Shown: positions 1 through 64,000, counted from the stretch's first letter. The stretch: DNA of 64,000 nucleotides from Myxococcota bacterium (GCA_023150875.1 JAKLKC010000001.1:1-64000), one strand, 5' to 3'. The notes: a model not told the origin generated them from the letters alone. Numbers and translations are program-made.

Positions 1-2
1 TG

Positions 3-341
3 GGGACGCCCCGCCCGCCGGTGATCTACTACATGAAGGGGTCCGCGGGGGTGCTGGACGACCTGCCGGACCTGGGCTGCGAGGTGATCTCCCTCGACTG
101 GATGCAGGACCTCCACCGCGCCCGGGGCCGCCTCCCCGGGCTGGCGGTGCAGGGGAACCTGGACCCCGCGGCCCTCTTCGGGCCCGAGGAGCAGGTCCGG
201 GCCCTGGTGCGGGCCCAGCACGGGGGCCAGCCCGGACACGTGTTCAACCTGGGTCACGGGATCCTGCCCCGCACGCCGGTCTCGGGGGCCCGGGCCTTCG
301 TGGCGGCGGTGAAGGAGCTGTCCCCGGCGCCGGTGGGCTGA
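3..341 (+). CDS. hemE: Uroporphyrinogen decarboxylase, C-terminal part
   Basis: This is the C-terminal third of HemE, which decarboxylates the four acetate side chains of uroporphyrinogen III to give coproporphyrinogen III in the cytoplasm. The reading frame is open from base 3, so the gene begins outside the window. Family motifs are clear: the VQGNLDPAALFGP segment and the nearby GHVFNLGHGILPRTP stretch, which forms part of the C-terminal barrel. A GTG at 21 lies inside the gene and is not its start. hemH begins 30 bp downstream and hemG overlaps hemH, so this is a haem operon. Identification is firm. Confidence 0.93.
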   Translation, partial: GTPRPPVIYYMKGSAGVLDDLPDLGCEVISLDWMQDLHRARGRLPGLAVQGNLDPAALFGPEEQVRALVRAQHGGQPGHVFNLGHGILPRTPVSGARAFVAAVKELSPAPVG

Positions 342-370
342 GCCCCCCGGTCGGGGACGGAGGGGGGAGC

Positions 371-1393
371 GTGACGGCGAGACGGGACGGGGTGGTCCTC
401 TTGAACCTGGGCGGACCCGACAGCCTCGAGGCCGTGGAGCCCTTCCTGCGGAACCTGTTCCAGGACCCGGAGATCTTCTCGGTCCTCCCCCTGGCCCGGC
501 TCTACTGCCGCCCCCTGGGCGCCTTCATCGCCCGCCGCCGCGCGCCGAAGGTGGTCCCCCGGTACGCGGCCATGGGGGGGAAGAGCCCCCTGGTGGACAC
601 CACCCTGGCCCAGGCGAGGGCGCTGGAGGCGGCCTTCGCGGGCGGTCCCCTGGACGGGGCGAGGGTCCACGTGGCCATGAGGTACTGGCACCCCCTGACG
701 GAGGAGGCGGTGGAGCGGATCGCCGCCGACGGGGTGACCGACCTGGTGGCCCTGCCCCTCTATCCCCAGTACTCCATGACCTCGACGGGCTCGTCCCTGA
801 ACGAGCTCCGCCTCAGGCTCGCCCAGCGCTGGCCCAACGGGGACGGGCCCCGGGTGCGGGAGGTGGCGGACTACCACGACGATCCGGCTTACGTGGGAGC
901 GCTGGGGGCGACCGTGCGCCGCGCCCTCGGTGGGGTGCCCGGGGGAGAGGCCCCTCACCTGCTGTTCAGCGCCCACTCCATCCCCGAGCGCTACGTGCGG
1001 CGGGGGGATCCCTACGTCGCCCAGGTGCGGGCCTGCGCGCGGGCGGTGGTGCGGGACCTGGGGTGGGAGGGGCCCTGGTCGGTGTCCTGGCAGAGCAAGG
1101 TCGGACCGGTGAGATGGGTCGGTCCCCAGACGCTGGACGAGGTGGCCCGCCTGGGCCGCGAGGGGGTCCGCCACCTGGTGGTGGTGCCGGTGAGCTTCGT
1201 GGGCGAGCACATCGAGACCCTGGACGAGCTGGACGGGGAGGTGCGGGAGGCGGCGCTGCGGGCGGGGATCGCCGGCTTCCACCGGGTCCCCGCCCTGGGC
1301 ACGGACCCGGCGTTCATCTCGGCCCTCGCGCGGACCGCCGAGACCGCGGCGGCCCGCCCCCCCGGCCGGGCCGAGCCGGGGAGGCCGTCGTGA
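371..1393 (+). CDS. hemH: Ferrochelatase
   Basis: A 340-residue ferrochelatase, which inserts Fe2+ into protoporphyrin IX as the last step of haem synthesis. The N-terminus has the family LLNLGGPD motif, His202 sits in the active-site FSAHSIPERY motif, and the C-terminal half carries SWQSKVGP and PVSFVGEHIETLDELD, which holds the conserved acidic residues near the metal path. The GTG start at 371 is preceded by a GGAGGGG Shine-Dalgarno. The stop codon overlaps the GTG of hemG as GTGA, implying translational coupling. The last 25 residues are a low-complexity Ala/Arg/Pro tail without family similarity. Confidence 0.96.
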   Translation: MTARRDGVVLLNLGGPDSLEAVEPFLRNLFQDPEIFSVLPLARLYCRPLGAFIARRRAPKVVPRYAAMGGKSPLVDTTLAQARALEAAFAGGPLDGARVHVAMRYWHPLTEEAVERIAADGVTDLVALPLYPQYSMTSTGSSLNELRLRLAQRWPNGDGPRVREVADYHDDPAYVGALGATVRRALGGVPGGEAPHLLFSAHSIPERYVRRGDPYVAQVRACARAVVRDLGWEGPWSVSWQSKVGPVRWVGPQTLDEVARLGREGVRHLVVVPVSFVGEHIETLDELDGEVREAALRAGIAGFHRVPALGTDPAFISALARTAETAAARPPGRAEPGRPS

Positions 1394-2787
1394 CGGCCCG
1401 GGCGGTGGTGATCGGGGCGGGCCTCGCGGGGATCGCCGCCGCGGTGCGGCTCCGCGGAGCGGGGTGGCGGGTGCGGGTGCTGGAGGCCGGGCCCCGAGCC
1501 GGGGGCGTGGTGGGCACCGAGCGCCTGGGGGAGTGGGCCTTCGAGACCGGGCCCAACTCGTTCACGTCCTCGGCGCGGTCGCTGCGGGGGCTCGCCGCCG
1601 CCCTGGGCCTGGAGGAGGAGATCGTGGCGTCCCGGCCCGAGGCGCGGCGGCGCTACGTGTACCGGGGGGCGAGGATGCACCCCCTCCCCTCCTCCCCTCC
1701 GGGCCTGCTGACCAGCCGGTTGCTGACCCTGGGCGCGAGGATTCGGGTGCTGGCGGAGCCCTTCCGCGGGGACCGCCCGCCGGGGCGGCCGGAGAGCCTG
1801 GGAGCGTGGATCGGCCGGCGCTTCGGAGACGAGGTGGTGGAGAGGCTGCTGGACCCCTTCGTGTCGGGGGTCTACGGCGGAGACGTGGGGCGCCTGGGCG
1901 CGGCGGACGCCTTCCCGGCGCTGTACGCGGCGGCGGGCGAGGCGGGATCGGTGGTGCGGGGGGCGGTGCGGACGATGCGCCAGGCCCGCCGGGAGGCCCC
2001 CGACGCCCCCCGGGGGGGAGCCCTGTGGAGCCTCGCGGGGGGGCTGGGCACGCTCCCGGCGGCGGCGGAGGCGGCCTTCGGCGCCGACCTGCGGACCGGT
2101 GCGGCCGCGCGGACCCTGGCCCGGGACGGGAGTCGCTTCCGGGTCGCCTGGGAGTCGCCGTCGGGGGGCGACGAGGAGGAGGCGGAGGCGGTGGTCTGCG
2201 CCGTCCCGGCCGTCGCCGCGGGGCCGCTGCTGGAGGGCCTCCTCCCCGGCGTGTCCGCGGCCCTGGGCGAGGTGGAGTCCGTGCCGATGCGGGTGCTGGG
2301 CCTGGGCTTCCGCCGGGGGGACGTGACCCACCCCTGCGACGGGTTCGGGGCGCTGGTGCCCAGGTCCGAGGGCACCCGGCTGCTGGGGGTGCTCTGGCCC
2401 TCCTCGGTCTTCCCGGGGCGCGCGCCGGCCGGCGGGGTGGCGATGACGGTCTTCGTCGGGGGCGCCCACGACCGGGACGTGCTGGAGCGCCCCCTGGCGG
2501 AGGACCGGGGGCGGGTGCTGGAGGAGCTGGGGGCGATGCTGGGGGTCCGGGGAGAGCCGGCGGTGGAGACGGCGCGGGAGTGGCCCCGGGCCGTCACCCA
2601 GTACGTGGTCGGTCACCGGGCCCGCATGGCGGCGGTGGCGTCCCGGGCGGCGGAGGTCCCCGGTCTCGCCCTGGCGGGCAACTGGCTCGCGGGGGTGTCG
2701 ATGGAGGACACCGTCGCCAGCGGCGAGGCGGCGGCGGGGCGGGTGCTGGCCACGGTCGGATCGGCGGGAGCGCCTAGCCCCGCGTGA
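1390..2787 (+). CDS. hemG: Protoporphyrinogen oxidase, FAD-dependent
   Basis: A 465-residue oxygen-dependent protoporphyrinogen IX oxidase (HemG/HemY family) making protoporphyrin IX for the ferrochelatase encoded just upstream. The N-terminal Rossmann fold shows VIGAGLAGIAAAVRLRGAG followed by the VLEAGPRAGG FAD motif, and the C-terminus has the LAGNWLAGVSMEDTVASG signature that closes the FAD site. It starts at a GTG overlapping the hemH stop by four bases. Its 3' end overlaps the convergent ribH by 14 bp. The order hemE-hemH-hemG matches the classical hemEHY arrangement. Confidence 0.95.
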   Translation: MTARAVVIGAGLAGIAAAVRLRGAGWRVRVLEAGPRAGGVVGTERLGEWAFETGPNSFTSSARSLRGLAAALGLEEEIVASRPEARRRYVYRGARMHPLPSSPPGLLTSRLLTLGARIRVLAEPFRGDRPPGRPESLGAWIGRRFGDEVVERLLDPFVSGVYGGDVGRLGAADAFPALYAAAGEAGSVVRGAVRTMRQARREAPDAPRGGALWSLAGGLGTLPAAAEAAFGADLRTGAAARTLARDGSRFRVAWESPSGGDEEEAEAVVCAVPAVAAGPLLEGLLPGVSAALGEVESVPMRVLGLGFRRGDVTHPCDGFGALVPRSEGTRLLGVLWPSSVFPGRAPAGGVAMTVFVGGAHDRDVLERPLAEDRGRVLEELGAMLGVRGEPAVETAREWPRAVTQYVVGHRARMAAVASRAAEVPGLALAGNWLAGVSMEDTVASGEAAAGRVLATVGSAGAPSPA

Positions 2788-3208
2788 AGAAGCTCAGGGC
2801 CGCGTCCACGGCGCGGGAGGCATAGCCGGAGGCCCGGGCCCGGGCCTGCTCCAGGGTGGCGCCGGGCCCGATGATCCCGAGTCCCACGGGCTTGTCGTGG
2901 CGGATCTCCAGCTCCACGATGGCGCGGCTGACGGCGTGGCCCATGACCTCGCCGTGGGCGGTCTCTCCCCGCTCGATATAGCCCAGCACGACGGCGGCAT
3001 CGACGAAGTCCAGCCCCAGGACCCGGTGGAGGGCCAGGGGCGCCTCGAAGCTGCCCGGCACCCACACGACGTCCAGGAGGGTCGCGTCCCTCTCCTCGGC
3101 CCGGGCGCGGGCCGAGGCGACCATCTCCTCCATCAGCTCCTTGTGGAACTCCCCCACGACCGCGATCAGCCTGGGCTGGGCGTTGACGTAGCGGGCCAGC
3201 CGGGACAT
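2774..3208 (-). CDS. ribH: 6,7-dimethyl-8-ribityllumazine synthase
   Basis: A 144-residue lumazine synthase, which condenses 5-amino-6-ribitylaminouracil with dihydroxybutanone phosphate in riboflavin synthesis. The substrate-binding VWVPGSFEAPLAL motif (residues 48-60) and the GYIERGETAHGEVM loop with the catalytic His85 are clear. The later loop reads GLGIIGPGATLEQA, where most homologues have a Gly-Val-Leu-Thr-Thr-like stretch, so this enzyme is somewhat divergent. A GGAG Shine-Dalgarno precedes the ATG. No other riboflavin genes are adjacent. A -10-like element lies about 80 bp upstream. Confidence 0.92.
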   Translation of the reverse strand: MSRLARYVNAQPRLIAVVGEFHKELMEEMVASARARAEERDATLLDVVWVPGSFEAPLALHRVLGLDFVDAAVVLGYIERGETAHGEVMGHAVSRAIVELEIRHDKPVGLGIIGPGATLEQARARASGYASRAVDAALSFFTRG

Positions 3209-3287
3209 GGGGGATCTCCGCCGGGAGGCCGGGCTCCGGGTCGTGGGCGCCGCCACCGGGCGGACGCGGGAGTGGATGGGCGGCGGG

Positions 3288-3293
3288 AGTGTA
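3288..3293 (-). promoter_or_regulatory. -10-like element upstream of ribH
   Basis: On the minus strand the sequence reads TGCTACACTCCCGCC, an extended -10 (TGC plus TACACT). The same layout occurs before rmlB (TGCTACCAT) and before the gene at 51364 (TGCTATCAT). No good -35 is visible. The ribH start lies 79 bp downstream. Confidence 0.4.
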
Positions 3294-3314
3294 GCACGGC
3301 CCGCCGGGGACCCG

Positions 3315-3320
3315 TATCCT
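3315..3320 (+). promoter_or_regulatory. -10-like element for a leaderless oppD-like transcript
   Basis: TATCCT ends 8 bp before the ATG at 3329 and no Shine-Dalgarno lies between them. This spacing would put the transcription start at or next to the A of the start codon. The near-identical arrangement CATCCT-6 bp-ATG occurs before the protease gene at 42939. Confidence 0.4.
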
Positions 3321-3328
3321 GACCGCCC

Positions 3329-4333
3329 ATGAGCGCCGTCCCGACGACACCTCCCCTCCTCGAGGTCCGCGGCCTCCGCACCGAGTTCCGCACCCGGACC
3401 GGCGCCGTGGCGGTGGTGGACGGGATCTCGCTCCAGGTCGACGCGGGGGAGACCGTGGGCCTGGTGGGGGAGTCGGGCTCGGGCAAGAGCGTCACCGCCC
3501 TCTCCATCATGCGGCTGCTCCCCGAGCCCCCGGCCCGCATCGCGGGGGGCCGGGTGCTCCTCCGGGGCCGGGACCTGCTGCCACTCCCCAAGAGGGAGAT
3601 GCGCCGGGTGCGGGGGCGACGGATCGGCATGGTCTTCCAAGAGCCCATGACCGCCATCGACCCCGTCATGCGGGCCGGGGACCAGGTCGCCGAGGGCATG
3701 CGCGCCCACCTCCGCCTCTCCGCGGCCGAGGCCCGGGAGAGGGCGGTGGACCTGCTGCGCCAGGTGGGGATCCCCTCCCCCGAGGAGAGGGCGCGCGCCT
3801 TCCCCCACCAGCTCTCGGGGGGGATGAAGCAGCGGGTGATGATCGCCATCGCCCTGGCCTGCGACCCCGAGCTGCTCATCGCCGACGAGCCGACGACCGC
3901 CCTGGACGTCACCATCCAGGCCCAGATCCTGAACCTCCTCCGGGACATGCAGGCCGCCCGCGGCCTCGGGGTGCTCCTGGTCACCCACGACCTGGGCGTC
4001 GTCGCCGAGACCTGCGACCGGGTGGTGGTGCTTTACGCCGGCCGGGTGATGGAGGAGGGCCCCGTGGACGCGGTCTTCCGCCGCCCCGCCCATCCCTACA
4101 CCGTCGGCCTCTTCCGGAGCCTGCCCCGCCCCGGCGACCTCCGGCGCCGCCTCGTGCCCATCCCCGGCGTCGTCCCCCCACCCTCCCTCTGGGAGGCGGG
4201 CTGCCGCTTCCGCGCCCGCTGCCCCCTGGCCGACGGCCGTTGCGGAGAGGTCCCGCCCCTGGAGCCCGCCGGGCCGGGCCACCGGGTGGCCTGCCACCAC
4301 CGCGAGCGGGTCCTGGAGGGCGCGCTGGACTAG
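3329..4333 (+). CDS. Oligopeptide/dipeptide ABC transporter ATP-binding protein (OppD/DppD type)
   Basis: A 334-residue ABC ATPase of the OppD/DppD family. It has Walker [10 protein letters not shown]-loop VFQEP, signature LSGGMKQR, Walker [10 protein letters not shown] and the switch His in VTHDLG. The C-terminal oligopeptide-transporter domain is present, with the [13 protein letters not shown] motif and the conserved Cys-rich [14 protein letters not shown] segment. These ATPases power uptake of peptides or nickel. No permease or second ATPase gene is adjacent, and the only solute-binding protein in the window is 20 kb away at 24178, so its partners are unknown. The stop overlaps the convergent neighbour by 4 bp. 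Confidence 0.92.
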
Positions 4334-5463
4334 AGCCACTCCCGCGCCGCGCCCACCGGCTGCCGCGCCAGCGCGACCTCCCGGGCCGCACCGCGCCGCA
4401 CCAGCCCCAGGCGGACCGGGCTCCCAGGCGCGCCTCCGAGGCTCCACACGAACTCCACCCAGCTCATCCGCAGCGTCGGCCGGCCGTCGATGGTGGCGAG
4501 GAGATCCCCCTCCTCCAGCAGTCCCCGGGCCACGCTGCTCTCGGGGACGCGGCGGACCTCCGGCCCCCGGAGACCCGCAGACACGATCAGCCGCACCGTG
4601 CCGGCGATCCGCCCTGGACCCGATGTAGTCTCATCGGGCAGCACGAGGCGGATCCCCTCCACCGTCGCCCCCGCCCGGACCTCCACCGGCACGGGCCGGG
4701 ACTGCCTGCCGGCGCTGCTGGCGGCGATCCACACCCGGCCCACGGGGAGCCCCCGGAGCGAGAAGCGTCCCTGGGGATCGCTGCCCCTCTCGCTCTCGGG
4801 GTGCCTCACGCCCCACCGCTGGTTCGTGCCCCCCGGCCCATCCAGGGCCACGGTCAGGACCCCCGCATCCTCGACCGGGAAGCCCCGGCGGTCGACGATC
4901 ACCCCCGTGACCGTGCCGTAGGGGGCCACCGCCGGGTTGAACTCGCGGTGCGGCGCCGCCGGGACCAGCCCGATCCACTCCTCGTGCAGGCCGAAGGGGT
5001 GCCGGTCGAGGCGGATCCGGTAGCGGCCGAGGGGGAGACCCGAGAACCCGAAGCGCCCGCCGCCGTCCGTGACCGCGTGGGCGGGATCCGCCTTCCGGCG
5101 GGGTGGGAGCAGGCCGAAGGCGATCCGATCGGCCCGCAGCACGTCCGGGAGCAGAGTGACGGCGAGGGACGCGACGGGTCGACCCTCCACCGTGGCGACC
5201 CGACCGGTGATCGAGCCCGCGCCCGGCGCGCTGCCCAAGGGGTACCACTCGAGGGGGCGCGCCGACCAGTCGATCCGAGGCAGGGCCGGGGAGTCGATGG
5301 CCGGCGCGGCGGAGAGGTCGGGTACCACGTCGGGGTGGGGCGGACCGTCCAGCCCCGCCGCCCAGGCGGGGACCGCGGGGTCTCGGGGCAGCGCCGACCA
5401 GATCCCGCCACCGGCCAGGAGTACCGCGCCGACGGCCAGCGCCCGCCGCGCGAGGCCCGCCAT
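4330..5463 (-). CDS. Membrane-anchored protein with carboxypeptidase-regulatory-like repeats and a PDZ-like C-terminus
   Basis: A 377-residue protein of unknown function. Residues 5-25 form a signal or membrane anchor. The middle shows three segments of the carboxypeptidase-regulatory (CarboxypepD_reg, Ig-like) type: [15 protein letters not shown] ... [23 protein letters not shown] ... [14 protein letters not shown], and GRIAGTVRL. The C-terminal 80 residues, with [20 protein letters not shown] and later [15 protein letters not shown], look like a PDZ domain without an attached protease. Such proteins usually act in the periplasm. A GTG directly before the chosen ATG is an alternative start. 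No clear ribosome-binding site is visible. Confidence 0.7.
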
Positions 5464-5529
5464 CACCCGTCGCGGCCCCGTGGAGCCGCCGCCCTCCGCG
5501 CCGCGGAGGCGCGGGCCGGCCGCGGAAAT

Positions 5530-5553
5530 GTAAAAGTGTTGGTGCCTGACACC
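5530..5553. repeat. REP-like palindrome, single copy in the window
   Basis: GTAAAAGTGTT is followed by GGTGCCTGACACC, a hairpin with GGTG/CACC arms around CCTGA. It lies between two minus-strand genes and is AT-rich compared with its surroundings. GTGTCAGGCACC-type palindromes are, from memory, common as REP elements mobilised by RAYT (Y1 tyrosine) transposases. No such transposase gene lies in this window. Confidence 0.45.
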
Positions 5554-5561
5554 GTGGCCGG

Positions 5562-6290
5562 CTACTTCGACGGGTCCTTGGGCTCGGTGGAGTCCTCGCC
5601 TTCGCTCCCCCACTGGATGTCGACCTTGCGGTCCTGCTTCTCCTCCTCGGCCTTGCGGCGCTCCTCCTCCTCCCGGGCCTTCCTCTGGGCCTCGACCTCC
5701 TGGCCGCGGCTGTCGTCCTCCAGCGGGTCGTCGGCGTAGGGGTCGTAGTCGAAGACCGGGCGCTTGTCCAGGCCCGCCTTCTCCGCGTCGGTCGGCCCCT
5801 CCGGACCGGCCGCGGCCTCTCCGGGGCACTGGACCGAAGGATCGGGGGAGTAGATCACGAAGATGTCCCCCGACTGCCGCTTGACCCGGATCCGCGTGGA
5901 GTCCGCCTCCTTCCACGTGGGCAGGCCCTCTTCCACGAAGGATGCACCCCACTTGCGGGTCAGGCGCTTCTCGATGGTCGCGTACCCGGTGTCGGTGTCG
6001 AAGGTGCGGAAGCGGACCTGCTTGAGCCGGCCACTCTCCAGCACCAGGTTGAAGCGCCCGCGCTGGCCGTCCAGATCCCCGGGCAGGTCCAGAAGCCCCT
6101 CCGCCAGCTCCACGGCGTCGGCGACCTTCGCGTCCACCTCCTCGCGGGTGGCGCACCAGGCCAGGGAGAGGGGCAGGAGGCCGTCTTCCGCGGGCGGCGG
6201 CGTCGTCGCCTTGCCCGCCCGGGCGGGGACCGCCCCGAGGATGGCCAGGCCCAGGAGGCCGGCGCCGAGGAGAGAGCTGCGTCCGTTCAT
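5562..6290 (-). CDS. Secreted protein of unknown function with a charged C-terminal helix
   Basis: A 242-residue protein that I do not recognise. The chosen start MNGRSS opens a clean Sec signal peptide of about 25 residues (hydrophobic LLGAGLLGLAILGAVPARA, cleavage near ARA-G). The central part is mixed alpha/beta, with a region around WCATREEVDAKV and later FDTDTGYATIEKRL. Residues 180-242 are highly charged, with a Lys/Glu/Arg helix followed by an acidic tail. An ATG nine bases upstream is an alternative start. The neighbour 4330-5463 is on the same strand, but a REP-like palindrome separates them. Confidence 0.6.
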   Translation of the reverse strand: MNGRSSLLGAGLLGLAILGAVPARAGKATTPPPAEDGLLPLSLAWCATREEVDAKVADAVELAEGLLDLPGDLDGQRGRFNLVLESGRLKQVRFRTFDTDTGYATIEKRLTRKWGASFVEEGLPTWKEADSTRIRVKRQSGDIFVIYSPDPSVQCPGEAAAGPEGPTDAEKAGLDKRPVFDYDPYADDPLEDDSRGQEVEAQRKAREEEERRKAEEEKQDRKVDIQWGSEGEDSTEPKDPSK

Positions 6291-6831
6291 CGGTCCCATC
6301 CACCCCCGGGGTATGTTCGACCGGCGTGGACCGGACGGGGGATCGCCCGGGTCCGCGCGTGGGCGCGAGCCCCCTGCGGGACTAGAGCCGAGCACACCGG
6401 CGGCCCGGAGTCAACCGGTCCGTGCGCCGTGCCGGCGCGCCCCCGGATCGGGCCGTCCCGTGCCCGGGTGCGTACGGACCCGGTCGGGACGCGACATCGG
6501 GGTCGCGGCGGGGGCCCCGCCGGGCCCGTCTCCGGTCCACGCGGCGGCGCGCACGGCGTTGGCTCTCCTGGAGGAGAGGGGACGGACCCGGAGCTGGCAC
6601 GTGGCTTGTAGAGGCCCAGCGCGATCAGGCCCTCCGGTGCCCCGGAGTCCCGCGGAACCCAGTGCCCCCCGCGGGACGCCGGGGCACCCTTTCTCCTACG
6701 CCCCTCCCCATCCCTCTCCGCGAACCTCCCCCACTCCCCGGCTCCACGGGTAGACTCCCGCGTGCGGACGCCGGAGCGGCCCGGGCTCCTCCGGGGGCGC
6801 GATGTCCCCGGTCGCCGCGGGAGGTGGACCG
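6291..6831. other. 541-bp intergenic region between divergent genes
   Basis: I see no convincing coding sequence here, and the open frames have Arg/Pro-rich shadow composition. The region holds a strong inverted repeat at 6636-6688. A TAGACT hexamer near 6751 could be a -10 for the gene at 6832. A TTGACT on the minus strand (6411-6416) is a possible -35 for the gene ending at 5562, but its -10 is poor. Confidence 0.5.
6636..6688 (+). terminator. Strong hairpin, terminator-like, not downstream of any gene
   Basis: Arms at 6636-6655 and 6669-6688 pair over 20 bp with one mismatch around a 13-base loop. The hairpin is followed by CTTTCTCCT, a weak U-tract on the plus strand. No plus-strand gene precedes it within this intergenic region, so if it is a terminator it would end an unannotated transcript starting after about 6300. 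Confidence 0.5.
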
Positions 6832-7335
6832 ATGAACGCCGCGAGCGCGCTGCGGGGCCTGGCCGTCGTCCTTTCTGCCCTCTGGCTCGGCGGCCTGCTC
6901 ACCCTGGACGCCGTGGCGACTCCCGTCGCCCTCGCCGTCTCGCCGACCCGAGCCGCCGGTCTGGCGGCGATCGGGGGGATGGTGGCGCGCTTCGACACCC
7001 TGGCCGCCGCGGCGAGCCTCCCCCTCCTGGGCGCGGTCGCCGGCCACGCCGCGCTGGCGGGCTCCCGCCGCCGGGGACGCTGGGTCGCGCTCCTGGCCTC
7101 GGCCTCGCTGGTGGCCCTGGCCGGCCACGGGGCGCTGGTGCAGGGGCCGGACATCGAACGGGTGCTCGCCATGGGCCAGGAGAACTGGGGCAAGGGCCAC
7201 ACCGCGGGCCTCGCGGTGCTCCTCCGCCAGAGCTACCTCGTGCTCGTCGGACAGGCTGCCGCCCTCGCGGTGGTGGTGGCCACCCTCGCCCTGGGAGTCG
7301 ACCGGGTGCCCCGGCCTCGGCCCGGAGAGCTCTGA
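6832..7335 (+). CDS. Small integral membrane protein, DUF4149-like
   Basis: A 167-residue protein with about four transmembrane segments (roughly residues 7-30, 50-70, 76-97 and 130-155). The first helix has WLGGLLTLDAVATPVA, resembling the W-x-G-G ... P-x pattern of DUF4149/TMEM205-like proteins, and a His-containing loop GKGHTAGLAV precedes the last helix. Function is unknown. The ATG at 6832 is preferred to one 30 bp upstream because GGGAGGTGG lies at ideal distance. The stop codon TGA overlaps the first base pairs of a dispersed repeat. Confidence 0.6.
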   Translation: MNAASALRGLAVVLSALWLGGLLTLDAVATPVALAVSPTRAAGLAAIGGMVARFDTLAAAASLPLLGAVAGHAALAGSRRRGRWVALLASASLVALAGHGALVQGPDIERVLAMGQENWGKGHTAGLAVLLRQSYLVLVGQAAALAVVVATLALGVDRVPRPRPGEL

Positions 7336-7515
7336 CTCGCGTTTCGCATTCCTGGCCTGCTGCGGTCCGTCCTGGCCGGCCGCGGCGGCGTCGCGGTGCC
7401 GGATTTCTGGGTCGATGTGGGTCCACCACACCTCCCGCGAAACCCGGCCCTGCTCCTGGCCGGGGCTCGGCCCGTCCTGGACCTCGCGACGGCCCGAAAG
7501 CGTGAAACACGAGTC
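7334..7515. repeat. Dispersed repeat, copy 1, interrupted by a 105-bp insertion
   Basis: Bases 7334-7377 match 44968-45011 in reverse orientation at 41 of 44 positions. The match resumes at 7472-7497 against 44953-44978. In the other copy these two parts are contiguous, so copy 1 carries an extra 105 bp. The insertion is flanked by the 9-bp direct repeat CCGTCCTGG (7367-7375 and 7472-7480), like a target-site duplication. The outer ends, GACTCGCGTTTC (7334) and GAAACACGAGTC (7504-7515), form an imperfect terminal inverted repeat. Confidence 0.75.
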
Positions 7516-7627
7516 TGCCCCCCGTCACCTCGCCCCCTCTCCCGCACCCGGACGAGGACCGCCCTGGACGCCCGGGGGTGGGCCGCCATGTTCATCGCGG
7601 GGATCCGAGAGGAGGGGGGGTCGAGGC

Positions 7628-8674
7628 GTGGGACGGGACGACCGGTCGGATCGAGGCGACTCCCGGCGGGGCGACCCGCACATCACGGCGGCGACGGGAG
7701 CCCGCCTCCGGGTCGACGTCCGACAGCCGCCCGGGGCCCCGGACCTCGCCCGGGACGTCGTCGCGGGGCTGGGTGCCTCCCCCAAGTCCCTCCCGCCCAA
7801 GTACCTCTACGATGACCGGGGGTCCGCCCTGTTCGAGGCGATCACCCGCACGGCGGAGTACTACCCCACCCGCGCCGAGGTGGCCCTCCTGGAGTCCGTC
7901 GCGGCGGAGGTCGCCGACTCGACCCGCGCCGCGGAGCTCGTGGAGCTGGGCAGCGGCTCGGCACGCAAGACCCGGACGCTGCTGGACGCCCTGGGCGCCT
8001 CCCGGAGGGAGGTGCGGTACGTGCCGTTCGACGTCAGCGAGGGCGCCCTGCGGCGGAGCGCCGAGGACCTGCTGCGGGCCTACCCCCTCCTGAGGGTCCA
8101 CGGCGTGGTGGGCGACTTCCACCGGGACCTCGGCGCCGTCCCCGAGGGAGGGCGCCGGCTGGTGGCCTTCCTGGGCAGCACCATGGGCAACCTCTCCGAC
8201 GACGAGGCCCTGGCCCTCCTCGCCCAGGTGCGGGCCGTTCTGGGGCCGGGGGACCACCTCCTGCTCGGCCTGGACCTGGTGAAGGACGAGGGCGTGCTCC
8301 TCGCCGCGTACAACGACTCCGAGGGCATCACCGCCGCGTTCAACCTGAACCTCCTGGCGGTCCTGAACCGGGGGCTGGACGCCGACTTCGATCCCGCCCG
8401 GTTCGAGCACCTCGCCTTCTGGAACCCCGGGGCGAAGCGCATGGAGATGCACCTGCGGGCCCGCCTCGCCCACCGGGTGAGGTTCCGCGCCCTGGACCTC
8501 GACGTCGACTTCGCGGAGGGGGAGACCCTCCACACCGAGATCAGCCGCAAGTACCTGCCCGGAGAAGTCCGGGACCTGTTGCAGTCCGCCGATCTCCGGT
8601 TGGTCCGGTGGTGGGCGGCACCCGAGCCGGCGTTCGGACTGGCGCTGGCGACGGCCGCGCCGGCGCCACCGTGA
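7628..8674 (+). CDS. egtD: L-histidine N(alpha)-methyltransferase-like protein (EgtD family)
   Basis: A 348-residue SAM-dependent methyltransferase of the EgtD family, whose founder trimethylates histidine to hercynine in ergothioneine synthesis. Family hallmarks are PKYLYDDRGSALFEAIT and EYYPTRAE, the SAM-binding VELGSGSARKT loop, FLGSTMGNLS, and a FNLNLLAVLNR ... FEHLAFWNP stretch; HTEISRKY near residue 305 holds the conserved Glu of the substrate site. The GTG at 7628 follows a GAGGAGGGGGG ribosome-binding site. No EgtB sulfoxide synthase or other egt gene is adjacent, so an ergothioneine role is likely but not shown by context. Confidence 0.85.
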   Translation: MGRDDRSDRGDSRRGDPHITAATGARLRVDVRQPPGAPDLARDVVAGLGASPKSLPPKYLYDDRGSALFEAITRTAEYYPTRAEVALLESVAAEVADSTRAAELVELGSGSARKTRTLLDALGASRREVRYVPFDVSEGALRRSAEDLLRAYPLLRVHGVVGDFHRDLGAVPEGGRRLVAFLGSTMGNLSDDEALALLAQVRAVLGPGDHLLLGLDLVKDEGVLLAAYNDSEGITAAFNLNLLAVLNRGLDADFDPARFEHLAFWNPGAKRMEMHLRARLAHRVRFRALDLDVDFAEGETLHTEISRKYLPGEVRDLLQSADLRLVRWWAAPEPAFGLALATAAPAPP

Positions 8675-8693
8675 CCTGAGGGCGGGGGCGCGC

Positions 8694-8699
8694 TATGCT
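8694..8699 (+). promoter_or_regulatory. -10-like element before the mla operon
   Basis: TATGCT lies 11 bp before the ATG of the first MlaE-like gene, and no Shine-Dalgarno is seen. This would give a leaderless or very short-leader transcript for the whole operon. Confidence 0.4.
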
Positions 8700-8710
8700 G
8701 CGCGCCGCAG

Positions 8711-9520
8711 ATGCCGTCCGCAACGAGCCTCGCTCCCCCGTCCGCGCCCGCCGACCCGCCCCGCCGCAGGCGCCGGGAGCCGAGCGCCGCGTTCCACGCC
8801 TACGCCTACCGCGTCGGCGCCGCCGCCCTCCGCCCGCCCTGGTCCGCCGCCGAGGTCGTCCGCCACGCCTACGTCGTGGGCTATCGCTGCCTCCTCCCCG
8901 TCCTCGTCAGCATGGTCCCCTTCGGGATGGTGATCGGCGTCCAGGGGATGAAGATCCTGGACCTCTTCGGCGCCCACCGCCTCCTCTCGGGGCTCATGGC
9001 CCTCCTGGTGATCCGCGAGCTGGCGCCGGTGCTCACGTCGGTGCTGGTCGCCGCCCAGGCGGGGTCCGCCTTCGCCGCCGAACTGGGGGCCATGCGCCTG
9101 AAGGAGGAGCTGGACGCCACGGCGGTGATGGCGGTGGACCCCGTGTCCTGGCACGTCGTCCCCAGGGTCCTCGGCATGGCCCTGGTCACCCCGGCCCTCA
9201 CGGTGCTGGCGGCCGTGGGGGGGATCGCCGGGGGCTGGGTGGTGGCGGTGTACGGCCGGGGCCTGCCCCACGGCGAGTTCGCCGCCCACACCGTGGCCCT
9301 GATCGGGACCTGGGACCTTTGGGCCAGCGCGGTGAAGGGCCTGGTCTACGGGGTCACCATCGGCCTCGTATCCACCTGGCGGGGCTTCCACTCCAGCGGG
9401 GGCGCCGAGGGGGTGGGCCGGGCGGTGAACGACACGGTGGTGATCTGCGTGGTTTCGATCCTGGTGCTGAACTACCTGCTGTCCACGCTGATGTTCACCG
9501 GCGCCGGGGCCGCGGGATGA
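8711..9520 (+). CDS. mlaE: MlaE-type lipid ABC transporter permease (first copy)
   Basis: A 269-residue inner-membrane permease of the MlaE/YrbE family, part of an MCE-type transporter that moves phospholipids or other hydrophobic molecules between inner and outer membrane. The family core ELAPVLTSVLVAAQAGSAFAAELG followed by the MRLKEELDATAVMAVDP motif is intact, with about five membrane helices. The first 25 residues are Pro/Arg-rich and cytoplasmic. Its stop overlaps the start of the second permease as ATGA. Two different MlaE-like permeases in tandem suggest a heterodimeric core in place of the homodimer of E. coli. Confidence 0.9.
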   Translation: MPSATSLAPPSAPADPPRRRRREPSAAFHAYAYRVGAAALRPPWSAAEVVRHAYVVGYRCLLPVLVSMVPFGMVIGVQGMKILDLFGAHRLLSGLMALLVIRELAPVLTSVLVAAQAGSAFAAELGAMRLKEELDATAVMAVDPVSWHVVPRVLGMALVTPALTVLAAVGGIAGGWVVAVYGRGLPHGEFAAHTVALIGTWDLWASAVKGLVYGVTIGLVSTWRGFHSSGGAEGVGRAVNDTVVICVVSILVLNYLLSTLMFTGAGAAG

Positions 9521-10278
9521 CCGCCGCCGCCGGGATCCCCGCCCGCTTCCTCGCCACCGTGGGCGGCTACGCCGGCTTCACCTGGGACTGCGCCGCCGCC
9601 ACCCTCCGCCACGGCCTGCGGACCGACGCCACGCTGCGGGAGGCCTACGTCATCGGCGTGCGCTCCCTGCCGGTGCTGGTCACCATGGCGGTCTTCGTGG
9701 GCACGAACCTGTCGATCCAGGGCCACGCCGCCTTCCGCACCCTGGGGGCCCACAGCCTCGTTGGGATGTTCGTGGCCCTCGCCGGGGTGCGCGAGGTCTG
9801 CCCCCTCCTGGCCGGCACGATGGTCGCCGCCAAGACCGGCACCGAGATCTGCGCCCAGCTCGCGGTGATGCGGACCAAGGAGCAGATCGACGCCCTGGAG
9901 GTGATGGCGGTCAACCCCTACGCCGAGCTGATCGCGCCCCGCCTGCTGGGCATCGTCCTGGTGATGCCCGCCCTCACCGTGCTCACCCTCGCCGCCGCCA
10001 TCGCCTCGGCGACGGCGGTGGCGGTGTGGCAGCTCGACGTGAACCCCGGGGAGTTCCGGGACTACGTCTTCGACAACATCCGCCTCGCCGACGTGGGGAT
10101 CGCCGTCCTGAAGGGGGTCCTGTTCGGCGCGGTGATCGCCACCGTGAGCGGCTTCTTCGGCCTCACCAGCGAGCGCGGGCCCGAAGGGGTCGGCCGGGCG
10201 ACCAACCGGGCCATCGTGGCGATCTGCGTCGTCTGCGTCATGCTCAACTACCTCGTGACCGCCGTGGCCTACCGATGA
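9517..10278 (+). CDS. mlaE: MlaE-type lipid ABC transporter permease (second copy)
   Basis: A 253-residue paralogue of the preceding gene in the same family. It has REVCPLLAGTMVAAKTGTEICAQLA and the adjacent MRTKEQIDALEVMAVNP motif, with helices at about 47-65, 75-100, 140-170, 195-215 and 230-250. ATGA overlaps on both sides link it to the first permease and to the ATPase gene, so the subunits are probably made in fixed ratio. The two permeases are clearly diverged, which favours a specialised pair over a recent duplication. Confidence 0.9.
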   Translation: MTAAAGIPARFLATVGGYAGFTWDCAAATLRHGLRTDATLREAYVIGVRSLPVLVTMAVFVGTNLSIQGHAAFRTLGAHSLVGMFVALAGVREVCPLLAGTMVAAKTGTEICAQLAVMRTKEQIDALEVMAVNPYAELIAPRLLGIVLVMPALTVLTLAAAIASATAVAVWQLDVNPGEFRDYVFDNIRLADVGIAVLKGVLFGAVIATVSGFFGLTSERGPEGVGRATNRAIVAICVVCVMLNYLVTAVAYR

Positions 10279-11051
10279 GCGTCCCGGCGGTGGAGTTCGC
10301 CCACGTCTCCAAGGCGTTCTCGGGGCGGGTCGTGCTCCAGGACGTGGACCTCCGGATCCCCGCGGGCCGCACCACGGTCATCATCGGGCCCAGCGGCGCC
10401 GGGAAGTCGGTCTTCCTGAAGCTCCTGGTCGGCCTGCTCCAGCCCGACGAGGGGAGGATCCTGGTGGAGGGGGAGGACCTGACCCGCCTGGACGAGGAGG
10501 GCCTGTACCGGCTGCGCCGGCGGATCGGAATGCTCTTCCAGGACGGGGCCCTGTTCGACTCCATGACCGTGGGCGAGAACGTCGCCTTCCCCCTGCGGCG
10601 CCACACCCGGATGAGGGAGCCGGAGATCGACGCGGCGGTCGCGTCGGTGCTCGCCTCCGTGGGCCTGCCGGGCACACAGGAGAGGATGCCGTCGGAGCTG
10701 TCGGGGGGGATGCGGAAGCGGGTGGGGCTCGCCCGGGCCATCGTCCTGGACCCCGACATCGTGCTCTTCGACGAGCCCAGCTCCGGCCTCGATCCCGTGA
10801 CCTCCGACGCCATCGACCAGCTCATCGTGGAGATGCGGGAGCGCCTCGGGAAGACGTTCATCGTGATCAGCCACGACATCGTCGGCACCTTCCGGATCGC
10901 CGACCACATCGCCATGCTCCACGGCGGGCGGATCGTCGCCCGCGGCACCCCCGAGGAGATCAGGCACAGCCCCGACCCCGTGGTGCGGGCCTTCCTCAGG
11001 CGGAACATCCCCCTCCCTCCCCTCCCCGGCGAACGCGAAGAGAGCCCATGA
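10275..11051 (+). CDS. mlaF: MlaF-type ABC transporter ATP-binding protein
   Basis: A 258-residue ABC ATPase that drives the MlaE-like permease pair. It shows Walker A GPSGAGKS, the MlaF-type MLFQDGALFDSMTVGENVAFPL Q-loop region in two adjoining parts, signature LSGGMRKRV, Walker B IVLFDEPSSGLDP and the switch His in ISHD. The C-terminal extension after VVRAFL matches the length usual for MlaF. It overlaps the upstream and downstream genes by four bases each (ATGA). Confidence 0.93.
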   Translation: MSVPAVEFAHVSKAFSGRVVLQDVDLRIPAGRTTVIIGPSGAGKSVFLKLLVGLLQPDEGRILVEGEDLTRLDEEGLYRLRRRIGMLFQDGALFDSMTVGENVAFPLRRHTRMREPEIDAAVASVLASVGLPGTQERMPSELSGGMRKRVGLARAIVLDPDIVLFDEPSSGLDPVTSDAIDQLIVEMRERLGKTFIVISHDIVGTFRIADHIAMLHGGRIVARGTPEEIRHSPDPVVRAFLRRNIPLPPLPGEREESP

Positions 11052-12037
11052 GCCCGCGACGAACCCGAAAGCACGAGATCGGCGTGGGGCTGCTCCTCGT
11101 CGCCGCCCTCCTGGTCCTGATCTGGCTGACCCTCCAGATCGGCGCCTTCCACGGCGTCACCCGCGCGGTGCGGGTGACGGCCACCTTCCCCGACGCATCG
11201 GGCCTCGTGGAGGACGGGGCGGTGCGGGTGGCCGGCGTGAAGGTGGGGTCCGTCACCGACCTCGCGGTGCGGGACGGGAGGGCGGTGGCGACCCTGACGG
11301 TGGACGCCCGGACCGGCCTCCGGCGCGGGGGCGTCGCCACCATCCGGGCCCGCTCGGTGCTGGGCGAGAAGTACGTGGACCTCACCCTGGGTGACCCCGC
11401 CCAGCCCCTCCTCCAGGACGGCGACGAGATCGCCGAGACCCGGATCCCCATGGAGATCGACCAGATGGTCACGGCGCTGGGCCCCCTGTTGGAGAAGGTG
11501 GACCCCGCGGACGTGGAGGTGCTGATCTCCACCGCGGCCCGGATCGCCCGGGAGGAGGGGGGGAAGCTGGGGCCGCTGCTGGACCGGGCCGACCGGGTCC
11601 TGGCGAACCTGGAGGTCCTGAGCGAGGCCGCCCCCGAGCTCCGCCGGGACCTGCCCGCCCTCCTGCGGGACGCCCGCGCCGCCACCCGGGGTCTGCCCTC
11701 CACCGTCGCCCGGGCCGACGCCGTCCTCGCCCGTGCCGACACCCTCGCCGCCCGCCTGGACGCCGCCACCGATGGCCTCCCCGAGACCTCCAAGGAGGTC
11801 CAGGCGATGGTGCGGGACCTGCGCCCCGCCGTGGAGGACGTCGCCCGCGCCGGGGAACGCGCCGACGAGGTGGTGGCCAAGTTGGAGCGCGTCCTGGACA
11901 ACCTCTCCTTCATCGACCGGGAGGAGATCGTCCGCCTCCTCCGGGAGGAGGGGGTCCTGGTGCGGGTGCGCTCCAAGAAGTACCCCCCGCGGGAGGAGGA
12001 GGCGGCGGGCGACGGGAGGACGGGTGCGTCGGACTGA
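11048..12037 (+). CDS. mlaD: MlaD-type MCE domain protein
   Basis: A 329-residue MCE-family lipid-binding protein anchored by one N-terminal helix (about residues 11-30). The MCE domain follows: VTATFPDASGLVEDGAVRVAG, then GVKVGSVTDLAV and ARSVLGEKYVDLTLGDP. Residues 135-290 form a long alpha-helical, coiled-coil-like region that in longer MCE proteins builds a hydrophobic channel across the periplasm. It closes the mlaEEFD operon. No mlaC or mlaA-like gene follows; the next sequence is a degraded kinase on the other strand. Confidence 0.9.
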   Translation: MSPRRTRKHEIGVGLLLVAALLVLIWLTLQIGAFHGVTRAVRVTATFPDASGLVEDGAVRVAGVKVGSVTDLAVRDGRAVATLTVDARTGLRRGGVATIRARSVLGEKYVDLTLGDPAQPLLQDGDEIAETRIPMEIDQMVTALGPLLEKVDPADVEVLISTAARIAREEGGKLGPLLDRADRVLANLEVLSEAAPELRRDLPALLRDARAATRGLPSTVARADAVLARADTLAARLDAATDGLPETSKEVQAMVRDLRPAVEDVARAGERADEVVAKLERVLDNLSFIDREEIVRLLREEGVLVRVRSKKYPPREEEAAGDGRTGASD

Positions 12038-12792
12038 GCGAGGACGAGGCCCACCCTCCCGCGTCCCCCGGCGCTCCCCCGCCCACCGGTGGGGACCGGC
12101 GCGGACGGGGCCTGCCACACCGTCTCGGGCGGGACCGGCGGAGGATCGGGGCTCGCCCCGAGGGGCCCCGCGGGCAGGACCAGGGTCCGCCGGGACGGCT
12201 CCAGCGTCGGCTGGCTCGCGGGCCGCTCGGTGGGGTCCGGAGCGGCGGGGGCCGGGGAGGAGGCGAGGACGGCGGCCCCGTCCCCCAGGCTGGCCCCCTC
12301 CAGGCCTGGAAGGACGGCGGCGAGGGCCCGGCGCACCTCCTCAGCGCCGCCGGGCCTCTCCTCCGGGATCCGGCGGAGGAGGCGAGAGAGGATCGGGACC
12401 AGAGAGGGGGCCGAGCGACCCACCTCCTCCAGCTTCCCCGCGACGTCGGCCCGGCTCACGGCCAGGAGGATCGCGGTCACGCCCTCGGCCTCGAAGAGGG
12501 GCCGTCCGGTAAGCGCCTCCACGAGGCAGGCACCCAGCGAGAACAGGTCCGACCGTCGGTCGCAGGCCGCGCCGTCCACCTGCTCGGGGGCCGAGTAGCG
12601 GGGCGTGCCCCGGATCAGGCCGGTGGCGGTGGCGTCTCCCCCCGCGTCCATCGCCTTGGCGATCCCGAAGTCCAGGACCCGCACCGATCCGTCCCGGGTC
12701 AGCATCAGGTTGGCGGGCTTCAGGTCCCGGTGCACGAGCCCCAGGGGGCGGCCGTCGGGGGATCGGAGGGCGTGGGCGAACTCCAGCCCTGT
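12038..12792 (-). pseudogene. Serine/threonine protein kinase remnant lacking the N-lobe
   Basis: The frame holds the C-lobe of a eukaryotic-type kinase: GLEFAHALRS, catalytic loop LVHRDLKPAN, DFGIAKAMD, activation-segment end GTPRYSAPEQ, then SDLFSLGACLVEALTGR. The glycine-rich loop, catalytic lysine and all of the N-lobe are missing because upstream of about 12792 the DNA belongs to a lipoprotein gene in another frame. A Pro-rich juxtamembrane-like stretch follows the kinase part. The frame stays open past 12038 into the antisense of mlaD down to 10996, but that part looks like a shadow, so the original 3' end is also lost. It is unlikely to make an active kinase. Confidence 0.75.
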
Positions 12793-13100
12793 TCCGTGGT
12801 GACCAGGTCCCCCTGCGCGGGGATCCGCGCCTCCAGGGCGGCCACTGTCGCCGCCAGCGCTTCGTGCTCCACCTCCAGGGCGGCCACGGTCGCCGCCAGA
12901 GTGTCGTACGCCGCGACGTGGGCGTCGAACTCCTCCCGGGTGACGGCGCCGCCGGTCCCCACATCATCCTTCAGCCGGTCCACCTCCGCGACCAGCAGAT
13001 CGAAGTCCGCCTTCGATACGGTCTCCTCGCAGCCCGTCATGCCCCCCAGGGCCACGGTCGCCCCCAGGATCCGCACCGCCCAAGAACGCGCGTCCAACAT
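12720..13100 (-). pseudogene. Coiled-coil lipoprotein gene with 3' end replaced by kinase sequence
   Basis: The start is well supported: GGGAGGGAG precedes an ATG that opens a lipoprotein signal with Cys about 24 residues in (GGMTGC). Next come heptad-rich helices with the near-duplicate units YDTLAATVAALE and HEALAATVAALE, as in small outer-membrane coiled-coil lipoproteins. After EARIPAQGDLVTTEQ the frame runs into out-of-frame kinase DNA and ends after about 20 unrelated residues. The 5' half therefore looks genuine and the 3' half is lost at the junction with the kinase remnant. A shortened 126-residue product could still be made. Confidence 0.65.
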
Positions 13101-13485
13101 GCTCCCTCCCGATCCGCCCTCCCGGGCGCCGGTCCATTGCTCCCGGTGCGTGGGCCACCCCGCGCCCCGGCGCCCGGATGCCCGCCCCGCACCCTGCCGA
13201 GCGGCCCCATCCGCGCAAGCGCAACGTGCCAAAAAAATAGTGTCAACCGGGAAGGAGGCCCGACGGCAACGGGGCGATCCGGCAGGCCGCGACGAACCGG
13301 ATGGCGGCGGTCCCCCCAGCGGGGCGTGAGTCCCCGACGAGCCAGGGCCCGCGCCAGCGCCGGCATCGACCTGGCAGGCGAGCGCTCGGCGGCGCACGAC
13401 GCTGGCCCCGAACCCTGGGAGTCGGCATCATGCCGATTGGGCCTGCCCCGAGGGCCATGTCGTGGCCTGGGGCGACGGAGGACCG
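13101..13485. other. 385-bp non-coding region with an AT-rich tract
   Basis: No gene seen. Bases 13231-13238 are AAAAAAAT, unusual in this GC-rich DNA. Next to it, TTGACA (minus strand, 13241-13246) is a consensus -35 that could serve the lipoprotein gene starting at 13100, but the matching -10 17 bp on is poor (TGCGCT). The mixed composition fits a recombined or imported segment. Confidence 0.4.
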
Positions 13486-13737
13486 GTGATTGAGCTCAAG
13501 ATCGAGATCCCTGAGGGTGCCCTCGCTCCCCTCCGCCGAGACCCCGAGGGGTTCGGACGGGAGCTCCGGCTCGCCGCCGCCGTGAAGTGGTACGAGATGC
13601 GCCTGGTCTCCCAGGAGCGCGCCGCCGAGATCGCCGGCCTCAGCCGGGCCGCCTTCCTGGATGCCCTGGGACGCTTCGGCGCCTCGCCGTTCCAGTACGA
13701 CGCGGACGAGATCGCGGAGGAGGCGGATCGCGACTGA
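13486..13737 (+). CDS. UPF0175-family putative antitoxin, orphan
   Basis: An 83-residue UPF0175 protein. The family pattern is evident: a short N-terminal beta strand (IELKIEIPEG), ELRLAAAVKWYEMRLVSQERAAEIAGLSRAAFLDAL in consecutive parts forming the helix-turn-helix-like core, and a C-terminal acidic tail after FQYDADE. UPF0175 genes usually sit directly before a PIN-like toxin gene. Here nothing follows on the same strand, so the toxin partner is missing. GTG at 13486 is chosen over an ATG 24 bp upstream because GGAGG lies just before it. Confidence 0.75.
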   Translation: MIELKIEIPEGALAPLRRDPEGFGRELRLAAAVKWYEMRLVSQERAAEIAGLSRAAFLDALGRFGASPFQYDADEIAEEADRD

Positions 13738-13802
13738 GCGGAGGGTGGGCGCCAGCGCGCACCCTCCGGGCCCCGAGCCCTACCCGCCCGAGCCCCGGTC
13801 CC

Positions 13803-14294
13803 TCACCCCCTCTTCCGCCCCCCCTTGGCCGGCGCGGTCCGGGCCCGGGGCTTCCTGGGCCGGGCCGGCGGGCGCTCCTCCGCTGGGGTGCCCTCCCCTT
13901 CCGCCGCCTCCTCCTCCTGGGCTTCCGGCACCTGCTTGAGGCGGACGCTGGCGTGGACCTCCAGGGAGTAGTTGGTGACCAGGGCGTGGAACTCCTCCAT
14001 CAGGTTCAGGCGCTCCAGGTAGCTCTTCACCTCGCGCACCACGAGGTTGAGCACCTCCTCGCGGCCCCGGGCGGTGAGGTTCACCACGCTGGAGGCCAGC
14101 TCCTTGGCGTCCAGGCGCACCCCAGGGGCCTTGCGGATGGTCTCCTGGGTGCCGCTCAGGGCGTCCGCCCCGGTCTTGAGGACCCGGCGGGCCAGGTCCC
14201 GGAGGCTCGGCTCCTCGCCGCGCCGGGGGCGGCCCTCGTCGCGGGGGACCTCGGGCTCGAAGTCCTCGGGCTCGTCGTCACGCCGGGTCGGCAT
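13803..14294 (-). CDS. Hypothetical alpha-helical protein with basic tail
   Basis: A 163-residue protein that I do not recognise. Residues 1-30 are acidic/basic and disordered. Residues 30-115 are predicted helical (LRDLARRVLKTGADAL, then EEVLNLVVREVKSYLERLN). The tail from residue 130 is rich in Glu, Pro, Arg and Lys and ends in GGRKRG, which might bind nucleic acid or the membrane. The general layout recalls phasin-like or poly(3-hydroxyalkanoate)-granule accessory proteins, but I see no diagnostic motif. The ATG follows GGAGGAGGAG, so it is probably well translated. Confidence 0.55.
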   Translation of the reverse strand: MPTRRDDEPEDFEPEVPRDEGRPRRGEEPSLRDLARRVLKTGADALSGTQETIRKAPGVRLDAKELASSVVNLTARGREEVLNLVVREVKSYLERLNLMEEFHALVTNYSLEVHASVRLKQVPEAQEEEAAEGEGTPAEERPPARPRKPRARTAPAKGGRKRG

Positions 14295-14348
14295 CGCGTC
14301 TCCTCCTCCGTCGGGGCGCCGGGATGTTGGCACGGGGAGGGCGCCGCC

Positions 14349-14735
14349 TCAAGGCCGGCGCCGCCCACGCCGCCGCCCCAGCGCCCCGTCGGCCTCCTGG
14401 TCCTCGATCTCCCGCCAAAGCAGGACGTAGGGACACTCGTCCGGGAGGACCTCCCCCTGGCGGACCACCTCGGGGGTGACCTTCACGCACTCGCCGCACG
14501 CCTCGAAGCGCTCGCCGTACACGCGGCAGCTCCGGTCGTCCGCGAGGAAGCGGCACGGCGTCCCCGTGGCGACCACCCGCCCGTGCTCCCGTACCTTCTC
14601 GTAGCAGCACAGGCCGCACCCGTCGCAGATCGCCTCCCACTCCCCGTGGGTGAAGCGGCGACCCCCGAGCCAGTAGACCGGCGGCAGGGCGCCCGCAGGG
14701 TCACGGGAGCGGTGGCGGGATGAGCCCATCGGCAC
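14349..14735 (-). CDS. YkgJ/YcgN-type cysteine-cluster protein
   Basis: A 128-residue protein of the YkgJ-type zinc/iron-chelating Cys-cluster group. It contains CDGCGLCC, then PCRFL, SCRVYGERFEAC and GEC, the typical C-x2-C-x2-CC ... C ... C-x-V-Y-x-x-R pattern. These proteins are cytoplasmic and probably bind a metal; no precise function is established. The first 20 residues, encoded where this gene overlaps the VapB-like gene, are not conserved in type and the true start may be further in. No clear ribosome-binding site. Confidence 0.75.
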   Translation of the reverse strand: MPMGSSRHRSRDPAGALPPVYWLGGRRFTHGEWEAICDGCGLCCYEKVREHGRVVATGTPCRFLADDRSCRVYGERFEACGECVKVTPEVVRQGEVLPDECPYVLLWREIEDQEADGALGRRRGRRRP

Positions 14736-14994
14736 GCGGCGCAGGCGATGATGGTGTCAAGCCCTCCATTGCGTCGTGGAGGACCCCACGGCAGGCGATG
14801 TCCGCGAGGGGCCGGCCACCGCGGAAGCTGGGGAGAGGCGGCAGTTCGCGCGCCTCTTCCACCCGGTCGAGGGAGGCCCTGAGGGCGGCTTCCACGAGGT
14901 CGGAGAGGGTCCGTCCTTGGCGCGCCGCCTCGGCCTTGACCCGGCGCATGAGCCCGTCGTCGATGACCCGTGTCGTCTTCATGCGCAAGACCAT
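14701..14994 (-). CDS. VapB-like ribbon-helix-helix antitoxin, orphan
   Basis: A 97-residue ribbon-helix-helix protein. MKTTRVIDDGLMRRVKAEAA is the beta strand plus helix 1, and GRTLSDLVEAALRASLDR is helix 2. The following LPPLPSFRGGRPLADIAC and DAMEG region is the toxin-binding tail of VapB antitoxins that pair with PIN-domain VapC. After AMEG the sequence no longer resembles VapB and runs into the next gene, and no VapC gene is present. An alternative start lies four codons downstream (14982). Confidence 0.7.
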   Translation of the reverse strand: MVLRMKTTRVIDDGLMRRVKAEAARQGRTLSDLVEAALRASLDRVEEARELPPLPSFRGGRPLADIACRGVLHDAMEGLTPSSPAPRADGLIPPPLP

Positions 14995-15105
14995 GCACTC
15001 TGGATCGAAGTACGGCAACCACACTCTGGCGACCGGCACCTCCCTTCTCATCGCCTCGGCGGGCGGGATAAGATCCCCGGCGCCCCACCCCGCCCCGGAG
15101 CCCCC

Positions 15106-15732
15106 ATGCGCCTCCTTCCCGCCGCGGTCCTGGCCGCCGCCCTCGCCGCCGCTCCCGGGCCCTCGGCGGCAGGCGACTGGGACGCCCTGGACGCCGAGAC
15201 CCTGAAGGCCCTGACCGCCGGGGGTCCCCTCATCGCCGTCCGGCAGGACGCCGCCGGGGCCCTGGAGATGGCTACGGCGGCCACCGTCATCGACGCGCCG
15301 CCGGATCGGGTGGCGGCCACCATGCTCGCCTTCGCCGACTACCCCGCCTTCATGCCCCAGGTGGAGAAGGCCGAGGTCGTCTCCCGGGATCCCGCCTCGG
15401 TGGTGGTGGACTTCACCCTGAGGTTCGAGCTGGGGGCCCTGGCCAAGAGGGTGCGCTACCGCCTCCACTACGACCTGGCCCCGGGGGGCGAGGTCCGCTT
15501 CCGGATGGTGCGGGGGGACCTCGCCCGGAACGACGGGAGCTGGACCCTGCGGGCCATCGACGGGGGGCGGCGCACCATCCTCTTCTACAGCAACCGCTCC
15601 GAGATGGGCCGGGTGGGCCCGGTGGTGGACTCCCTGCTGGAGAAGCCCTCGATGCAGCTCGCCATCGCCACATCCGGGGTCGCCGTGCTGGTGGGCAGCG
15701 TGAAGAAGAGGGTGGAGGAGGCGGGGCACTGA
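15106..15732 (+). CDS. Secreted SRPBCC/START-like domain protein
   Basis: A 208-residue exported protein with a Sec signal (residues 1-22, AAAPGPSAAG cleavage region). The mature part has the SRPBCC/polyketide-cyclase fold pattern: VIDAPPDRVAATMLAFADYPAFMPQV, then VEKAEVV, the beta-rich VDFTLRFELG and FRMVRGDLARNDGSW, and a long C-terminal helix. It probably binds a hydrophobic ligand, a role compatible with envelope lipid traffic. GGAG lies 5 bp before the ATG, and TAAGAT at 15069 is a possible -10. Confidence 0.75.
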   Translation: MRLLPAAVLAAALAAAPGPSAAGDWDALDAETLKALTAGGPLIAVRQDAAGALEMATAATVIDAPPDRVAATMLAFADYPAFMPQVEKAEVVSRDPASVVVDFTLRFELGALAKRVRYRLHYDLAPGGEVRFRMVRGDLARNDGSWTLRAIDGGRRTILFYSNRSEMGRVGPVVDSLLEKPSMQLAIATSGVAVLVGSVKKRVEEAGH

Positions 15733-15770
15733 TCGGCCCTCCCCCGCGCCCCGCCCCGGGGCGAGTCGGG

Positions 15771-15776
15771 TAGGAT
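15771..15776 (+). promoter_or_regulatory. -10-like element for a leaderless phosphatase transcript
   Basis: TAGGAT ends 7 bp before the ATG at 15784 and no Shine-Dalgarno is present in between. Confidence 0.4.
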
Positions 15777-15783
15777 CCCCCCG

Positions 15784-16476
15784 ATGCCCCCCTCCCCGCG
15801 CTCCCCCCGGACCTACGATCCCCTCACCCGGGGGGCGATGCCCAGCGACCAGGTCACCTGGCTCCACCTGCTGCGCCACGGGCAGGTGGTCGGCGGGGAC
15901 CGCCGCCTGTGCCGGGGTCACCTGGACGACCCCCTCTCCGAGGCGGGGCTCGCCGAGAGCCGGGCTCTGGCCGACTTCTGCGTCGCGCGCCTGCCCCGGC
16001 CCGACGGGGTGCTGACCTCGGACCTCGCCCGCACCCGGGCCCTGGCCCGGGACCTGGGGGACCGCCTGGGCCTGCCCGTCCGGGAGCACCCGGAGCTGCG
16101 GGAGCAGTGGATGGGGGCGTGGGAGGGCCGGGAGTGGCGGGAGCTGAACGCCGAGGACCCCGCCGGGGTGGCGGCCTTCTGGGACGACTACCTGCGGGCC
16201 CGACCCGGGGGGGGCGAGACCTTCGCCGAGATGGGGGACCGGGTGCTGGCCTTCTGGCGGGGGGCCCTCCCGGACCTCGCCGGCGGGCGCTTCCTCGTGG
16301 TGACCCACATCGGCGTGATCCGGGTCCTGTGCTGCTCCCTCCTGGGCCTGGACCTGGACCAGGCGCTCCGCTTGGCCCCGGGCTACGCCAGCCACACCCA
16401 GCTCGGGTGGGCGGAGGCGGGCGGGGTGATGACCACCCTCGGGGAGAGGGCCTGGACCGGGAGCGACCGGCAGTGA
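15784..16476 (+). CDS. Histidine phosphatase family protein
   Basis: A 230-residue phosphoglycerate-mutase-like (histidine phosphatase) enzyme. The phosphohistidine loop is LLRHGQV (about residues 29-35), followed by the conserved LTSDLARTRALA, the acid EQWMGAWEGREW and the second His in VVTHIGVIR. Substrate cannot be read from the sequence; the size and the G-D-E-x-x-x-G-x-WEG style resemble CobC alpha-ribazole phosphatases and broad-specificity phosphatases. An internal ATG at 15838 is an alternative start. It is coupled to the next gene through a GTGA overlap. Confidence 0.85.
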   Translation: MPPSPRSPRTYDPLTRGAMPSDQVTWLHLLRHGQVVGGDRRLCRGHLDDPLSEAGLAESRALADFCVARLPRPDGVLTSDLARTRALARDLGDRLGLPVREHPELREQWMGAWEGREWRELNAEDPAGVAAFWDDYLRARPGGGETFAEMGDRVLAFWRGALPDLAGGRFLVVTHIGVIRVLCCSLLGLDLDQALRLAPGYASHTQLGWAEAGGVMTTLGERAWTGSDRQ

Positions 16477-17090
16477 TCCGGGGGGGCGAGGCCCGGGCCA
16501 GGCTGGCGGTGTCCGGCAGCGCCGGCGTGGGCAAGTCCACCCTCTGCCTGAGCCTCGCCCGGCGCCTGGACCTGCCCTACCTCCCCGAGGGCATGAGACG
16601 CCGGCTGGAGCGGGGCCTCGACCTCCACTCCATGGACCGCCCGGCCCTGCGGGACCTGGTCCGCGGACTCTGGGAGGAGAAGAGGGCCGAGGAGGAGGAC
16701 GCGGTGGCCCGCCACGGCGGCTTCGTCGCCGACCGCTGCTCCGTGGACTACGCCGCCTTCTGGCTCTACTACGGCTTCACCGACGTCGAGGACGGGCCCG
16801 ATGCCTTCCTCGCCGAGACGAGGGCCTGGTGCCTCGGGGGCTACGACGGCGTCGTCCTGCTGCCCTGGGGGGAGATCCCCCTGGTCGCCGACGGCATCCG
16901 GAGCCCGAACCGCTACCGGCAGCTCCACTTCCAGCGGCTCCTGGAGGGGATGCTCTGGCGCGACGCCCCCGCCGGGAGCTTGTGGGCGCTCCCCGCGGGG
17001 GTCCGGGACCCGGAGGAGAGGGTGGCCTGGGTGTTGAAGCGCCTGGCGTGTCGGTCCGATCCCCCGGACGACGACGCCGACTCGGACTGA
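16473..17090 (+). CDS. P-loop ATPase/kinase-like protein (AAA_28/NadR-like)
   Basis: A 205-residue P-loop protein with Walker A SGSAGVGKST (residues 14-23), a PEGMRRRLERG segment typical of the NadR/AAA_28 group, and FVADRCSVDYAAFWLYYG, resembling the Walker B-like DR motif of small-molecule kinases. The LLEGMLW-GSLWALPAG end matches the 'nucleotide kinase' fold. The start GTG overlaps the stop of the phosphatase, so the two are probably co-translated and may act on the same small-molecule phosphate. Exact substrate unknown. Confidence 0.75.
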   Translation: MIRGGEARARLAVSGSAGVGKSTLCLSLARRLDLPYLPEGMRRRLERGLDLHSMDRPALRDLVRGLWEEKRAEEEDAVARHGGFVADRCSVDYAAFWLYYGFTDVEDGPDAFLAETRAWCLGGYDGVVLLPWGEIPLVADGIRSPNRYRQLHFQRLLEGMLWRDAPAGSLWALPAGVRDPEERVAWVLKRLACRSDPPDDDADSD

Positions 17091-17108
17091 CCCGGAAGTC
17101 GAGCCCCC

Positions 17109-17462
17109 TCACCCTCGGGATCGGGCCCCGCCGGAGACCACCAGGAACGCTGCGTCCTCGTCGCGCTCGAACCCGGCGATGGCCGGCGCTGCGGATCGGA
17201 GCGCCTCGATCACCCGCTGTGTCGTGCAGTTCCCCAGGCACAGCCACACGACCCTGGGGGGATGGCCCAGCACGAAGCTACGCTGCCGGAAGTCGTCGTC
17301 CTTCGTCGCGATCGCGTAGCCCTCGGCTGCGGCGAATGTCCAGATCGTGGCATCCTCCGCCCGCTCCAACCCGAAGTCCCGCAGGTGCCGCGTGCCCGGG
17401 AACAGGTCCTGGACGGCATCCGCAACCCGCCACGACAGGTTCTGGTCCAGGAGGAGCTTCAT
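17109..17462 (-). CDS. DUF5615 PIN-like toxin
   Basis: A 117-residue PIN-like protein of the DUF5615 family. It has the N-terminal MKLLLDQNLSWRVADAV with the acidic Asp6, HLRDFGL, TIWTFAAAEGYAIATKDDDF with the catalytic-type DDD, and a WLCLGNC strand. DUF5615 proteins are thought to be RNase toxins. It lies 17 bp downstream of a DUF433 gene on the same strand, the usual antitoxin partner. Confidence 0.85.
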   Translation of the reverse strand: MKLLLDQNLSWRVADAVQDLFPGTRHLRDFGLERAEDATIWTFAAAEGYAIATKDDDFRQRSFVLGHPPRVVWLCLGNCTTQRVIEALRSAAPAIAGFERDEDAAFLVVSGGARSRG

Positions 17463-17479
17463 CGGCGCCCCTTCCCCGA

Positions 17480-17704
17480 CTACGCGGTCGCGGCCAGGAG
17501 CCTGCGCTCGCGATCGGCCGCGAACCCGAGGCAGGCCCGGATGTCCTCGACCGTCAACTCCGGGAAGTCCGCCAGGATCTCGGCCTCGGTCATCCCCGCG
17601 GCGAGGTAGTCCAGGACGTCGTAGACCGTGATGCGCATCCCGCGGATGCAGGGCCTTCCCCCGCGCTTGCCCGGCTCGATGGTGATCACCTCGCGGTCGT
17701 CCAT
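17480..17704 (-). CDS. DUF433 antitoxin
   Basis: A 74-residue DUF433 protein with ITIEPGKRGGRPCIRGMRITVYDVLDYL split over strand and helix, then AGMTEAEILADFPELTVEDIRACL, the winged-helix signature of the family. DUF433 proteins act as DNA-binding antitoxins of DUF5615 toxins and likely repress this two-gene operon. The pair is the only complete toxin-antitoxin system in the window. Confidence 0.88.
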   Translation of the reverse strand: MDDREVITIEPGKRGGRPCIRGMRITVYDVLDYLAAGMTEAEILADFPELTVEDIRACLGFAADRERRLLAATA

Positions 17705-17846
17705 GGGCGCAGTCTAGGTGGGCGGCGGGCGCCTCGCAACGGCCCGGCGAGCCCCCGGGTCAAGTCGGAAGCGGAGGGGCCCATGCCCGCGGCATGGCGG
17801 GCCAGGCGACGCTGGGGGGGCGCGCGCCCGGCGGGAGTCGGCGGCC

Positions 17847-19235
<1,389 letters not shown>

Positions 19236-19402
19236 GGGGCTGGCTCCGGCGGCAAATCTGTCGCGGCACCCCGGCCGCGGAAGACCCCACCCCCCCCGGG
19301 GGGCCCGTTTGACGACCGCGCCGCCATCCGGTAACACGTCACTCCCCAGGACCGCCCGGCCCCCCGCCCCGGTCCCATCCCCGTCCCCCGAGGAGATCGA
19401 CG

Positions 19403-21521
<2,119 letters not shown>

Positions 21522-21532
<11 letters not shown>

Positions 21533-21950
21533 TCGCGCCCGCCGCCTCGGCCCTCAGCTTCTCTAGCACGGGGAGGTCCGCGGGGGGGAAGACCTCGGGG
21601 CGGACCTCTCCGGGAAGCACCCACGCGATGTCCTGGACCTGGACCGCCACGGGTTCGGCCCCGTCATCCAGGGCGCACTCGTACACGCGGAAGTCGATGA
21701 CGAAGTCCGGGTAGGCGTGGACCGAGCGGTCGTAGAGGGCGCCGACGCGTACCTCCACACCCAGCTCCTCGCGGATCTCCCGGGCCAGGGCGGAGCGGTC
21801 GTCCTCGCCGGGCTCCACCTTCCCGCCGGGGAACTCCCAGTGGTCGCCGAAGGATCCCCCCGGGGGGCGCTGGGTGACCAGGACGCGGTCCCCCCGGCGG
21901 ACCAGGGCGCCGACGACGGGGACGAGTCGGGGGGCGGGATCGGGGGCCAT
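21522..21950 (-). CDS. mutT: MutT-type Nudix hydrolase
   Basis: A 142-residue Nudix hydrolase of the 8-oxo-dGTP diphosphatase group, which removes oxidised nucleotides from the pool. The full Nudix box G-x5-E-x7-REUxEExGU is present at residues 43-65 (GKVEPGEDDRSALAREIREE, then LGV). WEFPGGK before the box and DIAWVLPGEV near the C-terminus fit MutT rather than ADP-ribose pyrophosphatases. The gene is divergent from the kinase at 22114. Confidence 0.88.
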
Positions 21951-21978
21951 CGGGTCCCGGGGGCGGCGCGGGCGGGCG

Positions 21979-21992
21979 GCCCGTGCACGGGC
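21979..21992. promoter_or_regulatory. Perfect 14-bp palindrome in a divergent promoter region
   Basis: GCCCGTGCACGGGC is a perfect inverted repeat midway between the mutT start (21950) and a TAGAAT -10-like hexamer at 22006-22011 for the downstream kinase gene. Its position suits a dimeric repressor site, but GC-rich palindromes also arise by chance here. Confidence 0.35.
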
Positions 21993-22113
21993 GGTGGAGC
22001 CGGGCTAGAATGGGCCGGTCGCGGCCCCCGCGCCAGCTCCCCGGTGCGCCTCCCGTGCCCGGCCGGGCAGGAGCGGGGTCCGGCGGCCCGCGGCGGGACC
22101 GCGGGGGCGGGCG

Positions 22114-24162
22114 TTGGACTCCCTGATCGGCCAGGTCCTCGAGCAGAAGTACGAGATCCTCGAGCGGATCGGCGAGGGGGGGATGGCCGTGGTCTATCGC
22201 GGCCGCCACCTGACCCTGGACCGCGAGGTCGCCATCAAGGTCCTCCACCCCCACCTCTCGGGGAGCGCCCGGAACCGGGAGCGCTTCTCGCGGGAGGCGC
22301 GGGCCATCGAGTCCCTCCAGCACGAGCGGATCCTGAGGATCTACGACTACTCCGGTCCCGAGAGCGACCGCTGCTTCATCGTGACCGAGTTCGTGCACGG
22401 CAGGACCCTGGGGCGGGCCCTGGAGGACCTGGGCCCCCTGCCGGGGGAGGTGGCGGCCCTCATGGTGCGGGACCTCGCCGGGGCCCTGAGCCTGGCCCAC
22501 GGGCGGGGGATCGTCCACCGGGACATCAAGCCCGAGAACGTGATGATCGACGCCACGGGCCACGTGAAGCTGATGGACTTCGGGATCGCCCGCTTCATCG
22601 ACGAGGCCCGGGTCACCGTCACCGGCGGGCTCGTGGGCTCCCCCGCCTACATGTCCCCCGAGCAGGTGAGGGAGGCGGAGGTCGACGGGCGGACGGACAT
22701 CTACAGCCTCGGCACCCTGATGTACCAGATGGTGACGGGCGAGATGCCCTACTCCGGGTCCACCACCGCCGCGGTGCTCCACGCGATCCTGAAGGGGGAG
22801 CATCCTCCGCCCCAGGACCTGGCCCCGGACCTGGACCCCGGCCTCGCCCGGGTGATCGAGGGCTGCATGCGCACCTCGCGGGAGGACCGATACCCCGACG
22901 TCGCCGCCCTGATCGAGGCCATCGACGCCTGCCTACGTCCCCTGGGGATCGGCCCCGAGGGCGGGGGCGGACGCTTCTCGCCGGCGGCCTTCTTCGCCGA
23001 CCCCGGGGCGTACCGGGAGAGGCTCCGCCAGCACCTGGTCCCCCTGCTGGTGCGGACCGGCAGGGAGCTGCTGGCGCGCCGCCGCACCGCCGAGGCCATG
23101 GCCACCCTCAACCGGGTGCTGGTGATCGACGAGGACAACCGCGAGGTGCCGGAGATCGTGGCCCGCCTGGGGAGGTCGCGGCGGCCTGCGTGGGCGGGCC
23201 CGGCGGCGACCGCCGTGGGGCTGACCTCCCTGGCGGCTGCCGCCGTGGCCCTCGCATGGATCGTGGGCCTGGGGACCAGCGGCGCCGGGGGCGCGACGGC
23301 GTCGGGGGAAGCCGCGAGGGTGGCCGCGGCGGGGGGCGCGGGCGCGGACGCGGGCGGCGCGGGGACGCCTCCCCCTCCGGAACGAAGGGAGCCGGCCCCG
23401 CTCCGGGAGGACCCGCGGGAGTCCCCCCCGACTCCCTCCCCGGAGGCGGAGGCCGGGCGGACCGCCGCCTCCCCACCCCCGGAGGCGGGACCCCGGGGGG
23501 CCCGGACCGCGAGCCTCTCCCCCCGCCTCGAGCAGGGGGCGACCCTGAGGTCCTACCGCCCCTCGGTCCCCCGACCCGCGGACCCGGCGGGGGAAGGCGC
23601 GGGTCCCGGGGAGCGCCACGCGGACGCGGACGCCGGAGGCTCCGGCCCCCGGATCGCCGCCCTGGAGTCCGCCCCGCCGCAGGAGCAGGAGCCGGAGCCG
23701 ATCCCCGACGGGTGGGGGACCCTCCAGGTCCTGACCCCGGGGAACGACAACTGGACGGCCTACGTCGACGGGCGGGAGGTGGGCAAGTCGACGGACATGC
23801 GCCAGCGCCAGCGGTGGCGCTCGGGGCGCTACGTGCTGGAGATCCGGGGCGCCTACATCCAGGACTGGCGGAAGGAGGTCGTGGTGCTCCCCGGGCAGGC
23901 GGCGACGGTCCGGCCCACGCTGGACCTGATCCCCGCGCGGCTGGCCTTCGAGGTCGGGGAGGGCGTGGAGGTCCGGATCGACGGGGAGAGGGTGGGGATC
24001 GGGCCTGGGGAGATCTCCGGCCGGCAGTTCCCCGTGGAGCCGGGCCGGGCCCACCGGGTGGAGTGCATCGCCCCCGGCGGCCGCAGCATCCTGAACGTCA
24101 CCCTCGACCGCTACGACCCGGGGCCGGGGGAGGAGAAGACGCTGTCGTGCCGCGGGTCCTGA
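22114..24162 (+). CDS. Transmembrane serine/threonine protein kinase with PEGA domain
   Basis: A 682-residue Hanks-type kinase. The cytoplasmic kinase domain (about 13-275) is complete: glycine loop GEGGMAVVY, Lys42 in VAIKVL, HRDIKPEN at 135-142, DFG at 155-157 and SPEQ at 181-184. A membrane helix lies at about 364-386. The external part begins with a long Pro/Ala/Glu-rich linker and then a PEGA-type beta domain (about 530-680) with GTLQVLTPGNDNWTAYVDG and RSGRYVLEIRG. The kinase probably senses an envelope state and phosphorylates cytoplasmic targets. The start is a TTG with no obvious ribosome-binding site. Confidence 0.92.
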   Translation: MDSLIGQVLEQKYEILERIGEGGMAVVYRGRHLTLDREVAIKVLHPHLSGSARNRERFSREARAIESLQHERILRIYDYSGPESDRCFIVTEFVHGRTLGRALEDLGPLPGEVAALMVRDLAGALSLAHGRGIVHRDIKPENVMIDATGHVKLMDFGIARFIDEARVTVTGGLVGSPAYMSPEQVREAEVDGRTDIYSLGTLMYQMVTGEMPYSGSTTAAVLHAILKGEHPPPQDLAPDLDPGLARVIEGCMRTSREDRYPDVAALIEAIDACLRPLGIGPEGGGGRFSPAAFFADPGAYRERLRQHLVPLLVRTGRELLARRRTAEAMATLNRVLVIDEDNREVPEIVARLGRSRRPAWAGPAATAVGLTSLAAAAVALAWIVGLGTSGAGGATASGEAARVAAAGGAGADAGGAGTPPPPERREPAPLREDPRESPPTPSPEAEAGRTAASPPPEAGPRGARTASLSPRLEQGATLRSYRPSVPRPADPAGEGAGPGERHADADAGGSGPRIAALESAPPQEQEPEPIPDGWGTLQVLTPGNDNWTAYVDGREVGKSTDMRQRQRWRSGRYVLEIRGAYIQDWRKEVVVLPGQAATVRPTLDLIPARLAFEVGEGVEVRIDGERVGIGPGEISGRQFPVEPGRAHRVECIAPGGRSILNVTLDRYDPGPGEEKTLSCRGS

Positions 24163-24177
24163 CGGGGCCCCGCACCG

Positions 24178-25851
24178 TCAGTACCGGTACTTCTGCTCCC
24201 CCTTCGGCACCCACCACTTCTCCAGGTCCAGGTAGGGCGAGTAGGAGTCCCAGGCCACCCCTCGGAAGCGCCGGTCGATGGCGACGAGGTCCGGCTTCCA
24301 CACCAGGAAGGTCATGGGCTGGTCGGCGTAGACCAGCCGCTGGACCCGGTGGACCGCCTCCAGCACCTCCTCGGGGGTGCGGGCCGCCAGGCGGGCCTCC
24401 AGGGCCGCGTCCACCTCGGGGTTCCGGTAGCCGCCCCAGTTGTACTGGCCCCGGGACCCGGAGTGGAACTTGATGGACTCCTCCAGCCGTGGCTCGGCGC
24501 CGAAGCCCCAGATCATCGCCTCGAACCGCTTCTCGCGGATCCGGCCGATGAAGGCGTTCTCCTCGATGGCCTCGATCTCCACCGCCACCCCGGCGCCCTT
24601 CCACTGGGCCTGGAGGATGGTCGCCACCTTGCGCTCGGCGGCGGCGCTGGCCTGGAGGAGGAGGCGGAACGCGAGGGGCTTCCCCCCACGGTCCAGGACG
24701 CCGTCGTGGTCGGTGTCGGCCCACCCCGCCTCGGCGAGCAGCGCCTTCGCCCGGCCGGGGTCGTGGGGGAGGGGTTCCAGGTCCCCGGGGACGGCCCCCT
24801 GGAAGGCCGGGGACACCGTGCCCACCGCCCGCACCGCCAGGGTCTCGTCCCCGGCGGTGTAGACCGAGCGCACGATGGCGTCGACGTCGGCGGCGAGCCC
24901 CAGCGCCCGCCGCACCCGGGGGTCGGCGAAGAGGGGGTCCGCCAGGTTGTAGCCCACGTAAGCCAGGGAGTTGTGCCCGATCTTCACCACGTCCAGCCGG
25001 GGATCCCGGCGGATCCTCTGGAGGTCCCCGACCTCCAGGTCGGGCAACAGGTCGATGGCCCCGCTCTCCAGGTCGATCACCCGCGAGGTGTACTCCGGCA
25101 CCACCCGGAACACGACCCGGGACAGGTGGGGCCGACTCCGCACCCCGGACTTCGGGTTGGGGACGAGGACGATCTCCCGGTCGGGATCGTAGCGCTCGAC
25201 CCGGAACGCCCCGTTGGCCAGCGGCGCCCGGCCGAAGTCGTGGCCCCGGAGGGTCTTGCGGTCCGCGGACTCCAGGACGTGGCGGGGGAGCAGCGTCCGG
25301 TGGAGCACGCTGTCCTGGAGGAGGGGGTCCCGGAGCGTCCGGAAGGCGACCCGGGCGGTCCGATCATCCACCACCTCTACGGGGGCCTTGGGATCGGCGA
25401 ACGCCTTGCAGTCCCCCAGCCAGTTGGAGGCCACGGCCTCGTCACAGGTCATCTCCCAGGTGAAGGCGAAGTCCCGCGCGGTGACGGGGGTGCCGTCCTC
25501 CCACACCGCTCCGGGCTTCATGCGGTAGGTGACCGTCAGCCCGTCCTCGGAGCGCTCGGGGGCCAGGGCGAGGTCGGGCCGGAACTCCAGCCGCCCCGCG
25601 TCGAAGCGCCTCTCCGTCGGTCCCAGGTCCACGAGGTGGGAGATCTGGCCCGAGACCTGGTAGGGCAGCACGATGGGGACCAGGTGGCCGGGGTCCAGGC
25701 CGATGTCCACCACCAGCATGTCCCCGTCCACGGGCCCCGCGTCCGCCTCCGGGGCCTTCCCCTCCCCCACCGCGGGTGCGCCTCCCCCGCCGCACGCCCC
25801 TCCGAGGGCGAGAAGCAGGACGAGGACCGGCGCCGGGGAGGGCCGCCTCAA
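24178..25851 (-). CDS. Oligopeptide-binding lipoprotein of an ABC importer (SBP family 5)
   Basis: A 557-residue family 5 solute-binding protein. The lipoprotein signal ends in LALGGAC (Cys20). The mature protein has LTVTYRMKPGAVWEDGTPVTARDF, the family signature, in consecutive parts, later GYNLADPLFADPRVRRAL and AWDSYSPYLDLEKWW. It probably captures peptides in the periplasm. The TTG start overlaps the TGA of the upstream gene as TTGA, so the two are translationally coupled. No permease genes are adjacent; an OppD-type ATPase sits at 3329. Confidence 0.88.
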   Translation of the reverse strand: MRRPSPAPVLVLLLALGGACGGGGAPAVGEGKAPEADAGPVDGDMLVVDIGLDPGHLVPIVLPYQVSGQISHLVDLGPTERRFDAGRLEFRPDLALAPERSEDGLTVTYRMKPGAVWEDGTPVTARDFAFTWEMTCDEAVASNWLGDCKAFADPKAPVEVVDDRTARVAFRTLRDPLLQDSVLHRTLLPRHVLESADRKTLRGHDFGRAPLANGAFRVERYDPDREIVLVPNPKSGVRSRPHLSRVVFRVVPEYTSRVIDLESGAIDLLPDLEVGDLQRIRRDPRLDVVKIGHNSLAYVGYNLADPLFADPRVRRALGLAADVDAIVRSVYTAGDETLAVRAVGTVSPAFQGAVPGDLEPLPHDPGRAKALLAEAGWADTDHDGVLDRGGKPLAFRLLLQASAAAERKVATILQAQWKGAGVAVEIEAIEENAFIGRIREKRFEAMIWGFGAEPRLEESIKFHSGSRGQYNWGGYRNPEVDAALEARLAARTPEEVLEAVHRVQRLVYADQPMTFLVWKPDLVAIDRRFRGVAWDSYSPYLDLEKWWVPKGEQKYRY

Positions 25852-26942
25852 CGGGGGCGCAGCCTGCGGAAGAGGCCGAAGGCCAGGGCAGCGACGGGGA
25901 GGGCCGCCGCCTGGGCCTCGCCGCCCGCGTCCTCGGCGGGCTTCCACCCGCAGGCCTGGACGCACTGTCCGTCCAGGGCGTCGATCCGACCGTCGCAGTC
26001 GTTGTCGACGCCGTCGTCGCACACGGACTCCGCCTCCTCGCAGCCCGGCTCCCCCGCCGTGTCGTCGTCCCCGGGGGCGGTGTCGTCGTCGCTGGGATCG
26101 GGCTCGGTGTTCACGCCGTCCGCCCCGTCGCAGTTCTGGTCGACGTCGTCGCCGAAGGCGTCCTCCGCCCCCGGCGCCACGTCCGCCCGAGCGTCCTGGC
26201 AGTCCCCGCCGCACTCCGTCACGCCGTCTCCGTCGGCGTCCGCGTCCACGCAGGGGCGGAACTCGATGACGAGGCCCGCCAGCAGCGGGGGATCGGCGGT
26301 GCCGCCGTGGTACTGGAGGAAGGGGCCGCCGCCCCCCTTCTCGATGCCGATGGTGGCCAGGGCGCCGTTGTCCGGGGTGTCGCTGGCGGCGACGGTCTTG
26401 TAGACGAAGAGCACGCTGCCGTTCGAGCGGAGCCAGAGCTGGAACTGGTACAGTCCCGACCCGCCGCCGCTGTAGGGGACCCCGTCCCAGGAGACCACGA
26501 AGTCCGAGCCGCTCTGCCCCCAGGCGATGGCGGCGCTCCCCGTGGGGTCCCAGTCCTGCCACCACGGGTAGAGGGCGGGGGCCTGCACGCTCGTGGGCAG
26601 GGTCTCGGGGGTGGGCCGGCTGGTGGTGCTGCCGAACACGACGTAGCCGTTGGAGTCCACCTCGATGGAGTCGTAGGACACGCCGTAGAAGGTGAACGGA
26701 GCCGGCAGGGTGACCGCGACGTGGGAGTCGTCACCGAAGGTGGCCTGGGGCACCAGGGAGGTGCTGTCCACCCAGAGGGCCGCCGGGCCGCCGATCTCCA
26801 GGGAGTCCCGGAACACGTAGCCACCCCCGTCCGGGCCCCCGAAGTGGGAGGCCGCCCGGGCGTCGGCGCCGGAGGCGAGCAGGCCCGCGCCCGCGATGGC
26901 GAGGGTGGCGGCGGCGGGAAGGGAGAGAGGGCGCGTGCTCAT
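25848..26942 (-). CDS. Secreted protein with MopE-like motif and C-terminal sorting-type tail
   Basis: A 364-residue exported protein with a Sec signal at residues 1-30. Residues 40-230 form a beta-rich domain (FTFYGVSYDSIEVDSNGYVVFG, then YPWWQDWDP and GLYQFQLWLR), resembling nidogen-like or other extracellular beta-sandwich modules. Two MopE-like units follow (GDGVTECGGDCQD, then CDDGVDNDCDGRID) around an acidic DDDTAPGDDDTAG linker. The end, Cys then a hydrophobic helix AALPVAALAFGLF and RRLRPR, resembles MYXO-CTERM-type sorting signals. It is coupled to the peptide-binding lipoprotein downstream, so they may act together at the surface. Confidence 0.72.
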   Translation of the reverse strand: MSTRPLSLPAAATLAIAGAGLLASGADARAASHFGGPDGGGYVFRDSLEIGGPAALWVDSTSLVPQATFGDDSHVAVTLPAPFTFYGVSYDSIEVDSNGYVVFGSTTSRPTPETLPTSVQAPALYPWWQDWDPTGSAAIAWGQSGSDFVVSWDGVPYSGGGSGLYQFQLWLRSNGSVLFVYKTVAASDTPDNGALATIGIEKGGGGPFLQYHGGTADPPLLAGLVIEFRPCVDADADGDGVTECGGDCQDARADVAPGAEDAFGDDVDQNCDGADGVNTEPDPSDDDTAPGDDDTAGEPGCEEAESVCDDGVDNDCDGRIDALDGQCVQACGWKPAEDAGGEAQAAALPVAALAFGLFRRLRPR

Positions 26943-26980
26943 TTCCGTGGGTCCCCGTGACCTGGGCGGCTGGACGGTGG

Positions 26981-27010
26981 ATCTGGCACCCCCGAGCCGC
27001 CCGGTGTCAA
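26981..27010 (-). promoter_or_regulatory. Probable sigma-70-type promoter for the 25848-26942 gene
   Basis: On the minus strand a consensus -35 TTGACA (27005-27010) is followed after 18 bp by CCAGAT (26981-26986), a weak -10. The ATG at 26942 lies about 38 bp beyond. The 198-bp gap also separates this gene from the divergent lipoprotein gene at 27141. Confidence 0.4.
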
Positions 27011-27140
27011 GTCCGCCCGCCGGGGCCGCCACGCTCAACAGGAGGCCTGGCATGTGGTTCAATGGCGTGTCCGACGACACGGGCCGCGCTCGCCCCCAGG
27101 GGAGCCGCGGCCGAGGCCCCTCGGGGCCGGGAGCCCCGCC

Positions 27141-30100
27141 ATGCCGCGAACCCTCGCCGGCCGCCTCGCCCACTCCGCCCTCGCCCTCGGTGCCCTGCTC
27201 GGTGCCCCGGCCTGCACCGAGAGCCCGGTGGCCTACAACCCCCAGCCCCCCGAAGCGGCCATCGTCGAGCCCACCGACGGCACGGGGATCCCCGAGTTCG
27301 CGGTCGGCGCCACCGTCACCTTCGTCGCCACCGTGCAGGACGACGTCACGCCGGTGGAGGACCTGGAGATCTCCTGGCAGTCCACGCACACCGCGGACGG
27401 GGCCCAGGTCACCGAGGACCTCGGCGGATCGCCCGCCGACACCAGCGGGCGCGCGACGCTGAACGCCACGGGCCTCGTGGAGGGGGTCCACACCATCCGC
27501 GTCGGCGTCGAGGACGGCGACGGGCTGACCGCCTACGACTACGTGGACGTGGCGATCGTCGAGCCCAACGCCCCGCCCACCGTCACCATCGCCTCGCCGG
27601 ACGACGGCGAGGTCTTCGACCAGCACGACGAGATCGACTTCATCGGATCGGCCGACGACGACCGGGGGGCGGAGGCGCTCTCGGTCTCCTGGAACAGCGA
27701 CATCGACGGCCAGCTCGACTCCGAGCCCCCGGGAGCGGACGGCCTCATGGCGTTCGCCTGGTCGGACCTGGCCCCTGGGGAGCACACCATCACCGTGACC
27801 GTCACCGACGGCGGGGGCCTCCAGGCGGTGGACCAGGTGGTCATCACCGTGATCCCGGAGAACCGCGCCCCCACTCCCCCGGCGGTGTTCATCGATCCCC
27901 CCGGCCCCGGGGACGGCGACGACCTGGCCTGCCAGGCCGCGGGCTCCGTCGACCCCGAGGGGGGAACGGTCGTCTACACCTACTCCTGGTTGAAGGAGGG
28001 CGCGAGCTACGCCTGGGGCGACCCCACCCTGCCTGCCTCCCACACCTCCCGGGGGGAGACCTGGACCTGCGTGGCGGTGGCCGCCGACGAACAGGGACTG
28101 GAGAGCGATCCCGGCCAGGCGTCGGTGACCATCGACAACTCCGCCCCCTCGTTCACGTCCGTGACCCTGACCCCGTCCACCGCCTACGAGACCAGCGTCC
28201 TGACCTGCACCCCCTACGGCTGGAGCGATCCCGACGGGTATCCCCAGGGGCAACGCTTCGAGTGGTGGGTCTCGGGTGCCCTGCTCGGGGCGGCCGGGTC
28301 GACCCTCGCGGGCGCGGACTTCGACCACTTCGACGAGGTCCAGTGCGTCGTCTACCCCACCGACGGGACGGTGGAGGGGGCGCCGGTGAGCAGCGGCGTG
28401 GTCACCATCGAGAACACCCCCCCGGGGGCGCCCGCCCTCGCGGTCGAGCCCTCGCCGCCCCATCCGGGCGACGACCTCGCGTGCGTGGTGGTGTCCCCGG
28501 GCGCCGACCCCGATCCCGACGGCCAGACCTACGAGTACGAGTGGTACAGGGACGGCGTCCTCCAGGCGTCCCTGACCTCCGACGCGGTCTCGGGCGCCCT
28601 GGTGGCCCTGGGCGCCGAGTGGAGCTGCCAGGCCCGGGCCCTGGACGGGTACGTCGCGGGCCCCTGGGGGGAGGCGTCCGAGCTGGTGGTACCCCGGGTG
28701 GGGGACCTGGTCGTCACCGAGGTCATGGTGGACCCCGCGACGGTCTCCGACAGCGCCGGGGAGTACGTCGAGGTCTACAACGCCGCGGACTACGCGATCT
28801 CCCTCTCGGGTTGGGTGCTGGGGGACGGGCTCTCCGAGAGCCACACCCTCGCCTCCGCCCCCACCCTGGCCCCGGGGGACGTCGTGGTCCTGGCCCGGAA
28901 CGCCAGCGAGGCGTCCAACGGGGGCTTCGAGGGGGACTACCAGTACACCGGGCTGACCCTGGACAACGAGTCCGACGGGGTGGTCCTCTCGTTCGCCGGG
29001 GTGGTGGTGGACGAGGTGCGCTACCGGGACGACCTGGGTTTCACCGTCCCCGCCGGGGCGGCCCTCACTCTCGATCCGGGCTCCTACGACGCCGCCGCCA
29101 ACGACGCCGGATCGGCGTGGTGCCGGGCGACGACCCCCATCGTGTCCGGAGGGGACTTCGGGACGCCCGGCCGCGCCAACGACGACTGCGCCTGCGCCGC
29201 CTCCGACGGCGACGGGGACGGCTTCGGGGACGCGCCGGAGTGCGCGGCGGCGTGGATCGACTGCGACGACGCGGTCGCCGCGGTCCACCCCGGCGCCGCC
29301 GAGACCTGCGGGGACGGGATTGACCAGGACTGCTCCGGCGCCGACCGGTCATGCACCTGCGCCGAGAGCGACCTGGACGGGGACGGCTACGGCACGGTCG
29401 CGGCCTGCGCGCAGCTCGACTGCGACGACTCGAACGCCACCGTCCACCCCGGCGGGACGGAGGTGTGCGACGGCCTGGACCAGGACTGCGACGGGGTCGC
29501 CGACGACGGCTTCGACGTCGACGGGGACGGGTGGACCACCTGCGGGGGCGACTGCAACGACGGGAACCCCGCCGCCCACCCCGGGCTGGTGGAGACCTGC
29601 AACGGCTTCGACGACGACTGCAACGGCACCTACGACCTGGAGGGCAGCTCGGGCTGCACCCCCTACTACGCCGACGGGGACGAGGACGGCTACGGGATCG
29701 GGAGCGCCCGCTGCCTCTGCGGCCCGTCCTCCCCCTACACGGCCCTGGCGGCGGGGGACTGCAACGACGCCAACGCCGCCGTGAGGCCCGGGGCGGTGGA
29801 GACCTGCGACCTCGCGGACCAGGACTGCGACGGGGTGGTGGACGACGTCGGGGACGGGGACGGAGACGGCTACACCACCTGCGCCGGGGACTGTGACGAC
29901 ACCCGGGCCGACGTGAGCCCGGGGGATCCCGAGACCTGCGGGGCCGCGGACGAGGACTGCGACGGCACGATCAACGAGGACAACGCCAGCGGCTGCACGA
30001 ACTACTACTACGACCAGGACGGCGACGGGTACGGCACCAGCAGCTACCGGTGCATGTGCTCCACCAACGGGAACTACCGGGCGACCTCGACCGGGGACTG

Positions 30101-30398
30101 CTACGACAGCAACTCCAACGCCAAGCCCGGCCAGACGTCGTGGTTCACGTCGCACCGGGGGGACGGCAGCCACGACTACGACTGCAACGGCAGCCAGCAG
30201 CAGCGGTACACCAGCTACGCCTCGTGGGACTGCTACGACGTCTGGGGCGTCGACATCTACTGCGAGGACTTCAACTCCGAGGGGTGGAAGAGCAGCATCC
30301 CCGGCTGCGGCTCCAGCGGGAGCTGGGGCTTCGCCTGCGCCGCGTTCTACGACTTCTGCGACATCGACACCTACAGCCGCTCCCAGGAGTGCCGGTGA
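27141..30398 (+). CDS. Large lipoprotein with Ig-like repeats, lamin-tail domain and MopE-like repeats
   Basis: A 1085-residue lipoprotein (Cys25 in LLGAPAC). Residues 35-515 are a string of beta-sandwich, PKD/Ig-like repeats of about 90 residues (for example APTVTIASPDDGEVFDQHDEI and VEDGDGLTAYDYVDVAIVEP, here in part). Residues 520-680 form a lamin-tail (LTD) domain: VVTEVMVDP, GEYVEVYN, ISLSGWVLGDG, then TPGRAND. About seven MopE-like Asp/Cys repeats follow (685-990). The last 75 residues are a distinct Cys-, Ser- and Trp-rich module that I do not recognise. It is likely a surface adhesin or scaffold. Its stop abuts the convergent rmlA stop. Confidence 0.8.
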   Translation: MPRTLAGRLAHSALALGALLGAPACTESPVAYNPQPPEAAIVEPTDGTGIPEFAVGATVTFVATVQDDVTPVEDLEISWQSTHTADGAQVTEDLGGSPADTSGRATLNATGLVEGVHTIRVGVEDGDGLTAYDYVDVAIVEPNAPPTVTIASPDDGEVFDQHDEIDFIGSADDDRGAEALSVSWNSDIDGQLDSEPPGADGLMAFAWSDLAPGEHTITVTVTDGGGLQAVDQVVITVIPENRAPTPPAVFIDPPGPGDGDDLACQAAGSVDPEGGTVVYTYSWLKEGASYAWGDPTLPASHTSRGETWTCVAVAADEQGLESDPGQASVTIDNSAPSFTSVTLTPSTAYETSVLTCTPYGWSDPDGYPQGQRFEWWVSGALLGAAGSTLAGADFDHFDEVQCVVYPTDGTVEGAPVSSGVVTIENTPPGAPALAVEPSPPHPGDDLACVVVSPGADPDPDGQTYEYEWYRDGVLQASLTSDAVSGALVALGAEWSCQARALDGYVAGPWGEASELVVPRVGDLVVTEVMVDPATVSDSAGEYVEVYNAADYAISLSGWVLGDGLSESHTLASAPTLAPGDVVVLARNASEASNGGFEGDYQYTGLTLDNESDGVVLSFAGVVVDEVRYRDDLGFTVPAGAALTLDPGSYDAAANDAGSAWCRATTPIVSGGDFGTPGRANDDCACAASDGDGDGFGDAPECAAAWIDCDDAVAAVHPGAAETCGDGIDQDCSGADRSCTCAESDLDGDGYGTVAACAQLDCDDSNATVHPGGTEVCDGLDQDCDGVADDGFDVDGDGWTTCGGDCNDGNPAAHPGLVETCNGFDDDCNGTYDLEGSSGCTPYYADGDEDGYGIGSARCLCGPSSPYTALAAGDCNDANAAVRPGAVETCDLADQDCDGVVDDVGDGDGDGYTTCAGDCDDTRADVSPGDPETCGAADEDCDGTINEDNASGCTNYYYDQDGDGYGTSSYRCMCSTNGNYRATSTGDCYDSNSNAKPGQTSWFTSHRGDGSHDYDCNGSQQQRYTSYASWDCYDVWGVDIYCEDFNSEGWKSSIPGCGSSGSWGFACAAFYDFCDIDTYSRSQECR

Positions 30399-31130
30399 CT
30401 ATCCGAGGCCGTCGGGGGGCGGGTAGCCCAGGGCCAGGGCGTTGGCGCGGAGGAGGGACGGGAAGGTACCGGCGTCGGTCCACCAGCCGGCCAGGACCTC
30501 GTGCTCCAGCTCCCCCGCGGCGAGGTAGGCGTTGTTCACGTCGGTGATCTCCAGCTCGCCCCGGGCGGAGGGCCGCAGGCCGCGCACGAGGTCGAAGACC
30601 CGGGCGTCGTAGAAGTACGCTCCGGTGACGGCCAGGTCCGAGGGAGGGCGCTCCGGCTTCTCCAGGATCCGGGTCACCCTCCCCTCCCGCACCTCGGCGA
30701 CGCCGAATCGCTCGGGATCCGGCACGGCCTTGAGGAGGATCCGCGCCCCCCTGCCCTGCTCCCGGAACCGGGCGCAGGGCCCCGCCAGCTCGTCCTCGAA
30801 GACGTTGTCCCCCAGCACCACCGCCAGCAGGGAACCGGCGGCGAAGACCTCGGCGAGGGAGAGGGCCTGGGCGATCCCGGCGGGCTCGTCCTGGACCCGG
30901 TAGGTCAGGGACAGCCCCAGGTCCCGCCCGCTCCCCAGCAGCTCGATCATGTCGCCCATGTGCTCCCGGCCGGTCACCAGCAGCACCTCGGTCACCCCGG
31001 CCCGCTGGAGCTTCCGCAGGGGGTGGAACACCATGGGCTCGTGGCCCACGGGGAGCAGGTGCTTGTTGGTGACCGCGGTGAGCGGCGCCAGCCGGGACCC
31101 GGTCCCGCCCGCCAGAAGGACGCCCTTCAT
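30399..31130 (-). CDS. rmlA: Sugar-nucleotide pyrophosphorylase, glucose-1-phosphate thymidylyltransferase-like
   Basis: A 243-residue nucleotidyltransferase of the RmlA type, forming dTDP-glucose from dTTP and glucose 1-phosphate. It has the GGTGSRLAPLT loop, NKHLLPVGHEPMV, VVLGDNVFED with the Mg-binding Asp, EKPERPPSDLAVTGAYFYD and GELEITDVNNAYL. It is about 45 residues shorter than the usual RmlA (near 290), lacking the C-terminal extension that carries the allosteric site, as in short thymidylyltransferases. GGAGG precedes the ATG. A matching RmlB lies at 49646-50680. Confidence 0.85.
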   Translation of the reverse strand: MKGVLLAGGTGSRLAPLTAVTNKHLLPVGHEPMVFHPLRKLQRAGVTEVLLVTGREHMGDMIELLGSGRDLGLSLTYRVQDEPAGIAQALSLAEVFAAGSLLAVVLGDNVFEDELAGPCARFREQGRGARILLKAVPDPERFGVAEVREGRVTRILEKPERPPSDLAVTGAYFYDARVFDLVRGLRPSARGELEITDVNNAYLAAGELEHEVLAGWWTDAGTFPSLLRANALALGYPPPDGLG

Positions 31131-31256
31131 CTCCCAGACCTCCGCCCCCCTCATCGGCACCCCGGGTACCAAGGTGAGCCCCGGGAGATCGGAGCCGGAA
31201 GGGGGCCCCGGGTCAAGCGGCCGACGCCCCGGGGCCCGGGAGGAGCGCGCCGGGGC

Positions 31257-32249
31257 TCACCCCCCGATCCGGACCATCGCCCCCTCGAAGCGGCCCTCCC
31301 CCTCCTCGTCGCAGGCGTGGCTCAGGGGCTTGTGGGCGATGCCGGCGCGGATCGCGGCTTCCAGGGCGTCGTCGTCGTGGGTGGCGCGCATGACGTCCCG
31401 GAGGCTCACCATGCGGGGTTCGTAGGCGAGGCAGGTCTTCAGGCTGCCGTCGGAGGTGACCCGCACCCGGTCGCACGCCGAGCAGAACTGGTGGGAGAGG
31501 GCGGCGATCCGCCCCACCCGGGCGCGGCGGCCCACGACGGCGAAGCGGGCGGCGGGACCGTCGGCGCCGTCCAGGGGCTCCAGGCGGTGCCTCTCTTCGA
31601 TGCGGGCGCGCACGTCCCTCCAGGGGACCAGGCGCCAGCCCTCGACCCCGAAGGGGATCCACTCGATGAAGCGGACCTCGCAGTCGACGTCGGCGAAGCG
31701 GCTCACGAACTCTCCGGCCTCGTCGTCGTTCACCCCCTGGACCATCACCACGTTCAGCTTGAAGGGCGTCCAGCCCATGTCCACGAGGGTGTCGATGCCC
31801 CGGAGCACCGCCCCCAGCTCCCCCACCCGGCTCAGGGTGCGGAAACGGTCGGGCCTCAGGCTGTCGATGGACACGTTGAGCCGGGTCATGCCCGCGTCCC
31901 GCAGGGGGCGGGCGATCTCCGCGAGGTTCCACCCGTTGGTGGTCATCGTCAGGGTCCGCAGGCCCGGCACCGGCGACAGCCGCTCCACCAGCTTCACGAA
32001 GTCCCGCCGGACCGTGGGCTCCCCGCCCGTCAGCCGGATCTTGTCGACGCCCATCTCCGCCAGCACCCCCGCCAGCCGGACGATCTCGTCGTAGGTCAGC
32101 ATCTCCGCCCTCGGCCGGACGTCGATGCCGGCCGCCGGCATGCAGTACACGCAGCGGAAGTTGCAGCGGTCGGTCACCGACACCCGCACGTAGCGGATGC
32201 GGCGGCCGAAGGGGTCGACGATGGGGCCTCTCGGGGGCGACGGGACCAC
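31257..32249 (-). CDS. moaA: GTP 3',8-cyclase (molybdenum cofactor)
   Basis: A 330-residue radical-SAM enzyme that converts GTP to 3',8-cyclo-GTP in the first step of molybdopterin synthesis. The N-terminal cluster is TDRCNFRCVYCMP with Cys29, 33 and 36. GGEPTVRRDF binds SAM. The C-terminal cluster is FCSACDRVRVTSDGSLKTCL with three Cys, and the protein ends in the Gly-Gly needed for activity. The GTG start follows a TGGAG site. Other moa genes are not in the window. A TAGAAT -10-like element lies 45 bp upstream. Confidence 0.95.
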   Translation of the reverse strand: MVPSPPRGPIVDPFGRRIRYVRVSVTDRCNFRCVYCMPAAGIDVRPRAEMLTYDEIVRLAGVLAEMGVDKIRLTGGEPTVRRDFVKLVERLSPVPGLRTLTMTTNGWNLAEIARPLRDAGMTRLNVSIDSLRPDRFRTLSRVGELGAVLRGIDTLVDMGWTPFKLNVVMVQGVNDDEAGEFVSRFADVDCEVRFIEWIPFGVEGWRLVPWRDVRARIEERHRLEPLDGADGPAARFAVVGRRARVGRIAALSHQFCSACDRVRVTSDGSLKTCLAYEPRMVSLRDVMRATHDDDALEAAIRAGIAHKPLSHACDEEGEGRFEGAMVRIGG

Positions 32250-32279
32250 GCGCGCACTCCAGGCTGGCGGCGGCCTTGC

Positions 32280-32307
32280 TTGACCGCGCCGCGATTCTAA
32301 CCATGAT
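32280..32307 (+). promoter_or_regulatory. Overlapping divergent promoters (MATE gene and moaA)
   Basis: On the plus strand TTGACC (32280-32285) and CATGAT (32302-32307) are spaced by 16 bp and face the MATE gene. On the minus strand, TAGAAT (32294-32299) lies 45 bp before moaA and overlaps the same stretch. The two transcripts would compete for this site. Confidence 0.4.
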
Positions 32308-32397
32308 GGGCCGCTCCGGCCGGGGTCTCGGCCGGTGGAAGCGCGGATCGCGCCTCGCCGCGCCGCGCCGCCCCCTTGGCCCTCAGGTCTCGACCCC

Positions 32398-33777
32398 ATG
32401 GCGCTCGTCCGCGAAACCAGGGAGCTGTGGCGCCTTGCGGCCCCGGTGGTGCTGACCCAGCTCGCCAGCATGGCCATGGGCGTGGTCGACACCCTGTTCG
32501 CGGGGCGCCTCGGCACCGCCGCCCTCGCCGGGGTCGGAGTCGGACACGCCTACTCCTTCGCCCTCCTGGTCACCGGCATGGGGATCATGATGGCCCTGGA
32601 CCCCCTGACCTCCCAGGCCGCGGGGGCCGGACGCCTCAGGGATGCGGGCATCGCCCTGCAGAGGGCCTGCGTCGCCGCCGTCCTCCTCGCCGTCCCCCTC
32701 CTGGCGGCGTTCTGGGTCGCCGGACCCATGCTGGCGTGGATGGGTCAGCCCCCCGAGATCGTCCCCACCGCCAGCGCGTTCGTCCGGGCCCAGTCCTGGT
32801 CGATCCTCCCCTTCCTGCTCTACTTCGCGTTCCGGAACCACCTCCAGGGCCGGGGGATCGTCCGCCCCGCGCTGGTCATCGCCCTGGCCGCCAACGGGGT
32901 GAACGCCGCGGCCGACTGGGTCTGCGTCTACGGGGGCATCGGGATCCCTCCCCTGGGCGCGGCGGGGCTGGGCCACGCCACGTCGGCCTCCCGGACCTTC
33001 CTCGCCCTGGGGATGGCCTGGGTGGTCTTCACCCAGAAGGACCGCGCCGCCCTGGGGCTCCTCCCCTCCCGGGAGGCCCTCGACCTGCGCGCCATCGGCA
33101 GGTTCTTCGCCATCGGCGTCCCCGTGGGGCTCCAGTTGGGCTTCGAGGTGTGGGTCTTCATCGGCGCCACCCTGATCGCGGGTCGGCTCGGCCCCGCCGC
33201 CGCGGGGGGGCACCAGATCGCCCTGAACCTCGCCAGCCTGGCCTTCATGGTGCCGCTGGGGATCGCCATCGCCACCTCGGTCCGCGTCGGCCAGGCCGTC
33301 GGACGGGGCGACGAAGGGGGCGCGATCCGGGCGTGCTGGACGGGCTACGTCGCGGGGCTCGCGGTCATGGGGCTGTCCGCGTCTCTCTTCGCCCTCGCCC
33401 CCGGGGCGCTGGTGTCGCTCTATGGGACCGAGGCCGACAGCGCCGCCGTCGCCACGTCGCTGCTGCCCATCGCCGCCGCCTTCCAGCTCTTCGACGGGGC
33501 CCAGGTCGTCGGGGGGGCCGTGCTGCGGGGCATGGCCGACACCCGGGCGGCCATGTGGGCGAACCTCGCCGGGCACTGGCTGATCGGCCTGCCCGTGGGC
33601 TGGTGGCTCGCCTTCCACGCCGGGGCGGGGGTCCACGGCCTGTGGTGGGGCCTCAGCGCCGGGCTGGCGGCGGTCGCGGTGCTCCTGGCCCTGAGGGTAC
33701 GATGGCGCATGCGCCCCGGCCGCATCGCCGCCCTGGCCCTCACGGAGCCGGGGAGCCCGGCCGTGACCTCGGCCTGA
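32398..33777 (+). CDS. MATE-family multidrug efflux transporter
   Basis: A 459-residue MATE (NorM/DinF-type) exporter with 12 predicted membrane helices. Recognisable elements are the N-terminal LAAPVVLTQLASMAMGVVDTLFAG in parts, GMGIMMALDPLTSQAAGAG, and GGHQIALNLASLAFMVPLGIA with ATSVRVGQAVGRG, the paired internal repeat motifs. These transporters expel cationic compounds using Na+ or H+ gradients. GTG at 32335 would add 21 unlikely residues, so the internal ATG is preferred. Confidence 0.88.
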   Translation: MALVRETRELWRLAAPVVLTQLASMAMGVVDTLFAGRLGTAALAGVGVGHAYSFALLVTGMGIMMALDPLTSQAAGAGRLRDAGIALQRACVAAVLLAVPLLAAFWVAGPMLAWMGQPPEIVPTASAFVRAQSWSILPFLLYFAFRNHLQGRGIVRPALVIALAANGVNAAADWVCVYGGIGIPPLGAAGLGHATSASRTFLALGMAWVVFTQKDRAALGLLPSREALDLRAIGRFFAIGVPVGLQLGFEVWVFIGATLIAGRLGPAAAGGHQIALNLASLAFMVPLGIAIATSVRVGQAVGRGDEGGAIRACWTGYVAGLAVMGLSASLFALAPGALVSLYGTEADSAAVATSLLPIAAAFQLFDGAQVVGGAVLRGMADTRAAMWANLAGHWLIGLPVGWWLAFHAGAGVHGLWWGLSAGLAAVAVLLALRVRWRMRPGRIAALALTEPGSPAVTSA

Positions 33778-33802
33778 CCCCACGCCCCGAGCCCGCCCCC
33801 GG

Positions 33803-35665
33803 TTGAGACGACGTCCCCCGAAGAGCCCGCCCCCGAAGGAGCGCCCCGCCGGGCCGGCGCGGCCCCCCTCGCCCCGGGACGCCGCCGCCCCGTCTCCACC
33901 CCGGGCCGCGCCCTGGGTGGCCCTGGCCCTCGCCACCGCCTTCCTGCGCTCGTGGGGGATCGGGGCCCCGTTCCGCCTGGACGACCTGCCCGGGGTGGTG
34001 GACCACGCGGCGCTCCGGGCCTTCGACCTGCCCGGACTGCTGGCCAGCTTCGGGGTCTCGCGCCTCGCCACCGGGCTCAGCCTGGCCCTCCAGGTGCGAC
34101 TCTCCGGCGTCGCGACCCCCGTCCCCTTCCAGGTCGCCAACCTCGCCATTCTGGCCGCGGCCGCGTTCGGGATCGGCGGGCTGCTCGCCCGCCTGCTGGT
34201 CCCCCGTCCCGAGGCGCGCCCGGCGGCCGCCGTGGGGGCGGCGGTGGTCCTGGCCCACCCCCTGGCGGTGGAGCCGGTGCTCTACGTGTTCCAGCGCAGC
34301 GTCCTGCTGGCGACGGCGGGGGCCTTCCTGGCGGTGTGGGCCGGCTGGGAGGCGCTGGAGCCGGGGCGTCCCCCGCGGCGGCGCGCGGCCCTGGCCCTCG
34401 GCGCCCTCTCCGCCCTGGCGGTCGCCGCGACGGCGAAGGAGGTCGGCCTCCCCATGGTGGCGGGGCTGGTGGGGGGGGTCGCGCTCACCCGTCCCGGGGC
34501 TCCGGCGGTTGGGGACGCCCTCCCCGGCGACGGGGGAGCGCGGCGGTGGCGGGTGGGGATCGGCGCCGCCGTGGCGGTGGCCCTCGGGATCGGGGCCCTC
34601 GCGTGGCTGGTCCTGGGCTACGGGCACACCGGCGAGGCCCTGGCGCGGCGGCTCCCCGGAGGGGTCCCGTGGTTGTTCTGGAGGGTCCAGACCGTCAGCT
34701 TCTGGCGCTACGTGGTGCTGATCGCGGCGCCGCCCCTCGCGCCCTACGCGGTGAGCCACGCCGCCGAGGACCCCTACGAGGGGTGGCCCCCCCCCGCCAT
34801 CGCCGCCGCCCTCCTCCTGGTCGCCTCCGTGGCGCTGAGGCGCCGCGCCCCCGCCCTCGCCTTCGGTGGTCTCTGGACCATCGCGTCGCTGCTCCCGGCG
34901 CTGCTGGTGCCCGGCGCCGCGGTGGTGGACTACAAGGCGTTCCCCGCCACCGCGTCGGTGGCGGCCCTGGGGATCTCCGCGTGGTCCCGCCTGGGCTCCC
35001 GGCGCCCGGGGGCGAGGGAGCTGGCGGTCCTCGCCGCCTGGGCCCTGCTGGTGGTGCCCTCCCTCCGCTACCAGCAGACCTTCCGCACCGACCGGGAGAT
35101 GTGGGCGCGGGCGCTGCGGGTGGAGCCCCGGAACCCCGCCGCCCTGGTGGGCATGGGCGAGGTGCTGCTCGCGGCGGGGCAGGCACCGGAGGCCGAGGCC
35201 ACCTTCGCCGCGGCCCTGGAGCTGTGCCGGAAGAGGGCCGGCCTGCCGGTGCTGGAGCCCGCGCCCGTGGAGCACTTCGCGTTGCTGCACCTGGGCAACG
35301 CCGCCGCGGCCCGGGGGGACGGCCCCGCCGCAATCTCGGCGTGGCGGGCCGCCCTGAAGGTGGCGCCGGACTTCGGCGCCGGTCACTTCAACCTGGGCCT
35401 GGGACTTCTGGTGGAGGGGGAGCCCGCGGAGGCGTTCCACGAGATCACCCTCGGCTTCGCCGCCGACCGCACCGATCTCTCCCGCGTGCGGCACTTCTTC
35501 TCGTTGCTGGACGAGGAGCCCCAGGTCGCCCGCGCCTTCGTCCGCTGGCTCGACGAGCACCCCGCCGGCGTCGAATGGCAGGGGCTGTACTCCGAGACGC
35601 CGGGCCTGCGGGAGCCCATGGCCGAGGTGCGCCGACGGTGGTCCGCGGCGGACCCTCCCCCTTGA
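33803..35665 (+). CDS. Polytopic membrane protein with C-terminal TPR repeats, TMTC-like
   Basis: A 620-residue protein starting at a TTG, 25 bp after the MATE gene. About ten membrane helices span residues 38-430, beginning with a short loop FRLDDLPGVV that resembles the acidic first luminal loop of GT-C glycosyltransferases and TMTC proteins (usually D-D/E-x-x). Residues 435-570 hold TPR-like helices, for example ALVGMGEVLLAAGQAPEAEA and FGAGHFNLGLGLLVEGEPAE. It might be a GT-C mannosyltransferase-type enzyme acting on envelope proteins, but catalytic residues cannot be assigned. Confidence 0.7.
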   Translation: MRRRPPKSPPPKERPAGPARPPSPRDAAAPSPPRAAPWVALALATAFLRSWGIGAPFRLDDLPGVVDHAALRAFDLPGLLASFGVSRLATGLSLALQVRLSGVATPVPFQVANLAILAAAAFGIGGLLARLLVPRPEARPAAAVGAAVVLAHPLAVEPVLYVFQRSVLLATAGAFLAVWAGWEALEPGRPPRRRAALALGALSALAVAATAKEVGLPMVAGLVGGVALTRPGAPAVGDALPGDGGARRWRVGIGAAVAVALGIGALAWLVLGYGHTGEALARRLPGGVPWLFWRVQTVSFWRYVVLIAAPPLAPYAVSHAAEDPYEGWPPPAIAAALLLVASVALRRRAPALAFGGLWTIASLLPALLVPGAAVVDYKAFPATASVAALGISAWSRLGSRRPGARELAVLAAWALLVVPSLRYQQTFRTDREMWARALRVEPRNPAALVGMGEVLLAAGQAPEAEATFAAALELCRKRAGLPVLEPAPVEHFALLHLGNAAAARGDGPAAISAWRAALKVAPDFGAGHFNLGLGLLVEGEPAEAFHEITLGFAADRTDLSRVRHFFSLLDEEPQVARAFVRWLDEHPAGVEWQGLYSETPGLREPMAEVRRRWSAADPPP

Positions 35666-35678
35666 GGTCGGGCGCGGC

Positions 35679-37355
35679 TCAGCGGATGCGGCGCCGCGCG
35701 CCGATCCTCGGCGGGGGCTCGCCACCGGGCTCGGGGGCGGGCTCCGGGGTCGGGGCCGGACGGGGCCTCTCCCAACGGTTCCCCCTCTCCTCCACCACCG
35801 GTCCGGGCCGTCCCGCCCCGGCGCCCCGGCGCTCCACGACCGGGGCCGCGTCGGGCGCAGGGATCGGGACGGGGCGGGAGGCGGCGGGGCGGCGCTCCAC
35901 CACCGTGGCCCCGGGGGGCGGCGGCGGGGCGGCCTCGACCGGGGGCGGAGCGGCGACCTCGACCCGGGTCGCCACCCCCGGCACGAAGGTGGCGACGACC
36001 TCGACGTGGGGGGTCTGGGGCAGGAGGTCCGCCGGGATCGCGGAAGCGGCGCGGTAGCCCAGCTCGGCGAGGATCCGGGCGTCCCGGGCCAGGGTCGCGG
36101 GGTTGCACGACATGTAGACGATCCGCGGGATCCCCGCCGCCGCCAGGGTCCGCAGCGCCGACTCCGGGCAGCCCGAGCGGGGAGGGTTCACCAGGACGGC
36201 GTCGAACCCTCCCTCGGCCAGCAGCCCGGGCAGCTCGTCCTCGACGCGCCCGGTCACGAAGCGGGCCGCGAGCCCCGCGGCGGCGGCGTTCCGCTCCGCG
36301 GCCCCGGTCGCAAGCGCCGAGGACTCCACCCCCACCAGCCGGGCCCCCGCCTGCCGGGCGGCGGCGATCCCCGCGACGCCGACCCCGCAGAACAGCTCCA
36401 GCAGCTTTCCCCCCGAGGGGACCGCGGCGCGGCGGACCACTTCGGCGTAGAGGCCCTCGGCCACCAGGGGGTTCACCTGGAAGAAGGCCGTGGGGGGCAC
36501 CTCCACCAGCAGCCCCAGCAGCTTCTCGCGGATCGGCCCCTGCCCTGCCACCAGGACCGGCGCCGCGGCACCGGTGACGGAGTTCCCGGGCACGTCGTGG
36601 CGCTGGAGCCAGGCGGCGACGATGGGGCCCCCCACGAGGCCCCGGGCCGCCGCCTCGACCCCCGGGGTCGGCTCACCGCGGTGGACCAGGGTGGCCTGGA
36701 CCTCGCCCCGGCGGTTGCCGCGCAACACCAGGGAACGCAGCCCGTCGCCGTCCTCCGGTCCGGCGAGCGGGAGGGCCCCCGCGGAGAACGCCTGGGCCAG
36801 GAGGCCACGGCACCGGGCCGCCGCCCTCTCCACCGCCGGGTGGAGCACCGGGCATCCGGCGGTCTCCACCAGCCGATCTCCCCGGTGGGGCCTGGCCCCC
36901 AGCACGAGCCGCTTCCCGATCCCCTGGGGCAGCAGGACCTCCTTGGCGCGGTAGCCCAGGCCGCTTGGGGAGGGGATCGCCGGCTGGACCTCCTCCAGCG
37001 CCAGCCCCTCGGCGGCGAAGGCACGGACCACGCCCTCGCTCTTGTGGGCGAGGGCCGCCGGCTCCCGGACGTGCTGGAGCCCGCACCCGGAGCAGCGGTC
37101 GTGCAGGGGACACGGGGCCTTCCGCCTCTCCTTCGCGGGGGCGGGGATCGTCTGGATCGTCCCCGCCGCTACCCGGGCCCCGGCGCTCACCCACCCGATC
37201 CGGACCCGGACCCTCTCCCCCGGGATCCCGTCCCGGACGCGGACCTCCCAACCCCGGGCGGTGGCCAGCGCCTCCCCCCGGTCTCCCCACCGGTCGGGCA
37301 CCATCTCCAGAACGTCGCCCTTGCGAATCGTCGCCGACACTCGACCTCCGGCCAT
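35679..37355 (-). CDS. rlmD: 23S rRNA (uracil-5-)-methyltransferase, RlmD/RumA type, with a long Pro-rich tail
   Basis: A 558-residue SAM-dependent RNA methyltransferase. An N-terminal TRAM domain (to about residue 68) is followed by the [4Fe-4S] ligands Cys82, Cys88, Cys91 (C-x5-C-x2-C) and Cys167. The catalytic core has FFQVNPLVAEGLYAEV, LELFCGVGVAGI, VLVNPPRSGC and the catalytic-Cys motif MSCNPATLARD. Homologues end near FVPG; here about 105 extra residues rich in Pro, Arg and Val follow, including two VVERR-type units. This tail could mediate RNA or protein binding. The start lacks a ribosome-binding site. Confidence 0.87.
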   Translation of the reverse strand: MAGGRVSATIRKGDVLEMVPDRWGDRGEALATARGWEVRVRDGIPGERVRVRIGWVSAGARVAAGTIQTIPAPAKERRKAPCPLHDRCSGCGLQHVREPAALAHKSEGVVRAFAAEGLALEEVQPAIPSPSGLGYRAKEVLLPQGIGKRLVLGARPHRGDRLVETAGCPVLHPAVERAAARCRGLLAQAFSAGALPLAGPEDGDGLRSLVLRGNRRGEVQATLVHRGEPTPGVEAAARGLVGGPIVAAWLQRHDVPGNSVTGAAAPVLVAGQGPIREKLLGLLVEVPPTAFFQVNPLVAEGLYAEVVRRAAVPSGGKLLELFCGVGVAGIAAARQAGARLVGVESSALATGAAERNAAAAGLAARFVTGRVEDELPGLLAEGGFDAVLVNPPRSGCPESALRTLAAAGIPRIVYMSCNPATLARDARILAELGYRAASAIPADLLPQTPHVEVVATFVPGVATRVEVAAPPPVEAAPPPPPGATVVERRPAASRPVPIPAPDAAPVVERRGAGAGRPGPVVEERGNRWERPRPAPTPEPAPEPGGEPPPRIGARRRIR

Positions 37356-37488
37356 GGCTGACCGCGGTTCATACGTCCCGCCGGCCGCGCCGGCAAGCCA
37401 GGACCCGGCCCAGGCGGACCCCCACGCCCATGCCCGCGCCCGTGCCCGCCAGGAGCGGCGATGATATGCCACTCCGGGCCGGACCGGG

Positions 37489-39141
37489 TCACGCTCCGGT
37501 GGGAGCGGGCTTCCCCAGCCCCAGGGACTCCGGAGGGATGATGTTCCCCCGACCAAGGAACCCTTTGGGATCAAGGGCGAGCTTGATCCGGGCCATGCGG
37601 CGGATCCCCTCCTCCCCCACCATCTCCCGCAGCAGGGAGCGCTTGGACTTGCCGATCCCGTGCTCCCCCGCCACCGATCCCCCGGCGGCCACGGCCCGGC
37701 GCGCCAGCTCGCGGCAGGCCATCGCCGCGGCCTCGGCCTCGGCGTCGTCCCGGGGGAGGAGGTTCGCGTGGAGGTGGCAGTCCCCCACGTGTCCGAAGAG
37801 CAGCCAGGGGACCGAGCGGGGTACCGCGGCGTGGCGGAGCCTCAGTGCGGCGAGGTCGGCCTCCGGGAGGGAGCCCGGCAGGTCGTCCAGCACCTCGTGG
37901 TAGGTGCGCATCATCGGACGCAAGAGGGGGCGCGGCCACGCCAGGTCGGTGCCCAGCTTCCGCCGGCCCAGGCGCGCCCCCTCCTCGTTCACCGCCGCCG
38001 GGACCGCGTGCCGGAAGGCCCGGAACGCCTCTCGCCCCCGATCGTCGTCCGCCACCTGGACCCCGTCGTCGCCCCCGCAGACCCCGCTCGCCGCCAGGAG
38101 CCCCCACCACGCCCCGGCGACGTCCCCGGCGGCGGCGGCGTCGCACTCCTGCTCGAAGTAGACCGCCGCGGCCGCATCCCCCGGGATCCGGAACCGCTCG
38201 AAGCGCCCCCGCGCCCGCTCCAGGGAGCCGCGGTCGAACCACTCCAGGCAACGCACCGCAACCCCACCACCGCCCCTCCGGGCCGCCTCCACGAAGGCCA
38301 GGCCCGCGTCCTCGGTGGGGAAGAAGGCCAGGGCGGCGAGGGTGAGCTCCGGGACGGGCAGGAGCCTCACCTCGACCTCGGTGAGGACCCCCAGGGTCCC
38401 CTCGGAGCCGACGAAGAGGTCCACGAGGTCCGGCGCCTCCCCGCGCCCCACGCCGTAGCCGAGGCTGCTCTTCACCCCCTCCGGCACCGGGCCCGGCGCC
38501 GGCACGCGCAGCTCCCCTCCCCCCGGCCGGAGGAGCACGAACTCCCCCCCGGGCTCCGCCGTGCACTGGCCCCGCCGGACGTCCGCGACCTCGCCGGTGG
38601 GGAGGACGACCCGCACCCGGGCCACCCACTCCCTCGTCGGGCCGTACCGGAACGACCGGGCCCCGGAAGCGTTGCAGGCCACCGTGGCCCCCAGGGACGC
38701 CTCGTGGCGGCTGGTGGGATCGGGGGGATAGAAGAGCCCCTCCTCCTCCACCCTGCCCTGGAACTCCCCCAGCAGGACCCGGGCCGGAGCGGTCGCCGCC
38801 CGCACCCCCCGGTCCACCCGGACGGCGCCGATCCCGTGCCCGAGGGCCGACAGGTCCATCACCCAGCCCCCCTCGGGCACGGACGCCCCCGTCAAGCTGG
38901 TGCGCTGGGCAGCGGGCGTGACCGGCACGCCCCGGCGCCCCGCCTCCACCAGCAACCTCGCCAGCTCCCCTTCGGTCCGCGGGCGGACCAGGCCCTCGGC
39001 CCAGCCGGGGTACCGGGCGGCGTCGGAGAGGAAGCCCGCGAGGACGTCGGGATCGGTCTCGGCTCGGAAGAGCTCGGCGTCGGACCGGTCCTCTTCGGAG
39101 GCTTCGGGAGGCGCCAGGAGGAGGGGAGCGTGTCGGGCCAT
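37489..39141 (-). CDS. FAD-linked oxidoreductase, D-lactate/glycolate dehydrogenase type
   Basis: A 550-residue FAD-binding oxidase of the GlcD/Dld (VAO) family. The FAD domain has RRGVPVTPAAQRTSLTGASVP, GLFYPPDPTSRHEASLGATVACNASG in parts, and GSEGTLGVLTEV. The substrate/cap domain ends in GHVGDCHLHANLLPRDD and SVAGEHGIGKSKRSLL, the metal- and substrate-binding signatures. It probably oxidises a D-2-hydroxyacid such as D-lactate. No Fe-S partner subunit (GlcF) is adjacent. Confidence 0.88.
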   Translation of the reverse strand: MARHAPLLLAPPEASEEDRSDAELFRAETDPDVLAGFLSDAARYPGWAEGLVRPRTEGELARLLVEAGRRGVPVTPAAQRTSLTGASVPEGGWVMDLSALGHGIGAVRVDRGVRAATAPARVLLGEFQGRVEEEGLFYPPDPTSRHEASLGATVACNASGARSFRYGPTREWVARVRVVLPTGEVADVRRGQCTAEPGGEFVLLRPGGGELRVPAPGPVPEGVKSSLGYGVGRGEAPDLVDLFVGSEGTLGVLTEVEVRLLPVPELTLAALAFFPTEDAGLAFVEAARRGGGGVAVRCLEWFDRGSLERARGRFERFRIPGDAAAAVYFEQECDAAAAGDVAGAWWGLLAASGVCGGDDGVQVADDDRGREAFRAFRHAVPAAVNEEGARLGRRKLGTDLAWPRPLLRPMMRTYHEVLDDLPGSLPEADLAALRLRHAAVPRSVPWLLFGHVGDCHLHANLLPRDDAEAEAAAMACRELARRAVAAGGSVAGEHGIGKSKRSLLREMVGEEGIRRMARIKLALDPKGFLGRGNIIPPESLGLGKPAPTGA

Positions 39142-39322
39142 GGGGCGTCGTGGGTCCGTGGGCGAGGGTGGGCGCGGGAAGCGCCGCGGCGGGCGACGGC
39201 GCGGGTCCCATCATGGACCATGGGGCTCCCCGGGGCGTCGGGCGACCTCCCGAGCCTTGCCATCCGCGATCCCCGCATAGTAAACCTCGTCGTCCCGGGC
39301 CGGGCCGGGCGAGCGGGGAAGC

Positions 39323-40867
39323 GTGCGCCGCACCATCCTCCTGGTCGATGACGATCCCAAGGTGCTGCGCCTCCTGGAGGCGACCCTGCGCCTCAAGGGG
39401 TTCGACGTCGCCGTCGCCGAGGACGGCTCCCAGGCCCTCGCCTGGCTGGCCGAGCACGACCCCGACCTGGTGGTCGCCGGCACCCTCGAGGGCTCGGGCG
39501 CGGTGGACGGGTGGGCCCTTTTCGAGGCGGTGAGGGATCGGGAGCGGGGGGAGCGCGTGCCCTTCGTGTTCCTGTCCGCGGCGGCGGCGCCCGGGGACGT
39601 GGTGAGGGCGCTACGCCTGGGCGCGGACGAGTTCCTGCGCAAGCCCTTCGCCCTGGAGGAGCTGCTGGTCCGCATCGAGCGATTGCTCGCCACCCAGGAC
39701 GACGGCGCGTGGCCGGCAGCGGAGCTCCAAGGCTCCTGCTCCCAGCTCCCCCTGCCGGACCTGGTCAACATGATGGGGCTCCAGCAGAGGACCGGCTGGC
39801 TCCGGGTCCGCTTCCCCGGGGAGGGGACCGACGCGTTCCTGCACTTCCGAGACGGAGTCCTGTACCACGCGGAGTTCGGTCTCCTCGCCGGCAGGCCCGC
39901 CGTGTTCCAGGCGCTCGCGCGGGACGAGGGGAGCTTCGCCTTCGTCACCGGCGATCAGCGTGCGCTCCGGACCGTGGACGGCCCGACCCTGGGGGTGCTC
40001 ATGGACGGCTTCCGCCTCCTGGACGAGGGCCGCCTCCCCCGGATCGACCCCCTCGACGGGCCCGCGACCGCTGCGTTCCAGCGGGCCGTCGGCCGCCCCG
40101 AGGTGCCACGGTCTCCCAGCGCGCCCGGCCCCCCCCGACGGGAGCCCCCGGCGATCCGCCCACCCCCCGCGGAACCCCTGTCGCCCTCCTCCGTGGAGGT
40201 CGTGGCGGTGTCTGACGCTCCCTCACTGGACCAGGCCGAGCTGGATGCCACGGCCTCCATGGAGGCCGCCACCCCCTTCCCGGTCGTCCCTCCGGCCCCC
40301 GACGGGTGGGGGGACTCGGTGGTCCGCCGGCCGCCGACGCGCCCGCCCCGCCCCCAGCGGAGCCCTTTCCTTCCTCCGCCGCCGCCCCCCTCGCTGCCCC
40401 CCGACGCGGCCCCAGGGGCGCCCGGCGCTCCGCCCCCGGAGTCGGTCGTGGCACCGGAGCCCCCCTGGGCCCGCCCCGCGGCGGATCCCCCGGAGCCCGT
40501 CACCGCGATCGTGCTGGTGGAGGACGGGCCAGGCCCGGTGGAGACGGTCTACCGGGCGGTGGAGGAGCTGATCGCCCGGCGGGTGGGGCCCGCGGGTGCC
40601 CAGATCTCGACCCTGTCGGGCAGGGTCCTGGCCTCGACCCTGGAGGACCGCGGGCAGAGGGACCGCATCGCCGCCTTCACCGCCCAGGCCCACGCCCTCC
40701 GCCTCCGCGAGGGGGGCGGTGCCTGGACCGAGGCGTCGGTGGGGAAGCTGCACCTCGCGGTGGCCGAGCTGCCCGGCCGCCGCCTGCTGGCCCTGGTCTA
40801 CGACCAGAAGCCGGACCTCGGGGCCCTCGGGGGGATCCTGCCGGGGATCCTGGAACGGGGGCGGTAG
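39323..40867 (+). CDS. Pseudo-receiver / PATAN (DUF4388) / Roadblock-like protein
   Basis: A 514-residue signalling protein. Residues 4-122 fold as a receiver: the acidic DDD (9-11) and Lys107 in RKPFA remain, but the position of the phospho-acceptor Asp is Gly53 (DLVVAGTLEG), so it cannot be phosphorylated in the normal way. Residues 130-235 are a PATAN/DUF4388 domain (LVNMMGLQQRTGWLRVRF, FRDGVLYHAEFG). A 180-residue Pro-rich linker follows. Residues 418-505 look like a Roadblock/LC7 domain (AQISTLSGRVLAS, KLHLAVAELPGRRLLALVY). Such parts occur with small GTPases and polarity control in Myxococcota. It is convergent with an NtrC-type regulator. Confidence 0.8.
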   Translation: MRRTILLVDDDPKVLRLLEATLRLKGFDVAVAEDGSQALAWLAEHDPDLVVAGTLEGSGAVDGWALFEAVRDRERGERVPFVFLSAAAAPGDVVRALRLGADEFLRKPFALEELLVRIERLLATQDDGAWPAAELQGSCSQLPLPDLVNMMGLQQRTGWLRVRFPGEGTDAFLHFRDGVLYHAEFGLLAGRPAVFQALARDEGSFAFVTGDQRALRTVDGPTLGVLMDGFRLLDEGRLPRIDPLDGPATAAFQRAVGRPEVPRSPSAPGPPRREPPAIRPPPAEPLSPSSVEVVAVSDAPSLDQAELDATASMEAATPFPVVPPAPDGWGDSVVRRPPTRPPRPQRSPFLPPPPPPSLPPDAAPGAPGAPPPESVVAPEPPWARPAADPPEPVTAIVLVEDGPGPVETVYRAVEELIARRVGPAGAQISTLSGRVLASTLEDRGQRDRIAAFTAQAHALRLREGGGAWTEASVGKLHLAVAELPGRRLLALVYDQKPDLGALGGILPGILERGR

Positions 40868-40905
40868 CCCGAAGGGGTTCCGGAGCGTCGGCCCGAGCGG
40901 GCCCG

Positions 40906-42381
40906 CTAGCCGGCCCCGTCCTCCCCGGGCCGGCTCGCCGCCAGCTCGGGGTACTGCTTCAGCTTGTACATCAGGTTGCGGTGGCTGATCCCCAGCGCCC
41001 GGGCGGCGCGGGTGCGGTTGCCCCCGGTGGCGTGTAGGGCCCTCTCGATGTACTGGCGCTCCACCGACTCCACCGCGCGGTGCAGGGCTCCCTTCATGTC
41101 CAGGTCCCCGCCGGACGGGACGGAGGCGGATCGCGGGGGCGCCGCCTGGCGCGCCTCGTCCAGCACCGCGGGTGTCGAGGCCATGATGTCGGCGATCTCG
41201 ATCTGCTCCTGCTCGGTCAGCAGGACCGCCCTCTCCACGGCGTTCGCCAGCTCCCGGACGTTGCCGGACCAGCGCCGGGACTGGAAGTCCCGCAGGACGG
41301 CGAGGGAGAGGCGCCGGGCGGGCCTCTCGTAGAGACGGGAGTACTGGGTCATGAAGTGCTGCGCCAGCAACGCGATGTCCTCGACCCGGTCCCGCAGCGG
41401 CGGCATGTGGACCTGCACCACCGCCAGCCGGTAGTAGAGGTCCTCGCGGAATCGGCCGTCGGCGACCTCCCGGAGCAGGTCCTTGTTGGTGGCCGCGACG
41501 ATGCGGGTGTCCACCTGGACGTGGCGCGTCGCGCCGACCCGCCTCACCATCCCGTCCTGGAGCACCCGGAGCAGCTTGGCCTGCATCGCCAGGGGCAGGT
41601 CGCCGATCTCGTCGAGGAAGAGGGTCCCGCCGTCGGCTTCCTCGAACAACCCCTTCCGGGCCTGAACCGCGCCGCTGAACGCGCCCTTCTCGTGCCCGAA
41701 CATCTCGCTCTCCATGAGCTGCTCGGGGATGGCGGTGCAGTTGACGGCGACGTAGAGGCGGTCCCGGCGGGGGCTGTTGTAGTGGATCGCCCGGGCCAGG
41801 ACGTCCTTGCCCGTGCCGCTCTCGCCGGTGATGAGCACCGTGGACCGCGTGTCGACGACGCGCTTGACCCGGTCGATGACCGCGGTGAACGGGCGGCTGA
41901 TCCCGATGAGGGTGCTGAAGTCGTAGCGGTCGCGGATGTCGGCCCGCAACCGCCGATTCTCCTGGGTCAGGCTTCGGAACTGGAGCGCCTTCTCGACCAC
42001 CACCCGCAGCTCGTCCGCCTCGAACGGCTTGGTCACGTAGTCGAAGGCGCCCTCCTTCACGGCCTGGACGGCCCCCTCCACGCTGGGCTGGCCGGTCAGC
42101 ATGATCACCGGCATGTCCGGCTGGCGGGTCCTGGCGATCTTCAGGATCTCCAGTCCGTCCGGGGGAGGCAGGCAGATGTCGCAGAGCAGCAGGTCCGGCG
42201 GCTGGGAGGCCAGCAGGTCCAGCGCCCCCTGCCCGTGGTCGAACTCCACGGTCTCGTAGCCCACGTTGCCCAGGACCCGTGAGAGGGTACGCAGGATGGT
42301 GGGCTCGTCATCGACGATGGCGATCCGCACCGGATCGGCGCCCGCCCGCACCGCCTCCCTCGCCGCCGTCGGTTGCGTCAT
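40906..42381 (-). CDS. Sigma-54-dependent response regulator, NtrC family, with GAFSGA loop
   Basis: A 491-residue regulator. The receiver has VDDEP (23-27), phospho-acceptor Asp68 in LLLCDICLP and Lys118 in TKPF. The AAA+ domain has Walker A GESGTGKD (186-193), Walker [12 protein letters not shown] and [16 protein letters not shown]. The sigma-54 contact loop reads GAFSGA (233-238) instead of GAFTGA; the Thr-to-Ser change is conservative but rare. The C-terminus carries the Fis-type helix [34 protein letters not shown] hairpin (42388-42404) lies directly upstream of the ATG. Confidence 0.93.
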
Positions 42382-42473
42382 GACAACCGGGGGCCGTCGC
42401 CCCCCTCCGCGTCCAGCATCACGGAACCTGACCGGGGGTCAACCTACCACAGCGGCAAGCCCGGCGGGAGCCG

Positions 42474-42872
42474 TCAATCGCACGCCTCGATGCCCTTCAT
42501 CACCGCCGCGCCCAGCCGGATCGCCTCGGGGCCGCGGTTCGCCGCCGCCCCGAAGGCGGCGACGTCGGCGACGGTGGTGTGGTGACGCGCCAGCACCGCG
42601 TCCACCTTCGCGGGATCTCCTCCGGGGACCGCCCCCGCCACCGGCCGGGAGGCGCACGCCAGGGCCGCCGTGGCGGCGACGTAGCGCGCCTCGTCCAGGG
42701 GAGAGACCTGCCAGGCCGGGGCGCCCGCCTCGCCCTCCCCCGGTCCGGTCTCCGCCACCGCCCGGCCCGCCGACGAACAGCCTACGGCGATCCCGGCCAG
42801 CACCACCGCCGCCGCCCACGGTCCCCCTCGGCCCCGTCCCCTCCGGGCCACCCCGCGCTGCGACCGTTCCAT
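42474..42872 (-). CDS. Small lipoprotein of unknown function
   Basis: A 132-residue lipoprotein. The signal peptide has basic residues, a hydrophobic AAAVVLAGIAVG and Cys32 followed by SS. The mature part is helical: LDEARYVAATAALACASR and KVDAVLARHHTTVADVAAFGAA. Cys73 and Cys131 could form a disulfide. I do not recognise the family; the Ala-rich helices and two Cys resemble small periplasmic helical-bundle lipoproteins seen in delta-type lineages. The gene is divergent from the protease gene at 42939. Confidence 0.6.
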   Translation of the reverse strand: MERSQRGVARRGRGRGGPWAAAVVLAGIAVGCSSAGRAVAETGPGEGEAGAPAWQVSPLDEARYVAATAALACASRPVAGAVPGGDPAKVDAVLARHHTTVADVAAFGAAANRGPEAIRLGAAVMKGIEACD

Positions 42873-42926
42873 GGACCGACCATACCACCTCCGGGCCGCG
42901 GATTGCGCCCCGGGCGGGGGCCGGGG

Positions 42927-42932
42927 CATCCT
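42927..42932 (+). promoter_or_regulatory. -10-like element for a leaderless protease transcript
   Basis: CATCCT ends 6 bp before the ATG at 42939, with no Shine-Dalgarno. The layout closely mirrors TATCCT before the OppD-like gene at 3329. Confidence 0.3.
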
Positions 42933-42938
42933 GCGCCC

Positions 42939-44915
42939 ATGCCCCCCGTCCCCACGAAGGTCGCTGCGCTGGTCATGGCCCTGGCCGTCCTGGGGGGAGC
43001 GCGGGAGGCCTCCGCCGGGGCGGTCGACCGGCCGATCTGGGTCGTCTTCCGGGACAAGGGGGGCGAGGCGGGCACCTCCGCCTCCCGGGCGGAGGCCCGG
43101 GCCCGCCTCTCCCCCCGCTCCCTCGCCCGCCGGACACGGATGGATCCCGAGTCCCCCGTGGGCTTCGCCGACGAGGCCATCCCCGCGGCCTACCTCGACT
43201 CGGTGCGGGGGACCGGGGCGCGGATCCGCCACGTCTCCCGCTGGCTGGGGGCGGTCAGCGTGGACGCCAGCCCCGAGCAGGAGGCCCGGATCCGAGCCCT
43301 GCCCGCCGTGGCGGCGGTCCAGGCCGTGGCCCGCCGCCTCCCGAGCCCGGAGGAGCCCCCGTGGGACGTGGCCCTCCCCCCGGCCCGGCGCCAGGGGGCG
43401 GGTGGCTGGCCTCCGGACATCGAGGAGTACGGGGAGGCGTGGGAACAGCTCGCCCTCGTCGGCGTCCCGGACCTCCACGCCTGCGGCCTCGATGGCGCGG
43501 GGGTGGTGGTGGGCATCCAGGACACCGGCTTCGACCGCTCCCACCCCGCCCTGGCCGGCGCCCAGGTGCTGGCCGAACGGGACTTCCTGACCGGCGACGA
43601 CGTCACCGCCGACGAGGGCGCCGACGAGGTCGCTCGGGGGCAGGACACCCACGGCACCCAGGTCATGTCCCTGGTGGCCGCCGACGCCCCGGGGCGGATG
43701 CTGGGGGTCGCCCCCCGGGCCACGTTCCTGCTCTCCAAGACCGAGGACGTGTCCCGGGAGGTCCCCATCGAGGAGGACCACTGGGTCGCGGGGCTGGAGT
43801 GGCAGGAGGCCATGGGCGCCGACCTCGTGACGTCCTCCCTGGGGTACCTCGACTGGTACTCCCCGGCGGACCTGGACGGCGAGACGGCGGTGACCACCGT
43901 CGCCGCGGAGATCGCGGCCTCCCGCGGGCTGATCGTGCTGAACGCGGCGGGGAACCTGGGCCCCGGCGAGGGGACCCTCATCGCCCCCGCCGACGCCGAG
44001 GCGGCGCTCACCGTGGGCGCCGTGGACCTCTCGGGGAGCACCGCCGGCTTCAGCTCCCGCGGTCCCACCGCCGACGGCCGGGTCAAGCCCGACGTCGCCG
44101 CTCCGGGCCAGGACGTGCTGGTCGCCCGTCCCGGCACCGCCGACGAGTACCAGCGGGGGAGCGGGACCTCCTTCGCCACCCCCCTGACCGCCGGGGTGGT
44201 GGCCCTGCTCCTCCAGGCGTGGCCGGAGTGGGGGCCGGAGGAGGTGGCGGCGGCCCTGACGTCCACCGCCTCCCGGGCGGGGACCCCGGACAACGAGCAG
44301 GGCCACGGCCTGGTGGACGGCCTCTCCGCCGCCGGCCTGTACTGCTCGTGCCACGACCTCGACGACGACGGCCACTTCGACGCCGGGTGCGGGGGCGACG
44401 ACTGCGACGACTCCCACCCCGGGATCCACCCCGGGGCCGTGGAGGCGTGCGACGGCCGGGACGGCGACTGCGACGGGGAACTGGACCCCGAGGAGGGGGA
44501 CGGCGACGGCGACGGCTGGGACGCCTGCGCCGACGGCGACTGCGACGACGCCGATCCCGCCGTCCACCCCGGGGCGGCCGAGGTCCCCTACGACGGCCTG
44601 GACCAGGACTGCGACGGCGGCGACCTCGTGGACGCCGACGGCGACGGCCACGCCGGGGAGGAGGCCGGGGGGAGGGACTGCGACGACGCCGACCCCGCCC
44701 GATCCCCCGCCGCCTCCGAGGAGTGCGGCAACGGCGTGGACGACGACTGCGACGGCGCTACCGACGCCGTGGACGCCGTCGACTGCCCCACTGCGCCCGG
44801 CGAGGCGCCCTCGGGCCCCGACGGATGTGGGGGCTGCGGAGGAGGAGGAGCCGCGACCGGCCTGCTGCTGCTCGTCTGCGGGAGGCGTCGCGGCGGGCCC
44901 GCCGCGGGGGAGTAG
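42939..44915 (+). CDS. Subtilisin-like serine protease with MopE-like repeats and sorting-type tail
   Basis: A 658-residue secreted S8 protease. The Sec signal covers residues 1-26. A propeptide-like part follows (to about 175). The catalytic triad is Asp195 (GIQDTGFD), His238 (QDTHGTQV) and Ser411 (GTSFATPL), with oxyanion Asn339 (NAAGN). Residues 465-620 are MopE-like Asp/Cys repeats (CGGDDCDDSHPGIHPGA and similar units). The C-terminus is GCGGCGGGG, a short hydrophobic helix and CGRRRGG, resembling MYXO-CTERM or related Cys/Gly sorting signals. The protease is probably displayed on or released from the cell surface. Confidence 0.88.
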   Translation: MPPVPTKVAALVMALAVLGGAREASAGAVDRPIWVVFRDKGGEAGTSASRAEARARLSPRSLARRTRMDPESPVGFADEAIPAAYLDSVRGTGARIRHVSRWLGAVSVDASPEQEARIRALPAVAAVQAVARRLPSPEEPPWDVALPPARRQGAGGWPPDIEEYGEAWEQLALVGVPDLHACGLDGAGVVVGIQDTGFDRSHPALAGAQVLAERDFLTGDDVTADEGADEVARGQDTHGTQVMSLVAADAPGRMLGVAPRATFLLSKTEDVSREVPIEEDHWVAGLEWQEAMGADLVTSSLGYLDWYSPADLDGETAVTTVAAEIAASRGLIVLNAAGNLGPGEGTLIAPADAEAALTVGAVDLSGSTAGFSSRGPTADGRVKPDVAAPGQDVLVARPGTADEYQRGSGTSFATPLTAGVVALLLQAWPEWGPEEVAAALTSTASRAGTPDNEQGHGLVDGLSAAGLYCSCHDLDDDGHFDAGCGGDDCDDSHPGIHPGAVEACDGRDGDCDGELDPEEGDGDGDGWDACADGDCDDADPAVHPGAAEVPYDGLDQDCDGGDLVDADGDGHAGEEAGGRDCDDADPARSPAASEECGNGVDDDCDGATDAVDAVDCPTAPGEAPSGPDGCGGCGGGGAATGLLLLVCGRRRGGPAAGE

Positions 44916-45233
44916 CCTGCGCGTGTGCGCGGCGTACGCCCGGCGATGGCGCTCAGGGCGTCGCGAGGACCAGGACGGACCGCAGCAGGTCAGGAATGCG
45001 AAACCCGAGTCGAAGTCGGACACGGAACAGGTTGGCGCGGCCGTTGCCCTCGCCACTGCCGTGACGACCGGCGGTCGCACGGTTCGGCGGCGAGGCGCCC
45101 GGATCGCAAGGAACACCGCGATTTCGCGAGGGAAGGGATGCCGAGCGTAGCTCGACCGAGCGAAAGCGCGGGTGACGCCGCGAGGCGGGATGCATCGTCG
45201 CCCGGGTGTACGCCCGCACTTCGTGTTCGACTC
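44916..45233. other. 318-bp intergenic region with the second dispersed-repeat copy
   Basis: No coding sequence is supported. The 5' third holds the repeat (44953-45011). The rest has lower GC than its neighbours and a small palindrome CGCGATTTCGCG (45118-45129). Both flanking genes end here, so it may also serve as a bidirectional terminator region. Confidence 0.5.
44953..45011. repeat. Dispersed repeat, copy 2, uninterrupted
   Basis: Read on the minus strand, this 59-bp unit matches 7334-7377 (41/44) and 7472-7497 (23/26) as one continuous sequence. It lies 38 bp after the stop of the protease gene. Copy 1 also touches a gene's stop codon. Confidence 0.75.
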
Positions 45234-46436
45234 TCAACCCGAGGTCCGGACGGAGCCCCTCCCGGGGAGCTTCACCCGCTGTCCCGCCCGCATCTCCGCG
45301 AGGGGGTAGTGGGTGTCGCGCCACCGTACGCCGCCCAGCCGCAGGGTCACCAGCGCCGATCGCAGCAGGGTGACCGGGATGACGACGAGCCCCAGCGGCA
45401 TCAGGAGGGTCGCCCCGAGGGGGCGGCGGGCCCGCCTCCAGGCGACGAGGGCGGCGAGGACGTGGGCGGCGACGGCCAGGGCACCCAGGCCCGCGAGGGC
45501 GGGGCGGCCGTGGAAGAGGGCGAGGGGCGGGGCGAGGGCGAGCCACGGAAGGACCGCGGCGGTGAGGACCGCCCGGGGCAGGCTGTAGCCCGCGAGGACG
45601 GCGAAGGCGTTCTTCTCCTGTCCCCGCATCATCTCCGCGAGCCCGGCGTACCACCGCACCGAGAGGTGGTCGTGCCCGAGCAGGAAGCGGGCGCGAGCCC
45701 GGTGCCGGTGCAGGAGGAGCGCCAGCCCCAGGTCGTCGGCGACCTCGAGACGCAGCCACTCCAGGCCCTCGGTGGCCTCGAACGCGGGGCGGCGCACCAG
45801 GGCGAAGGCCCCGACGCCGGCGTAGGCGTCCGAGCCGGGCTCTCCGACCGCGGACGTGCGGGTGGTGGCGAAGAACGCGAGGCCGAACATCGAGACCGTC
45901 GCCTGCATCGCCACGCCGCCCCCCTCGATGAGGGGCATGACCGAGAGCAGGTCGGCGCGCTCGGCCTCGGCGACGGCGACCACCCGCCTGAGGGCCCCAG
46001 GAGCGAACCGCACGTCGGCGTCGGTATAGAGGACGAAGTCGCCCCGGGCGCGGCGGCTCCCCTGGTGCATCGCATGCACCTTGCCCAGCCAGCCCCGCGG
46101 CAGGTCGGGGACGTGGACCGCTTCCACCCGCGGGTCTTCCGCCAACCGATCGACGATGGCCGAGGTACCGTCGGTGGAGCGGTCGTCGACGAGCACGACC
46201 TGGAGGGCGGGATAGTCCTGGAGGAGCAGCGTCCGGGCCGCGTCCTCCAGGGTCTCGGCCTCGTCCCGTGCGGCGACGACGACGCTGAGGAGGGGCCACG
46301 CGGGCGGATCGGGAGCGGGGACGTCGCCGAGGCGCCGGGTGCGGGCGACCTCCCACGCGCCGCGGGCGTAGAGGGCCGCGGCGGCGAGGCAGGCCAGCCC
46401 GAGGAGGACGGCGAGGGGGAGCGGGAGGTCGATCAT
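45234..46436 (-). CDS. Membrane-bound family 2 glycosyltransferase
   Basis: A 400-residue GT2 enzyme with an N-terminal membrane helix (6-24) and three or four C-terminal helices (about 280-370). The GT-A core has LLSVVVAARDEAETL, VLVDDRSTDGT, FVLYTDADVRF (the DxD motif) and LEVADDLGLALLLHRHR. The arrangement resembles hopene- or carotenoid-associated glycosyltransferases and other envelope GT2 enzymes. Its acceptor is unknown. It lies 79 bp downstream of the propeller-like gene on the same strand. Confidence 0.82.
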   Translation of the reverse strand: MIDLPLPLAVLLGLACLAAAALYARGAWEVARTRRLGDVPAPDPPAWPLLSVVVAARDEAETLEDAARTLLLQDYPALQVVLVDDRSTDGTSAIVDRLAEDPRVEAVHVPDLPRGWLGKVHAMHQGSRRARGDFVLYTDADVRFAPGALRRVVAVAEAERADLLSVMPLIEGGGVAMQATVSMFGLAFFATTRTSAVGEPGSDAYAGVGAFALVRRPAFEATEGLEWLRLEVADDLGLALLLHRHRARARFLLGHDHLSVRWYAGLAEMMRGQEKNAFAVLAGYSLPRAVLTAAVLPWLALAPPLALFHGRPALAGLGALAVAAHVLAALVAWRRARRPLGATLLMPLGLVVIPVTLLRSALVTLRLGGVRWRDTHYPLAEMRAGQRVKLPGRGSVRTSG

Positions 46437-46515
46437 CCGGCGGCCGGGACCATCCTACGCGAGGGGGCGATGACGCGGCCCGGTCCGGGCCGCACCGGAC
46501 CCGACACCCCCCCGG

Positions 46516-47553
46516 TCAGCGGCCGAAGGACAGCCGGTCCAGCACCGGGTCCTCGTCGTCGTAGCGGTCCAGGCGCTGGCGATCCAGGACGTAGAGTCCG
46601 CCGTAGGCGTCGCTGACGAAGACCCGGTGGGGGCTCACCGCCACCCCCGTCGTGCAGGTACCCAGGGGCCAGGTGGACATCAGTGTGGGACCGCACCGGT
46701 CCCGGGCCGTCCGCAGGTCGGCGACGTGGAGCAGGCGCGTGTCCGTGGCCACGTAGGCCGTCCCGCCGTCCACCACGACGGCGCCCCCCTCCGGCGCGCC
46801 GCCGTCGATCTCCAGGTCCAGGGACGAGACCGGGAGCAGCGGACCCTCCTCGGCCCACTCCAGGACGTCGATCCGCCCGGCGGGGCTCCAGGTGACCACC
46901 ATCCGGCGGTCCTCGGCCCCGGTGGCCGGCGCCGCGGCCCGGGCGTCCCGGTCGGCCCACCCCCGGACCCGCGCCTCGGCGCCGTCCAGGCCCAGGGCGA
47001 AGACCCCCGCTCCACCGGCGGCCACGGCGAGGTGGCGGGGCCCCAGGAAGGCGAGGTCCTCGGGCACCGCGCCCCCCGGCAGGGCGGTGCGGGACGCCGG
47101 GGTCGGGTCCCCACCGGGCGGGACGTCGAAGACCAGCACCTCGCCGGCGGTGCCCACGGCGATGCGGTCGCCCAGGGTCGCCACGCAGCGGATGGGGGCA
47201 CCCAGCTCGACGAGGGTGCGGATCCCGCCGTCCTCCACCCGGTGGAGCCCCCCCAGGTCGTCCGCCGCCAGCAGGCCAGCGGGAGTGGCGGCCACCGCCC
47301 GGCAGGCTCCCGGCAGGGGTACCCTCGCCACCCGGCGGAGCGCGGATCCCGTCAGGTCCACTACCTCGACCCCCCGCGCCGTCCGCACCAGGGCCCGCCC
47401 CCCCTGGACCGCCAGGCCCTCGGCCCGCCCCCCCATCACCGCGTCCAGCAGGTCGGCCGCCGCCAGGTCCTCGGGAGGCGAGGGGATGCCGCCCTCGACC
47501 TCGGTGGGCCTCTTCCGGCGGGCCCAGAGCTCGTCCAGCGTCAAGAATCCCAT
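46516..47553 (-). CDS. Beta-propeller-like protein of unknown function
   Basis: A 345-residue protein without signal peptide. After a helical N-terminal part (LTLDELWARRK), about six blades recur every 42 or so residues, each with a pattern such as GLAVQGGRALVRTARGVEVVDL, LGDRIAVGTAGEVLVFDV or GTAYVATDTRLLHVADL. This matches WD40-like or LVIVD-type propellers. It is probably a cytoplasmic scaffold. GGAGG precedes the ATG. A TTGAAA -35-like hexamer lies on the minus strand at 47642-47647. Confidence 0.65.
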   Translation of the reverse strand: MGFLTLDELWARRKRPTEVEGGIPSPPEDLAAADLLDAVMGGRAEGLAVQGGRALVRTARGVEVVDLTGSALRRVARVPLPGACRAVAATPAGLLAADDLGGLHRVEDGGIRTLVELGAPIRCVATLGDRIAVGTAGEVLVFDVPPGGDPTPASRTALPGGAVPEDLAFLGPRHLAVAAGGAGVFALGLDGAEARVRGWADRDARAAAPATGAEDRRMVVTWSPAGRIDVLEWAEEGPLLPVSSLDLEIDGGAPEGGAVVVDGGTAYVATDTRLLHVADLRTARDRCGPTLMSTWPLGTCTTGVAVSPHRVFVSDAYGGLYVLDRQRLDRYDDEDPVLDRLSFGR

Positions 47554-47744
47554 CGCGGCCTCCGGGGAACAGGCCCCGCCCGGGGGGACCGGCGCCTCCC
47601 GCGACGCGCCGGTTCGATCCTGAACGGCTCGTCGGAGCGGATTTCAAGCCGCCAGCGACGTCCACCCCTCGAATTTGCCGGCACCGGGCCGCCGGGGCAA
47701 GCCCGAGCGGACGGGAACGCGACCTTCCCCGAGGGGGGGAGGGC

Positions 47745-48182
47745 TCAGGATACGCCGGAAAGCCAGGCGTAGAGCCAGTTGAGCAGGACCGCAAGCGTCC
47801 CGGCGGCCGCGAACGCCGCGCTCCGGGCCCCCCCGAGCCTCACCCGGGGGAAGGGCAGCCGGGCGGCGTGCCGGAGGGCGACCAGCGCCGGCAGGGCGAT
47901 GGCGGCGAGGCAGAGCAGGGCGCCCAGGGGGTTCTGGACGAACGCCTCGCCCACCCTGCCGTGGGCCAGGTGGACCCAGGAGCGGGTCATCCCGCACGTG
48001 AGGCAGGGGATCCCGGTGAGGGCCTTCAGGGAGCAGACCACCACCGGGTGGCGGTCGAACGGATAGAAGCGGGCGAGCGCGATCAGCACGACGGCGCAAG
48101 CCGCGAGGGCGTCCGAGGCCCCCAGGCCCGGACGGGCCGGCGGTTCGGGGTAGGGCTCGAGCTCCAGGAGCCGGTCGGGCAT
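47745..48182 (-). CDS. DUF2752 membrane protein
   Basis: A 145-residue protein with three membrane helices (about 33-52, 85-105 and 120-140). The diagnostic DUF2752 motif is LKALTGIPCLTCGMTRSW with Cys at residues 69 and 72, followed by HLAHGRVGEAFVQNPLGAL. Function is unknown; the CxxC is probably redox-active or metal-binding. An alternative start lies 12 codons upstream. Divergent from ahcY. Confidence 0.82.
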   Translation of the reverse strand: MPDRLLELEPYPEPPARPGLGASDALAACAVVLIALARFYPFDRHPVVVCSLKALTGIPCLTCGMTRSWVHLAHGRVGEAFVQNPLGALLCLAAIALPALVALRHAARLPFPRVRLGGARSAAFAAAGTLAVLLNWLYAWLSGVS

Positions 48183-48223
48183 GGCGCGGTCACCCGGGGC
48201 CCGACCCGCGGCGGACACGGCGG

Positions 48224-48252
48224 TTGACAGCCGGGCCCCACGAAGGTATCAA
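48224..48252 (+). promoter_or_regulatory. Strong sigma-70-type promoter for ahcY
   Basis: A consensus -35 TTGACA (48224-48229), exactly 17 bp, then TATCAA (48247-48252). The transcript would begin near 48259 and have a 55-nt leader before the ATG at 48314. This is the best promoter match in the window, fitting a housekeeping gene. Confidence 0.72.
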
Positions 48253-48313
48253 CCGCGTCCCCCCAACGCCACGGGCCCCGACGGGGCAGAGGGTGGCTCA
48301 GGAGCGTTCCCGC

Positions 48314-49567
48314 ATGGACTACAAGGTGAAGGATCTCGCGCTCGCCGAGGGCGGCATGCTCAAGGTGGAGTGGGCCGAGGCCCGCATGCCCGTGCTCATG
48401 GCCCTGCGCCGCAAGTACCAGGAGACCCAGCCCCTGAAGGGGATGCGGGTCGCCGGCTGCCTCCACGTCACCAAGGAGACCGCGGTCCTGATCCGCACCC
48501 TGCGGGCCGCGGGCGCCGAGATCTCCTGGTCCGGCTGCAACCCCCTCTCCACCCAGGACGACGTCGCCGCCGCCCTGGCCGCCGACGGGGTCAGCATCTA
48601 CGCCTGGCACGGCCTCGACGCCGAGCAGTACTACTGGTGCATCGACCGCACCCTCGACTTCAAGCCCACCCTGACCCTGGACGACGGCGCCGACCTCATC
48701 ATGCGGGTACACACGCGGTTCCCCGAGCTCGCCGCGGGCGTCTACGGCGGGACCGAGGAGACCACCACCGGCGTCCACCGCCTCCGGGCCATGGCCGCCG
48801 ACGGGAAGCTCCGCTACCCCGTGCTGGCCATCAACGACGCCGAGACCAAGTGGGACTTCGACAACGTCTACGGCACCGGCCAGTCCTCCCTGGACGGGAT
48901 CCTCCGCGCCACGTCGGTGCTCCTCGCCGGCAAGAACTTCGTGGTCGCGGGCTACGGCCACTGCGGCCGGGGCGTGGCGATGCGGGCCCGGGGTATGGGC
49001 GCCCGGGTCATCGTGACCGAGGTCAAGGCCACCGCGGCCCTCAAGGCGACCCTGGAGGGCTTCCAGGTGATGACGATGGACGAGGCCGCCAAGGTCGGCG
49101 ACATCTTCATCACCCAGACCGGCATCCGGGACATCATCGTCAAGCGCCACTTCGAGTCGATGAAGGACGGCGCGATCTTCTGCAATACCGGCCACTTCGA
49201 CTGCGAGATCAACGGCGGCGACCTCAAGGCGCTGGCCAAGGGCGTCCGGACCATCCGGCCCAACTGCGAGGAGTTCGTCATGGCCGACGGCCGGCGGCTC
49301 TACCTCCTCGGCCAGGGCCGGCTCATCAACCTCGCCGCCGCCGAGGGCCACCCGAGCGAGGTCATGGACATGTCCTTCGCCAACCAGTTCCTGGGCATGA
49401 TCCGCATGGCGACGGAGGGCCGGGACCTGAAGCCCGGCGTCTACGACATCCCCGGGGCGCAGGACCAGGAGCTGGCCCTGACCAAGCTCGGCACCATGGG
49501 GATCGCCATCGACCAGCTCACCGAGGAGCAGGTCCGCTACGCCGCGGACTACACCGAGGGGACCTGA
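48314..49567 (+). CDS. ahcY: Adenosylhomocysteinase
   Basis: A 417-residue S-adenosyl-L-homocysteine hydrolase that removes the SAH product of methyltransferases, giving adenosine and homocysteine with bound NAD+. Signatures: RVAGCLHVTKETAVLIRTL, SGCNPLSTQDDVAAAL, GGTEETTTGVHRL, AINDAETKWDFDNVYGTGQS and the Rossmann VVAGYGHCGRGVA, then FCNTGHFDCEI. The C-terminal Lys-Tyr tail of eukaryotic enzymes is replaced by a shorter end after YAADYTEG, as in many bacterial and archaeal short forms. An AGGAG site lies 10 bp before the ATG. Confidence 0.95.
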   Translation: MDYKVKDLALAEGGMLKVEWAEARMPVLMALRRKYQETQPLKGMRVAGCLHVTKETAVLIRTLRAAGAEISWSGCNPLSTQDDVAAALAADGVSIYAWHGLDAEQYYWCIDRTLDFKPTLTLDDGADLIMRVHTRFPELAAGVYGGTEETTTGVHRLRAMAADGKLRYPVLAINDAETKWDFDNVYGTGQSSLDGILRATSVLLAGKNFVVAGYGHCGRGVAMRARGMGARVIVTEVKATAALKATLEGFQVMTMDEAAKVGDIFITQTGIRDIIVKRHFESMKDGAIFCNTGHFDCEINGGDLKALAKGVRTIRPNCEEFVMADGRRLYLLGQGRLINLAAAEGHPSEVMDMSFANQFLGMIRMATEGRDLKPGVYDIPGAQDQELALTKLGTMGIAIDQLTEEQVRYAADYTEGT

Positions 49568-49574
49568 TCCCACG

Positions 49575-49604
49575 GGGGCGGCGCGTCACCCGGCGCGCCG
49601 CCCC
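49575..49604. terminator. Bidirectional terminator-type hairpin between ahcY and rmlB
   Basis: Perfect 11-bp arms GGGGCGGCGCG and CGCGCCGCCCC around an 8-nt loop, 8 bp after the ahcY stop and 40 bp before the end of the convergent rmlB. No U-tract on either strand, so termination may rely on stem strength or Rho. Confidence 0.55.
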
Positions 49605-49645
49605 ACACCCCGCCGCCCGCCTCCCCCGCTCCGTCCTCCTCCCTC

Positions 49646-50680
49646 CTACCGCTCCCCTCCCCCATCCCCCAGGTCCCTGGCCCGGGCGAGCACCCGCTCG
49701 CACCAGCCGCGGTTCTCGGCGTACCAGGCGAAGGTGTCTCCGAGCCCCGCGACGAAGGGGATGGAGGGCGCCCACCCGAGGTCCCGGCGGGTGTGGGCGT
49801 CGTCCAGGGCGTAGCGCCGGTCGTGGCCGGGGCGATCGGTCACCGACGCGATCCCCTCGGGCCCCCTGCCCGCCATCGCCAGCACCGCCAGGACCACGTC
49901 GCGGTTGGGCCTGGGGTGGGCCCCCGCGAAGTGGTAGGTCCGCCCCGGCACCCCCGCCTCGACGACCCGCGCCAGCCCGAGGGCGTGGTCGCGGACGTGC
50001 AGCCAGTCCCGCTGGTGGAGGCCGTCCCCGTACAGCGGCACCGCCCGGCCGTCCAGGGCGGCGAGGACCGCCACGGGCAGGAGCTTCTCGGGGAACTGCC
50101 GCGGGCCGTAGTTGTTGGTGCAGCGGGTCACCACCACCGGCAGGCCGTAGGTGCGATGGCAGGACAGCGCCAGCAGGTCGGCGCTCGCCTTGGAGGCGGC
50201 GTAGGGGGAGCCCGGGAGGAGGGGGTCCTCCGGGCGCGCCGGGGGGATCGGGTCCTCGATGGACCCGTAGACCTCGTCGGTGGAGACCTGCACGAAGAGG
50301 GACACGCCCGCCCCCCGGGCGGCCCGCAGCAGCACCTCGGTGCCCAGCACGTTGGTCCTGAGGAAGGGGCCGGGATCGGCGATGGAGCGGTCCACGTGGC
50401 TCTCGGCGGCGGCGTGGACCACCACGTCCATCCCGCCCTCGAAGGCGCGAGAGACGGCGGCGGTGTCGGCGACGTCTCCCCGGACGAGGCGGTAGCGGGG
50501 GTGGCCCTCGAGGTGCGCCAGGTTCTCCGGGGGACCCGCGTAGGTGCAGAGGTCCAGGTTCACCACCTCCGCCCCGGGCCAGCGCTCCAGCGCGTGCTCG
50601 ACGAGGTGGCTGCCGATGAAACCGCACCCGCCCGTGATCAGGATCCGGCCCCGCGGACCGCGGCCCGGCACCTCGGACAT
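49646..50680 (-). CDS. rmlB: dTDP-glucose 4,6-dehydratase
   Basis: A 344-residue extended short-chain dehydrogenase that makes dTDP-4-keto-6-deoxyglucose. The NAD motif is GGCGFIG (17-23). The catalytic STDEVYG carries Thr134, Asp135 and Glu136, and Tyr160-x3-Lys164 is in SPYAASKA. Sugar-site motifs TNNYGPRQFPEKLLP and YGDGLHQRDWLHVRDH match RmlB. With RmlA at 30399 it can supply deoxysugars for surface glycans. An extended -10 TGCTACCAT lies on the minus strand at about 50732-50740. Confidence 0.93.
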   Translation of the reverse strand: MSEVPGRGPRGRILITGGCGFIGSHLVEHALERWPGAEVVNLDLCTYAGPPENLAHLEGHPRYRLVRGDVADTAAVSRAFEGGMDVVVHAAAESHVDRSIADPGPFLRTNVLGTEVLLRAARGAGVSLFVQVSTDEVYGSIEDPIPPARPEDPLLPGSPYAASKASADLLALSCHRTYGLPVVVTRCTNNYGPRQFPEKLLPVAVLAALDGRAVPLYGDGLHQRDWLHVRDHALGLARVVEAGVPGRTYHFAGAHPRPNRDVVLAVLAMAGRGPEGIASVTDRPGHDRRYALDDAHTRRDLGWAPSIPFVAGLGDTFAWYAENRGWCERVLARARDLGDGGGER

Positions 50681-50759
50681 GCGAAGGACCTCCCGCGCCC
50701 CGGCCCCGCCTCCGGCCGACCGCGGCGGGGATGGTAGCACGGGGAGGCTGGGGCGCGTC

Positions 50760-51200
50760 CTAGGCCCCGCGGATCTCCCCTGCCGGGGCCCCGCCGCCGG
50801 ACTCCCCGCCGTCCGGCCACCACGCGTGGCGCGCCAGGTCGCAGCGCCCCTCCCAGTCGAACGGGATCCCCTCCGCCTCCAGGCGGCGGCGCTGGACCTC
50901 GGCCCGGACGAAGTCGCCCCGGTGGGAGATCGCCCCCCGGGCGTTGATCACGCGGTGCCACGGGACCGATCCGCGACCGCCCTCGGCGAGGTGGGGAGGC
51001 AGGGCCGCCAGCGCCCACCCCACCTGACGCGCCACCCGGGGGGAACCCAGGGCCGCGCCCACGGCGCCGTAGGTGGTCACCCTCCCGGGGGGGATCCCCC
51101 GGACGACCTCCCACACCCTCTCGTTGAAGCCGGGCCCGCACACCCGGGGCTCGGGGGCGAGGAGGTCGTCGGGCGGACGGCGGGGCGCGCGGGGAGCCAT
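50760..51200 (-). CDS. Alkyltransferase-like protein (MGMT fold, Trp in place of active-site Cys)
   Basis: A 146-residue protein with the DNA-binding domain of O6-alkylguanine-DNA alkyltransferase: VWEVVRGIPPGRVTTYGAVGAALG, then ARQVGWALAALP. The active-site motif reads PWHRV (residues 80-84) where MGMT has PCHRV, so it cannot accept the alkyl group. This is the hallmark of ATL proteins, which bind O6-alkylguanine and hand it to nucleotide excision repair. Residues 122-146 are a short non-conserved tail. It lies 79 bp upstream of rmlB on the same strand. Confidence 0.88.
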   Translation of the reverse strand: MAPRAPRRPPDDLLAPEPRVCGPGFNERVWEVVRGIPPGRVTTYGAVGAALGSPRVARQVGWALAALPPHLAEGGRGSVPWHRVINARGAISHRGDFVRAEVQRRRLEAEGIPFDWEGRCDLARHAWWPDGGESGGGAPAGEIRGA

Positions 51201-51262
51201 GCCGGGATTATAGGGGCGGGGACCTGGTCCCCGCTCCCCCGGGCCCCCGGGGGAGCTTGTGC

Positions 51263-51268
51263 TATCAT
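51263..51268 (+). promoter_or_regulatory. Extended -10 element before the 51.4-58.0 kb envelope module
   Basis: TTGTGCTATCATCCCGCG contains TATCAT preceded by TGC. The predicted start would give a leader of about 90 nt to the ATG at 51364. The same TGC-TAnnnT core occurs upstream of ribH and rmlB. Confidence 0.45.
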
Positions 51269-51363
51269 CCCGCGCCTCGTCGGCGGAGCCGCCCCCCTGG
51301 CCGTCCGCCCCCCACCCGCCCCGGCCGCCTCCCGCCCGGGGCGCCGCGCCGGAGGAGCGCTCC

Positions 51364-53817
51364 ATGGGTCGCCCGTCGGGCCTCGCCCTGCCTCTTGTCG
51401 CCGCTCTCGCCGCCGTCTTCTTGCCCACCCCCGCCCTGGGGGTGACGTCCGGGGAGCTCATCGAGCTCCACGACCGCATCGCCGACCGGAAGGTCGACGC
51501 CACCCGGCGGGCCGACGCCGCGGGCCGCTCCCTGTCCCGCCCGGGCCTCGAGGCGACCTTCGCCTCGGGCGAGTTCCACCCCGTCGTGCGGGGGGACGGC
51601 CGCGTCGTGGGCCTGGTCTTCCGGGGCGAGGGCGCCGTGACCCTCTCCGCGCCCGATCCGGTGGAGGCGGCCTCCCTGGCCCGCACCCTGCGGGGCGACC
51701 CCGGCCCCCGCCGGTTCGGCCAGGCGTGGATGCTCTTCACCGACGACACCCTGGACACCCTGGTGCCCCCCGAGCCGGGTTGGACCCCGGCCCCGGAGGG
51801 CGCCCCGGCGGCGGTGGCGCTCCACCAGGCCCGCCACGCCCTGCTGATGGACCCGCGGTGGGAGAAGTGGACGCCGGCCCTGGAGCTGGACGTGCTGGAG
51901 GACCTCTTCGGCTCGGGCTTCGTCGGCGGCCACGTCCTGGTGGAGCTGGACGTGGAGGGGGCCGGCTGGGTCGGGTACCTCCACAACCCGCGGGGGGCGC
52001 TGGAACCCGGCAGGAACACGTCGGTCTTCACCCACGCCTCCCGGGCATCGGCGCCCCACGTCGTCCACCTGGCGGCGAGCTTCGACGCCCCCGGGACCGA
52101 GCCCCCGCCCGCGCCCACCTGGGACATGATCTCCGTCGACGTGGACCTCACCGCCCGCGCCAAGGGGATGGACCGCGACCTGTCGAAGGTGGCGCTGAAG
52201 GTCGAGCAGCGGTTCACCAACACCGCCGAGACGCCGGTGCGGGCCCTGACCCTGGAGCTCGGGGACGGCGTGCGGCGCTGCGTGGGGGACGAGGACTTCG
52301 GCCGCCTGAAGTTGTCACGGATCCGGGACTACGCCGACAAGGAGCCCGCGACCCTCCACCGCCGCGGCCGCCTCTTCGTCGCCCTGAACACCCCGCTGGG
52401 CAAGGACGAGGTCGAGGTGCTCCGCCTGGAGTACGGCGGGCCCCTCGTACAGCCCGTGAAGGACTCCGGCGCCGGCTCCAACGCCCGGTTCACCCCGTTG
52501 CAGGGCTGGGCCTGGTACCCGCGCCCCCTCCGCTCGGACCGGCACCAGTTCGCCGTCACCTTCCACACCGACCGCTTCGTGCGGGGGGTCGCCACCGGCG
52601 ACCTGGTCTCCGACGTGGAAGACCCCGTGGCCAAGGGGAGGACCATGCGCTACGAGGAGAAGGGAGGCGTGCTCTCCGGCGCGGCGATGGTGGGGGAGTA
52701 CGTCGTCTTCGAGAGCGATCCCGCCGAGGGGCACCCCCGGATCCGCCTCTTCACCCTCGACTCCAACCGCCAGATCGCCCGCCAAGTCCTCGAGGACCAG
52801 CGGCGCGTGGTCCGGTTCATGGAGACGCTCTGGGGCCGTTTCCCTTACTCCTCGCTGAACATGGTGGACCTGCTGCCCATGCCGTCGGGCAACTGGAACT
52901 ACGATCCCCGGGTCAACATGACCGGCGCCACCGAGGCGGGGTGGACCTGCCCTCCCCCCGGGGACCTGTGGCCCTGGGAGGGCTTCGCCGAGTCGTCCAC
53001 GGGCTGCCTCTCCATCCACCTGCCCACCACCGCGCCGTCCACCGACCGGATCCAGGCGAACACCCTCAACCAGCTCTGGACCCAGAACCCCAACGCGCTG
53101 CTGATGTACCAGGCCGCCCGCACCGCCCGCCAGTGGTGGGGGCAGATGGTGGGCCCCGCCCGCCCGGAGGACGCTTGGCTGGTGGAGGGCATCGCGAGCT
53201 GGTCGGCGGCGCTGATGCTCCACCGGGCCAAGGGTGACTCCGCCTTCGAGTCCCGGGTGAAGCTCTGGCACGACTACGCCCGGGGCGGGAGCGATCAGGG
53301 CCCCCTCGCCCTGGGCTCGCGCCTGGGCCCGGCCTTCCCCGATCTGGGCTGGGGGAAGGGACCGGCGGTGATCTCCATGCTGGCGGAGCGGGTGGGTTCG
53401 GGCTTCCTGGTGCACACCCTCCAAGGGATCCTCAACCGCCCCCCCGCGGGGGGGCTCTCCACCGAGGCCATGCGGAAGGCCCTGGAGGGGACCGAGGCGG
53501 GAAGCCTGGAGCCCTTCTTCGACTTCTGGGTGCGGGGGACCGAGCTGCCCTCCCTGACCTGGTCCCTGGACGTGAAGCAGGCGGGGGACGCCTTCGAGGT
53601 TTCGGGCAAGGTCCGCAGCGACCCCGCCGCCCCGGGCCTGGTGGTGCCCGTCGCCATCCATCTCTCCCGCAAGAAGGTCCTCTACGAGACGATCACCCTC
53701 GCCGGCCCCGAGACCCCCTTCTCGTTCCCCGGCCTGGAGAGCAAGCCCTCGAAAGTGGAGCTGGACCCGCAGCGCGTCGTGCTCTCCCGGGGACTCTCCC
53801 AGGTGAAGGCGGAATGA
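51364..53817 (+). CDS. M1-family peptidase homologue lacking the zinc site (pseudo-peptidase)
   Basis: An 817-residue exported protein with a Sec signal (1-26). Residues 250-700 resemble M1 aminopeptidases: a beta-rich N-domain, WAWYPRPLRSDRHQFAVTF, a GRFPYSSLNMVDLL stretch, and then the catalytic region. There the HExxH-QWWG signature reads A585-R-T-A-R589-QWWG, so both His ligands and the catalytic Glu are lost. The third ligand position Glu608 in WLVEGIASW remains at the exact 18-residue spacing. The protein is therefore probably non-catalytic, perhaps a substrate-binding or scaffold protein. GGAGGAG precedes the ATG, and its stop overlaps the next start as ATGA. Confidence 0.82.
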   Translation: MGRPSGLALPLVAALAAVFLPTPALGVTSGELIELHDRIADRKVDATRRADAAGRSLSRPGLEATFASGEFHPVVRGDGRVVGLVFRGEGAVTLSAPDPVEAASLARTLRGDPGPRRFGQAWMLFTDDTLDTLVPPEPGWTPAPEGAPAAVALHQARHALLMDPRWEKWTPALELDVLEDLFGSGFVGGHVLVELDVEGAGWVGYLHNPRGALEPGRNTSVFTHASRASAPHVVHLAASFDAPGTEPPPAPTWDMISVDVDLTARAKGMDRDLSKVALKVEQRFTNTAETPVRALTLELGDGVRRCVGDEDFGRLKLSRIRDYADKEPATLHRRGRLFVALNTPLGKDEVEVLRLEYGGPLVQPVKDSGAGSNARFTPLQGWAWYPRPLRSDRHQFAVTFHTDRFVRGVATGDLVSDVEDPVAKGRTMRYEEKGGVLSGAAMVGEYVVFESDPAEGHPRIRLFTLDSNRQIARQVLEDQRRVVRFMETLWGRFPYSSLNMVDLLPMPSGNWNYDPRVNMTGATEAGWTCPPPGDLWPWEGFAESSTGCLSIHLPTTAPSTDRIQANTLNQLWTQNPNALLMYQAARTARQWWGQMVGPARPEDAWLVEGIASWSAALMLHRAKGDSAFESRVKLWHDYARGGSDQGPLALGSRLGPAFPDLGWGKGPAVISMLAERVGSGFLVHTLQGILNRPPAGGLSTEAMRKALEGTEAGSLEPFFDFWVRGTELPSLTWSLDVKQAGDAFEVSGKVRSDPAAPGLVVPVAIHLSRKKVLYETITLAGPETPFSFPGLESKPSKVELDPQRVVLSRGLSQVKAE

Positions 53818-56405
53818 CCCTGGTCCAGGAACCGAAGCCGATGGCAGGGGGCGGCCCGCGCTCCACCCGCGGCGCCGTGACCGCGGGCCTCCTGGGCCTG
53901 CTCGCCGCCGTCCTCGCGCCCGGGCACGCCGGTGCCGACGGCGTCGGCACCGAGGAGTGGTTCGGTCCCACCCGCGTCGGGGCCCAGGCCGGGAACGGAG
54001 GCCTGACGGTGGGGATCGCCGCCACCGGCGAGCTGACGGTGCTGGGCTGGCCGTCCCCTTCCTACGCCGACCAGCTCGACTACCTCACCGCCCTCACTCC
54101 CGACGCCCGGGACCTGCCCTACTTCGGCGCCCGCCCCAACCAGGGCGCCTTCGCGGGGCTGGCGATCTGGACCTCCGAGGGTTTCGCCGGGACCTCGTGG
54201 ACCCGGGACGCCCCGTGGGAGACCTCCCAGTCCTACCGGTCCCAGGACGGCGGGGTCGTGCTCACCCGGTCGGTCCGGGAGGACCTTGGCCTCGTGGTGG
54301 AGCAGAGCGACGGGGTGCTCCCGGACGCCGACGTGCTCGTCCGGCGCTTCGAGGTGCGGCGGAGCGAGGGATCCCCCGTAGTGGCGGTGCGCCTGCTGCA
54401 CTACGCCAACTTCGCCCCCACCCTGGACCACACCGAGCGCTACCCCACCGACGACTGGCTGGACGACGGCCTCAACGACTTCGGGCTCGTCTGGGACCCG
54501 TCCGCCGAGGCGTTCCTCGCCTTCCGCCCCGAGGGAGAGGACCCGGACGTCTCCCTGCTGGACCCCCTGGTCGGCCCGGCCTTCTCCACCCCCGAGGAGC
54601 AGGCGGACGCCGTCGCCGCCGCCTGGGAGGGGGTCGCGGACGCGGTGGGGGGCGGCGTCTGGATCGCGCTGGGCGGAGCCTCCGCCCCGGACCAGGTGCA
54701 GGCGGGGGCCGACGCCGACCAGGGCTGCCGCTGGACGACGGAGTGGGGGACGCGGCCTGAGGACGCCTTCGCCGACGCCGCCGACGGAGAGCTCTCCGGC
54801 TGGATCGCGGCGGGCTGCCAGGCGAACGGCGCCATGGGCTGGTTCCACTCCTTCGGGGCGTCCGGCGGGGACGCCGCCGTCTTCGACGTGCTCCTGGCCG
54901 CCGCCGGCGATCGGGACGCCGCACTGGCCGCCCTGGACGGCGCCCGGGACCGGGAGGCCGGGGAACTGCTGGACGAGGTCGACGCCCACTGGGGCGGGGT
55001 GGTGGCGGGAGCCCGGCTGCCGGCCGCCACCCCCGAGGTGCTGGCCTTCGCCCAGCGCTGGCTGGTCTCGGTGCTCCAGGGCACCGACCGGTCCTCGGCC
55101 ATCGTCGCCGCCATCACCACCCAGCCCCCGTACCGGCAGGACTGGCCCCGGGACGCGACCTTCATCGACCTCGCCCTGGACATCGCCGGGTTCGAGGAGG
55201 AGGTGACCCGCCACAAGCTCTGGCTCTCCTCCCTCCAGGCCCGCCAGGACATCGTGGACGAGGTGGGCAACGTCACGCCCCGGGGGGCCTGGGCGATGAA
55301 CTACTACGCGGACGGGCGGATCGGCGGCCCCATCCCCTTCGAGATCGACCAGACGGCCCTGTACACCTGGGGGCTGTGGGACCACGGGAAGCGGATCCCC
55401 TCCGCGGCCCGGCGCCGGGAGTACCTGCTGGCGGTGGACGACGCGGTGATCCTCGCCGCGGACCTGCTCTCCACCTGCGTCGAGGACGATTACCCCTACC
55501 CCCCCGCCTCGGGCCAGGACGTGGGCGCGACCCTCCGGGGGCTGGTGGAGGGGGGGGCCGATCCCGGCGAGGAGGAGGCCCGCTCCCAGGCCCTCGCCGC
55601 GGGGGAGTGGGAGCGGTTCCTGCCCTGCTTCGCCAACGAGGACGACGACCCTGCCCAGACCCGCTCCCTCTACGGCGCCCACACCGTGCGGGCCGGGCTC
55701 CTGGCGGCGGCGGCGATGCTGGAGGACATGGGCCAGGCCCCGGCGCGGGTCGCATGGTACCGCGAGAGGGCCGAGGAGCTCGCCCAGGCCCTCGCCGGAA
55801 TGTACTGGGATGAGGCATCCGGAGGCTGGGAGGGGCGCGCGGACTGGATGCTCTGGCCCCACCCTCCCCTTCCCCTGGACGATCCTCGAATGACCGCCCT
55901 CGCGGGCGCGCTGCTGGCGGAGGCCCAGGACGACCTCTCCCTCCGGACCGAGGGCGGTTCCTACGTACAGAAGAAGGTCCTCACCCTCGCCCGGGCCTGG
56001 GCCGCGGAGGAGGACCGCCGCGCCCAGGACCTCGCCCCCCTGGTGGACGTGCTGGTCCGGGACCTCCCCACGGAGGGGACCCTCCATGTGGGGGAGGTCT
56101 GGTGCTCCCTCGACACCGACGGGGACGGCGCCTACGACGCCTTCGACAACCGCGTCGCGGTGCCCCACCTGTGGACGGCCTCGCTCATCGCCCTCGGCGC
56201 GTGGGCGGTCCACGAGCCCGAGGTCTTCGACGCCTACGAGGGAGACTCGGGCTGGTGGGACGCCGGGGAAGGCGGCACGGTGAGCATCGTGCGCGAGAGC
56301 GTCGGTTGCGGATGCGCGTCGGGGGGGCCGTCCCCCCACGGGGCGGCCGTCGGAGCGCTGGTCCTGCTCGGCGGGATCGCCGGGCGGAGGGGGCGCCGGA
56401 GTTGA
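53814..56405 (+). CDS. Secreted GH15-like (alpha/alpha)6-barrel protein with sorting-type tail
   Basis: An 863-residue exported protein. The signal peptide ends near AGADG (about residue 42). Residues 45-330 form a beta-rich N-domain. The helical barrel (400-830) has QPPYRQDWPRDATFIDLAL, typical of GH15 glucoamylase-like and related toroid enzymes, later IPFEIDQTALYTWGLW and AHTVRAGLLAAAAMLEDMG. Whether it hydrolyses a glycan is open, since the catalytic Glu pair cannot be placed securely. The C-terminus is VGCGCASGG, a hydrophobic helix and GRRGRRS, like MYXO-CTERM signals. It overlaps both neighbours by four bases (ATGA, TTGA). Confidence 0.75.
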   Translation: MTLVQEPKPMAGGGPRSTRGAVTAGLLGLLAAVLAPGHAGADGVGTEEWFGPTRVGAQAGNGGLTVGIAATGELTVLGWPSPSYADQLDYLTALTPDARDLPYFGARPNQGAFAGLAIWTSEGFAGTSWTRDAPWETSQSYRSQDGGVVLTRSVREDLGLVVEQSDGVLPDADVLVRRFEVRRSEGSPVVAVRLLHYANFAPTLDHTERYPTDDWLDDGLNDFGLVWDPSAEAFLAFRPEGEDPDVSLLDPLVGPAFSTPEEQADAVAAAWEGVADAVGGGVWIALGGASAPDQVQAGADADQGCRWTTEWGTRPEDAFADAADGELSGWIAAGCQANGAMGWFHSFGASGGDAAVFDVLLAAAGDRDAALAALDGARDREAGELLDEVDAHWGGVVAGARLPAATPEVLAFAQRWLVSVLQGTDRSSAIVAAITTQPPYRQDWPRDATFIDLALDIAGFEEEVTRHKLWLSSLQARQDIVDEVGNVTPRGAWAMNYYADGRIGGPIPFEIDQTALYTWGLWDHGKRIPSAARRREYLLAVDDAVILAADLLSTCVEDDYPYPPASGQDVGATLRGLVEGGADPGEEEARSQALAAGEWERFLPCFANEDDDPAQTRSLYGAHTVRAGLLAAAAMLEDMGQAPARVAWYRERAEELAQALAGMYWDEASGGWEGRADWMLWPHPPLPLDDPRMTALAGALLAEAQDDLSLRTEGGSYVQKKVLTLARAWAAEEDRRAQDLAPLVDVLVRDLPTEGTLHVGEVWCSLDTDGDGAYDAFDNRVAVPHLWTASLIALGAWAVHEPEVFDAYEGDSGWWDAGEGGTVSIVRESVGCGCASGGPSPHGAAVGALVLLGGIAGRRGRRS

Positions 56406-58036
56406 TCCGCGGGCTGCCGGTCCTGGGTCTCTCCGCCCTGCTGGCGGTGGCCGCGTGCCGCGGCGGGGAGGAGGCACCCCGGCCGGTCGAGCCCGCCCGG
56501 CCCTCGACCTCCCCCGCCGACGCCCGGCGACCCCAGGGCCTGCCCTCCGGAGTGGTGGTGGTGGCCGCGCTGGACCGCGCGGCCCTGCCCTACGCGAGCT
56601 GGTGGGTCGACTTCGCCCGCCCCGACGCGCCGGCCCGCGTCGCTCTGGCCCCAGGGATCCTGGCTTACGACGGCTCCGATCTCCGACACGTCGCCCTCCC
56701 GACCGCCGTCCCCGAGGGGGAGCCCCCCGGGGAGGACGTCGTGGTGTCCGACGTGCGCACGGGGCGCCGGAGCGTGCTCGTCCGGGCGGGGGCGGGGACG
56801 GCCTCGGATCCCCGGGCGTCGGTGTTCTCGGTGGTGGGCTCCGCCGTCTCCTTGGAGTTCGGGGGCCGTGACGAGACCCCGGGCGGGGAGGTCCGGGAGT
56901 CCCGGAGGTTCGGGACCTGGCTGGATGGCAAGCCCGCCTCCCTGGCGGACCTGGTACCCGGGCCCGAGGCCGCTTCCCTGGTGGCGCGCGCGCGGGACGC
57001 CCTCGATCCCGGGGGCGCCGGTCCCGCCGCCGGCTCCTCCACCTGCGGATCCTTCGACCCCGACTCCTTCGCCCTCCGGCCCCGGCGGAACGACCTGGAG
57101 GTGGTGTTCACCCCCGCCCGATCCGGCGCTCCCCCTTGCCCCGACAAGGCACTCGAGGTGGCGTTCCCGCTGCCGAAGTCCCTCTCCCCCCTCCTCGGCA
57201 CCCTCTCCTTCCGGCTCCCCGGCCCCCCTCCTCCGCCCGCCGCCGAGGCGGCCGACTTCCACTTCCACGTCGGCCCCGACGCCGGCTTCCTCTTGCGCCT
57301 CCGGGACGGGGCCCTGGACCTCGCCGGCCCCGACCGCGACACCCGCCGGCTGGCTTCGGGGGTCGCCCGGATCGTGTCGGTGCAGTGGGTCAAGGGGGAG
57401 CCTCCCCGGGACCTGGCGCCCCACGTAGAGGCCCGCTTCTCGCCCCTGGGCGACCTCCGGGCCACCGTGGGCCCCGAAGTGGTGGTCGACGGGTTCGCCA
57501 CGGAGTGGGACCAGGGACAGCCCTTCCCCGTGGAGACCGCCGGGCACCTGATCGCGGGGAGGGACGCCTGGTCGGGGCCCGCGGACCTGTCGTTCTTCGT
57601 CAAGGCGAGGGTGGCCGGAGGGCGCCTCGGCCTGTTCGCACGGGTGCGGGACGAGGACGCGCGCCTCGCCGGGCCGGGACCGCGGGAGCGGGTCGCGGTC
57701 TGGTTCCGGAGCGGAGCCGACCTCACCGGTCTCGAGCTCGACCCCCGGGAGGGACGGCCCGCCGCCATCACCCGCGCCTGGCCTCCTGGGGGGGAAGGTG
57801 CCCACGGACAGGCCGTCCGCGACGCCCGCGCCTCCTTCCGCGAAGTCGAGGACGGCTGGCTCCTGGAGTTCTCCATCCCCCTCTCCGCCCTGGGCGACAC
57901 CGATGGGCGCGTCCCCCTCGGCCTCGCCGTGACGGACGCCGACGGGAGCGGCACCCCCGGCGCCACCCTGGCGACCTCCCCGGTGATCCCGGGCGAAGTG
58001 GCCACCCTCGGAGAGCTACGGCTGCCCGGGTCCTGA
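56402..58036 (+). CDS. Lipoprotein with C-terminal CBM9-like domain
   Basis: A 544-residue lipoprotein; the TTG start overlaps the previous TGA as TTGA. The signal ends in LLAVAAC (Cys19). Residues 50-350 are beta-rich and unrecognised, with Cys-containing STCGSFDPDSF. Residues 355-544 resemble family 9 carbohydrate-binding (CBM9/DOMON-like) modules: VVDGFATEWDQGQP, LSFFVKARVAGGRLGLFARVRDED in parts, and WLLEFSIPLSALG then LGLAVTDADGSGTPG. It probably binds sugar or haem at the outer membrane as part of the coupled module. Confidence 0.7.
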   Translation: MIRGLPVLGLSALLAVAACRGGEEAPRPVEPARPSTSPADARRPQGLPSGVVVVAALDRAALPYASWWVDFARPDAPARVALAPGILAYDGSDLRHVALPTAVPEGEPPGEDVVVSDVRTGRRSVLVRAGAGTASDPRASVFSVVGSAVSLEFGGRDETPGGEVRESRRFGTWLDGKPASLADLVPGPEAASLVARARDALDPGGAGPAAGSSTCGSFDPDSFALRPRRNDLEVVFTPARSGAPPCPDKALEVAFPLPKSLSPLLGTLSFRLPGPPPPPAAEAADFHFHVGPDAGFLLRLRDGALDLAGPDRDTRRLASGVARIVSVQWVKGEPPRDLAPHVEARFSPLGDLRATVGPEVVVDGFATEWDQGQPFPVETAGHLIAGRDAWSGPADLSFFVKARVAGGRLGLFARVRDEDARLAGPGPRERVAVWFRSGADLTGLELDPREGRPAAITRAWPPGGEGAHGQAVRDARASFREVEDGWLLEFSIPLSALGDTDGRVPLGLAVTDADGSGTPGATLATSPVIPGEVATLGELRLPGS

Positions 58037-58101
58037 CCGGAGTACACCCGGCTCCCCTCCCTCCCGGACGGGGGGAGGTCCCGAGTCGCACTCGCCGCGG
58101 T

Positions 58102-58107
58102 TAGAAT
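58102..58107 (+). promoter_or_regulatory. -10-like element for a leaderless tonB-like transcript
   Basis: TAGAAT ends 6 bp before the GTG at 58114. A weak hairpin (CCTCCC/GGGAGG, 58060-58078) lies upstream, after the stop of the lipoprotein gene, so the TonB-like gene probably forms its own transcription unit. Confidence 0.4.
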
Positions 58108-58113
58108 GGTGAA

Positions 58114-59358
58114 GTGATCGATCCCCGCTACCGAAAGCGCCGGACGCGGCGCGGCTCGCCCTCGCTCGCGCTGGCCTGCTCGGCCCTGCTCCACCTGCTC
58201 GTGGTCGCCGGGCTGGCCCTCCGGCCCACGCCGCCCCGGGCCACCCCCGAGGCCGAGCCGGTGATGGCCGTCGAGTACTACCCCGACGTCGCCTCCATCC
58301 CGGGCGCCCACCTGCTGGAGCCCCGAGACTTCGTGGTGCCCCTCGCTCCGACCCCCGAGGAGGAGGTCGCCGAGGAGGCGGACCCCGAGCACAAGGCCCC
58401 CGCCCGCGGCCAGGTGGTGGAGGTGCCGAAGCCCCCCCGGTCCGAGAGGCCCGACGAGGCGGACTACCTGGCCGAGCACGACTCCAAGGTCGAGCAGGAG
58501 ATGGCCAGCGAGAAGTTCCGGCTGAACTCGCCGGTCCTCTCCCAGCGGTACTCCCCCACCGACGCCCCGGGGATCGAGGGCACCGGCCGCGAGGACGTGG
58601 ACAAGCCCGCCGACGGCGCCGACGCCACCGGCGCCGAGCGGATGGCCTCCCGGACCCCCGGGGACGCCGCGTCTCCGACCCCCTTCCAGGGGCAGCCGGT
58701 CCCCTCCACGGGGGCCGGCCAGGACCGGGACGCCTCCTCCGAGAGGGGGCGGATGTCCTACGTGCCCGATCTCTCCTCGAAGTACGACCTCGGGCGACCC
58801 GAGAGCTCCTCGGGCCACATGGGGCAGCTCGGCGGACCCGGCCCCTCGGGGGCGGAGGGGGGACAGGCGGCGGCCCAGCGGGGCTGGGGCCAGCCCCAGG
58901 GCTCGCCGAGCAACGACTACCTGAAGGACGAGGCGAAGGGGGACTCCACCACCCTCAACACCCACGAGTTCCGGTACGCCGCGTTCCTCAACCGGGTCAA
59001 GCGGCTCGTGAGCTTCTACGCCGACCAGACCCTCAACAACGCCGTGCCCCGCCAGGCCCCGAACAAGGCGAGCTACGACGTCGTGATGCACGCGATGCTG
59101 AACAAGGAGGGCCGCCTGGAGGCGATCCGGGTGGTGGAGTCCTCGGGGATCCCCGAGTTCGACGAGGCGCTGGCCCAGGCGTTCCGCCTCGCGGCGCCCT
59201 TCCCCAACCCTCCGGCCGGCATGGTGGAGTCCGACGGCTCCGTGCACATCCGGGACTTCGGCTTCCACATCGAGATCGGCCGGGCCCGCGCCCAGATGAA
59301 CGGCATCGATCCCCGCCAGGGGGTGATGTTCCCGGGCCTCCAGACGTCGCCGCGCTGA
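58114..59358 (+). CDS. TonB-family energy transducer-like protein
   Basis: A 414-residue protein with one N-terminal membrane helix (about 17-36), a long Pro/Glu/Gly-rich periplasmic linker (37-290) and a C-terminal TonB-type domain (300-400): RYAAFLNRVKRLVSFYADQ, KASYDVVMHAMLNKEGRLEA and VVESSGIPEFDEALAQAFRLAAPFPNPP. Such proteins transmit inner-membrane proton-motive force to outer-membrane receptors, usually with ExbB/ExbD, which are not in the window. Its place after the envelope module suggests it might energise transport or secretion linked to it, but it has its own promoter-like element. Confidence 0.82.
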   Translation: MIDPRYRKRRTRRGSPSLALACSALLHLLVVAGLALRPTPPRATPEAEPVMAVEYYPDVASIPGAHLLEPRDFVVPLAPTPEEEVAEEADPEHKAPARGQVVEVPKPPRSERPDEADYLAEHDSKVEQEMASEKFRLNSPVLSQRYSPTDAPGIEGTGREDVDKPADGADATGAERMASRTPGDAASPTPFQGQPVPSTGAGQDRDASSERGRMSYVPDLSSKYDLGRPESSSGHMGQLGGPGPSGAEGGQAAAQRGWGQPQGSPSNDYLKDEAKGDSTTLNTHEFRYAAFLNRVKRLVSFYADQTLNNAVPRQAPNKASYDVVMHAMLNKEGRLEAIRVVESSGIPEFDEALAQAFRLAAPFPNPPAGMVESDGSVHIRDFGFHIEIGRARAQMNGIDPRQGVMFPGLQTSPR

Positions 59359-59370
59359 GGCCCGCCCGCC

Positions 59371-60153
59371 TCAGTCACCGAACTCGGTGCCGTCGGTGGC
59401 CACCATGGCGTCCTGGGCGCCGAGGGCGTGGGCGGCGAGGCGGTTGCCCGGGTCGAGGTGGGCCAGCGACGCGGCGACCTGCCGGCCGCTGGCCAGCGCG
59501 AGGGAGCGCAGGGCCGGATCCGACTCCCCGCGGGCGTCGGCGAGGTAGGTCTCCACCAGCCCCGACTGGACGGCCACCGCGACGTCGATGGCGGACCGGA
59601 ACGCGCCCCGGGCGCTCTCCACCTCGGCGAGCAGGTCGGCGTAGGCGCCCTCGTCGGCGCGGGGGGCCAGGCCCCGGAGGAGGGTCGCGGTCGCCTCGGC
59701 GGCGGGCACGGACCGGACCGCCAGGGAGAGCTGCCAGAGCTCGTCGTCCCGGGGGTTGACGGGGACCGGCGTGGCGCGGAAGGCGGCGAGGTAGTCGTCG
59801 AGCCGCTCCACCAGGTCCGACTGGTGCTCGGCCTGACCGACGAGGTTGGCCAGGCGCGCCACCACCGCGGTCACGCGGGGATCTCCGCCGGAGACGGCAC
59901 CCCCCTGGATCAGGGCCGTCAGGCGGGTGACGGCGGCGTGGACGCGCTGCCGGGCCAGCCAGGGCTGGGCGCGGGACAGCTCGACCTCGACCCGATCCGC
60001 CTCGGCCTCGATCTGGGGGAGGACCCGGGCGGCCACACCCGACGAGGTCGCCGGCGCGGGATCGCGGGGGGACTCCCCCCGGGCGGCGGCCAACGAGGGG
60101 GAGGAGACGAGGAGGGCGAGGACGACCGCCCACCGGTGGCTCAGGCGAGTCAC
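59371..60153 (-). CDS. Secreted helical protein of unknown function
   Basis: A 260-residue protein with a Sec signal (1-24, cleavage near LAAARG). The mature protein is almost wholly alpha-helical and Ala/Leu-rich, for example VLPQIEAEADRVEVELSRA, HAAVTRLTALIQGG and DLVERLDDYLAAFRATPVPV. No motif was recognised. The acidic end reads VATDGTEFGD. It lies between the tonB-like gene (convergent, 12 bp apart) and the glycine-cleavage operon (same strand, 83 bp from gcvP), so it may be read through from gcvP. Confidence 0.6.
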   Translation of the reverse strand: MTRLSHRWAVVLALLVSSPSLAAARGESPRDPAPATSSGVAARVLPQIEAEADRVEVELSRAQPWLARQRVHAAVTRLTALIQGGAVSGGDPRVTAVVARLANLVGQAEHQSDLVERLDDYLAAFRATPVPVNPRDDELWQLSLAVRSVPAAEATATLLRGLAPRADEGAYADLLAEVESARGAFRSAIDVAVAVQSGLVETYLADARGESDPALRSLALASGRQVAASLAHLDPGNRLAAHALGAQDAMVATDGTEFGD

Positions 60154-60236
60154 GGGGACCTCCGCAGAGGACCCCTCCGAACCTTCCCGTTACGCCTATC
60201 GGTTTGAGGGCGCCGGGCTTGAGACCTGGAGCGCCC

Positions 60237-63113
<2,877 letters not shown>

Positions 63114-63243
63114 GGGAGTCCTCGGCGACGGGGGCAGCGGCCCCCTTCGAGAAGATGAAGGTCGGGAGCGTCGAGGCGCACGGGCACCCGAGGGCGCGTC
63201 GCCGCCTTGGCGGGGCCCGGCCCTGGTAGGGCGACGGCGTGCC

Positions 63244-63263
63244 ACCCGCGGAGTTGCGCGGGT
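63244..63263 (-). terminator. Hairpin between gcvH and gcvP
   Basis: ACCCGCG and CGCGGGT form a perfect 7-bp stem with a 6-nt loop, 20 bp after the gcvH stop. The 170-bp spacer is long for an operon, so this may act as a partial terminator or stability element setting the gcvH to gcvP ratio. Confidence 0.4.
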
Positions 63264-63283
63264 AGACCCATCGGAAGAAGGCG

Positions 63284-63676
63284 CTACTTCTCGCCCTCGT
63301 CCAGCAGCTTCTTGTACTCCGCCGCGGGGAGGAGGCCCTCGAGCTCGTCGGGGTTGGCGACCTCGATCCGCACGATCCAGCCCTCGCCGTAGGGGTCCTC
63401 GTTGATGACGTCCGGCGAGTCCACCAGGTCCGTGTTCACCTCGAGCACCTTCCCGGTCAGGGGGGCGTAGATGTCGGATGTGGCCTTGGTCGACTCGACG
63501 ACCCCGATCACGTCCTCCTTCTCGACCTCGTCTCCCTCGTCCGGCAGGTCTCCGAGGTACACGATGTCCCCCAGGGCGTCCTGGGCGTGGTCGGTGATGC
63601 CGATGGTCGCCACGTCGCCCTCGACGCGGATCCACTCGTGCTCGGCGGTGTAGCGGAGGTCCTTCGGGAACTGCAT
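63284..63676 (-). CDS. gcvH: Glycine cleavage system H protein
   Basis: A 130-residue lipoyl carrier. Lys64 in [13 protein letters not shown] is the lipoylation site. [33 protein letters not shown] in consecutive parts and [13 protein letters not shown] are diagnostic. ATG at 63676 gives a normal-length protein; an upstream GTG would add 17 unlikely residues. It shuttles aminomethyl groups between the neighbouring GcvP and GcvT. Confidence 0.96.
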
Positions 63677-63775
63677 CGTTGTGAACCCCGTTCTCTGGGT
63701 CGGGCGTCGAGCGGGCGTCCACACCACCGGACGGGCCCCGCGCGGATCCGACGAGCTGCGGCGAAAGGGCCCTAG

Positions 63776-64000
63776 CTAGTAGGGCCGCGTGTAGAAGGGA
63801 GTCTTGACGACGACGGCCGGCCGGGCCTTCCCCCGCACGTCGACGTGGAAGGAGGTCCCGATCCGACTCTGGTCGGCGGGAAGGTAGGCCATCCCGATGG
63901 GCTTGTCGAGAGAGGGGCTCATCGTCCCGCTGGTGACCTCGCCGACGACCTCGCCCCCCACCAGGCAGGGGTACCCGTGCCTGGGGATGACGCGCTCGGT
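63776..64000 (-). CDS. gcvT: Aminomethyltransferase, C-terminal part
   Basis: The last 74 residues of GcvT, which transfers the methylene group from aminomethyl-GcvH to tetrahydrofolate and frees ammonia. The frame is open to the window edge, so the gene begins outside. [22 protein letters not shown] is the C-terminal family signature (here about 22 residues, with the core GTMSPSL). [12 protein letters not shown] precedes it. It heads the gcvTHP order on this strand; any glycine riboswitch would lie outside the window. Confidence 0.93.

Follow-up and report, generated by a model that had tools for sequence, protein, structure and literature searches.

The locus described here lies in a window of 64,000 nucleotides of DNA from a Myxococcota bacterium and comprises four genes, which we call A to D, that follow one another on the same strand (Table 1). 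Genes A and B share the nucleotides ATGA at 53814-53817, and genes B and C share TTGA at 56402-56405. A preceding sequence-only reading of this DNA had placed the three overlapping genes at these coordinates, and all three open reading frames were found there together with both overlaps. It had also given gene D a promoter of its own. The gap between C and D measures 77 nt, and in relatives D starts 34-123 nt after its upstream neighbor, either A or B. A scan for sigma-70-like promoters, the only promoter type covered and a weak test in DNA this rich in GC, returned none for D. Taken together with the short spacing in relatives, the empty scan leaves a separately promoted gene D without support. 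A hairpin between C and D was considered as a terminator and discarded, as it scores no better than shuffled sequences (z -0.57). Beyond D, gcvP and gcvH are encoded on the opposite strand, followed by gcvT and folD.

Table 1. Genes and features of the locus, numbered from the first nucleotide of the window
Feature	Position	Strand	Basis
Gene A, secreted M1-fold pseudoenzyme, 817 aa, signal peptide	51364..53817	+	ORF, Pfam, orthologue profile
Former zinc motif HExxH of A, now ARTAR (residues 585-589), followed by QWWG	53116..53130	+	Alignment of six orthologues
E608 of A, third zinc ligand position, kept in 6/6 orthologues	53185..53187	+	Alignment
W663 of A, position of the M1 catalytic Tyr, Trp in 6/6 orthologues	53350..53352	+	Alignment
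Gene B, GH15-like, 863 aa, N-terminal beta-sandwich and alpha/alpha barrel	53814..56405	+	ORF, TIGR01577, fold
WPRD of B (residues 444-447), GH15 subsite -1 motif	55143..55154	+	Alignment; role from PMC12446779 and family knowledge
E609 of B, predicted general acid, 20/20 family members	55638..55640	+	Motif and conservation
E761 of B, predicted general base, 19/20 family members (Ala in G001)	56094..56096	+	Motif and conservation
MYXO-CTERM-like sorting tail of B: GCGC motif, hydrophobic stretch, Arg-rich end	56304..56399	+	Sub-threshold model match
Gene C, lipoprotein, 544 aa, TTG start; lineage-specific insertion in the A-B-D block	56402..58036	+	ORF, homologue searches
Lipobox-like VAAC of C (residues 16-19)	56447..56458	+	Sequence
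CBM9-like domain of C (residues about 360-540)	57479..58021	+	Structure model and fold search
Gene D, TonB/TolA-like, 414 aa, GTG start	58114..59358	+	ORF, Pfam
TonB_2 domain of D (residues 307-369)	59032..59220	+	Pfam

The product of gene A matches the Pfam Peptidase_M1 model weakly and under the cut-off (E 6.8e-5). A profile of six A orthologues, namely the protein of the window and those of five same-order genomes (G001-G005), reaches M1 structures at E 3e-9, and this similarity indicates an M1 fold with homology across the catalytic domain. The zinc-binding histidines are present in none of the six orthologues; the window reads ARTARQWWG at this site and the others xDLxRQWWG or near variants. 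With both HExxH and the catalytic tyrosine lost, an active M1 peptidase can be rejected for A. This, along with the signal peptide, agrees with the initial description of a secreted M1-like protein deprived of its zinc site.

The closest paralogues of A, from G000, G002, G004, G005 and G006 and with representatives from the window's own genome among them, keep both the HE[ILV]xHQWWG motif and the catalytic tyrosine. In a tree of the M1 region, the six A proteins form one group with a support of 0.996. The zinc motif also persists in remoter homologues of two Acidobacteriota genomes, and the GAMEN exopeptidase motif is absent from A as well as from its closest HExxH-bearing paralogues. Since all six orthologues are inactivated alike and paralogues of the same genomes are intact, the inactivation is ancestral to the clade of this order. 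The reading frame stays intact at about 30-58% identity among the orthologues, so the protein has been maintained after the loss of catalysis. Compared with M1 metallopeptidases (PF01433; 6a8z, puromycin-sensitive aminopeptidase), A shares profile similarity of the catalytic domain, QWWG and WxxE, but its group lacks HExxH and the catalytic tyrosine, is bacterial and exported, and carries an uncharacterised N-terminal region of about 250 aa. An M1 fold devoid of the catalytic site is likewise found in TAF2, an inactive M1 relative. The class contains further M1-like proteins devoid of HExxH (L166, L163, L174, L167 and L168), so that A does not stand alone in this respect.

For gene B, a sequence search of the PDB gave chance matches only, and a fold search was therefore used. 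The best solved matches of its AlphaFold2 model, which is confident (pLDDT 84, pTM 0.85), are GH15 enzymes: dextran dextrinase, glucodextranase (1ug9, E 3.9e-18) and bacterial glucoamylase (1lf6, E 9.7e-16). The GH15 model TIGR01577 matches all 20 family members used. Alignment of the B family by hhalign to one canonical GH15 protein (L230) is weak and local (E 4.6e-4), hence the assignment of the catalytic glutamates rests on motif and conservation. The two residues lie in ANEDD and HVGEV motifs, at positions that fit the general acid and base as described for the family (PMC12446779). Model and motifs together mark B as a GH15 protein with both predicted catalytic glutamates, so that the GH15-like barrel proposed at the outset holds, with no unrelated family emerging, and the active-site pair that this proposal left to be checked is present. 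Like 1ug9, 1lf6 and the dextran dextrinase 9ju0, B combines a beta-sandwich with an alpha/alpha barrel, the WPRD motif and two catalytic glutamates. It differs from them in its low identity (9-15% in fold alignments), in falling under the Pfam GH15 cut-off, in its MYXO-CTERM-like surface tail and, for the members from this order, in a long insertion before the acid glutamate.

The C-terminal tail of B scores 16.3 bits against the MYXO-CTERM model, for which the cut-off is 20; at E 0.01 the model matches 11 of the 20 family members. Of the Cys/Gly sorting tail recognized in the sequence-only reading, a Cys motif, a TM helix and an Arg cluster are visible, with the model score staying under the cut-off. 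That the MYXO-CTERM tag targets proteins to the cell surface has been shown (PMC11980579), and a surface location is predicted for B. Across the phylum, 22 of 379 genomes contain a match to B. In the loci fetched from outside the order, neither A nor D adjoins B, and the family there is mostly represented by a solitary GH15 gene whose product looks surface-sorted.

Within the order, the fate of B is less uniform than that of its neighbors. The search of G002 returned no B. In G001, E761 is replaced by alanine and the WPRD motif is lost, and from these changes we consider this protein catalytically dead. B of G001 has also diverged faster than the adjacent A and D: between G001 and G004, B is 38.6% identical, whereas A reaches 57.9% and D 69.4%; the values between G003 and G004 are 49.5% (B), 49.7% (A) and 56.6% (D).

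Gene C encodes a signal peptide with a lipobox-like AVAAC motif. Neither Pfam nor NCBIfam offers a match for C, and its relatives are equally without one. The C-terminal domain adopts a fold similar to CBM9 (7nwn and 1i82; E 1.6e-8, TM 0.70 by target), in a model of poor quality from about residue 100 to residue 284. Motif and fold are in line with the proposed lipoprotein carrying a sugar-binding-like domain. The domain has the CBM9 fold in common with 7nwn and 1i82, but sits on a lipoprotein rather than a xylanase and lacks a Pfam-level sequence match.

No homologue of C was detected at E 0.001 in the six same-order genomes used for comparison (G001-G006), and its absence from all six led us to reject C as part of a conserved system. 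Other families of the class do have relatives of C, most of them matching at E 6e-17 to about 1e-8, with which it has a conserved C-terminal domain in common. At six examined loci, the relative belongs to a run with TonB, ExbB, ExbD, ExbD, globin-like and AhpC/TSA-like genes, and at the remaining examined loci it adjoins other genes. The globin-like label at these loci was given by inspection only. In the genome of the window, a TonB-ExbB-ExbD-ExbD set is present on a different contig and lacks C. The association of C with TonB genes in two arrangements is at most suggestive.

Gene D matches TonB_2 with E 5.3e-8 and combines an N-terminal TM segment, a Pro/Glu-rich linker and a conserved C-terminal tail, GIDPRxxVxFPGLxT. 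The TM segment, the acidic/Pro linker and the C-terminal TonB fold are shared with TonB/TolA/HasB transducers (PF13103, PF03544), from which D differs by the extra invariant tail and by having no ExbB/D or receptor adjoining. Elsewhere in the genome there are eight ExbD matches, ExbD pairs included, and six matches to TonB-dependent receptors. At E 1e-12, homologues of D are found in 168 of 379 genomes of the phylum and in nearly all genomes of the class. In the class-level loci with an upstream gene scanned, D comes after another TonB_C protein, and across the class it occurs without A or B. In the order of the window, A and B hold this upstream place.

The arrangement of the four genes becomes clearer upon comparison with the same-order genomes. 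In each of the five where A was found (G001-G005), D accompanies A, the two either adjoining or having B between them. B occupies this position in four of the five; in G002, A adjoins D directly. The 4-nt overlap of A and B is kept in G001, G003 and G004, persisting at about 40% protein identity, and in G005 the two genes are 34 nt apart. G006, the assembly of which is 73% complete, shows the succession B, thioredoxin-like gene, D; A is missing from the vicinity, and the search yielded no orthologue of it in this assembly. The conserved unit is A-(B)-D and not A-B-C. The sequence-only reading had joined A, B and C and set D apart: the linkage of A and B survives among relatives, C drops out, and D accompanies A.

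Conserved gene order alone does not prove that these genes form a system. The genes gcvP, gcvH, gcvT and folD on the far side of D are functionally unrelated, have no envelope link and are conserved in the same block, so gene order in this region decays slowly. One could hence suppose that the genes are neighbors without a joint function, with A and B as one coupled pair, C and D as independent envelope genes, and slow regional rearrangement accounting for the rest. The relatives without C, the solitary B of other families and the class-wide D without A and B would all fit such a picture. However, the block stops sharply at A, past which the genes of the window are not conserved in relatives, and the A/B overlap has outlasted extensive divergence of the proteins. 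These two features argue for at least a coupling of A and B. The adjacency of A and D in G002 also speaks against mere neighborhood, and we regard this explanation as somewhat unlikely.

A second possibility is a SUS-like, TonB-powered glycan uptake system, in which B and C would capture and cut alpha-glucan at the cell surface and D would energize the import of oligosaccharides. That a single gene run encodes a surface GH15 protein, a CBM9 lipoprotein and a TonB protein does hint in this direction, and TonB-dependent receptors are encoded elsewhere in the genome. However, neither a TonB-dependent receptor nor a SusD-like protein, sugar transporter or ExbB/D is encoded at the locus, and the stretch from 42 kb to 64 kb and the genes downstream of it contain no SUS-like pair of receptor and SusD-type protein. 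The lack of conservation of C and the persistence of A and D where B is dead (G001) or missing (G002) count further against glycan uptake, which we deem improbable.

Envelope mechanics could offer another explanation. Here D would act like TolA or GltG in passing on the force of an ExbB/D motor, A would be a structural periplasmic adaptor, and the GH15 protein would contribute incidental surface remodeling. D resembles TolA/TonB, and an FHA gene comes next after D in G001, G004 and G006. In the M. xanthus gliding transducer GltG, an FHA domain is joined with a TonB domain (PMC3169522). ExbB-ExbD-ExbD sets resembling AglRQS are present in the genome as well. The likeness to the AglRQS-Glt gliding machinery of M. 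xanthus goes as far as these motor sets and the proximity of TonB-type and FHA genes in some relatives; in contrast to that machinery, FHA and TonB domains are encoded by two different genes, no glt genes were identified at the locus, and in the window no FHA gene adjoins D. We have little confidence in a mechanical role.

Our preferred reading, held tentatively, is that of an order-specific envelope operon with A and D as its core, B as an accessory and C as a local addition. In this operon, A would be an exported M1-fold protein of the periplasm or the outer membrane. Its catalytic activity disappeared in the order's ancestor, and the protein would since have served for binding or as a scaffold, without catalysis. 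D would span the inner membrane as a TonB/TolA-type transducer, driven by one of the ExbB/ExbD motors of the genome. B, coupled in translation to A, could act as a surface-anchored GH15 exo-alpha-glucosidase, trimming terminal alpha-glucosyl residues from an alpha-glucan that belongs to the surface or comes from outside. C, an addition confined to the lineage of the window, would bind sugars through its CBM9 domain. The analysis directly shows the genes and their coupling, the domain folds, which catalytic residues are lost or kept, and the synteny; joint action of the products, ligand binding by A, energy transduction by D and a glucan substrate are what we infer from this arrangement. Receptor, SusD, sugar transporter and ExbB/D genes are missing from the locus, which counts against this reading too, as do the slowly decaying gene order next to the gcv genes, the class-wide D without A or B, the mostly solitary B elsewhere in the phylum and the lack of an A near B and D in G006. 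The joint surface system for handling glycans or glycopeptides envisaged in the sequence-only reading is retained in part: a surface glycan role is plausible, but glycan cleavage is not the invariant core, because B is lost in G002 and catalytically dead in G001. A bolder version, which we consider a long shot, would be a TonB-powered surface system with an invariant core of a dead M1-fold receptor and a TonB transducer. In some lineages the glucosidase would have turned into a second pseudoenzyme, and the M1 scaffold would serve as the binding part of an energized envelope machine.

All proteins of the locus belong to known fold families. Among the open-licence papers searched, we found none on a GH15 protein with MYXO-CTERM or on an inactive M1 protein in Myxococcota, and no description of an order-wide pseudo-M1 group linked to a TonB-type protein. 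Gene A offers a clean case of ancestral and maintained inactivation of a bacterial M1 protein, for which the active paralogues of the same genomes serve as controls, and gene order ties this pseudo-M1 group to a TonB-type protein. Gene B defines a Myxococcota-wide GH15 family that looks destined for the surface and includes a single member in which catalysis has been lost naturally. Should A and D indeed act jointly, a pseudopeptidase would join the known partners of TonB-type transducers.

The orthologue of B, the GH15-like protein, in G001, a genome of the same order, has lost the WPRD motif together with the Glu predicted to act as general base, while its position in the locus and its sorting tail are retained. 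Judged from these residues, it is a predicted natural GH15 pseudoenzyme.

Two TonB_C proteins stand in tandem class-wide (L106, L108, L111, L112, L113, L114), the second being the orthologue of D, the TonB/TolA-like protein, with its conserved C-terminal tail. An FHA-domain gene comes next after D in three relatives; in the window no FHA-domain gene follows D, its place being taken by a convergent gene. Relatives of C, the CBM9-like lipoprotein, belong to a conserved run, TonB-ExbB-ExbD-ExbD-globin-like-AhpC/TSA-like-C (L196, L198, L199, L203, L205, L206), with one UbiA-like and one kinase-like gene on the opposite strand.

Another set of M1-like proteins without HExxH, from other families of the class (L174, L167, L168), is apparently distinct in the tree from the clade of A, the M1-fold pseudoenzyme. 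At L163, genes for an oligopeptide ABC transporter share a single run with those for an M1 protein that is intact and for a further, M1-like one that lacks HExxH, and at L166 (G001) an ATPase-like gene adjoins a similar HExxH-less protein. A role as peptide-binding partner may recur among pseudo-M1 proteins.

Features in the window and in related loci
Feature	Locus	Position
B orthologue	L036 (G001)	11260-13773
FHA-domain gene	L037	450-1004
FHA-domain gene	L036	9471-10061
FHA-domain gene	L039	5542-6147
Convergent gene, unknown family	window	59371-60153
M1-transporter-M1-like run	L163 (G004:C496)	397-14197
ABC transporter for oligopeptides: SBP_bac_5 plus a pair each of permeases and ATPases	L163 (G004:C496)
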